Shown: positions 1 through 35,839 of the stretch, one piece after another
How the letters are laid out: each line of letters opens with the position of its first letter
Position numbering within the stretch: position 1 is the stretch's first letter
NCBI GenBank assembly: GCA_026989935.1
Contig: JALSIN010000004.1
Coordinates: 1 to 35,839 of the forward strand
Length of the DNA stretch: 35,839 nucleotides
Origin: Polyangiaceae bacterium
Lineage (GTDB): Bacteria; Myxococcota_A; Polyangia; Nannocystales; Nannocystaceae
Direction of reading: 5' to 3'
Notes under the pieces: model-generated
Database searches by the model: none
Told to the model about the DNA's origin: nothing
The model's input: the letters and a program-made list of their open reading frames with translations, nothing else
Position numbers and translations under genes: made by a program

Positions 1-1026
1 CTGTACTATTGCGAGTTTGCTCTCGTTCGTGACGTTGCGTACCCGAGCAACAAGGTGAATGTCATCCCGAGTGATGATCTCGCTCTTCTCGCCATTCTAA
101 ACTCTCGCACTATGTGGTGGCTGATGCATCGTCACTTCGTGGGGATGAAGGACGGCGCCCTCTCAGTCGATGTCGAAGCGCTCGGCCGACTACCGGTCCC
201 CCCGCTCATGGAGACGATGCATGACACCCTCGTCGACTGGGCCTCAAGGCTGGTGGACTTCGCGGCACACAGACACGCCGGGGAAACCGAGTCGGACGTG
301 GAGCTGGTACCAGACCGCAACATCGCTCTTGCTGAAATGGTCATCGACGCCGTCGTTGCGCAGGCCTTTGGGCTGTCGCAGTCCGAGCGCGAGATCATCA
401 GAGCGTCACTTCCTCAAAGAGACCCAATTGAGGTGGCAACACGCTCCTTGACAAACAGCGACTGCGAGATGCTCGCACGCGAGGCCGATCGCATCGCAGG
501 TACGCATCTGACAGCTGCAGCCGCTTCAGCACGGAGCGAGTTGGAAAGCGGCGCGTGGGAGCGGCCGATGCAGGATCCGCGTGCTGAAGCAGGCGCTGCG
601 CTGGCTGCGGTTCTCAAGACATTGGATTGCCCGACGCCGGCACGTACGGTGCGTCTGGCTACCATCCTCGTCTTGGAGCCGCGGCTCGCGACTCCCTCAT
701 TCGACGCGGCAGAGGCTCGGCTGTGGCGCCGGCTAGTGGGCGCGGAAGCAGAGCCGCTTCCGTCTGGAATCGCGTCCTTCATGCCTCCGGCCGACCACGC
801 GTGGGGTGCGGCGGTCCGCCAGCTCCGAGGAAGTGGGATGCTCGTCGAGGATTCCGCCGCCAACACCTGGGCGCCTGGACCGGGGCTGGACGCCATCGAA
901 ACGGAGGGCTGGCCTGACGGGCGCGCCAGGATGATCCGGCGTCTCCTCCAAGGCCGCGATGAACGTGAGCTGGAGCAGCGGCTCCCCGAAGCTGTCCGGA
1001 GGTGGATCGATGCCGCGGCAGCTTGA
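1..1026 (+). CDS. C-terminal part of a probable Type IIG / Eco57I-like DNA methylase (5' end outside window)
   Basis: The frame is open from base 1 (L-Y-Y-C-E-F...), so the ORF-track start at 55 is an internal GTG and the gene begins upstream. The visible first ~120 residues match the pattern of a TaqI-like/Eco57I C-terminal specificity region: 'LLAILNSRTMWWLM', then 'LGRLPVPPL', then a helical stretch ending 'AQAFGLSQSEREII'. In that family this part recognises target DNA, while the methyltransferase core (NPPY motif, not visible here) lies upstream. About 200 further residues follow. They are helical then wHTH-like in feel, and I do not recognise them. The stop overlaps the next gene by 17 nt, implying one operon. 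GC is lower than in the rest of the window. Alternatives are a BREX-type PglX end or a lone specificity protein. Confident in the broad class, not in the system. Confidence 0.6.
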   Translation: MYYCEFALVRDVAYPSNKVNVIPSDDLALLAILNSRTMWWLMHRHFVGMKDGALSVDVEALGRLPVPPLMETMHDTLVDWASRLVDFAAHRHAGETESDVELVPDRNIALAEMVIDAVVAQAFGLSQSEREIIRASLPQRDPIEVATRSLTNSDCEMLAREADRIAGTHLTAAAASARSELESGAWERPMQDPRAEAGAALAAVLKTLDCPTPARTVRLATILVLEPRLATPSFDAAEARLWRRLVGAEAEPLPSGIASFMPPADHAWGAAVRQLRGSGMLVEDSAANTWAPGPGLDAIETEGWPDGRARMIRRLLQGRDERELEQRLPEAVRRWIDAAAA

Positions 1027-2986
1027 CCTGGTGACGAGGCCTGGGCTGCGGGTGACTCCCAAGCCCAATCGCGCTGAGCCCACCCTCTGGGTGAGGCGCC
1101 TTGTCATCTGGAGCGAGCCGGGCATCGTGCTGCGGGACATCACCCTCCGCCCTGGCCTCAACATCGTGTGGTCGCCTGACCCTGCGGACCGCGGCACGGC
1201 GGACGATGCCACTGGAGCCCTTGGGCACGGGAGCGGGAAGACGCTCTTCTGCCGATTGCTTCGCTACTGCCTCGGCGAGGATCGCTTCGCGACGGATGCC
1301 CAGCGCGACCGGATCGCTCTCGCCTTAAAGGAGGGGATGGTCGGAGCCGAGGTGATTGTGGATGGCACTTCCTGGTCCATTGTCCGGCCTCTCGGCCTGG
1401 GACGAACGACTGCCGCGGTGCCGAACGGCAACCTGGACGAGTTGGCCGCCAGCAAGGTGGACGCCACCGGGATGGCACCGTTCCTGGAGGCTGTCCAGGG
1501 CGCGGTGCTTCCCGAAGAAGTCGCCGCTCTCGTACCTGGAGGAAGCGATCACCGGGCGTGGTTGGTCGCTCTCGCATGGCTGACGCGAGACCAGGAATGC
1601 CGTTTCGGGAGCGTACTCGACTGGCGGTCGACGGCGTCGGAGTCCGGCTCCCCGGCTCGAGGTCTCTCCACGACGAAGACGTTGGACGCCTTGCGGGCTC
1701 TCGTTGGCGCCATCGCCCCCGAGGAGCACGCGCTTCGTCTGGAGGTCGACGAACTACAGCGCGCTCGAACCGCCGCTGAACGGGAGGCTGCCCACCGCCA
1801 ATGGGATGCGGCCCGGAAGCGAACGTGGCTCGCCAAGGCCTTGTCCTTGGACCAGGACGACGTGCCGCCGGGGGACTTGGCGGTCGAGGTCTTCAAGAAG
1901 ACGGCGCGAGAGCAGCTCGCCCGCGTCGCGCAGGTCGATCCGTCCACCGACGTGGCGGACCTCGAAGCCCTCCGGACCGAGTACGACCACGCGAGGACCC
2001 GTGTTGAGGCTCTCACCAAGGAGGTGGCCGAAGCCGACGCGCGGATGCCGGAGATCGAGCGACTGGTGACGCACATCAAGGGCGAGCTTCCCGGCCTGTC
2101 GTTTTCAGCCCTGGAAGCCCAGCAACCCATCTGCCCGGTCTGCGAGGTCCCCATCGACCGTGCCCTCGCCAAGGGCTGCAAGCTTTCCCACAAGCTGCCG
2201 GACCTGGACGAAGTGCGGAGGCGCAGAGAGCAGCTTCAAAGAGACCTCGACGAAGAGACGAAGCGTTTGGCGACTAGCAAGACGAACAGGGCGCGGGCCG
2301 CCGATGAGCTTGCTACCGCTACGCAACAAGCGGATGCACTTCGCCAACGGCTGCGTGCTGCCGAGCGTGCGCGAGAAGACCGGAGGGACGCCTGGTACAC
2401 GGCGAGGCGCCTGATCGACGACGCCGACGGGTTTGGAGAGTTGCTGCACGCGCGAAATGCAGCGACGGCCGAGGCCCATCGGTTGGACTCTGTCATCGAA
2501 GCGAAGCGTGAACAGGCTGCCGCATTCCGTGACGAGCGGGCCCGGGTGTTCCGCCGCATCTCCGCTGCGTTCGACGCCATTGTGCGCGACCTCGCGGGCG
2601 AGGAGGCGTCTGGGCGCATCGCCCTCGATGGGAACGGCTTGCACCTCACCGTCGAGCTTGGCGGCGAGCGGTCCACCGCCGCCATCGACTCGCTGAAGGT
2701 GCTCGCCTTCGACTTGGCCGTCCTGTGCGTGAGCATAGAAGGGAGCACGCATCTCCCGGCGTTCCTCGTTCACGATAGCCCGAGAGAGGCGGACCTCGGA
2801 CTCAGCGCCTACCATCGCCTGTTTCGACTCGCCCGCGCACTCGAAGATGTCGGAGAGGATCCACTCTTCCAGTACATCGTGACCACGACAACCCGGCCAC
2901 CCGCAGAGCTGAACACCGAGCCGTGGCTACGACTGACCCTCAAGGGCGCCCCGGCAGATCGTCGCCTACTTCGAAAGAATCTTTGA
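1010..2986 (+). CDS. Rad50/SMC-like ATPase with zinc-hook motif, defence-associated
   Basis: The protein is 658 aa from the ATG at 1010. I prefer this to the track start at 959 because GGAGG lies at 998-1002 with 7-nt spacing. It has an N-terminal ATPase lobe with Walker A GHGSGKT (residues 72-78). A long charged, helix-rich middle follows, with CPVC at 375-378 at its centre and a further Cys near 391, the layout of a Rad50 zinc hook between two coiled-coil arms. A C-terminal lobe carries 'GGERSTAAIDSLKVLAFD' in the signature position and Walker B/D-loop 'FLVHDSPREAD' (Asp589). Such proteins dimerise on DNA and couple ATP hydrolysis to sensing or remodelling DNA ends. The 17-nt overlap with the methylase-like gene suggests translational coupling and a shared complex. 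It is not obviously DndD, LmuB or JetC. ATPase class confident, system unknown. Confidence 0.72.
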   Translation: MPRQLDLVTRPGLRVTPKPNRAEPTLWVRRLVIWSEPGIVLRDITLRPGLNIVWSPDPADRGTADDATGALGHGSGKTLFCRLLRYCLGEDRFATDAQRDRIALALKEGMVGAEVIVDGTSWSIVRPLGLGRTTAAVPNGNLDELAASKVDATGMAPFLEAVQGAVLPEEVAALVPGGSDHRAWLVALAWLTRDQECRFGSVLDWRSTASESGSPARGLSTTKTLDALRALVGAIAPEEHALRLEVDELQRARTAAEREAAHRQWDAARKRTWLAKALSLDQDDVPPGDLAVEVFKKTAREQLARVAQVDPSTDVADLEALRTEYDHARTRVEALTKEVAEADARMPEIERLVTHIKGELPGLSFSALEAQQPICPVCEVPIDRALAKGCKLSHKLPDLDEVRRRREQLQRDLDEETKRLATSKTNRARAADELATATQQADALRQRLRAAERAREDRRDAWYTARRLIDDADGFGELLHARNAATAEAHRLDSVIEAKREQAAAFRDERARVFRRISAAFDAIVRDLAGEEASGRIALDGNGLHLTVELGGERSTAAIDSLKVLAFDLAVLCVSIEGSTHLPAFLVHDSPREADLGLSAYHRLFRLARALEDVGEDPLFQYIVTTTTRPPAELNTEPWLRLTLKGAPADRRLLRKNL

Positions 2987-3012
2987 CCGATGCCCAGTGG
3001 AGACGCGACACG

Positions 3013-3090
3013 ATGAGCACGATCAGCAACACCTTCCGCACTGGAGAGTCGAGCGGCCCGAGACCGCAGTTCGGATACGTTGATGCGTGA
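3013..3090 (+). other. Possible 25-codon leader ORF between the ATPase and AlbA_2 genes
   Basis: An ATG at 3013 has GGAGA at 2999-3003 upstream and encodes MSTISNTFRTGESSG... for 25 residues. Its TGA (3088-3090) lies inside the start of the AlbA_2 gene, whose ATG is at 3083. An even shorter ORF (ATG 2990, 8 codons) ends in an ATGA overlap with it. This could be a coupling leader, the remnant of a lost gene, or chance. Nothing about function can be read from it. Confidence 0.18.
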
Positions 3091-4538
3091 CCTCGATCAC
3101 CAGATCGCCGCCGGCGAGTCCGAGACGCTTGAGCTGAAGCGCTCGACCGCGCAGCTCGGCGCCGCTGGCAAGACGCTCTGCGCCTTCCTCAACGGCCAGG
3201 GTGGCAAGGTGGTCATCGGCGTCGCTGACGATGGGAAGATCGTCGGCCAGAAGGTCTCGGACAAGACGCGGCGCGAGATCGCGGCGATGCTCGACCGCTT
3301 CGAGCCGCCCGCGCCGGTGGATGTCGAATACGTGGACCTTCCGAGGAGCAACAAGAAGGTCATCGTGCTCTGCGTCCAGGCGCAGGAGGAGACCAGGCCC
3401 TTTGTCTTCGACGGGCGGCCGTACCAGCGCGTGCAGAGCACGACGTCGGTCATGCCCCAGGAGCGCTACGACCGGATGCTCCTCGAGCGGGCCCACGCGC
3501 GCCATCGGTGGGAGAACCAGCCCGCGGTCGACGTGACGCTCGATGACCTCGATCATGAGGAGATCCTGCGCACCCGCGAAGCCGCGATCCAGCAGCGGCG
3601 CATCTCGGCCGGCACGAGCACCGACATGGGCGACATCCTCGACCGGCTGGGCCTGCGGCGCGAGGGCGTGATCACCCAGGCCGCGCAGATCCTCTTACGG
3701 CACGCGCTTTCTGCCCGACTACCCGCAGGGCATGCTCAAGATGGGGCGCTTTCGCGGAACCAAGATCACCGGCGACATCCTCGACAACCGCCAGGAGCAC
3801 CTGCATGCCTTTGCCATGGTCCGCGAGGCCATGGCCTGGCTCGATCGCACCCTGCCGCTGGCCGCGCACTTCCCGCCCGGCAAGATCTTCCGCGAGGACC
3901 GGCTGCCCGTGCCGCCCGAGGCGCTGCGCGAGGTCCTGCTCAACGCCGTCATGCACCGGGACTACTCGCGGCCGAGCAGCTACGTGGCCGTGGCCGTCTT
4001 CGACGACCGGATCGAGGTCCGCAGCATGGGTGGGCTGCCCAGCAGCGTCACCGCCGAGTCGCTCTCGGGCGAGCACCGAAGCGTGCTTCGCAACCCGCTC
4101 ATTGCCGAGGCATTCCACCGCACGGGCGCGGTCGAGGTGTGGGGCCGCGGCACCAACCGGGTGTTCGAGGCCTGCGAGCGCTACGGCCTCGAACCGCCCA
4201 CCTTCGCGGAGGACGGTGGCTTCGTGATCGTCACCTTCCGGGCGCAGATCGGGCCCATCCCCCAAGTCGAGGGACCAAGTCGGGACCAAGTGGGGACCAA
4301 GTCGGGCCTAAGTCGGCACCAGGTCCAAGTCCTTGAAGAAGCGTTGGAGCCTCGCGCCATCGGGGATCTGATGCAGCTCTGCGGTCGGAGCAACCGCACC
4401 AAGTTCAGGGACCAAGTGATACGCCCCCTCCTCGAGGCCGGCCTGCTCGAGATGACCATCCCGGACAAGCCGCGCAGCTCGCAGCAACGCTATCGGACGA
4501 CCGAGGCCGGCAAGCGGTTGCTGAAGAAGGACAAGTGA
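3083..4538 (+). pseudogene. AlbA_2 (Schlafen-type) / RecG-like ATP-binding protein, broken by a single-base frameshift
   Basis: Two track ORFs (3080..4336 and 3732..4538) are halves of one ~485-codon gene. The N-terminal half has the AlbA_2 signature ('ESETLELKRS', 'CAFLNGQGGKVVIGVADDGKI'). The C-terminal half has 'MGRFRGTKITGDILDN', 'LREVLLNAVMHRDYSRPS' (GHKL-like ATP-binding part of this family) and a winged-helix tail. The break is at CTCTTAC (3692-3698). Removing one T (3695/3696) restores 'QILYGTRFLPDYPQG', the expected family sequence, so an inserted base explains everything. The ATG at 3083 is chosen over TTG 3080; no strong ribosome site is visible. McrB begins 15 nt after its stop. 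The family is common as a regulator or accessory near restriction genes. A sequencing indel would make this an intact gene. Confidence 0.75.
4262..4328 (+). repeat. 11-bp tandem repeat (about 6 degenerate units) inside the AlbA_2 gene
   Basis: The core unit GGACCAAGTCG recurs with exact 11-base spacing (equivalent bases at 4263, 4274, 4285, 4296, 4307, 4318), with 0-3 changes per unit. It encodes the linker between the ATP-binding part and the terminal winged helix. Because 11 is not a multiple of 3, successive units are read in rotating frames, and a change in unit number would shift the downstream frame. Confidence 0.85.
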
Positions 4539-4553
4539 AAGGAGACCGCCCCG

Positions 4554-6047
4554 ATGAGCATTGAGTCACTCGCTTCGATCATCGCCGGCGGTCAGCCGCC
4601 AGCGGTCAGCCGGGACACGCTCGCCGAGCAGACGCGGGACGCGATCGACGGGCTCTTTGGCAGCCGATACCAGGCGCGGTCGCGCTACTCGGCGCGGGTG
4701 GCGCTCATGCCCGGCGCCGATGCGGTGTCGTTTGCCGGGTTCGTACACGAGGACAGCCCGACCAGCGGCGTGTACGGCGGGATGTCGCTTGTCTGGTTCC
4801 CCATCGAGGCGACGGATGACGAGCCCGCCGGAAGCCTGCTGACCTTCGTCTGCGGCACGCGCGGCCTCGCGCCTGACGAACAGATCCTGGGTCGGCCGGG
4901 GCACGCTAGGCACCTTCAGGCGCTGCGTCGCTACCTGGGCAGGGAGCACGGAGCGGCGGTCTGGGTGAAGCACGACCCCACCAACCTCACCGAGCCCTTC
5001 CCCAAGGTGCTCCGTCCCAGCTTCGCCCGCTTCAAGCAGGTGCTCGACCGCTATGGAAACTACATCTACGCGGCGGTCCTCGTGCCCCGCGACTCCGAGC
5101 GCGCCCGCGGCGTCGTGTCGGCGTTCGTCGACTTCTACGCCTGGGAGCGCGGCTGGACGCCACTCAAGGCGGCCAAGCCCGAGACCGACGCGCTGAAGAA
5201 CGCGCTGCGCGGGCACCTCTTCCCCCGTGTGGGCAAGGACGAGGTGCACGCGCTGCTGCGGGAGCGGCGCTTCGTGATCCTCCAGGGCCCGCCCGGTACC
5301 GGCAAGACTCGGCTTGCCGCAGAACTGCTGGCGAGCAGGTTCGAAGGCAGGGGCATGGCCGTGCAGTTCCATCCCGCGGTCACCTACGAGACCTTCGTGG
5401 CCGGGATCTCGCCGGACGTGGAGCAGAGCGCGCTGCGCTTCCAGGTCAAGGGCGGCTGGCTCGTCGAGGCGGCCCGGCAGGCGAAGGAGGGAGACTTTCT
5501 CCTGGTCATCGACGAGATCAACCGGGCCGACCTCGGGCGCGTGCTCGGCGAGGCGATCTACCTCTTCGAGTCGCGCGAGATCGCCCGCGGCGAGGGGCGC
5601 ACGGTCAGGCTGCCGCACGGGCTCGACGACGGCACGGACACGCTGGAGATCCCCCAGGGGCTCTTCCTGCTCGGCACCATGAACAGCGCCGACCGCTCCA
5701 TCGCCATCCTCGACCTGGCGGTGCGGCGTCGGTTTGCCTTCGTGGACGTGTGGCCCGATATCGGCGTCGTCGCCGACCAGGGCCGACAGCTCGCCACCGA
5801 GGCCTTCGGGCGGCTGCTCGACGTTTTTGCCCAGTACGCGCCCGACGACGCGCTGGTGCTGGTCCCCGGCCACGCATACTTCCTGGCCGACAGCGACGAG
5901 GAGCTCATTCGCCGGCTGCGCTTCGAGCTCATGCCGCTGCTCATCGAGTACCTCCAGGAGGGGCGGCTCGGGGCCTGCGAGAGCGAGCTGCGCGCCTATC
6001 TCGACTGGCTCGAAGGAGAGATCGCCCGGCATGGCGCAAGCGCGTAG
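4554..6047 (+). CDS. mcrB: McrB-like AAA+ motor subunit of a Type IV (McrBC-like) restriction system
   Basis: The protein is 497 aa from the ATG at 4554, with AAAGGAGA at 4538-4545. The N-terminal ~190 residues ('FGSRYQARSRYSARVALMPG...', 'VYGGMSLVWFP') resemble the MrcB-N/DUF3578 type of DNA- or modification-reading domain; this part is less certain. The AAA+ core has Walker A GPPGTGKT (245-252), Walker B LLVIDEINRAD (D320, E321), the McrB-type sensor 'GTMNSADRS' (376-382) and 'DLAVRRRFAF', the arginine-finger region. McrB proteins form GTP-driven hexamers that translocate DNA and activate the McrC nuclease. The gene starts 15 nt after the AlbA_2 gene and overlaps mcrC by 17 nt, so the two products are surely made together. 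Codon use is less GC-extreme than in the recBCD region, fitting acquired DNA. Confidence 0.88.
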   Translation: MSIESLASIIAGGQPPAVSRDTLAEQTRDAIDGLFGSRYQARSRYSARVALMPGADAVSFAGFVHEDSPTSGVYGGMSLVWFPIEATDDEPAGSLLTFVCGTRGLAPDEQILGRPGHARHLQALRRYLGREHGAAVWVKHDPTNLTEPFPKVLRPSFARFKQVLDRYGNYIYAAVLVPRDSERARGVVSAFVDFYAWERGWTPLKAAKPETDALKNALRGHLFPRVGKDEVHALLRERRFVILQGPPGTGKTRLAAELLASRFEGRGMAVQFHPAVTYETFVAGISPDVEQSALRFQVKGGWLVEAARQAKEGDFLLVIDEINRADLGRVLGEAIYLFESREIARGEGRTVRLPHGLDDGTDTLEIPQGLFLLGTMNSADRSIAILDLAVRRRFAFVDVWPDIGVVADQGRQLATEAFGRLLDVFAQYAPDDALVLVPGHAYFLADSDEELIRRLRFELMPLLIEYLQEGRLGACESELRAYLDWLEGEIARHGASA

Positions 6048-7521
6048 AGCACGGCGTCGTCAGCCGGTCTTCGTCTCGGCGTGGAAGCCGAAGCAGCGGC
6101 CCTTGCTAACGCTTTCGGATCAGGGCGCGCCGGTGACCATCGAGCCGGGGCTCTTCGGCATCGGCGGGCGGGACCGGAGCTGGAACGCCCACGCCGAGAA
6201 CTTCATCAGCGCCAACCGCCCGCAGCTCGCGGCCCTCGACGTTCGACCCGAGCTCGCAGCAGAGACCCACGAGATCGCCCTGCGACTTTGCCCGGGCGGC
6301 ACGGTGGGCGCCATCCCGCTGCGCACACCCGACACGCGCAAGGTCGCCGGCGGCGTGGTGGTGCGCCCGCGCTTTGGCTGGGACGGGATCGGTCCACTCT
6401 TGCAGCAGATCGGCTGGGTCGCCTCGCCGCGCGTGCTCGAGATGCCGCTGGTTCCCGGGAGCGCCCGCGAGGTGCCGCCCTGGGTGCTGGCAGGCCCCGT
6501 GCTCCAGCGGCTGGCGAGCCTGCTGCGCGAGATCCGAAAAGGCTTTCGCATGCACGAGGAGGTCCGCCAGGCGCCGCGCGGGCAGATCCTCTGGCAGCGC
6601 TACGTGACCGAGCAGATGAGCCGCGGTGCCTTCCACCAGGTGCCGTGCCGTTTCCCGGAGCTTGGCCCAGACGCGCTACTACGCGCCTACCTGCGCTGGG
6701 GCCTCGAACGAGTGCACCGGTCGCTCGTGCCCTACGCCGTGATCGACCTGATCGCGCGGCGGCTCTCCGAACAGGCCGAGGGGTTGCTCAACAGCCTGAA
6801 GGACACCAGCGCCCGCGCCCCCGACCGCCGAACGCTGGACCAACTCATGCGCGGCGTCGGCCTGCCGTCGGCCGTGCTCCAGCGAGGCCTGCAAGCGCTC
6901 GGCTGGATCGTGGACGAGCGGGGCCTCGCGGGTGCGGCCGAGACCAACGGGCTCGCCTGGGCCTTACCCATGCATGAGCTCTTCGAGCGCTGGGTGGAGC
7001 ACGTGGCGTGCATCTGGGCCCGCGAGTTCGGCGGGGAGGTGCTCACCGGACGATCCGACGAGACCGTGGTTCCGATCGAGTGGGATCGCGGCGCCCACGG
7101 CAGCCTGCGCAGCCTCGTGCCCGACCTCGTCGTCCGCCACCAGGATCACGTCTACGTCATCGACGCCAAGTACAAGGGCCACTTCCAGGAGTTCGACGAT
7201 GCCCGCTGGCTCGCGCTCTCCAAGGAGCTTCGCAACGAGCATCGCCACGATCTGCATCAGGTCCTCGCCTACGCCTCGCTCTTTGGCGGCGCCGAGATCA
7301 CCGCGATCCTCGTCTACCCCATGTTCGAGCGAACTTGGTCCCGGCTGGCCGAGGTCGGGCGGACCGTGATCCAGGCATCGCTGTCCGGGGCTGGGCGACC
7401 GATCCGCCTCGCGCTTGCTGGCGTCCCGGTTCGGCTGCCCGAGGGCGTGTCCGTCGCCACGGTGGCGCGGACCCTCGACGCGCTGCGCGCATCCGAGACC
7501 CTGGCCGGAGAAGCGGCATGA
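6031..7521 (+). CDS. mcrC: McrC-like PD-(D/E)xK nuclease subunit
   Basis: The true start is the ATG at 6031 (MAQARRARRR), preceded by GAAGGAG at 6012-6018. The track ORF beginning at 5734 just extends through mcrB in another frame. The protein is 496 aa. The C-terminal third carries the nuclease core: 'LVPDLVV' (D365), then 'VYVIDAKYKG' (D378, K380), the PD...D-x-K pattern of McrC. A later 'HDLHQVLAYASLFG' supplies the conserved Q-x-x-x-Y of this fold. The N-terminal half ('GTVGAIPLRTPDTRKVAGGVVVRPRFGW') is the part that docks to McrB in the family. It overlaps mcrB by 17 nt, and its TGA overlaps the next ATG (ATGA at 7518). All expected catalytic residues are present. Whether it acts on methylated, other modified or plain DNA cannot be read from sequence. 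Confidence 0.85.
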   Translation: MAQARRARRRQPVFVSAWKPKQRPLLTLSDQGAPVTIEPGLFGIGGRDRSWNAHAENFISANRPQLAALDVRPELAAETHEIALRLCPGGTVGAIPLRTPDTRKVAGGVVVRPRFGWDGIGPLLQQIGWVASPRVLEMPLVPGSAREVPPWVLAGPVLQRLASLLREIRKGFRMHEEVRQAPRGQILWQRYVTEQMSRGAFHQVPCRFPELGPDALLRAYLRWGLERVHRSLVPYAVIDLIARRLSEQAEGLLNSLKDTSARAPDRRTLDQLMRGVGLPSAVLQRGLQALGWIVDERGLAGAAETNGLAWALPMHELFERWVEHVACIWAREFGGEVLTGRSDETVVPIEWDRGAHGSLRSLVPDLVVRHQDHVYVIDAKYKGHFQEFDDARWLALSKELRNEHRHDLHQVLAYASLFGGAEITAILVYPMFERTWSRLAEVGRTVIQASLSGAGRPIRLALAGVPVRLPEGVSVATVARTLDALRASETLAGEAA

Positions 7522-7581
7522 AGGGCTACGTCGCCGTCACCGATCCCGGGTGGTACGAGCACCTCGCCCAGGAGCCCGGTC
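7518..7581 (+). pseudogene. N-terminal remnant of a probable HNH endonuclease gene, cut off by the IS3 element
   Basis: An ATG at 7518 overlaps the mcrC stop (ATGA). It encodes MKGYVAVTDPGWYEHLAQEP before the reading frame runs into the insertion sequence and stops at 7614-7616. This beginning ('...VTD.xWY..L...P') resembles my recollection of HNH-type restriction endonucleases that start this way. With only ~22 residues the assignment is tentative. The coupled start shows a real fourth gene of the operon. No matching continuation is seen beyond the element's right end, so the remainder is gone from this locus. Confidence 0.5.
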
Positions 7582-7604
7582 TGGCTCTGCCCCGATTTCT
7601 TGGA
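7582..7604 (+). repeat. Left terminal inverted repeat of the IS3 element
   Basis: The 23-base end TGGCTCTGCCCC...CTTGGA matches the reverse complement of 8319-8341 at 19 positions. It directly follows the HNH gene remnant. Confidence 0.85.
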
Positions 7605-7625
7605 CAACTCCGATAAGGCAAAAGG

Positions 7626-7949
7626 ATGTTCCGAAGCATGTCCAAGAAGGAGTCCTCAGGAGCACGAAGGCGGTTTACCGCCGAGCACGAAGCCCAGGTC
7701 GTTCGGCTCTGCCAGCAAACCGGGAAGACGGCGTACGCGGTCGCGACCGAGCTTGGCCTTGCTCCCAACTCGGTCACGAGGTGGGTCCGCCAGGCGCAGA
7801 TCGATGCGGGCGGTGGGGGCGAAGGTCCGCGGACCACGGCCGAGCGCGAAACGTTGGCGGCGCTGCGACGTGGGAACCGAACGCTCCGCCAGGAACGAGA
7901 CAACCTGCGGAAGGCCATCGTGCTTTTCGCAAGGGCGGGTACGGCGTGA
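7626..7949 (+). CDS. IS3-family transposase OrfA (DNA-binding helix-turn-helix protein)
   Basis: The protein is 107 aa from the ATG at 7626; an ATG at 7638 (MSKKESSGARRRF) is an equally good start. The N-terminal half is the IS3/IS911 helix-turn-helix: 'RRRFTAEHEAQVVRLC', then 'YAVATELGLAPNSVTRWVRQA'. The C-terminal half is the leucine-zipper-like 'LRRGNRTLRQERDNLRKA'. In intact elements OrfA is fused to OrfB by a -1 frameshift to make the transposase. Here the following -1 frame (GTG at 7946) starts OrfB-like sequence that is quickly lost. OrfA alone can bind the ends but not transpose. Confidence 0.85.
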   Translation: MFRSMSKKESSGARRRFTAEHEAQVVRLCQQTGKTAYAVATELGLAPNSVTRWVRQAQIDAGGGGEGPRTTAERETLAALRRGNRTLRQERDNLRKAIVLFARAGTA

Positions 7950-8318
7950 CCGCAGACATGCACGTTGTCACCACCGAGGCCAAGGCTTCGCTCACCGCGG
8001 TCTGCAAGGCCCTCGGAGCCCGCCTCGCAGCGACTACAACAGACGGACGCGCAAGCCCAGTCCGCGACGATTCGACACCCGGCGGCTCGACGTCGAGGCT
8101 GCAACGCCGACCTCGCACTTCAGGCCCTCGACCAGGCCGTGGCACGACACGCCCCGGGGCCGGGCCTACTCGGCCACACCGATCGGGGCTTCACCTACAC
8201 AGCGGACGCCTATCCGAGACGACTTCGCGACAGGCAGGCCGTCGTCCGGGTACAAAACCCCGGACCAAGTTCATCGACGCACCACGGCGCGAGGGGCCCG
8301 CGCTGCGTACGCAGCCAT
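7946..8318 (+). pseudogene. Remnant of IS3 transposase OrfB (DDE integrase), deleted and frameshifted
   Basis: The piece starting at 7946 ('[19 protein letters not shown]') resembles the start of OrfB. A short '[12 protein letters not shown]' follows in another frame. The sequence then jumps to '[18 protein letters not shown]...[13 protein letters not shown]', which in intact IS3 OrfB lies around the second catalytic Asp. The C-terminal catalytic Glu region is absent. At least one large deletion and several frame changes are needed, so it cannot encode an active enzyme. Confidence 0.75.
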
Positions 8319-8341
8319 TCCAAGAGATCGGGGCAACTCCA
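8319..8341 (-). repeat. Right terminal inverted repeat of the IS3 element
   Basis: The sequence TCCAAGAGATCGGGGC...TCCA is the partner of 7582-7604. It ends 8 bases before the stop codon of the convergent - strand gene. Confidence 0.85.
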
Positions 8342-8349
8342 TGCGGGCG

Positions 8350-9579
8350 CTACGTCTCCTCTGGAAGACCGAGCCTCGCGGCCAAGACCTGGCGTACGAA
8401 GACCGCTTGTGCGCGATCGGTTGCCACGAGTTCCAGGACACGGGCCCGCGTCTGGGGCTCGCATCCCAGGATCGTGGCTGCCTTCATGGCGTAGTCATAC
8501 GCCTCGTGGACGTCGAGATCGGTGACGTCGTAGCCCCACCCCTCGGCGAGCCACCGCAGCGACGCCAGCGCGACCTCGAGCGCGAAACTGGGATCGTCGG
8601 CCACGTGGTCTCGCGCAGCTCGATTCAGGGTCCTCGGGTCGCAGGGTGAGCGGTCGGCCAGACGCACCGCGAGGTCACGGAGCCCAAGTCGCCTGGCCGT
8701 GGCGAACCATTTGCCCTCGTCGCCGGGCGTGGACCGGATCAGGTCGGCGAGGATTTCCACCGGATCCTTGCTCGGATACTTCCTGGCGATGGTACGGAAG
8801 GTGGCGAGCCGGGTCGTGGCCTGGTTCGCCAGGATGGCGTAGCGGTCGTACGCCTCTTCGATGCGGCCGGCGGCGAGCAGGATTTCCTCGCACAAGCAGG
8901 CGACACGGATCGCGTCGCTCGGACCGCACGAGGCCTCCGCGTACTCGATGGCCTCATCGACACGACCCATGGCAGCGAGGGCACGCACGCCGTACCCGCG
9001 GTCGGGCCACCATCGGAGGCGCGCGCGTTCGATCAGGTCGAGCAGTTCCTCGTACCGCCCCGCGGCCAACAGGCAGGACAGACACGCCGAGGTGCCGTGG
9101 AAGAAGCCGCCGAGCTTCGGATCGGATCTCGACGCCATCTCGACGAAGGGCGCGAGCCGATCGGCCCACTCCGAGGCGACCTCGGGCGACCCGCACAGCT
9201 CGCCCCATGCGTCGCCCAGGGCCTCGATGTAGGGGATCGTGTCGGCCTCGTGGGCCGCCCACAGCCTCTCGAGCCAGCGTTGCCGCGTCTTCGCATCCAC
9301 CGGGGCCCGGGCGATGATGGGCACGACGGCGTCGATGGCCCTGTTCACCGCGGCGCCGATGGCGCCGGACGAACTATCGACCCGCTCGAGTGCCGGCGAC
9401 ACCTTCTCCAGGAAACGTACCGCCCCCTCCGCAGCGACGACGGGCTCCTTGCGCGCCACCTTCTTGATCTCGGAAACGGCCTCCTCGATGCGCTTGATGG
9501 CCGGCTGGGAACGCCACCCGAAGGCCCGCGCCCGAAAGCGCGCCGCGAAGGTCCACCGGTGCCGCCCTGCCTTGGTCAT
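8350..9579 (-). CDS. Conserved-looking alpha-helical repeat protein of unknown function
   Basis: The protein is 409 aa from the ATG at 9579 ([22 protein letters not shown]); the longer track ORF to 10131 runs through another gene. It is soluble, with no signal peptide. After a charged N-terminus ('[20 protein letters not shown]') it consists of helix-loop-helix units typical of a TPR/HEAT-like solenoid ('[18 protein letters not shown]', '[19 protein letters not shown]', '[15 protein letters not shown]'). It resembles a widespread uncharacterised family that I remember only by such motifs, and I cannot assign a reaction. Its ATG overlaps the TGA of the upstream gene (ATGA at 9576-9579), so they form an operon. 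Its stop lies 8 bp from the IS right end, so the last residues might be altered by the insertion. Confidence 0.75.
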
Positions 9580-10154
9580 GCGCCCCCCGGGTGCTCGACG
9601 AACTCGCGTCGAATCGCTGGGAAACGCCCACACCGCGAACGAATCCCGGCGCCCCACCGACGGCGATCGGGCGTCGGTTCGATCGCCGCGCAGGCCGCGA
9701 ACCGTTGGACCGCACGCCCTTGCAACTCGTGCGCTGCAAGGGGCGCCTCGTCCAGGCATTCGCAACCCCCGCACGCGCCGTCGGTCACGACCTCGGCCGC
9801 CGCCTCGGATGCCGCGAGGACGGTCTTCCCGTCGGTGTCGAAGCCGAGCATCTCCTCGCCCATTGTACATGGACCAAGGTCGATCTCTCCACCGCCCACG
9901 GCGATGCGCCACGCTCGAAGGATCTGGGCGGCGGCCGGGCCCTCCTTGCCGAGCACCGCGCTCGATCCCCGTCGCAGGCCATCGTCGATCACCGGCGAGT
10001 CCGCGTCGCCCGCACGTCGGGCGGGTTCGACGAAAACGGACACTTCGGACACCTCGCCGCGAGACGAACCGCGACGTATCCACCTCGATCCACGAGCAGC
10101 CGCGCGATCGATGACGAGCCTCGTGACGCATCCGGGCATACCGTCACCGAACAT
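9576..10154 (-). CDS. Hypothetical protein, coupled upstream partner of the solenoid protein
   Basis: The ORF is about 192 aa from an ATG at 10154; an ATG at 10139 (MPGCVTRLVID) is an alternative. I do not recognise it. The best evidence that it is real is the ATGA overlap with the downstream gene. The middle ('SEVSVFVEPARRAGD', 'ILRAWRIAVGGGEIDLGP', 'DGKTVLAASEAAAEVVTD') reads like a folded alpha/beta protein, with two CGGC-like Cys in 'TDGACGGCECLDE'. There is no signal peptide or membrane segment. The opposite-strand ORF 9591..10280 is Arg/Pro-rich and taken as its shadow. No clear ribosome site is visible. Confidence 0.5.
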   Translation of the reverse strand: MFGDGMPGCVTRLVIDRAAARGSRWIRRGSSRGEVSEVSVFVEPARRAGDADSPVIDDGLRRGSSAVLGKEGPAAAQILRAWRIAVGGGEIDLGPCTMGEEMLGFDTDGKTVLAASEAAAEVVTDGACGGCECLDEAPLAAHELQGRAVQRFAACAAIEPTPDRRRWGAGIRSRCGRFPAIRREFVEHPGGA

Positions 10155-10218
10155 CCGCCGATGAGGTCGCAAGGTCCGTTTCTCTCTGGGGACCAAAGGG
10201 GTACGAACCGGGGGGGGC

Positions 10219-10236
10219 CGGGGGCATCGTCCCCCG
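10219..10236 (-). terminator. Possible GC hairpin after the RND pump gene
   Basis: CGGGGG-catcgt-CCCCCG forms a perfect 6-bp stem with a 6-base loop. It lies 4 bases beyond the RND stop codon on the - strand. No T-run follows, so if it terminates transcription it would need a factor. In DNA this GC-rich it could also be chance. Confidence 0.3.
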
Positions 10237-10240
10237 CAGG

Positions 10241-12110
10241 TCAGCACTCGCCGGGGCGGATGCGGAAGACCAGGGCGTAGAGCACCGGGACGACGAGCAG
10301 GGTCAGCGCCGTACCGAAGCCCAGGCCGAACACGATGGTCACCGCCATGGACGCGAAGAAGGCGTCCGACAGCAGCGGCAGCATCCCCAGCATCGTCGTC
10401 AGCGCCGCCATCACCACGGGTTGCACGCCGCATCCACAGGTCCACCATGATCTGCGGGCGCGTCGAGGCGGGGAAGAAACTCTGCTCCACACCGCCGAAG
10501 CCCACCACCGCCGCCGCCAACAGCCCCACCGCACCCAGCGCCGCCCACCCCCGGCGCGGCAAGAGCACCCCCAGCAACCGCCGCACCCCCCGACCCATGA
10601 AGCCGCCGTCGGATGCCTCGCCGGCCTGCTTCGGCGGGCGCAGGAACATGGCGCACAGCACGGGCGTGACCGTCACCGCCGTCACCCAGCTAAGGCCCAG
10701 GGCATACATGATGACGTAGTACAGCGACCGGCAGTACTCGCCCGTGCCGTCGTTCGAGGTGCCGATCGCCGCGAAGCTCAGGATCGCGATGGCCGTCGCC
10801 ATCAAGAGCGGCACGGCCGTCTGCCGCACGACCGCCTCGGACGCCGCCTCGACCCGCTGCCCCCGCGCCATGCCCGCCAGGGTGCCGTCCACCACCACGA
10901 TGGCGTTGTCCACCAGCATCCCCAGCGCGATGACCAGCGCCCCCAGGGAGATCCGTTCGAGCAAGATCCCCTGGGCGTACATCAACAGGAACGTGCCGCA
11001 GATCGTCAGCAGCAGCACGGCCCCGATGAGCAGGCCGCTGCGCAGCCCCATGAACAGCAGCAGCACCACCACCACGATGGCCACGGCCTCCACCAGGTTC
11101 ACCACGAACGCCCCGATGGCCTCGGTCACCGCCTTGGACTGCAACGCGATCACGTGGAACGACACGCCCAGCGGCTGCAGATAGGTGATCTCGGCCATCT
11201 TGCGCTCGAGCGCCTGGCCCATGGTCACCACGTTGCCCCCCGGCGCCGTGGAGATCGCAAGCCCCACCGCCGGCGCCCCGTCCACCCGCAAGAGCACGTC
11301 GGGCGGATCCCGAAACACCCGCCGCACCCGCGCCACGTCGCCCAGGCGCACCAGCCCGCCCCCCGGCGCCGCCACCTGCAGGTCCGCCAGGTCCGCCACC
11401 GCGTCGCCGGCCTGCACCGGGACGAAACGCACGTACGACGGACCCACCGCCACGCGCCCGGCATCGGCCACCAGGTTGCGCGCGCGCACCACCTCGGCGA
11501 TGGCCGCCGGCGAGCCCCCGAGCTGCGCCACCCGGTCCGACTCGAACGCCACCTCCACCGCCTCCTCGCGCGCGGCGAACAGCTCCACCTTCGCCACGTC
11601 CTCCACCACGAGCAGCTCCTGCTGCAGGCGCTCGGCGTAGACGCGAAGCTCCGACAGCGAGTACTCGTCGCCGGTGATCGCCACGAACACCCCGTACACG
11701 TCGCCGAAGTCGTCGCGCACCAGCGACGGTCCCGCCCCGGGCGGCAGCCGGCCCTGGGCGTCGCCCACCCTGCGCCGCAGCTCGTCCCACACCTGCGGCA
11801 AGGTGGTGCGGTCGTACTGGTCGCGGATCGTCACCGTCACGATGGATCGGCCCGGCTCCGACCGCGACCGCACGTGGTCCACCTGGGCCATGGCCTGCAC
11901 GGCGCGCTCGATCTCGTCGGACACCTCGCGCGCCACCTCGTCGGCCGTCGCGCCCGAGTAGGGCGTGACCACCACCGCGTCCTTGATTGTAAACTCCGGA
12001 TCCTCCAGGCGGCCGAGCCGCGAAAACGCCCACAGGCCCCCCACCAGCAGCAGGAGCGCGAACACGAGCACGACCGTGCGGCCGCGCAGGGCCAGCGTCG
12101 CGGGGTTCAC
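10241..12110 (-). pseudogene. RND-family efflux pump (HAE1-like inner-membrane transporter), internally deleted
   Basis: The GTG start at 12110 overlaps the membrane-fusion gene stop (GTGA). About 559 codons encode a normal RND first half: TM1 'VVLVFALLLLVGGLWAF', 'YSGATADEVAREVSDEIE', the first periplasmic loop, TM2-TM6 including 'ALGMLVDNAIVVVDGTLAG', and 'QIMVDLWM' at the start of the second periplasmic domain. The frame then breaks near 10425-10433, and a different frame supplies the last ~62 residues of an RND pump ('VVMAALTTMLGMLPLL', 'GLGFGTALTLLVVPVLYAL'). About 395 codons (second periplasmic domain, TM8-TM10) are missing and the join is out of frame. RND pumps normally have about 1,020 aa and form proton-driven trimers exporting drugs or lipophilic compounds. 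This one should be non-functional unless the gap is an assembly fault. Confidence 0.85.
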
Positions 12111-13213
12111 CGGGCCCGCTCGACGCTCCCGTAGAGATCCTCGAACCGCCGCACCACCTGGCCTTCCGAAAGCTCGTGCACCCCGCTGGTCGCGATCTCG
12201 TCCCCGGCCGCCAGCCCCGAGACGACCTGCACGCGATCGCCACGGACTTCCCCGAGCTGCACCGGCGCGGCCGTCACGGCCAGGGTCTTCGGGTCGATCT
12301 TCCACACCCGCGCCTCGCCGTCGGGCGTGGACCACACGGCCTGGGCGGGCACCTCCAGCGGTGCGGCTGCGGCCGCACCGGCAGCCTTCACCGGCTGCAC
12401 CTCGATGGTGGCCGTCATCCCCGGCAAGATGTTCACCCCCTCCGGTGCCTCGATGCGCCAGGTGACCTCGTAGGTCCCGGTCTCGGGGTCCGGCGACGTG
12501 GCGGCCTCGGAAAGGCGCGCCGGGACCGTCTCGTCCGGCAGGGCGTCGAACCGCGCCGTGGCCTGGATCCGGTCGGCGAGCGCTTCGAGGGAGGCAGCAT
12601 CGCCGGCTTGGGCCATGTCGCGCTCGGGCACCTGCGTAACCACCTCGAGCCCGCCCGCTCCCTGCAGCACCACCACCGGCTGCTTGGCCTGGACCGCCTG
12701 GTGGTTCTCGACGGCCACGCGGGCCACGACGCCGGCAAACGGCGCCCGCAGCACCGCATCCTCCACCGCCTTGCGGGTGAGCGCGGCCTCGGCCTGGGCC
12801 TCGCCGAGCTGGCGCCGGGTGACGTCCTGCTCGGCGGCGGACACGATCCCCTTGGCCCCGAGCTCCCGCGTGCGATCGTGCTCGACACGGGCCTGCCGCA
12901 GCCGCGCCTGCGCGCCGAGCAGCTGCGCCCGCAGGTCGCGGTCGTCGAGCCGTGCAATCACCTGCCCCGCCTCGACCTTCTGACCCTCCGTCACCGAAAG
13001 GGCCACCAGCTTGCCGGGCACCTCGAAGCTGAGCTCCGCGTGCTCGGCCGCCTGCACGACGCCCGGCCAGCGCAGCACCCTCCCGGAGGTCTCTCCCACG
13101 ACGAAGGTCTTGACGGGCCGGGCGACCGGCGCGGCGGGCGGGGGCGCCTCGGTCTCCCCGCAGCCCGCGGCGAACACGACCCCCAGGACCAGGGTACGAA
13201 CGGCTCGGCGCAC
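12107..13213 (-). CDS. RND efflux periplasmic adaptor (membrane-fusion) lipoprotein
   Basis: The protein is about 368 aa from the GTG at 13213 (MRRAVRTLVLGVVFAAGC); a GTG at 13240 would add nine residues. A short basic start, a hydrophobic stretch and lipobox FAAGC show a lipid-anchored periplasmic protein. It has the AcrA/HlyD layout: a lipoyl half-motif 'GKLVALSVTEGQKVEAGQVIARLDDRD', a helical hairpin ('AQARLRQARVEHDRTREL...VSAAEQDVTRRQLGEAQAEAAL'), a second lipoyl half ('LRAPFAGVVARVAVENHQAV'), and a beta-barrel with 'NILPGMTATIEV'. It bridges an RND pump to an outer-membrane channel. The partner pump directly downstream is a pseudogene and no TolC-like gene is visible, so the protein may be orphaned or serve another pump. 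Confidence 0.88.
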   Translation of the reverse strand: MRRAVRTLVLGVVFAAGCGETEAPPPAAPVARPVKTFVVGETSGRVLRWPGVVQAAEHAELSFEVPGKLVALSVTEGQKVEAGQVIARLDDRDLRAQLLGAQARLRQARVEHDRTRELGAKGIVSAAEQDVTRRQLGEAQAEAALTRKAVEDAVLRAPFAGVVARVAVENHQAVQAKQPVVVLQGAGGLEVVTQVPERDMAQAGDAASLEALADRIQATARFDALPDETVPARLSEAATSPDPETGTYEVTWRIEAPEGVNILPGMTATIEVQPVKAAGAAAAAPLEVPAQAVWSTPDGEARVWKIDPKTLAVTAAPVQLGEVRGDRVQVVSGLAAGDEIATSGVHELSEGQVVRRFEDLYGSVERAR

Positions 13214-13418
13214 CCCCCGGACATAGCACGGCGGCGGCACTCCCGAAACCGTACCCCCTGCCCGATCCGGGACGGGTCGCCGGCGGGCGCGCCGGCCGTG
13301 TCTCGAACCTTGGACGCAGCCGTCCGTCCCGAACGGTCCCTTCGCGCCGGGCCGTTCACCCCCCGACGCTCCCAGGCGGATCGAGCCCCGCTGCTATGGT
13401 TTGCGCGGCTGCGCCGCC

Positions 13419-16400
13419 ATGGCCCTGATCGTGCACCGCGCCCACCGGGTCGAGCGCCTCGTCGAGGCGCTGGCGGCGTTCCTCGACGCCCATCGGCCCG
13501 CGGACCCGTTCGAGCCGGTGCCCGTGCTGGTGGGCAGCCGCGCGATGGCCTCGTGGCTGCGGCACGAGCTCGCCACGCGCCGCGGGGTGGCGGCCGGCCT
13601 CCTGTTGCCCCTGCCGCGCCGGGGGATCACGGCGGCGGTCACCGCCTGCCTGAACCGGGCCCCCGCCATCCGGATCGAACCCGACCGCTCGGATCCGTTC
13701 GACCCCGACCCCCTCGCCCTGCGCCTGTTGGAGATCCTCCACGCGGAGAAGGACGGGGCACCGGCCGAGTTCGCCCGCGCGATCACGACCCGCGAGGAGG
13801 ACGGCGCCGTCGTGGCCGACCGCCGAGCCTTCGCCTTCGCCCGGCAGGTGGCGCAAGTGCTCGACCGGCTGTTGTACGAGGCCCCGGATCTCGCTGGTCG
13901 CCTCGCCGACCGCGGGCGCCCGGTCGAGACGTTCCTCGCGCGCCTGCTGCGCGCCGCCGGCGCCCTCGACCATCCCGAAAGTCCGGTCGTGCGTCACCAC
14001 GCCCTTTCCGAGCGCGCCGCCGCGCCGGCCGGTCGTGCCCCACCCCACCTGCTGTTGTTCGGGATCTCCACCCTGCGCCCCGGCGACCGCGCCCGCCTGC
14101 GCCGGCTCGCACGCATCCTCGACGTGCACCTGTTCTCCGTGGTGCCCACGCCCCACTTCTTCCTGACGGGGCCGCACGCCCGCGCGGGCGAGCATCCCGA
14201 AAACCCCCTGCTCGCGGCGCTCGGGCACGGCAGCCGCGCCCTGCTCGACCTGGTCACGGAGGAGGAGGGCTTCGACCTCGACGTGCGGGAGCGCGACCAC
14301 TTCGCCGAGGCCCCCGCGCCGGCCTCGCTGCTGCACAGACTCCAGAGGTGGATCTTCGACGCCGGTCCGCTCCCGGAACCCGGCGCCCCTCGCTGGGCCG
14401 CCGACGACTCCATCACGTTCCACGCCGCCCCCGGCGCGTTGCGCCAGTGCGAGGTGGTCCGGGACCTGTTGATGGCCGCCTTCGCCGAGGACCCCACCCT
14501 CATGCCGCGGGATGTCGTGATCCAGACGCCGCAGCCCGCCGTCTACGCCCCGCTGCTTTCGCTGGTGCTCGGCCGCCGCGTTCCGGTGGAGGCGACCGGT
14601 CGGCAGACCGACCCCGAAGCGCGCGTCTTTCCGGCGATCCCCGTGGCGGTCAGCGACCTCGGCCTGCGCGAGCGCAACGTCGCGGCCCAGGTCCTCCTGA
14701 CCCTGCTGGCGCTCGCGGCCGGCCGCCTGCGGGCGCCCGACGCCGCCGACCTGTTCGGCCTCGAAGCGGTGCGACGCGCGCTCGACGTCCCGCCCGACGG
14801 CGCCGAGACGTTCGCCCGCCTCCTGGCCGAAAGCGGCTTCACCTGGGGCGCGGACGCCGAGGACCGCCAGCACACGCTCGACGCCGCGGACTGGATGCCG
14901 GCGGGGGCGCGCGACCTGGTGGACGACCACGGCTCGGCGCGGTTCGCCGCCGGCCGGCTCGCCCTGGGCGCCGCGCAGCACGACCCGGACCCGCTTTGGG
15001 TGCAGCCCGCGCCCCCGCCGCTGGCGACCGTCGCGCCGGTGGAGGCGCCGGCCGGCACCCCGCAGCGCCTCGCCGCGAGCCTGGCCATGGGCCTTCGCAT
15101 GCTCGAGCGCACCCGCGAGCGGCTCACCCGCCCCCGGACCGCCGAGGCGTGGGCGCGCGTCCTCGCCGAGACCCTCGACGCCTGGTGCGACCTGCCGCCC
15201 GAGCAGGCGTTCTTGCGCCGGGAGATCGACGACGTGCTCGACGCGTTCGCCCGCGACGGCGAGGGCGCCGCCGTGCGGCTGGAGGTCGGCGCGGTGCTCG
15301 ACGAGCTCGAGCGGCGCTGCGACCGGCCGCTGCGCGCCGGCCGCCCGGCCACCGGCGCGGTCACGATAAGCGGCCTCGAACCCATGCGCGTGGTGCCGTT
15401 TCGCCTGGTGGTGCTCGTCGGGATGGACGACGGGGCGTTCCCCCGCACCGAGGCCCGACCCTCGTGGGATCCGCTCGCCGGCGACCCGCGCGTCCTGGCC
15501 CGGGCCGACGTCGATCGGCACATCCTGCTGGAGGCGATCCTGTCGGCCCGCGACCGCCTCGTCGTCACCTTCTCGGGCCGCGACCCACACACGAACGAGC
15601 CGCGGCCCGCGGCCGTGCCCATCGAGGAGCTCGTCGCCACCCTCGGCACGCTCACCGGCGCGGCGCGCTCCGAGCTCGTGGTGGAGCACCCGCTGCAGCC
15701 CTACGCGCGCCGGGCCTTCGAGCCGGGCCCGACCCAGAGCCCGGATCCAGGGTTCTTCGCCATCGCGCAGCGCCTCGAACGGCTCCGCACGGGCGGCGGG
15801 GCCCCAGCGGCGCGGGCGGACGGCCTGTGGGGCGCGTACGACACGCTTCGCCTGCCCCCGCCACCCGCGGCGGCCGCCGGCCTCGACCTTCGCGAGCTGA
15901 CGAGCTGGCTGTACCGGCCCAACGACACGCTCGTCCGGCAGCGCCTCGCCCTGTGGCCCGACCGCGCCGCCCCCGAACCGCCCGACGTGGACCCCACGGA
16001 CGCCGGCGCGCTGGACCGGGCGCACGCCGCGGCCCTGTTCGAGGACCTCCTGGCCGGCCGGGACGTCGCGGTCCAGCGCGTCCACCGGCGCCTGTGCGCC
16101 GAGGGGCAGTGGGTGCCCGGTGCGGCCGGGCGCGGCGCGTTCGACGACACCGTCCGCGCCCTTTCGGCCTTCGCGCGCGCGATCGAGGCCCTCGAACCGG
16201 CGACCGTGTCGCTCCCCGTGCACGTGGCGTGGCCCGACCGCCCCACCCTCCCCTCCGTCGCGGACACGTTGACGGGCCTGGTGGGCCGCCACGACGGCGC
16301 CGCGACCCTGTTGCTGCCCCTCCACGGCACGAAGACGCCGAGCTCGTACGTGAAGCTGCGCGCCATGGTGATCGCCCTCGTGCTGGCAGCCCGGCCGGGC

Positions 16401-16988
16401 GAGGCCGCAACCGCCGCGCCGGTGGAGGCGGTCGCCCTGTGTGCGTTCGACCCGGCAAGGCGCGCCGCGAAGATCACCGCACGCCCGCTGCCGCCGCCGG
16501 ACGTGGCCCGTGCCCTCCTCGAAGACCTGGTGGCCGTGGCGGCACGGGCGGCCCTGCGCCCGTTGCCGCTGTTTCCGAAGATGAGCGAGGCGATCGCCAC
16601 GGGCCTCGTCGGCCGCACCAAGACCTCGGCGTTCAAGGGACAGCCACCCGAGGCGGTGCTGGACCGGCTGCGGCAGGCCGCGGCCCCGTCGGGCCCGGCG
16701 GTGACCGAGATCGCCTGGGCCGACCTCGCACGGCGGGCACGCAACGGTCTTTCGGGCCGCCGCGGCGCCAGCGACGACCTGGCCGACGACGCGGTCGCCG
16801 CCTTGTTTGCGGGCTACGACCCAGGGCAGTCGATCCTGGCGCGCCGCCACGCGGCCGAGGAGATCGAGCTGGCCGTGCGGGTGTGGGGCCGGGTTCGTTG
16901 GTTCTGGTCGAACCCGGGCTACGGTACGACGCGGACGCCGGCGAAGCCGTCGCGACGGCGCGGCGCCGCGGGAGGTGGCCCGCCATGA
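13419..16988 (+). CDS. recC: RecC, exonuclease V gamma subunit
   Basis: The protein is 1,189 aa from the ATG at 13419 (MALIVHRAHRVERLVEAL); six codons earlier a TTG is possible. It is the right size for RecC and first in a recC-recB-recD operon. Family-type stretches include 'PVPVLVGSRAMASWLRHEL' near the N-terminus, 'LLLFGISTLRPGDRARL', 'SITFHAAPGALRQCEVVRDLL', and 'VTISGLEPMRVVPFRLVVLVGMDDGAFPR', the inactivated helicase-like core with the MRxxPFR..-GM-D--FPR motif. RecC holds the RecBCD complex, splits the DNA strands and scans for the Chi sequence. Its TGA overlaps the recB ATG (ATGA at 16985). A 205-bp gap separates it from the divergent efflux operon; I saw no clear promoter there. Confidence 0.92.
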   Translation: MALIVHRAHRVERLVEALAAFLDAHRPADPFEPVPVLVGSRAMASWLRHELATRRGVAAGLLLPLPRRGITAAVTACLNRAPAIRIEPDRSDPFDPDPLALRLLEILHAEKDGAPAEFARAITTREEDGAVVADRRAFAFARQVAQVLDRLLYEAPDLAGRLADRGRPVETFLARLLRAAGALDHPESPVVRHHALSERAAAPAGRAPPHLLLFGISTLRPGDRARLRRLARILDVHLFSVVPTPHFFLTGPHARAGEHPENPLLAALGHGSRALLDLVTEEEGFDLDVRERDHFAEAPAPASLLHRLQRWIFDAGPLPEPGAPRWAADDSITFHAAPGALRQCEVVRDLLMAAFAEDPTLMPRDVVIQTPQPAVYAPLLSLVLGRRVPVEATGRQTDPEARVFPAIPVAVSDLGLRERNVAAQVLLTLLALAAGRLRAPDAADLFGLEAVRRALDVPPDGAETFARLLAESGFTWGADAEDRQHTLDAADWMPAGARDLVDDHGSARFAAGRLALGAAQHDPDPLWVQPAPPPLATVAPVEAPAGTPQRLAASLAMGLRMLERTRERLTRPRTAEAWARVLAETLDAWCDLPPEQAFLRREIDDVLDAFARDGEGAAVRLEVGAVLDELERRCDRPLRAGRPATGAVTISGLEPMRVVPFRLVVLVGMDDGAFPRTEARPSWDPLAGDPRVLARADVDRHILLEAILSARDRLVVTFSGRDPHTNEPRPAAVPIEELVATLGTLTGAARSELVVEHPLQPYARRAFEPGPTQSPDPGFFAIAQRLERLRTGGGAPAARADGLWGAYDTLRLPPPPAAAAGLDLRELTSWLYRPNDTLVRQRLALWPDRAAPEPPDVDPTDAGALDRAHAAALFEDLLAGRDVAVQRVHRRLCAEGQWVPGAAGRGAFDDTVRALSAFARAIEALEPATVSLPVHVAWPDRPTLPSVADTLTGLVGRHDGAATLLLPLHGTKTPSSYVKLRAMVIALVLAARPGEAATAAPVEAVALCAFDPARRAAKITARPLPPPDVARALLEDLVAVAARAALRPLPLFPKMSEAIATGLVGRTKTSAFKGQPPEAVLDRLRQAAAPSGPAVTEIAWADLARRARNGLSGRRGASDDLADDAVAALFAGYDPGQSILARRHAAEEIELAVRVWGRVRWFWSNPGYGTTRTPAKPSRRRGAAGGGPP

Positions 16989-19900
16989 CCGCCCCCACCG
17001 TTCCGCTGCCCGAACCGGGCCAGCCGCTGCTGCTCGAAGCGAGCGCCGGGACGGGCAAGACCTGGCAGGTGGCCGACCTCGTGCTGCGCCTCGTCGCCGA
17101 GGAGGGCGTGCCCCTGTCGGCGATCTTGCTCGTCACCTACACGAACGCCGCCACGGCCGAGCTGCGCGATCGGGTGCGCCGCCGGCTCGACGCCGCCCGC
17201 GCGGCCGTGGCAGGGGCGGCGGGCGATCGCCCGGACGCGACGCTCGCAGGGCTTTCGCAGTGGCCGAACGCGAAGGCGGGGCTCGACCAGGCGCTCGCCC
17301 GCTTCGACGACCTGTTCGTCAGCACGATCCACGGTTTTTGCCAGCGCACCCTCGTCGAGCACGCCACCAGCGCCGGCTTCGTCCCACCGCGCGAGGTGAT
17401 CCCCACCGCCGAAGCGTTCGCGCGGCCGGCCCTGTTCGAGCCGCGCACCGTGGCCGCACGCTGGCCCGATCCCGGGCGGTTCGAGCTGCTCGCCCGCCTC
17501 GGCTGGCGCGGCCCGTCGAACCTGCCCGCCCACGCCGCGACGGTCTGCGGGGCGATGCTGGCCCCGTCGCCGGCCGAGGTGGCCGAGGTGCCCGCGCCGG
17601 CCGGCGACGCCACCCGGACCGGACGCCTCACCCCCGACCGGGCGGCGGACGAGGCCGAAGACCTCGTGCGCGGCCTCCTGCGCGACCTCGCCGGACACCG
17701 CGCCACGATCGAGGCGGCGCTCGCGGCCGGGGCGGCCGGCGACGCCCGGCCGGTTCCCGATCCGAGCGCCCCGACGGCCGAGGTCGCTGCCTTCGTCGCC
17801 GCGCTCTACGAGCGCCGCCGCGCCGATCCGGGGGCGCTTTCGGCCATCGAGCCGCGCCTTGCCCGTTTCGACGCGGCCTGGGACGCGCTGGCCCGCCGCC
17901 TCTTTGCGAGCCTCGCCACGGGGCTGCGCGCCCGCGTGCGCTCGGCCATGGCCGACGCCGGTGTGCTCACCTACGACGAGATGCTCGCCCGCCTCGACGA
18001 AGCCCTCGACGGGGAGGACGGCGGCCCCCTCGGGCGGGCCCTGCGGCAGCGCCTTCGGGTGGCGATCGTGGACGAGTTCCAGGACACGGACCCCACCCAG
18101 TGGTCGATCCTGCGCAAGCTGTTCGTCCACCCCGACGCCCGTCTGGTCCTCGTGGGCGATCCGAAGCAGTCGATCTACCGCTTCCGCGGCGCCGACATCC
18201 ACACCTACGCCCGCGCCGCGGCCGCGCCGGGCGTCCGCAAGGTCCCCTTGACCCGCAACTTCCGCTCGGACGGGCCGTTGCTCGCCGGCCTGGAGCACCT
18301 GTTCGGTCCGGGCACGGGTGCGTTCATGTCCGACGACTTCGACTTCGTGTCCGTCGAGGCCGCCCCGGGCCGCGAAGCCTTCGGCCTCGAGGGCGCCCCG
18401 CCCGTGACGACGGCCGACGGCCCGCGCCCGCGGCGCCCGTTCGAGCTTCGCCTCGTGACGACGGCGGAAGGGGCCGCGGGGGTCGCGGCGGTGCGCGAGC
18501 GATTGTGCGAGGCGTGCGCCGCGGAGGTCGCGGCCCTGCTGGCCGCCGGGACGCGCCTTGCCGGCGAGGCCGACGGGACGCGCCCCCTGCGGGCGAGCGA
18601 CGTGGCCGTCCTGGTCTACGACCACCGCCAGGCCGCGCGCATGGAGGCCGCGCTCGCCGCCCGTGGGATCCGCTGCGTCCGCCCCGCCACCGCCTCGGTG
18701 TTCGGCAGCGACGCCGCCCGCTGGCTGCGCGACGTGGTGTTCGCCTGCGCCGACCGCGAGGGGACCGCTGCGTTGCACCGGATCGCCCTCGGCCCGTTTG
18801 GGGGCCTTACGCACGAGGAAGCCGCCGTCCTGTCCGGGGACCTCGAGCCCGACGATCCCGCCGCCCCCACGGCCCGGCGCAAGCTCGACGCGCTGCTGGC
18901 CGCCCTCGACCACCTGCGCGCCACCTGGCGGCGGCGCGGCTTCGGTCCGGCCGTCGAGGCCTTTTGGGCGCGCACCCAAGCGCTGGAGGCGATCGCCACC
19001 CTCGAACACGGCGACCGGCACGTCACCGACCTGCGCCACCTCGTCGAGCTGTGCCACGCCGAGCAGCGGCGCGGCTTCCTGTCCCCGGAGGGCCTGGCCC
19101 GCTTCCTCGACGCCGCGATCCGAGAAGCCTCGACGAGCGGGGCCGTACGGCCGGCCGCCGGTGACCCGACGCTCCTTCGGCTCGACTCGGACGAAGACGC
19201 GGTGTCGATCGTCACCGTCTGGGGTAGCAAGGGCCTCACCTTCGAGGTCACCTTCGTGCCGTTCGCAGGCCTGCGCACGGTTGCGCCGGGCAAGCCGAAC
19301 GAGCTGGTGGCCGGCTTCGATCCGCGCCGAGGCCGCCGGGTGCTCGCCCCGGCCCGGCCGGTCGCCTTCGATGCCATCGACGGCGCCGAGGCGCCGGCCA
19401 CGGACCTCACCCGGCGGGTGCTCCAGGCCGAGGAGGACGACGCCTTCCGCGAGGAGATCCGCCTGCTGTACGTGGCCCTCACCCGCGCGCGGCACCACGT
19501 GGTGTTGTTCGCGCCGGACGCCCTCGACATGCGCGGCGGCGGGCGGCGGCCGCTGCTGCACCTGCTCGGCCGGCCACGAAACGCCCGCGGCGCCGTCGCC
19601 GTCGATCGCGGGTCGTTCGGCGCGACGGATCACCTGCCGGCGGACCGGGATGCGCTCGCGGCACGCCTGGCGCACCTGGCCGACACCTCGAACGGGACCG
19701 TGGGGTTTGCAGAGGTCCCCTCGGACCGCGACCTTTCGCAAGGCCCCCAGCCGTCGCACCGCCGCCAGGCGGCGGCCCCGATCGCCCGGCGCCCGATCGA
19801 CCCGCCCCGGTTCGTGCGCGACTTCCAGGTGGCGAGCTTCTCCGCCTGGGCCGCCGGCGGCGTGGCCGACCCGGAGGAGCCGGCCGCGCCCGAAGAGCGC

Positions 19901-20896
19901 GCCCTCGAGGCGGCCCTCGAACACGACGCGCCCGAGTCCGATGGCCCGAGGGCGCCGGTCCCAGACGCGGCGGTCCCAGCCTCGCCCCCGGCCGCCGAGG
20001 GGCCGCCGCCGAGCTTCGAGGGCGTCGCCCCCGGCCGCCACACCGGCACGGCGATCCACGAGCTGCTCGAACGGCTCGACTTCCCCACGGGCCTGCTCGA
20101 CGACGGGCGGCGGCCGGCCGCCTTCCTCGCGGCCCGCTTCGCCCGCGCCGGCCTCGATCCGGCCGCCGCCGCCGTCGTCGAACGCGACCTTGCGGCCGTG
20201 TTGCAAACGCCCCTCGACAACGCCCGGCTCCCGATCCCGCCCGGCTGGTGCCTGGCGCGGATCGACCGGGAAGACCGACTCGACGAGCTCGTCTTCGACC
20301 TGGCCATGGGGGCCGGCACCGCCTACCGGCGCGGCACGACGGCCGCCGTGCGGATCGACACGGCGGGCGTGCGCGCGGCCCTCGCACACCGGCTCGAAAC
20401 GGACCCGAACTGGGAGGGCGCCGCCTGGCTCGCGCCGCTGGTCGAGCGCGGCCTGCCGGACGTCGCGGGAATCCTCACCGGTTCCATCGACCTGTTGTTC
20501 CGCCTGCGGGACGGCGCGACGACCCGCACCTTCGTGGTGGACTACAAGACGAACCGCCTGTGCTTCGGGGCGGCTCCCCACGACGGAGAAGCCTACGACG
20601 CGCCCCACCTCGCCCACGCGATGGCGGACCACCACTACCACTTGCAAGGGTTGCTGTACACGCTCGCCGCCCACCGGTTCCTGCGGGACCAACTCGGCGC
20701 GGACTACGACTACGACCGGCACTTCGGCGGCCACATGTACCTGTTCCTTCGGGGGATGTCCGGTCCCGACACCCCGCGCACCGGCCCCGCGGGCGCCTGC
20801 CGGGGCGTGTACGCCGACCGCTGGCCGCGCGCGGTCATCGAGGCACTCGACCGGGCCTTCGGGGCCGGCTGCCTAACCTCGGGAGGGCCCCCGTGA
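16985..20896 (+). CDS. recB: RecB, exonuclease V beta subunit (3'-5' helicase and nuclease)
   Basis: The protein is 1,303 aa from the ATG at 16985, with GGGAGG at 16970-16975. The track ORF from 12176 is only an open-frame extension. SF1A helicase motifs are all present: Walker A ASAGTGKT (19-26), 'LLVTYTNAATAELRDRV', 'VSTIHGFCQRTL', VDEFQDTD (D363, E364), 'GDPKQSIYRFRGADIHTY', 'TVWGSKGLTFEVTFVP' and 'LLYVALTRARHHVVLF'. A Pro/Ala/Glu-rich linker (~residues 960-1015) leads to the nuclease domain with 'GSIDLLF' (D1169) and 'FVVDYKTNRL' (D1186, K1188), so nuclease activity is predicted. RecB drives one strand of the bipolar RecBCD motor and cuts DNA until Chi. It overlaps recC and recD by 4 nt each. 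Confidence 0.95.
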   Translation: MTAPTVPLPEPGQPLLLEASAGTGKTWQVADLVLRLVAEEGVPLSAILLVTYTNAATAELRDRVRRRLDAARAAVAGAAGDRPDATLAGLSQWPNAKAGLDQALARFDDLFVSTIHGFCQRTLVEHATSAGFVPPREVIPTAEAFARPALFEPRTVAARWPDPGRFELLARLGWRGPSNLPAHAATVCGAMLAPSPAEVAEVPAPAGDATRTGRLTPDRAADEAEDLVRGLLRDLAGHRATIEAALAAGAAGDARPVPDPSAPTAEVAAFVAALYERRRADPGALSAIEPRLARFDAAWDALARRLFASLATGLRARVRSAMADAGVLTYDEMLARLDEALDGEDGGPLGRALRQRLRVAIVDEFQDTDPTQWSILRKLFVHPDARLVLVGDPKQSIYRFRGADIHTYARAAAAPGVRKVPLTRNFRSDGPLLAGLEHLFGPGTGAFMSDDFDFVSVEAAPGREAFGLEGAPPVTTADGPRPRRPFELRLVTTAEGAAGVAAVRERLCEACAAEVAALLAAGTRLAGEADGTRPLRASDVAVLVYDHRQAARMEAALAARGIRCVRPATASVFGSDAARWLRDVVFACADREGTAALHRIALGPFGGLTHEEAAVLSGDLEPDDPAAPTARRKLDALLAALDHLRATWRRRGFGPAVEAFWARTQALEAIATLEHGDRHVTDLRHLVELCHAEQRRGFLSPEGLARFLDAAIREASTSGAVRPAAGDPTLLRLDSDEDAVSIVTVWGSKGLTFEVTFVPFAGLRTVAPGKPNELVAGFDPRRGRRVLAPARPVAFDAIDGAEAPATDLTRRVLQAEEDDAFREEIRLLYVALTRARHHVVLFAPDALDMRGGGRRPLLHLLGRPRNARGAVAVDRGSFGATDHLPADRDALAARLAHLADTSNGTVGFAEVPSDRDLSQGPQPSHRRQAAAPIARRPIDPPRFVRDFQVASFSAWAAGGVADPEEPAAPEERALEAALEHDAPESDGPRAPVPDAAVPASPPAAEGPPPSFEGVAPGRHTGTAIHELLERLDFPTGLLDDGRRPAAFLAARFARAGLDPAAAAVVERDLAAVLQTPLDNARLPIPPGWCLARIDREDRLDELVFDLAMGAGTAYRRGTTAAVRIDTAGVRAALAHRLETDPNWEGAAWLAPLVERGLPDVAGILTGSIDLLFRLRDGATTRTFVVDYKTNRLCFGAAPHDGEAYDAPHLAHAMADHHYHLQGLLYTLAAHRFLRDQLGADYDYDRHFGGHMYLFLRGMSGPDTPRTGPAGACRGVYADRWPRAVIEALDRAFGAGCLTSGGPP

Positions 20897-22860
20897 GGCG
20901 CGCCCTTGCGGCTCGGCTGGACCTTTGCGTGGCGAACCCGACGCTCGCCCGCGCGATCGCGCCGTGGATCGCGGCCGGGCTGTGCGACGCCGCCGATGCC
21001 GCCGTCGTGGACGTGCTCGCCGAGCGCGCGGGGGCGCGGTGCGCCGACGCCGAGGTGGCGCTGGCACTCGCCCTGGCCGCGGTGCGGTTCGGGCACGTGG
21101 GGCTCGCGTTGCGGGCGCAGGTGCCGTGGGACGAGCCCGACGGCCCCGCGGCGGCCGGACCCCGGCTCGCTCCGGCGCGCCTGCGCGACGAACTCGCTCG
21201 CTCGCCGCTGGTGACCATCGAGGGGCCGGACCCCGGCGACGGGGCCGCGCCCGAGCGCCCCTTCCGCCTCGTGCTGCGCGACCACCTCGGACGCCCGCCG
21301 CTGCTTTCGTGCCGGCGCCTGCACCACGAGGAAGTGCGCACGGCCGAGGCGCTGGGCCGGCTGGCGGCGGCCACCCCGCACCCGCCCGTGGATGCGACGC
21401 GGGTGGACGCGCTGGTGACGCGGTTGCTGCCGGGGGACGCCTCGGCCGAGGCGCGGGCCGCCGTCCGCACGTGTCTGCGCCGGGCGCTCGGGATCGTGAC
21501 CGGCGGCCCGGGGACCGGCAAGACGTACACGGTGCAGCGGCTGCTGGCCGTCCTGCTCGCCGCCGCCCCCGCCGACGCGCCGCTTCGCGTCGTGGCCGCG
21601 GCGCCGACCGGCAAGGCCGCCGCCCGCCTGACCGAGGCCCTCGGCGAACGGCTCGCCGCCCTGGACGTACCCGAGGCCGTCCGAGAGCGTCTCCAGGCGA
21701 TCCGCGCCACGACGGTCCACGGGCTGTTGCGGATCCGTCCCGACGGCACCTGCCGTCACGGTCCCGGCGCCCCCCTACCCGCCGACGTGGTGGTCGTGGA
21801 CGAGGCTTCGATGTTGGACCTTACGACCATGCGGCGCCTCGTCGAGGCCGTGGCCCACGACCCCGCGGAGAACGCGGCCGCCCGCCTCGTGCTGTTGGGC
21901 GACCCGGACCAGCTCGCGAGCGTCGAGGCCGGGGCCGTCCTGGCCGACCTGGTGGACCCGGCCGCCGGCCTCGGCGGGCACGTCGCGCGTCTTACGGTCG
22001 GCCACCGGTTCGGCGAGGCCCCGCGGATCGCCGCCCTGGCCGCGGCGATCCGCGAAGACCGCGTCTCCGACGCGCTGGCGCTGTTGGGCGGCGGCGGCCC
22101 GCCGGACCCGTGCCCGGACCGGATCCGCCACGTCCTCGGCCCCCGCGCCACCCCCACCGGCGTGCTGCGTCACCTGGCTGCGCCGCTCTCCGCCCCCGGG
22201 GGGCTGGCCGACGTGCTGCGCGCCGACCGGTGGCGCGCGCGGGCCGAGCGCCGGCGGCCGGCCGACCCTGCGGCCGTCGAACGCGCCCTCGACGCCCTGG
22301 CGCGCTACCGGGTGCTGACCACCTACCGCCGCGGCCCCCTCGGCGCCGAGACGCTGGCCGAGGCCCTCGAAGCGCACCTGATCGCCGCGGCCGACCTGAC
22401 CGGGTTCGACGGGCCCGGGGGGATCCGGGCCGGCTCGGTCGTGCTCGTCACACGCAACGACCCGCGGGTGGGTCTTCGCAACGGGGACGTGGGGCTCGTG
22501 CTGCCCGACGGAGATCGCCTGTCGGCGTTCTTTCGTGACGCGGGCGCGATCCGGCGGGTGCATGTGGCGAACCTGCCCGCCTGGGAGCGCGGCGCCGCCA
22601 TGACGGTCCACAAGAGCCAGGGGTCGCAGTTCGAGCGCGTGGCCTTCGTGGTCGGGGACCGGGAGGGGCCGCTGCTGACCCGCGAGCTGGTCTACACGGC
22701 GGTCACCCGGGCGCGGGCGCGGATCGACTGGTACGGCGATCCGGCCGTCGTCGAGCGCGCCCTCGGGCGCCGCATCGAACGGGCCACCCACCTCGCCCAC
22801 CGCCTCGCCGCCGCCCGGCGCGCAGGAGGCGGTCACGGGCCGAAGGCCGCGAACAACTGA
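20893..22860 (+). CDS. recD: RecD, exonuclease V alpha subunit (5'-3' helicase)
   Basis: The protein is 655 aa from a GTG at 20893 that overlaps the recB stop (GTGA), with GGGAGGG at 20881-20887. The N-terminal ~180 residues are the RecC-binding part. The SF1B helicase core shows Walker A GGPGTGKT (204-211), 'VAAAPTGKAAARLTE', 'ATTVHGLLRI', Walker B 'VVVVDEASMLDL' (D303, E304), 'LVLLGDPDQLASVEAGAVLADL', and C-terminal motifs 'MTVHKSQGSQFERV' and 'LVYTAVTRARARIDWYG'. RecD is the fast motor of RecBCD, acting on the 5'-ended strand. The length is typical. The last 28 nt overlap the end of a convergent - strand gene. Confidence 0.94.
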   Translation: MRRALAARLDLCVANPTLARAIAPWIAAGLCDAADAAVVDVLAERAGARCADAEVALALALAAVRFGHVGLALRAQVPWDEPDGPAAAGPRLAPARLRDELARSPLVTIEGPDPGDGAAPERPFRLVLRDHLGRPPLLSCRRLHHEEVRTAEALGRLAAATPHPPVDATRVDALVTRLLPGDASAEARAAVRTCLRRALGIVTGGPGTGKTYTVQRLLAVLLAAAPADAPLRVVAAAPTGKAAARLTEALGERLAALDVPEAVRERLQAIRATTVHGLLRIRPDGTCRHGPGAPLPADVVVVDEASMLDLTTMRRLVEAVAHDPAENAAARLVLLGDPDQLASVEAGAVLADLVDPAAGLGGHVARLTVGHRFGEAPRIAALAAAIREDRVSDALALLGGGGPPDPCPDRIRHVLGPRATPTGVLRHLAAPLSAPGGLADVLRADRWRARAERRRPADPAAVERALDALARYRVLTTYRRGPLGAETLAEALEAHLIAAADLTGFDGPGGIRAGSVVLVTRNDPRVGLRNGDVGLVLPDGDRLSAFFRDAGAIRRVHVANLPAWERGAAMTVHKSQGSQFERVAFVVGDREGPLLTRELVYTAVTRARARIDWYGDPAVVERALGRRIERATHLAHRLAAARRAGGGHGPKAANN

Positions 22861-23279
22861 CTGAACGCCAGGTCCATCGTCTGGTCGGGGGCGCTCGAAC
22901 AGTCCGGCCGCACGCTCGGCTCAGTCGGGCACGGGTAGTCGCGGTTGGCAGACCACATACCGAGCGACCCGAGGTCCTGCGCCCGAGGCCGGTCCGTAAG
23001 GGGCTGGGCGCCCGAGAGGGTGAAAACCTCGGCCGCCACGTCGTTGCGACCGACCATGGGGGCCGCGCCCAGCATCCGCCACAGCGCGCCGTCGTTCTTC
23101 GACGCTCCCGCGTCCTCGTAGATCCGAGCGAGCTGCCCGTGGACGCTCGCAAGCGCCATCGTGGCGTACGCCCTCATCTTGCCGTCGGGGTTCGGCGCCG
23201 CGCCGGCCAAGACGGCGGCCACCACCCCCGTGTGGCGTACCAAGGCTCCCGCTGCGGCGACCGGGGACCGGCCATTCAC
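22833..23279 (-). CDS. Small hypothetical protein, convergent with recD
   Basis: I place the start at the GTG at 23279 (about 148 aa); an ATG at 23177 would give 114 aa, and the open frame runs to 23921. I do not recognise the family. The C-terminal 110 residues look like a real protein rather than a shadow: 'ATMALASVHGQLARIYEDAG', 'MVGRNDVAAEVFTLSGAQPL', 'RPRAQDLGSLGMWSANRDYP' and two Cys (C-PTEPSVRPDC). No clear signal peptide or ribosome site decides the start, so the N-terminus is uncertain. It overlaps the recD 3' end by 28 nt and faces away from the lipase gene. Confidence 0.5.
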   Translation of the reverse strand: MNGRSPVAAAGALVRHTGVVAAVLAGAAPNPDGKMRAYATMALASVHGQLARIYEDAGASKNDGALWRMLGAAPMVGRNDVAAEVFTLSGAQPLTDRPRAQDLGSLGMWSANRDYPCPTEPSVRPDCSSAPDQTMDLAFSQLFAAFGP

Positions 23280-23374
23280 CCCGGCGCAGGCGACGATCCG
23301 CGGCGGAGACGCCCTCCGACCGCGCAAGGTCGCGGGCCCGGCGCGGCCCTCGCCGTTTGTTAGGCTTCCCACCC

Positions 23375-24655
23375 GTGCGCACGTGGAGCCGTCCCGCCCT
23401 GGCACTCGTCGCGGTGTGCGTACTTGCGGCCTGTGCCTTCCGCAGGCTACGACACGACACCGCCGAGATGGCCAGCCAGGCCGTACTGGCCGGCGAGGTC
23501 CGTGTCCCGGGGTTCGACGGCCGCGCCCCGCTGGTGGTGGCCGCGGGCAAACTGCCCGAAGACGGCGGCTCGCTGCTGCAGGTGTTCGGGTCGCACGTGC
23601 TGCGCGAGCCCGATGCGTTCGCGATCCGTGTGCCGCCGGGCAAGTACGTGGTCGGCGCCTACGTGGACGAAAACCGCGACGGCCACTGGAATCTCGGGGA
23701 GCGCGGCACCGTCTCCCGGGTACTTCGGGTGGCCGCCGGCAAGCGGATCGGGGGGCTCCGTCTGTCCATCGGGCAAACCGGGGGGCGACCGCCGGACCTC
23801 GACGAGTACCGTGCACTCGAAGCCTTCGAGCTGGCTCGCGGCGACGTGGTGCCCCTCGACGACCCACGCTTCGGGGAGGCGCCCGCCCGCCGGGGCATGT
23901 GGGAGCCGCTGGCCGCCGCACGGGACCTGCGCCCCGGCGTCTACATGCTCCGACCCTACGACCCGAACAAGACGCCGGTCCTGTTCGTACACGGCATGAT
24001 GGGATTTCCGCAGCAGTTCGCCGCTCTCATCGCCGACCTCGACCGGCGCCGGTTTCAGCCCTGGGTGGCGCTCTACCCGTCCGGCCTGGCGTTCGACGGC
24101 GTGGCGAACGTCTTGCACCTGCTGATGAACGAGATCGAGGCGCGATACGCCCCCAAACGCATCTGTGTCGTCGCCCACAGCATGGGCGGACTGGTGGCCC
24201 GCAAGTTCGTCGGGATCCACGAGAAGAAGACCCCCGACCACCCCATCCGAGCGCTGGTGACGCTGGCCTCCCCCGTGGGCGGGATGCCCTCTGCGGGGAT
24301 GGGCGTCAAGATGGCCCCGGCGGTGGTGCCGTCGTGGTACGACATCGCCCCGGGCAGCGAGTTCCTCGCCACTTTGTACCGGCCGCCGCTTCCGGACGAG
24401 GTGGAGTATCACCTGCTGTTCGCCTACGACGGCAAGGGCGCGGACGACGGCACGGTCCCGATCCCCCGCCAGCTCAGGGACGAGGCGCAAGGCGAGGCGA
24501 CGGTGGTCCGAGGATACGAGGCCACCCACGTCGGGATCCTGCGCTCGAAGGCGGCTGCCGCCCAGGTCCGCCGCGCGCTGGACCGCTGCCGCGGGGACCG
24601 CCCCACGCCCGGCCCCGTCGCGCCCCGGCCCCTCGCCCCCGGCGTCCGACGCTGA
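23375..24655 (+). CDS. Alpha/beta-hydrolase (lipase/esterase-like) lipoprotein
   Basis: The protein is 426 aa from the GTG at 23375 (MRTWSRPALALVAVCVLAAC), chosen because it gives a clean lipoprotein signal with lipobox LAAC. Residues ~45-135 form a beta-rich domain ('VPPGKYVVGAYVDENRDGHWNLGE'), like a carboxypeptidase-regulatory-type sandwich. The hydrolase part starts at 'KTPVLFVHGMMGFPQQF' (oxyanion HG). It has nucleophile motif AHSMGG (Ser269), a probable acid in 'YDGKGADDGTVP' and the histidine in 'ATHVGILRS', so the catalytic triad looks complete. Such enzymes are PGAP1-/triacylglycerol-lipase-like and act on ester lipids at the cell surface. The substrate cannot be told. It stands alone: the genes on both sides are on the other strand. 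Confidence 0.8.
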   Translation: MRTWSRPALALVAVCVLAACAFRRLRHDTAEMASQAVLAGEVRVPGFDGRAPLVVAAGKLPEDGGSLLQVFGSHVLREPDAFAIRVPPGKYVVGAYVDENRDGHWNLGERGTVSRVLRVAAGKRIGGLRLSIGQTGGRPPDLDEYRALEAFELARGDVVPLDDPRFGEAPARRGMWEPLAAARDLRPGVYMLRPYDPNKTPVLFVHGMMGFPQQFAALIADLDRRRFQPWVALYPSGLAFDGVANVLHLLMNEIEARYAPKRICVVAHSMGGLVARKFVGIHEKKTPDHPIRALVTLASPVGGMPSAGMGVKMAPAVVPSWYDIAPGSEFLATLYRPPLPDEVEYHLLFAYDGKGADDGTVPIPRQLRDEAQGEATVVRGYEATHVGILRSKAAAAQVRRALDRCRGDRPTPGPVAPRPLAPGVRR

Positions 24656-24916
24656 CGACGCCGGGCCACGCCACGAACGCCCCAGGCCCTCGCCGCGACG
24701 GGTGGCCGCCCCGGTCCACCGTCCGGCCCGCACTTACGTTCCGTCCTATATTTTTGTTTTCTGGTTCGGGGCGACGGGAGCGTGCACGGATCCGGTCTCG
24801 GCCCCGGTGGCCGGGCCGGTCTCCGGAACCGTCGCCGACTCCGTACCGATGACCGCAGCGGTCCGCCTGCCCGCCCCCGGGCCGAACCGGTGGCCGAGCC
24901 GGGCCGGCAGGGGGGG
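24656..24916. other. Intergenic region with an isolated AT-rich patch
   Basis: This 261-bp gap lies between the lipase stop and the end of the convergent small gene. It holds no gene I can support; track ORF 24702..24974 lacks a ribosome site and runs into the - strand gene. The one notable feature is TATATTTTTGTTTT at 24747-24760, very unusual in this GC-rich DNA. A T-run in the + direction after the lipase would fit termination, but no adjoining strong stem is visible. Confidence 0.4.
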
Positions 24917-25255
24917 TCAGCCGGGCTGGGGAGACGGGCGCACGATCTCGCCGCTTACGAGCTTGCTGACGTAGGCGCCCACGGACTCGCGCGGCGGGCG
25001 ATCCACGGCCTCCACGGCCGAGGTGACCACGTCGGCACGCGAACCCCAGAACTGGATCCGGCGCCCGACGAACACGTGATCATGGCCGTGGGGCGGCAAC
25101 TCGATGGCCCGCAGCCGCAGCGCTGCGTGATCGCGCAGCCAGGTGCCGCTCTTGCGGTCGCGCACCCCCACGCACTCGTCGTCGCGCAGGTGGTACTCGG
25201 TGTTGCGGGTCACGAACAGACGATGGCGACGGCGGTTGACGGTTGGCGCTGCCAT
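24917..25255 (-). CDS. Small conserved-looking protein of unknown function
   Basis: The protein is 112 aa from the ATG at 25255 (MAAPTVNRRRHRLFVTRNTEYH). It is charged and soluble, with no signal or membrane segment. The dense mix 'LFVTRNTEYHLRDDECVGVRDRKSGTWL' followed by 'VFVGRRIQFWGSRADVVTSAVEAV' suggests a small beta-barrel-like fold. I do not recognise a named family and give no function. It is divergent from the rhomboid-like operon with a 125-bp space that could hold promoters for both. GGGG just before the ATG is a weak ribosome site. Confidence 0.65.
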   Translation of the reverse strand: MAAPTVNRRRHRLFVTRNTEYHLRDDECVGVRDRKSGTWLRDHAALRLRAIELPPHGHDHVFVGRRIQFWGSRADVVTSAVEAVDRPPRESVGAYVSKLVSGEIVRPSPQPG

Positions 25256-25380
25256 GGCCCCAAGGTAGGCGGCGCCGGGGGGGCGATCGCAAGAAAGCGG
25301 CGATCTTGGGCGCAGCAGGCGGCCCGCGGGCCGGTCGCCGGCGGGACGCCGCGCGGTCGCCGCCCTGCTACCCTGACCCC

Positions 25381-26064
25381 GTGCCCGCGCCGCCCCGCTG
25401 GTCCGCCCTGCCCCGCTTCGAGCGCGGCGGGCTCGCCCTGTTCGCCGCCGCCGCCGCGACGACGGCCCTGCTCGGCGACCACCGGCTCGGCGCCTCGCTG
25501 CTCCTCGACCCGGCCCGGACCTTCGCCGCCGGCGAGGCGTGGCGGGTCCTGTCGGCCCCGTTCGTCTTCCCGGAGGGCCGGGCCGGCGGCCTGCTGCTGA
25601 CCCTCGGCGTGCAGTGGTTCCTCGGCGGCCCCGTCGAGCGCAGCCTCGGCACCCGCCGCTACCTCGCCTGGACGCTCGGCGCCGCCGTCTTCGGGTACGC
25701 GATCCTCGCCGCCTTGGGCCTTGCGGGGCTCGTCCCGCCCGGCCCCGCGCGCTTCGGCGGCATGCTCCCCGCCGACCTGGCCGTCGCCACGACCTTCGGC
25801 CTTCGTCTGGCCCACGTGCGCCTGTCCTGGATGGGCGTGCTGCCCGTCGGCGCCCGCACCCTGGCCGGGGCCGTCGTCGGCCTCGCCCTCGCCTCCGAGG
25901 CCCTGTCCGGCGCCCCGCTCGTGGGCCTCGTGCCCCCGGTCGTCGCCGTCGCCGTCGCGTTCGCCCGTTTCGGACCGCGCCCGCCCTTCTCCCGCCGCGC
26001 CGGGCGACGCAGGCGTGCAAACCACCTGCGCGTCGTCCCCCCCGACGACGTCACCTTGCACTGA
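25381..26064 (+). CDS. Rhomboid-like integral membrane protein, probably not a protease
   Basis: The protein is 227 aa from the GTG at 25381 (MPAPPRWSALPRFERGG); the track start at 25243 lies in the divergent gene's promoter region. About six hydrophobic segments are visible. The stretch 'QWFLGGPVERSLGTRRYLAW' matches the rhomboid/Derlin-type G..xE...G..RYL motif between early membrane helices. The catalytic GxSG of true rhomboid proteases is missing: the corresponding place reads 'FGGMLPADLAVA'. I therefore infer an inactive rhomboid-fold protein that binds or escorts membrane proteins. The tail is Arg-rich ('RRAGRRRRANHL') and cytoplasmic by the positive-inside rule. The next gene starts 6 nt after its stop, pointing to a common operon with the FHA-sigma54 regulator. 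Confidence 0.7.
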   Translation: MPAPPRWSALPRFERGGLALFAAAAATTALLGDHRLGASLLLDPARTFAAGEAWRVLSAPFVFPEGRAGGLLLTLGVQWFLGGPVERSLGTRRYLAWTLGAAVFGYAILAALGLAGLVPPGPARFGGMLPADLAVATTFGLRLAHVRLSWMGVLPVGARTLAGAVVGLALASEALSGAPLVGLVPPVVAVAVAFARFGPRPPFSRRAGRRRRANHLRVVPPDDVTLH

Positions 26065-26070
26065 GCCACC

Positions 26071-27482
<1,412 letters not shown>

Positions 27483-27486
<4 letters not shown>

Positions 27487-27896
27487 CCCGCGGCCTCGCC
27501 CTCGCCGCCGTCGCCTGCCTCGGCGGCTGCGCCCTCGGCCGCTCGGAGCCGGAGATCGTCGCCCGGGCCTTCCTCGACGCCCTCGTGGCCGAGGACTACG
27601 AGACCGCCGTGGCCCTGTCCGTCCGCCCGGTGCGCGAGCGTCTTGCGGCCGCCGCACAGCGGGCGAGCGACCAGGTGGGCGGCCGCCGCACCTTCGCCGC
27701 GCACGAGATGTTCCAGGTGCTCGACCTGCCCGCCGGCCTGGGCGCGGCGACCCTCGTGGTCGAACGAGCCGGCGACGACGAGGCCGTCGTCACGATCCGC
27801 CTGCCCGACGACACGCACCGCAGCCTGTCCCTGCGCCGGGAAGACGGCGCCTTTCGAGTCGTGGTACCCCTGCCGGCCGAGGCCCCACCGCCGTGA
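27483..27896 (+). CDS. Small lipoprotein of unknown function
   Basis: The protein is 137 aa from a GTG at 27483 that overlaps the activator stop (GTGA), with GGGAGG at 27471-27476. The start MTRGLALAAVACLGGC is a lipoprotein signal with lipobox LGGC. The mature part 'EPEIVARAFLDALVAEDYETAVALSVRPVRERL' followed by a beta-rich half ('TLVVERAGDDEAVVTIRLPD', 'FRVVVPLP') resembles the small NTF2-like/DUF4878 cone fold common in secreted lipoproteins. This is a fold guess, not a family match. It overlaps the next gene by 4 nt, so it is co-translated in the same operon. Confidence 0.7.
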
Positions 27897-28591
27897 CGCC
27901 GTCCCCCCACGACCTCGGAACGTTCGCCGACCGCCTGACCGCCGCCCGCCGGCGCCTGGGTCGCTTCCGCTACCTCGACGCCCCCCTCCTCGCCGCCCTG
28001 GCCGCGGGGTTCCACTTCTACTGGAACGTCCCCGACCAGGTCGTCGCCATCCCGGGCGACCAGGGCGTCCCGAAACCCAAGCGCAAGAAGCCGCGGCCGA
28101 CCCGGCACGAGCCCCGGCCCCCCGAGGCCCTGGCCGGGCTCGCCGACCGCTACGCGCGCCGGCCCTTCACCGCGGAGCCGAAGAACGACGCCTTCGCCCG
28201 CTACGCCGTCCCCCGCCTGCGCCGCGTGGTGTCCCTCGCGCGGCGAGAAGCCTTCGAGGGCGCGCCGGCCCCCACGCCCTTGCGCACCGTGGCGTTCGAG
28301 TGCCGCACCGTCCGATGCCGGTTCCGCGTCGAGCGGGCGACGGGCCCCCACGAGGTGAACCTGCTGGTCGAAGCCCTGCGGGGGATCGCAAAGGACGGAG
28401 CCCCGGTCTTCCGCACGGTCCACACCACTCCGGCCGTTGCGCCCGAGGGGGACGAGGGCTACGCCGCGTGGATCGAGGTCACGCTCGCGCGCGACGACTT
28501 CGACCGTCCGATGCCCCGCCCTCGCTCGCAACCGCCCCCCGCCGCCGCACCCCCGGCGAAGCGCCCCCGGTCGGCCGGCGACGGCGCCTGA
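27893..28591 (+). CDS. Hypothetical protein at the end of the FHA-sigma54 operon
   Basis: The protein is 232 aa from a GTG at 27893 (GTGA overlap with the lipoprotein stop). It has a moderately hydrophobic segment ('APLLAALAAGFHFYWNVP') near residues 30-47, a basic Pro-rich linker ('KPKRKKPRPTRHEPRPPE'), and a compact C-terminal part with one Cys pair ('FECRTVRCRFRVER') that may form a disulfide. It ends in a Pro/Ala-rich tail. 'CRTVRCRFR' resembles motifs of secreted myxobacterial proteins in which the Cys pair stabilises a beta-sheet. I cannot name a family. It is last in the + strand operon and is separated by 12 bp from a convergent gene. Confidence 0.65.
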   Translation: MTPSPHDLGTFADRLTAARRRLGRFRYLDAPLLAALAAGFHFYWNVPDQVVAIPGDQGVPKPKRKKPRPTRHEPRPPEALAGLADRYARRPFTAEPKNDAFARYAVPRLRRVVSLARREAFEGAPAPTPLRTVAFECRTVRCRFRVERATGPHEVNLLVEALRGIAKDGAPVFRTVHTTPAVAPEGDEGYAAWIEVTLARDDFDRPMPRPRSQPPPAAAPPAKRPRSAGDGA

Positions 28592-28603
28592 CCGGCCCGA
28601 CCG

Positions 28604-30436
28604 CTACGGCACGAACTCGTAGCACCCGGCGTCCGGGGCGCCGTCGCGCGGGGTGCCGTCCCGGTCGAGACCGTCGGCCTCGGCGGCGGTGCCGAGATCG
28701 CGGCCCGCTGCCTGGTCGGTCGGGTGAAAATCCGCGCCCGCGCCCTCGACGTCGCTCTTGAAGACGAACGATACGAAGGCGGCGGCGACCGTGTCCGCCA
28801 AGGACCCCTCGTCGCGCACACAGTCGGCGCATGGGTCGTCCGCCCACCCCTGCCAGGACGCAAGATCGAAGCTCTCTCCCGAGACCAGGTGCTTGATCGT
28901 CCCCGCGCAGGCCGCATCGCCGCCCACGTAGACGTTGCGCCGCAGCACGTGCCCCCCGGGCTGGGACCAGGTGTCCCCGCCGTAGTCGAACCACGTGATC
29001 CCACACAGGACGCTCTCGACGAACGCAAGGCGGGCGGGCGTACAGCCCCCCGGGTTGCCCTGCACCACGACCGGGCCGCCCGGCAGCGTCACGTGGGAGA
29101 ACACGAGATCCTGCGGGCACTCGATGAACAGGGCCTCCTGGCTGTTGTAGGCCAGCACGTCCCGGAACACGAGGTTGCGGGTGTCGGGGTCCTGCACCTT
29201 GAACCCGTGGTTGTGGTGGCCGTGGAAGGTGGCCCCGTCCACCAGGCCGTCGTGCGCGCCGTTGGCGAAGCCGGCCCCCTCCCGCGCCGCGTAGGTCTCG
29301 ACGTTGCGCAGCACGAAGCCGCTCCCCCACACCGACAGCGCCTGGGAGTTCGTGCTCCAGGCGTCGCCACCGGCCGTCGCGGCCGTGTCGTTCGGACGGC
29401 GGTAGGCGTTTCGGATCCACACGTCCGTAAGCCGCGCGTCCGTGCTCGACGACGCCAGAGTGACCGTGCCGGTGTACACCTCGACGTTCGACAACGCCTG
29501 ATCCGCCCCACGCAACGTCACGGCCGCCCCGCAGCCGGACACGATCCGCAGGTCGCGCAGGATCACTGCCCCGTCCGCAAGCTCCACGGCCGCGTTGCTC
29601 GACGAGGCCCCGCAGCCGCGCGTGGCATAGATCCCCGCCTCGGACGGCGCCACCCCGTTCCATGGGTGGACGTAGGCGGCCCCGTCGAAGACCCCCGCCT
29701 GGCCCGGCGCATCGGCCATGGCCGAAGGCCCCACGGTGTTCCAGGTCAGAGCCAGCGGCCCGGTCATGTCCCCCTCGACGCCGTTTTCGTCCTCGAACCG
29801 CACGACCCCGGGGTCGAGCTGGACGAAGGCCCACGACGGCGACCACGCGCCCTGCGGGTCCAGGGCGCCGTCCGGGAGGTCGCAGCGCACGACCCCCGGC
29901 GCCCCCTCGGACGCGCACGTCGCCGGGTCCACGGCCACGAGCGCTGCGAGCCACGCCGTCGCCCCGGGGCCGTCGCCGCGGATCTCGATGGGCTGGTCCG
30001 GCCCGCAGCCCGGCTCGAACACGATCGGCGGCTCGTCGTAGCGCCCGGCCCGCACGGCCACCACGTCGCCGCACGCGGCGACCTCGGCGGCCCTGGCGAT
30101 CGTGGCGAGGGCGCAGCTTCCCCCGCCCGCGGGCCCCGGGGCGTCGGCGCGCCCGTCACAGGCGTCGTCCCCATCCGTCCGCACGAACAGGGACGCAGGC
30201 GGCAGGGCAGGACCGCCCGCGTCCGCCGGCGGCGGGCCGGTGTCCGACGTGCCGGGCCCCCCGCTCCCCGTGCCCCCGGTGCCGGTCCCAACGCCCTCGG
30301 TCCCGCTGGCCTGGCCGCCGGCATCCGTCGAACCGGGCGCCTGGGTGCAGGCACCGAGGAGCAGCGGTCCGAGCGACCCTGCGACCAGAAGCATGTGCAC
30401 ACGAGGGAGGGCGGGCGGCGACTTGGAAGAGACCAT
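28604..30436 (-). CDS. Secreted right-handed beta-helix lipoprotein
   Basis: The protein is 610 aa if it starts at the ATG at 30436 (MVSSKSPPALPRVHMLLVAG); a start at the later in-frame ATG would shorten it by 14. The signal 'LLVAGSLGPLLLGAC' has a lipobox and is followed by a Thr/Gly/Ser-rich low-complexity linker (~35-75). It then has a beta-helix entry motif 'SCALATIARAAEVAACGDVVAVRAGRYDEP' and a run of short strands with ladder residues ('AVILRDLRIVSGCG', 'ALSNVEVYTGTVTLASSSTDARLTDVWIRNAY', 'HGFKVQDPDTRNLVFRDVLAYNS'). It ends 'GTPRDGAPDAGCYEF', the usual end of such proteins. The fold is that of pectate-lyase-like surface proteins binding or cleaving polysaccharides. No catalytic set is obvious. 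The longer track ORF to 31411 reads through the divergent gene. Confidence 0.82.
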   Translation of the reverse strand: MVSSKSPPALPRVHMLLVAGSLGPLLLGACTQAPGSTDAGGQASGTEGVGTGTGGTGSGGPGTSDTGPPPADAGGPALPPASLFVRTDGDDACDGRADAPGPAGGGSCALATIARAAEVAACGDVVAVRAGRYDEPPIVFEPGCGPDQPIEIRGDGPGATAWLAALVAVDPATCASEGAPGVVRCDLPDGALDPQGAWSPSWAFVQLDPGVVRFEDENGVEGDMTGPLALTWNTVGPSAMADAPGQAGVFDGAAYVHPWNGVAPSEAGIYATRGCGASSSNAAVELADGAVILRDLRIVSGCGAAVTLRGADQALSNVEVYTGTVTLASSSTDARLTDVWIRNAYRRPNDTAATAGGDAWSTNSQALSVWGSGFVLRNVETYAAREGAGFANGAHDGLVDGATFHGHHNHGFKVQDPDTRNLVFRDVLAYNSQEALFIECPQDLVFSHVTLPGGPVVVQGNPGGCTPARLAFVESVLCGITWFDYGGDTWSQPGGHVLRRNVYVGGDAACAGTIKHLVSGESFDLASWQGWADDPCADCVRDEGSLADTVAAAFVSFVFKSDVEGAGADFHPTDQAAGRDLGTAAEADGLDRDGTPRDGAPDAGCYEFVP

Positions 30437-30568
30437 GGCGATCGTGGATGTCGCAGCCCGGGGTGGATTCCAAGGGTGCCCTCGGCGGGACGGCGGTCGC
30501 GGCATACGCGAGGAAAAACCGGCCGCCCGACTTGGAACGACCGCCCGCCTGCGACATGCACCCGCGAC

Positions 30569-31414
30569 ATGCGACGACGACCTTGGATCCTTCTCCTCGC
30601 CATCGCCCCGGGGGGCTGCCTGGGCGACGGACCGCGCGCGGAGACCCTCACCAGTGCGGGCGTGACCGCCGGCGACACCACGGGAACGGGGGGTACGACC
30701 GCCGCGGGCGACGCGACGACCGGCTCGGGCGGCGGCGCCACGGGGGACGGATCGAGCGGTGGCGCCGACAGCGGCGGCAGCACCACGGGCGGCTCCGGCA
30801 CCGGCAGCACCACCGGCGGCAACCCGAACGGCAAGCCCGACGGCGAACCCTGCTCGCTCGACGACGAGTGCATGTCGGGCAACTGCTACCTGATCCCCAT
30901 GGGGGGCTTTTGCGCCGCGTGCAACGAGGACGCGGACTGCCCCGCCGGGGGCTGCCAGGTGGACCTCGACAACCAGACCGCCACCTGCACCGACGGCAGC
31001 CTCGGCACCATGTGCGGGACGGACGCCGCCTGCGGCGCGGGCCTGGTCTGCGCCGAGTTGTTCGACGCCAAGGGGTTCGTCAACGCCTCGTTTTGCAGCA
31101 CGTGCAAGACCGACGAGGACTGCCCCGGCGCCGAGCTGTGCGCGCCCCAGTACGTGGACGGCGAACTGGCCGGCTACCGCACCTGTGTCGCGCCGGGCAG
31201 CGTGCCCAACGACCAGGGCTGTCCGGTGGACGGCAACGGGGTCGGAAACGACGCCGCCTGTGCGTCGGGGATCTGTAACGTGGCCGATGCCTTCGGCCTG
31301 GGGATCCTCATCGGGGTGTGCGGCGAGTGCGAAACCTCCCAGGACTGCGGCGGCGGGGTCTGCATCGACGCCGTCGCAAGCCTGATGGGCGTGCAAGGAG
31401 CCAAGTGCCAATGA
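30569..31414 (+). CDS. Cysteine-rich surface lipoprotein
   Basis: The protein is 281 aa from the ATG at 30569 (MRRRPWILLLAIAPGGC), a lipoprotein signal with lipobox PGGC. About 65 residues of T/G/S/A low complexity follow. At least four Cys-rich modules come next, of the 'C..DxDC...C' kind ('EPCSLDDECMSGNCY', 'CNEDADCPAGGC', 'CKTDEDCPGAELC', 'CETSQDCGGGVC'). Such repeats are frequent in secreted myxobacterial proteins and probably form disulfide-linked knots. The role is unknown. It is divergent from the beta-helix gene with a 132-bp intergenic region. Its stop overlaps the next ATG (ATGA at 31411), so the two lipoproteins are coupled. Confidence 0.8.
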   Translation: MRRRPWILLLAIAPGGCLGDGPRAETLTSAGVTAGDTTGTGGTTAAGDATTGSGGGATGDGSSGGADSGGSTTGGSGTGSTTGGNPNGKPDGEPCSLDDECMSGNCYLIPMGGFCAACNEDADCPAGGCQVDLDNQTATCTDGSLGTMCGTDAACGAGLVCAELFDAKGFVNASFCSTCKTDEDCPGAELCAPQYVDGELAGYRTCVAPGSVPNDQGCPVDGNGVGNDAACASGICNVADAFGLGILIGVCGECETSQDCGGGVCIDAVASLMGVQGAKCQ

Positions 31415-32568
31415 GACGACGAACCGTCCCCTCCCTCGTGACCGTGTGCACCCTCCTCGCGGGACCTTCGGCCTGCCGCCAGGACGCCGCGACCGGCGGT
31501 TTCGACAGCGCGACCGGCGGTGACAGTGCGACCGCCACGGGGGGCACCGCCGGGTCGGCCGGCGGGAGCGCGGGCGCCACGGCCGGCGGCGGCACCGCCG
31601 GGTCGGGCGGCGACAGCGGCCCGCTGTTCGACGTGGGCAACGGCGCCGACATCCCGATCCCCTGCGGTCCCGACGGCGAGGACTGCAAGGGGGCGTGCCT
31701 GTTCCCCGTACACCAGCCCTGCGACGCCGGGACGGACGACCCGTTCGCGGCGATGGGCCTCAATTGTCCCCTCGAACCGCAGGTGGACACCGACGCCCTC
31801 GGGTCGCCGGCCGCCCACGGGGTCATCGACACCTTCGGCCCCACCGACACGTTCACGCCGCGCGAGGGCAGCCGCATGGCCGTGATCGGCAGCGGCCGGA
31901 TCTCCGACCTGTTCAAGGAGAACCCGGACAGCGACAACGTGGTCAATCCCCTCTGGTGCAACTTCATCCTGCCCGACGGGCTCAACCCCGGCGACGGCCT
32001 GCCCGCGCCGCTCGTGCCCCAGGACGTCGGTCCGCAAACGTGCGCCGACGACCCGGCCCTCGTGGGAACGGGCGACTGCAGCAACACGATCCAGGGGCAG
32101 TTCGACCAAGGCATGAAGGCCTACGACTACGCCGACCTGCGCATCGCGTTCGACGTGCCGCAGGGCGTCAAGGGGTTCTCGTTCGACTTCGCCTACCTCA
32201 CCGTCGAGTACCCGAAGTACTACCAGACCGGGTACAACGACATGTTCGTCGGCTGGCTCGAATCCGAGAGCTGGACGGGCAACATCTCGTTCGACGAGCA
32301 GGGCAACCCGATCTCTCTCAACGCCGGCTTCCTCGAGTTCCTCGACGACACGAAGACCCTGCCCGAGTTCGACGGCACCTGCATGAAGGGCCACGCCGGC
32401 ACGAACTGGCTGACCACCTCCCACCCCCTGACCGAAGGCGAGTCCGTGGAACTGGTCTTCGCCATCTTCGACCTGCAAGACGCCCGCCTCGACAGCTACG
32501 TGCTGCTCGACAACTTCCACTGGGAGTGCGAGAAGAACGTCGGTCCCGGGACGAAGCCGGCCGGCTGA
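31411..32568 (+). CDS. Choice-of-anchor L domain lipoprotein
   Basis: The protein is 385 aa from the ATG at 31411, with AAGGAG at 31395-31400. Signal 'PSLVTVCTLLAGPSAC' ends in a lipobox, followed by a T/G/S/A linker with 'ATGG' repeats. The globular part has the choice-of-anchor L pattern: 'VIDTFGPTDTFTPREGSRMAVIGSG', 'YADLRIAFDVPQGVKGFSFDFAYLTVEYP', 'GYNDMFVGWL', 'WLTTSHPLTEGESVELVFAIFDLQDARLDSYVLLDNF'. This is a beta-sandwich of secreted, surface-bound proteins whose ligand is generally unknown. It is coupled to the preceding Cys-rich lipoprotein by an ATGA overlap. A 38-bp gap leads to the VWA-like lipoprotein. Confidence 0.85.
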   Translation: MRRRTVPSLVTVCTLLAGPSACRQDAATGGFDSATGGDSATATGGTAGSAGGSAGATAGGGTAGSGGDSGPLFDVGNGADIPIPCGPDGEDCKGACLFPVHQPCDAGTDDPFAAMGLNCPLEPQVDTDALGSPAAHGVIDTFGPTDTFTPREGSRMAVIGSGRISDLFKENPDSDNVVNPLWCNFILPDGLNPGDGLPAPLVPQDVGPQTCADDPALVGTGDCSNTIQGQFDQGMKAYDYADLRIAFDVPQGVKGFSFDFAYLTVEYPKYYQTGYNDMFVGWLESESWTGNISFDEQGNPISLNAGFLEFLDDTKTLPEFDGTCMKGHAGTNWLTTSHPLTEGESVELVFAIFDLQDARLDSYVLLDNFHWECEKNVGPGTKPAG

Positions 32569-32606
32569 CCGGCCGGGGCCGGCGGTCCGTGGCATCATGG
32601 GGGGTG

Positions 32607-33536
32607 ATGGCCGCCCGGTACCGCGCGCTCCTCTTGGTCCCGGTGCTCGCCGCCCTCGGTTGCGGCGACACCTGGGACCGCATCGGGTTCGGCGGGGCCG
32701 GCACGGCCAGCGGCGGAGCGTCGGGCGGGTCGATCGCGACGGCCGGCACGGCCGCGACCGGGCCGGCCCCCGACGCCGGTACGGCCCCCGACCCGTGCGA
32801 TGCGCTCGACCTCTTGTTCGTGGTCGAAAACGGCCCCGACAACCAGCTCGTGCTGGCGAACCTCACGGCCAACATCGCGCTGCTCGCCGACTACCTGCAG
32901 GGCAGCGACGCGGCCTGGACGGCCGACTTCCACGTGGCCTTCACCCCGGCCCGCGACACCGGCCGACCTTGCGGCGCCCCCGGGGACCTGTCCATCGACC
33001 CGTCCGGCGGCGGCCCCTGCGCCACCGCCGGCGGCGGCCCCTTCGCCTCCGAGACCGACGGCGACGGCCTGGCCGACACGCTCGCGTGCCTGGCGAACCT
33101 GCCCGAGGTCCCGGCCGACACCGCCCCCGCCCTCGCAGGGGCGGCCACGCGGGCCCTCGGCCGCCCATTGCCCGGCGATACGGTCCCAGACGCCGCGTGC
33201 GGTGCGGGGTTCTTTCGGCCGCAGGCCCTCCATGCCGTCGTGCTCGTCACGAGCACGGACGACCCGGGCGGCGGCGCGGGCTCCCCGGGCGCACCGGCCG
33301 ACTGGCACGCCGCCCTGGCCGACCTGGAGGCGCCCGAGACGGGCTCGGCGCTGGCGCTGTTCGCCCTGGCCCCCGACCCGGCCGACCCCCCGGGCTGCGC
33401 ACCCCCCGCCGCCAACGTCCTCGACTGGCTCGCGCGCCACGAACACGCCGCCTCGAGCGACTGGTGCCTGTTTGCCGACGGCCCGGCCCAGTGGGTGTCC
33501 AACGCCGCCGCCGAGATCGACGCGCTGTGCCCGTGA
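32607..33536 (+). CDS. VWA-like lipoprotein with degenerate metal site
   Basis: The protein is 309 aa from the ATG at 32607 (MAARYRALLLVPVLAALGC; lipobox ALGC). A T/G/S/A-rich linker follows. The folded part starts 'CDALDLLFVVENGPDNQLV', where the von Willebrand A domains of related secreted proteins read DLLFVVDNSGSM. The metal-binding DxSxS is replaced by ENGPD, so I infer an A-like fold that does not bind metal in the normal way. The helix after it ('LANLTANIALLADYL') and the later strand 'LHAVVLVTSTDDPGG' fit this fold. Ten or so Cys suggest disulfides. Its stop overlaps a GTG that could start the sigma-factor gene, linking surface protein and regulator in one transcript. The ribosome site is weak. 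Confidence 0.7.
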   Translation: MAARYRALLLVPVLAALGCGDTWDRIGFGGAGTASGGASGGSIATAGTAATGPAPDAGTAPDPCDALDLLFVVENGPDNQLVLANLTANIALLADYLQGSDAAWTADFHVAFTPARDTGRPCGAPGDLSIDPSGGGPCATAGGGPFASETDGDGLADTLACLANLPEVPADTAPALAGAATRALGRPLPGDTVPDAACGAGFFRPQALHAVVLVTSTDDPGGGAGSPGAPADWHAALADLEAPETGSALALFALAPDPADPPGCAPPAANVLDWLARHEHAASSDWCLFADGPAQWVSNAAAEIDALCP

Positions 33537-33613
33537 CCCGGCAGGAGCCCTCGCAACGACGTTCCGAACCGGCGGTTCGGAATCCCGGGCGCGCGCCGAC
33601 ATCGAAGGACGAG

Positions 33614-34225
33614 ATGGTCGCCGCCACCCTCGACGCTCCGGTGCCCCGCACCGTGCCCGCCGGCCCCCTCGACGAGGACGCCCGACTCGCCGCACGCGGC
33701 CATGCCGGCGACCGGGCCGCGTTGCGGGCGATCTACGAGACCCACCGGCACGCGGTGGGGCGCCACGTCCTCCTGCTGACCGGGGATCCGAGCTGCGTGG
33801 ACGACCTGGTGCAAGACACCTTCCTCACGGCCTTCGGCCGCCTCGACCGCTTCGACGGCTCGTCGCGCCTGCGCACGTTCCTCGTCGGCATCGCCCGCAA
33901 CCTGGCGCGCAACCACCTGGCCAAGGCAAGGCGGCGGCGCCGGCTGCTCGACGCCCACCGCGACCAGCGACCGGCCGTCGGTTCCTTCGCGGCCGCCCCC
34001 GACGAGACCGCCCGCGGCAGGCAGGCCCTGGCGCGGTTGTACGCCGCCCTCGACCGCCTGCCCGCGGCGCAGCGCGAGGCCTTCGTGGTGCGGGTCCTCG
34101 AACGGCGGCCGCTGGACGAGGCCGCGGCGATCCTGGGTGCACCGGTGGCCACGGTGTCGTATCGTGCCCGCAAGGCCGAGACCCGGGTGCGCGCCATGCT
34201 GCGAGACGAGGGGATCGAATCATGA
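33614..34225 (+). CDS. ECF-type RNA polymerase sigma factor
   Basis: The protein is 203 aa from the ATG at 33614 (AAGGA at 33605-33609). A GTG at 33533, overlapping the upstream stop, would add 27 Arg/Pro-rich residues and cannot be excluded. Region 2 is clear ('YETHRHAVGRHVLLLTGDPSCVDDLVQDTFLTAFGRLDRF', 'LRTFLVGIARNLARNHL') and region 4 also ('LYAALDRLPAAQREAFVVRVLERRPLDEAAAILGAPVATVSYRARKAETRVRAML'). There is no region 3, as expected for the ECF group. It should direct RNA polymerase to its own stress or envelope regulon. The next gene, overlapping by ATGA, encodes a one-TM protein that is the likely anti-sigma. I could not identify a matching target promoter by eye. Confidence 0.92.
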   Translation: MVAATLDAPVPRTVPAGPLDEDARLAARGHAGDRAALRAIYETHRHAVGRHVLLLTGDPSCVDDLVQDTFLTAFGRLDRFDGSSRLRTFLVGIARNLARNHLAKARRRRRLLDAHRDQRPAVGSFAAAPDETARGRQALARLYAALDRLPAAQREAFVVRVLERRPLDEAAAILGAPVATVSYRARKAETRVRAMLRDEGIES

Positions 34226-34983
34226 ACTACGACGACCTGCTCGACCTTGCGCGCCGGCAGGACGTGCCCGAGGACGTGGGCCCGCCGTTCGAGGCGCTGC
34301 TCGCCGCCGCCCAGACCGGCACAGCGGCGGCCGGCGCCGCCGGTGCGGCGACCGGCGGACGGACCGCACTGTGGTGGATCCTCGGCGGCCTGGCTGCGGC
34401 GGCCACGGTGACGGCGATCGTTGCACGGCCGCCGGCACGGCCGGCGGCCGACCCCGTCTCCACCGACCAGGTGCCGGCCGAGGTCGCGCCCGCGCCCGCG
34501 ACCCCGGCGGCGGGCCCACCGACCCCGCCCCCCGACCCCGACCGTGCGGCCCCCCACGAGTCCCCGGCCGCCACACCCGCGACGGTGCCGAACGACGGCG
34601 CCGCCGAGACGCCGACCCGAGCGCGCTCCCACCGGGCGGCGCGGCCCCGCACGAGGCCCGAACGGGCGGCGCGACCCGACCCCGAGGCGCTGTACCGCGA
34701 GGCCGAGGCCCACCTGGCCGCCGGCCGCCGGCGCGAGGCCCGGCGCGTCCTGCGGGCGCTCGTGCGCGCCTTCCCGGCCTGGTCGGGCCATGCCACGGCC
34801 CTGTTCGACCTGGCCCACCTCGAGGAGCAGCTCGGCGCCACGTCGCGCGCCTACTGCACCTACCGCCGCCTGCTGGCCGAGCACGGCCGCGACCCGCTCG
34901 CCGGCGAGGCGCGCCGCGCCGTCGAGCGCCTGCGTCCGAAGGCCGGCCAGACGCCGTGCGGTGCAGGGACCCCGCGCCCGTGA
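34222..34983 (+). CDS. Probable membrane-anchored anti-sigma-like protein with TPR-like periplasmic tail
   Basis: The protein is 253 aa from the ATG at 34222 (ATGA overlap with the sigma gene; GAGGGG at 34208-34213). Residues 1-45 are cytoplasmic ('MNYDDLLDLARRQDVPEDV'). One membrane segment follows ('ALWWILGGLAAAATVTAIVA'), then a ~90-residue Pro/Ala/Thr-rich spacer. The tail 'DPEALYREAEAHLAAGRRREARRVLRALVRAFP', then 'ATALFDLAHLEEQLGATSRAYCTYRRLLAEHG', is a pair of TPR-like helical hairpins. No zinc-binding HxxxCxxC anti-sigma motif is seen, so the anti-sigma role rests on gene order and topology. A periplasmic TPR tail would let it sense or bind envelope proteins. Confidence 0.75.
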   Translation: MNYDDLLDLARRQDVPEDVGPPFEALLAAAQTGTAAAGAAGAATGGRTALWWILGGLAAAATVTAIVARPPARPAADPVSTDQVPAEVAPAPATPAAGPPTPPPDPDRAAPHESPAATPATVPNDGAAETPTRARSHRAARPRTRPERAARPDPEALYREAEAHLAAGRRREARRVLRALVRAFPAWSGHATALFDLAHLEEQLGATSRAYCTYRRLLAEHGRDPLAGEARRAVERLRPKAGQTPCGAGTPRP

Positions 34984-35360
34984 CCCGGCGCCCACCCGAG
35001 GAAGGCCCACCGGCCGAGCGCGGCACCCGCTGCGGCGTCCCGGCGCCCGGACCCCGGCGCCCGCGCGCGTGAAGCAGCGCGCCAGGCCGCCGAAGGTGTC
35101 GCGTCCCGGCGCCCGCACCCCGGCGCCCATCCGCGTGAAGCAACGCACCAGGCCGCCGAAGGTGCGGCGTCCCGGTGCCCGTACCCCGCGGCGCTCACCG
35201 GCACCGGCACCGACCGCCGTGCGGACGCGGCGCGTGGATCCGTTCCGGCGGGCCCCGGCGCACCCGCCCCGTCCGCCCGCCGCCGTGGTCGAGGTCGCGC
35301 GTCGGGGCTCCTAGAACGCGCCCCCCGTCCGACCACGCGGGGTTCGTCTACCATCGTCCC
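34984..35360. other. 377-bp gap with Arg/Pro-coding tandem repeat; possible tiny ORFs
   Basis: No gene is firmly supported here. A GTG at 34980 overlaps the previous stop and opens a 30-codon ORF ending at 35072. That stop in turn overlaps a GTG at 35069, opening an 81-codon ORF (to 35314). Its product would be strikingly basic (VKQR..RPPKV, RPGARTP repeated). The overlaps mimic the real genes nearby, but in DNA of this composition such ORFs arise easily. No ribosome site is clear. Confidence 0.4.
35039..35190 (+). repeat. 66-bp tandem repeat, about 2.3 copies
   Basis: Copy 1 (35039-35104) and copy 2 (35105-35170) share all but about 9 of 66 bases, and a partial third copy begins CCCGG.GCCCG.ACCCC at 35171. 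Each copy contains GTGAAGCA.CGC and CAGGCCGCCGAAGGTG. The period equals 22 codons, so every reading frame stays open through the array. Confidence 0.88.
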
Positions 35361-35839
35361 GTGCGCCTGCGCGTCCTCACCGCCGTCGCGGGCCTGTTCG
35401 CGCCGGCGCCGCCCCCGGCGGATCGCGCGCCCGCGCCGGGATCCGCCTCCGCGCGGGAGGAACACGCCGGGACGGAACACGCCGCCCCGAACGAACGTAC
35501 GCACGAGGCCACCACCGGGCGCCCCTTCCGGGTCGTGTGGGAGGCCGGGGCCGGTCCGGTCACGCGGGCGGCCTTCTTCGAGGCCGTCACCTCGCGCCTG
35601 CCGCCCGAAGGCTTCGATCCAGTCTCCGACGAAGACGCGACCGCCTGGACGATCCTCGTGCGCCGGCTCGCATCGGGCCTCTACCACCTGGAGATCGCCG
35701 GCCCCGGGCGGTCCCCGGTGGCCCGTCGGATCCGGTGCGGCGACCCGAACGACTGCCGGCGGCGCCTGGCGCTCCTGTCCGCCTACGCCCTCGAGCACGG
35801 CGACTTCCCGCCCGCCGAGGCGGGGTCGGGGGTCGAGGT
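35361..35839 (+). CDS. Secreted hypothetical protein, 3' end outside window (not in ORF track)
   Basis: A GTG at 35361 opens a frame with no stop to the end of the window (159 codons); it is absent from the supplied track because it is unterminated. The start MRLRVLTAVAGLFAPAPPPA looks like a cleaved signal peptide. A low-complexity Ala/Pro/Glu stretch follows. The folded part 'RPFRVVWEAGAGPVTRAAFFEAVTSRLPPEGFD', then 'AWTILVRRLASGLYHLEIAGPGRSPVARRIRCGD' and 'CRRRLALLSAYALEHG', resembles a type common in myxobacteria. There a beta-rich module with a Cys pair ends in a long helix and sits behind sigma/anti-sigma-TPR genes. Its role is unknown; the context suggests it belongs to the ECF sigma regulon. 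Confidence 0.65.
   Translation, partial: MRLRVLTAVAGLFAPAPPPADRAPAPGSASAREEHAGTEHAAPNERTHEATTGRPFRVVWEAGAGPVTRAAFFEAVTSRLPPEGFDPVSDEDATAWTILVRRLASGLYHLEIAGPGRSPVARRIRCGDPNDCRRRLALLSAYALEHGDFPPAEAGSGVE

Follow-up and report, generated by a model that had tools for sequence, protein, structure and literature searches.

The window, by which we mean the whole stretch of 35,839 nucleotides analyzed here, is identical with the entire contig C4 of a 4.47 Mb assembly in 471 contigs; named relatives point to a Myxococcota-like genome. It begins with two overlapping frames on the plus strand. The first (positions 1 to 1026) is open at its 5' end and encodes the last 341 residues of a PglX/MmeI-like N6-adenine methylase that is truncated by the assembly, as the window spans all of contig C4. 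Taken alone, the fragment has a weak type IIG profile as its sole match (E 0.005). It aligns to positions 1163-1493 of 1494 in a methylase HMM and is 37-50% identical to methylases in operons from Mesorhizobium and Paraburkholderia. Profile searches identify its full-length relatives as Eco57I/MmeI-type N6-methylases, and by HMM and identity it is assigned to the ARMADA type I methylases. The second frame (1010 to 2986) starts with ATG and specifies an SMC/Rad50-like ABC ATPase of 658 amino acids with a long coiled coil and a central hook. It features a Walker A motif GHGSGKT (residues 72-78; 1223 to 1243), the residues H73, G76 and K77 of which are invariant across 26 sequences, a CPVC zinc hook (residues 375-378; 2132 to 2143) that is present in most, though not all, relatives, and a Walker-B-like HDSPRE sequence (residues 588-593; 2771 to 2788).

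Methylase stop and SMC start share the 17 nucleotides ATGCCGCGGCAGCTTGA (1010 to 1026). The overlap is exactly 17 nt in 45 of about 85 related pairs and 4-38 nt in most of the remaining ones, and because it recurs in this way the arrangement is not a matter of chance. The original prediction had described a methylase end overlapping a CPVC-hook ATPase by 17 nt, had proposed a module that couples a modification enzyme to an ATPase of the DNA-end-sensor type, and had raised the question of whether the pair is kept as a unit. Both frames and their motifs are indeed seen in the sequence, and the pair is conserved across relatives rather than restricted to this genome.

The window SMC is LmuB-like. 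PADLOC models for Lamassu LmuB match it with a best E of 1e-17, PDC-M68B is matched as well, and the similarity to DUF2326 stays below the cut-off. When the structural model was compared by Foldseek, Lamassu LmuB structures were retrieved at E 2e-13 and 4e-13, the best match being the YydD/YydB model 9a6c, while a search with the SMC profile against PDB sequences returned largely coiled-coil noise. The earlier view, which set Lamassu ATPases apart as not normally coupled to such a methylase, was wrong or incomplete on this point. Relatives of the SMC (28-66% identity) were collected from 80 loci; of 379 genomes from the phylum 13 contain them, as do 10 plasmids, and none were present in the phage records searched. 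In five Polyangium-like loci (L192, L193, L194, L195 and L196) SMC relatives of about 36% identity were found with no ARMADA genes adjoining, and two neighbors of SMCs of this kind matched no defence profile.

The gene pair is followed on the plus strand by a regulator-type gene (3080 to 4538) with an AlbA_2 N-terminal half and a HATPase_c_4/Fic-like C-terminal half that lie in different frames, as would be expected of a single gene affected by a frameshift or by an error in the assembly. In locus L199, described below, the SMC gene is likewise followed by an AlbA_2 gene. Further downstream, profiles identify an McrB-like AAA+ ATPase (4554 to 6047, plus strand) and an McrC-like protein (6030 to 7521, plus strand, start approximate) of an McrBC pair. 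All three genes are at most tentative members of the system. In Nocardioides (L165) and on plasmid MP1 of Deinococcus radiodurans R1 (L164), McrBC likewise adjoins ARMADA type I. The GC content is 0.656 in positions 1-2986 and 0.746 in positions 8000-35839, and the lower value of the pair is in line with horizontal acquisition. The window further contains a frame of 2906 aa whose product has UvrD-type helicase domains (12176 to 20896) and a protein with sigma-70 regions 2 and 4 (32597 to 34225).

The ARMADA type I operon and its probable upstream part in the same genome

In about 80 relatives, the gene pair terminates a longer operon consisting of genes for a YprA/DruE-like helicase, a RapA/DrmD-like helicase, the PglX/MmeI-like methylase and the SMC, often followed by an HNH gene. 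On annotated plasmids the corresponding products are a DEAD/DEAH helicase of about 1720 aa, a helicase of about 930 aa, an N6 methylase of 1440-1620 aa and the SMC, again often with HNH behind it. A tblastn survey found this order kept in nearly all loci with sufficient upstream DNA, and a methylase-ATPase pair standing in isolation is excluded by the longer conserved operon. Pfam searches on relatives yielded DEAD, Helicase_C and MZB for gene 1, SNF2 for gene 2 and Eco57I and MmeI for gene 3. In one relative, PADLOC classified gene 1 as DruE-like, gene 2 as DpdE/DrmD-like and gene 3 as DrmMI- or IIG-like, and the BrxHII profile also matches the second helicase in a relative.

ARMADA type I has been defined by a YprA helicase, a BrxHII/RapA-like helicase and a PglX-like methylase (Bell et al., 2025; PMC12458937), and we assign the first three genes to this type because their order fits that definition. 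The idea of an undescribed defence operon therefore holds in part: the locus is a predicted defence operon, yet not a wholly undescribed one, since its backbone is the named ARMADA type I. In the main text of the same article, SMC is nowhere mentioned and HNH occurs solely in a reference title. As far as that text goes, antiphage activity was assayed for type II only, where protection came about without abortive infection and all four genes were needed (PMC12458937). HNH genes are present in 57 of 72 loci with an SMC and in 5 of 15 without one, and absent from the window. As SMC-less ARMADA loci carry HNH too, it is not SMC-specific, which weakens its candidacy as a dedicated effector of the SMC. 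Two loci show peculiarities of their own. The methylase on D. radiodurans plasmid MP1 is split, being interrupted by an IS630-like element, and on the Nocardioides plasmid pNOCA01 (L165, 1685 to 24076) DISARM genes drmA and drmB lie shortly upstream of the ARMADA type I operon.

The genes that are missing from C4 reside at the end of another contig of the same genome, C91 (locus L113). The first gene of that operon (6747 to 11972) encodes a YprA-family helicase of 1741 aa with DEAD, Helicase_C and MZB domains and 39% identity to the Mesorhizobium helicase. A gene for a RapA-like helicase (SNF2) ends at 14821, and the first 1084 residues of a methylase with matches to Eco57I and N6_Mtase run off the contig end. 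The motif pairs TGSGKS and DELH, VGIGKT and DEAH, and CGSGHF and NPPW are intact. In this genome, the BrxHII/RapA-like helicase and the PglX-like N6 methylase are separated by an ATP-binding gene (14821 to 16585), in which we recognized by eye a DUF4062-like N-terminus and a HATPase-like C-terminus. About 170 aa of the methylase (residues 480-650) have no counterpart in the alignment. The search for an effector upstream of the pair, as originally suggested, leads to a candidate in the C-terminal end of the first helicase (ArmA), which resembles a Vsr/DUF559-like nuclease: it carries a RPDFLY...IDGPHH pattern and matches DUF559 (PD-(D/E)XK/Vsr-like) at E 0.006, below the Pfam cut-off.

Extension of the operon upstream led to C91, which shares no overlapping sequence with C4, and the join of the two contigs is therefore tentative. 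C91 stops at about position 950-970 of the methylase profile and C4 picks up at about 1125-1163 of 1494, such that some 150-190 residues are apparently missing in between. The genome yielded only a single N-terminal and a single C-terminal methylase piece, both lying at contig ends and in the right orientation, from which we infer that C4 continues C91 as one operon. The two could also be different loci, because the methylase core on C91 is closest to that of L069 (86% identity), the SMC of which is just 36% identical to the window SMC. In that case the window pair would represent a second, separate system. With the contigs not overlapping, such an arrangement is conceivable, but we consider it improbable, given the single, fittingly oriented N- and C-parts and the frequency with which near-identical cores have swapped the add-on in contiguous loci.

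A proposed docking domain that accompanies the SMC

The last approximately 165 residues of SMC-linked methylases (541 to 1023 in the window, plus strand) constitute a domain that became apparent from tail comparison and that we term docking, or adaptor, domain. Measured from the end of the profile of SMC-less methylases, the tails of 14 SMC-less enzymes lie between -24 and +8 residues and those of 72 SMC-linked ones between 106 and 199. The length groups are disjoint, with the domain present in 72 of 72 SMC-linked and in none of the 14 SMC-less methylases, and it was seen only on proteins whose gene is followed by an SMC gene. A docking-domain HMM is positive for 77 of 86 proteins encoded just upstream of an SMC, a count that is partly obtained by construction as 34 of the 77 served as seed.

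The identity of the docking domain tracks the SMC and not the methylase. Across 64 loci, Spearman correlation between domain and SMC identity amounts to 0.90 (0.89 when controlling for the methylase core), while the core and the SMC correlate at 0.28 (partial correlation -0.01). In 222 pairs of loci the cores are at least 75% identical and yet the SMCs at most 45%; the pair L070 and L032, for example, has a core identity of 95% with 24% for the domain and 29% for the SMC. On the tree of methylase cores, SMC presence takes nine changes, at least six of which are forced by well-supported branches. Taken together, co-variation, the mismatch between cores and SMCs and the changes on the tree lead us to conclude that domain and SMC are exchanged together, as one add-on, between methylase backbones.

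This unit is also found outside ARMADA. In loci L018, L019, L022, L024 and L045, the gene overlapping the SMC gene by 17 nt carries the docking domain at its C-terminal end, and an HMM in whose training these sequences had no part recovered the HsdS-linked docking domains at E 1e-41 to 1e-49. In L045, Pfam gives the order HsdR, HsdM, DUF1016, HsdS (Methylase_S), SMC and a DUF5655/NucS-like protein. Methylase_S was confirmed in this locus. L018, L019, L024 and L042 match it in ORF arrangement, the last of them without a clean upstream frame; L022 is a short contig. The six HsdS-linked SMCs form one clade nested within the ARMADA-linked ones, so a single transfer to HsdS of type I restriction-modification (RM) is indicated. 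On a contig labeled viral (L199), a type III RM operon encodes an SNF2 helicase, DUF4391, Mod and Res. Here, the docking domain follows RE_endonuc in Res (residues 1067-1218, E 2e-29), the gene overlaps that for an SMC with the N-terminus MGRQTELF, and the AlbA_2 gene is next downstream. In a BREX type 2 locus (L197), the tail of PglX (profile positions 1344-1402 of 1428) is lengthened by about 160 aa and its gene overlaps an SMC gene situated before pglZ, brxD and brxHI. HHalign related this extension to the docking domain weakly (E 0.028, 55 columns, probability 1.8), too weakly to establish homology. The type III and BREX cases comprise one locus apiece, and no further cases came to light when the SMCs of the BREX, type III and HsdS loci were run against viral contigs. 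In two genomes (L222, L223) a related SMC is preceded by a 235-aa ORF of no known family, possibly a further carrier. Domain and SMC form a portable module, LmuB-like in its SMC and tentatively LmuC-like in its domain, that sits on the ARMADA methylase, on type I HsdS and on type III Res.

The docking domain has no match among Pfam, PADLOC and PDB sequence profiles. AlphaFold2 predicts helices and a winged-helix-like hairpin with a pLDDT of 91. When this model was compared with 350,542 PDB chains by Foldseek, ranks 1 and 2 were taken by the LmuC chains 9ny5_C (171 aa) and 9uxh_D (170 aa) from two independent Lamassu structures, at E 0.43 and 0.80 and TM 0.44 and 0.37, i.e. not significant by E-value. 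HHalign of the domain against eight LmuC sequences from Lamassu loci of the phylum gave no significant match. The fold match gains weight because the SMC is independently LmuB-like, so that LmuC is the partner to be expected, and we tentatively regard the domain as LmuC-like.

The SMC itself carries a motif Q-x-[DSEN]-[LMIF]-[FLMIV] at its N-terminus (QLDLV in the window, 1019 to 1033, plus strand). In a set clustered at 60% identity, it is present in 19 of 26 sequences, and of 808 stretches of twenty residues from other parts of these proteins 8 contain it, with the proviso that the sequences are related and the counts not independent. It was not seen when true LmuB N-termini were examined by eye. 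The overlap with the methylase gene alone does not explain the motif, which persists whether the genes overlap by 11, 14, 17 or 23 nt and, in some loci, even where they do not overlap. The SMC model is disordered at this site (pLDDT 47). This QxDLF-type motif resembles the bacterial sliding-clamp binding motif and, judged by this resemblance, might tether the SMC to the replication clamp.

A possible plug-in sensor and its relation to known defence systems

In our preferred reading, to which we assign a probability of about 0.72, an ARMADA type I operon has here acquired a portable add-on, namely an LmuC-like docking domain on the methylase and an overlapping gene for an LmuB-like SMC docked as a sensor. 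An SMC dimer would sit on the modification/recognition subunit via the docking domain and, like Lamassu and Rad50, would sense DNA ends or replication structures. For LmuB of Lamassu, sensing of DNA ends or hairpins has been proposed (PMC10586767). Sensing might then license the helicase-nuclease, or a nearby HNH protein, to act against DNA without host methylation. For DISARM, DrmAB has been found to bind single-stranded DNA that has 5' overhangs, and unmethylated DNA stimulates its ATPase more strongly (PMC9142583). The whole would be a helicase-nuclease gated by methylation, to which an SMC sensor is docked.

Two further readings concern the role of the SMC. It could be a Lamassu-type alarm that is merely co-transcribed and acts on its own through an effector such as HNH, AlbA_2 or another nuclease, the methylase tail being a device for translational coupling or expression. 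The conserved gene overlap, the frequent HNH gene after the SMC and the SMC relatives without adjoining ARMADA genes in several Polyangium-like genomes agree with this. A coupling device, however, needs no such domain as the tail forms, which is confidently folded, co-varies with the SMC and is kept on HsdS and Res, and HNH also accompanies SMC-less ARMADA; we therefore judge independent action unlikely. Equally little credence is given to an SMC that regulates the methylase or the host system, for example by guarding the host from self-attack, instead of sensing invaders. Its position on the modification/specificity subunit in both ARMADA and type I RM would suit such a regulator, as would the existence of SMC-less ARMADA systems, in which the core dispenses with it. 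The closest characterized relatives, LmuB proteins, are nevertheless regarded as invader sensors (PMC10586767), the repeated exchange of the add-on fits immune turnover, and the type III carrier is the Res subunit and not a methylase.

If the docked-sensor reading is extended to all carriers, a more general principle emerges that we rate as about an even bet: an effector-less LmuC-LmuB sensor cassette would pass from one modification-restriction system to another, unrelated one (ARMADA methylase, type I HsdS, type III Res and probably BREX type 2 PglX) with its docking domain fused C-terminally to the subunit for DNA recognition or cleavage, and methylation-based discrimination of self and non-self would thereby be supplemented by structure sensing, perhaps at the replication clamp. 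That relatives of the add-on are found on other restriction-type systems suggests that modification systems can take up an immune sensor as a plug-in. Methylation-based immunity and structure sensing by SMC proteins are usually treated separately, and the cassette would join both physically. If this is true, defence systems are built from exchangeable sensors, the docking domain provides a handle for finding further hybrids, and LmuB-type SMC sensing becomes testable, with the related ARMADA type II acting without killing the host.

With known ARMADA type I, the locus shares gene order, the Zn-binding region and McrBC nearby, and the putative Vsr/DUF559-like end of the first helicase would be a further common feature; it differs by the SMC and the C-terminal docking domain of the methylase, neither of which appears in the main text of the ARMADA article, where the fourth gene of type II is described as RelE-GajB-like (PMC12458937). 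DISARM class 1 has in common the DrmMI-like methylase and, by PADLOC profile, the DrmD-like helicase, but split DrmA/DrmB and the DrmC PLD nuclease are lacking here and the helicase is DruE-like. No PLD gene occurs within the operons examined, that of Mesorhizobium lying further upstream and outside the operon. Because of the missing genes, DISARM proper and Druantia proper are excluded. The DUF499-centered, BREX-related Hma system likewise unites helicase, methylase and ATPase in one operon, but its ATPase is annotated as DUF499 and its methylase as m5C, as opposed to SMC and N6 methylase here. The HmaC profile did not match the SMC-type ATPase, the HmaA match of the helicase is weaker than those to DpdE and DrmD, and Hma is excluded on account of the different ATPase. 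None of the Wadjet profiles (JetA kleisin, JetB KITE, JetC SMC, JetD Toprim nuclease) matched the window genes in positions 1-7949.

Resemblance to Lamassu (LmuA-LmuC-LmuB; ABC-3C, DdmABC) extends to an LmuB-like SMC that measures about 650 aa and has a zinc hook, to overlapping genes and to an LmuC-sized domain that precedes the SMC and has LmuC as its best, though not significant, fold matches. Leaving the accessory HNH aside, an LmuA profile matched neither the window genes beside the SMC nor the four-gene operon of Paraburkholderia. While LmuC is encoded by a separate gene in Lamassu, the putative LmuC-like part is here fused to methylase, HsdS or Res, and the SMC has an additional N-terminal QxDLF-like motif and HDSPRE as Walker B. 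None of the papers searched describes a fused LmuC-LmuB-like cassette that is portable between restriction-type systems. The parts are known, and the novelty provisionally lies in the fusion and in the portability of the cassette across restriction-type systems.
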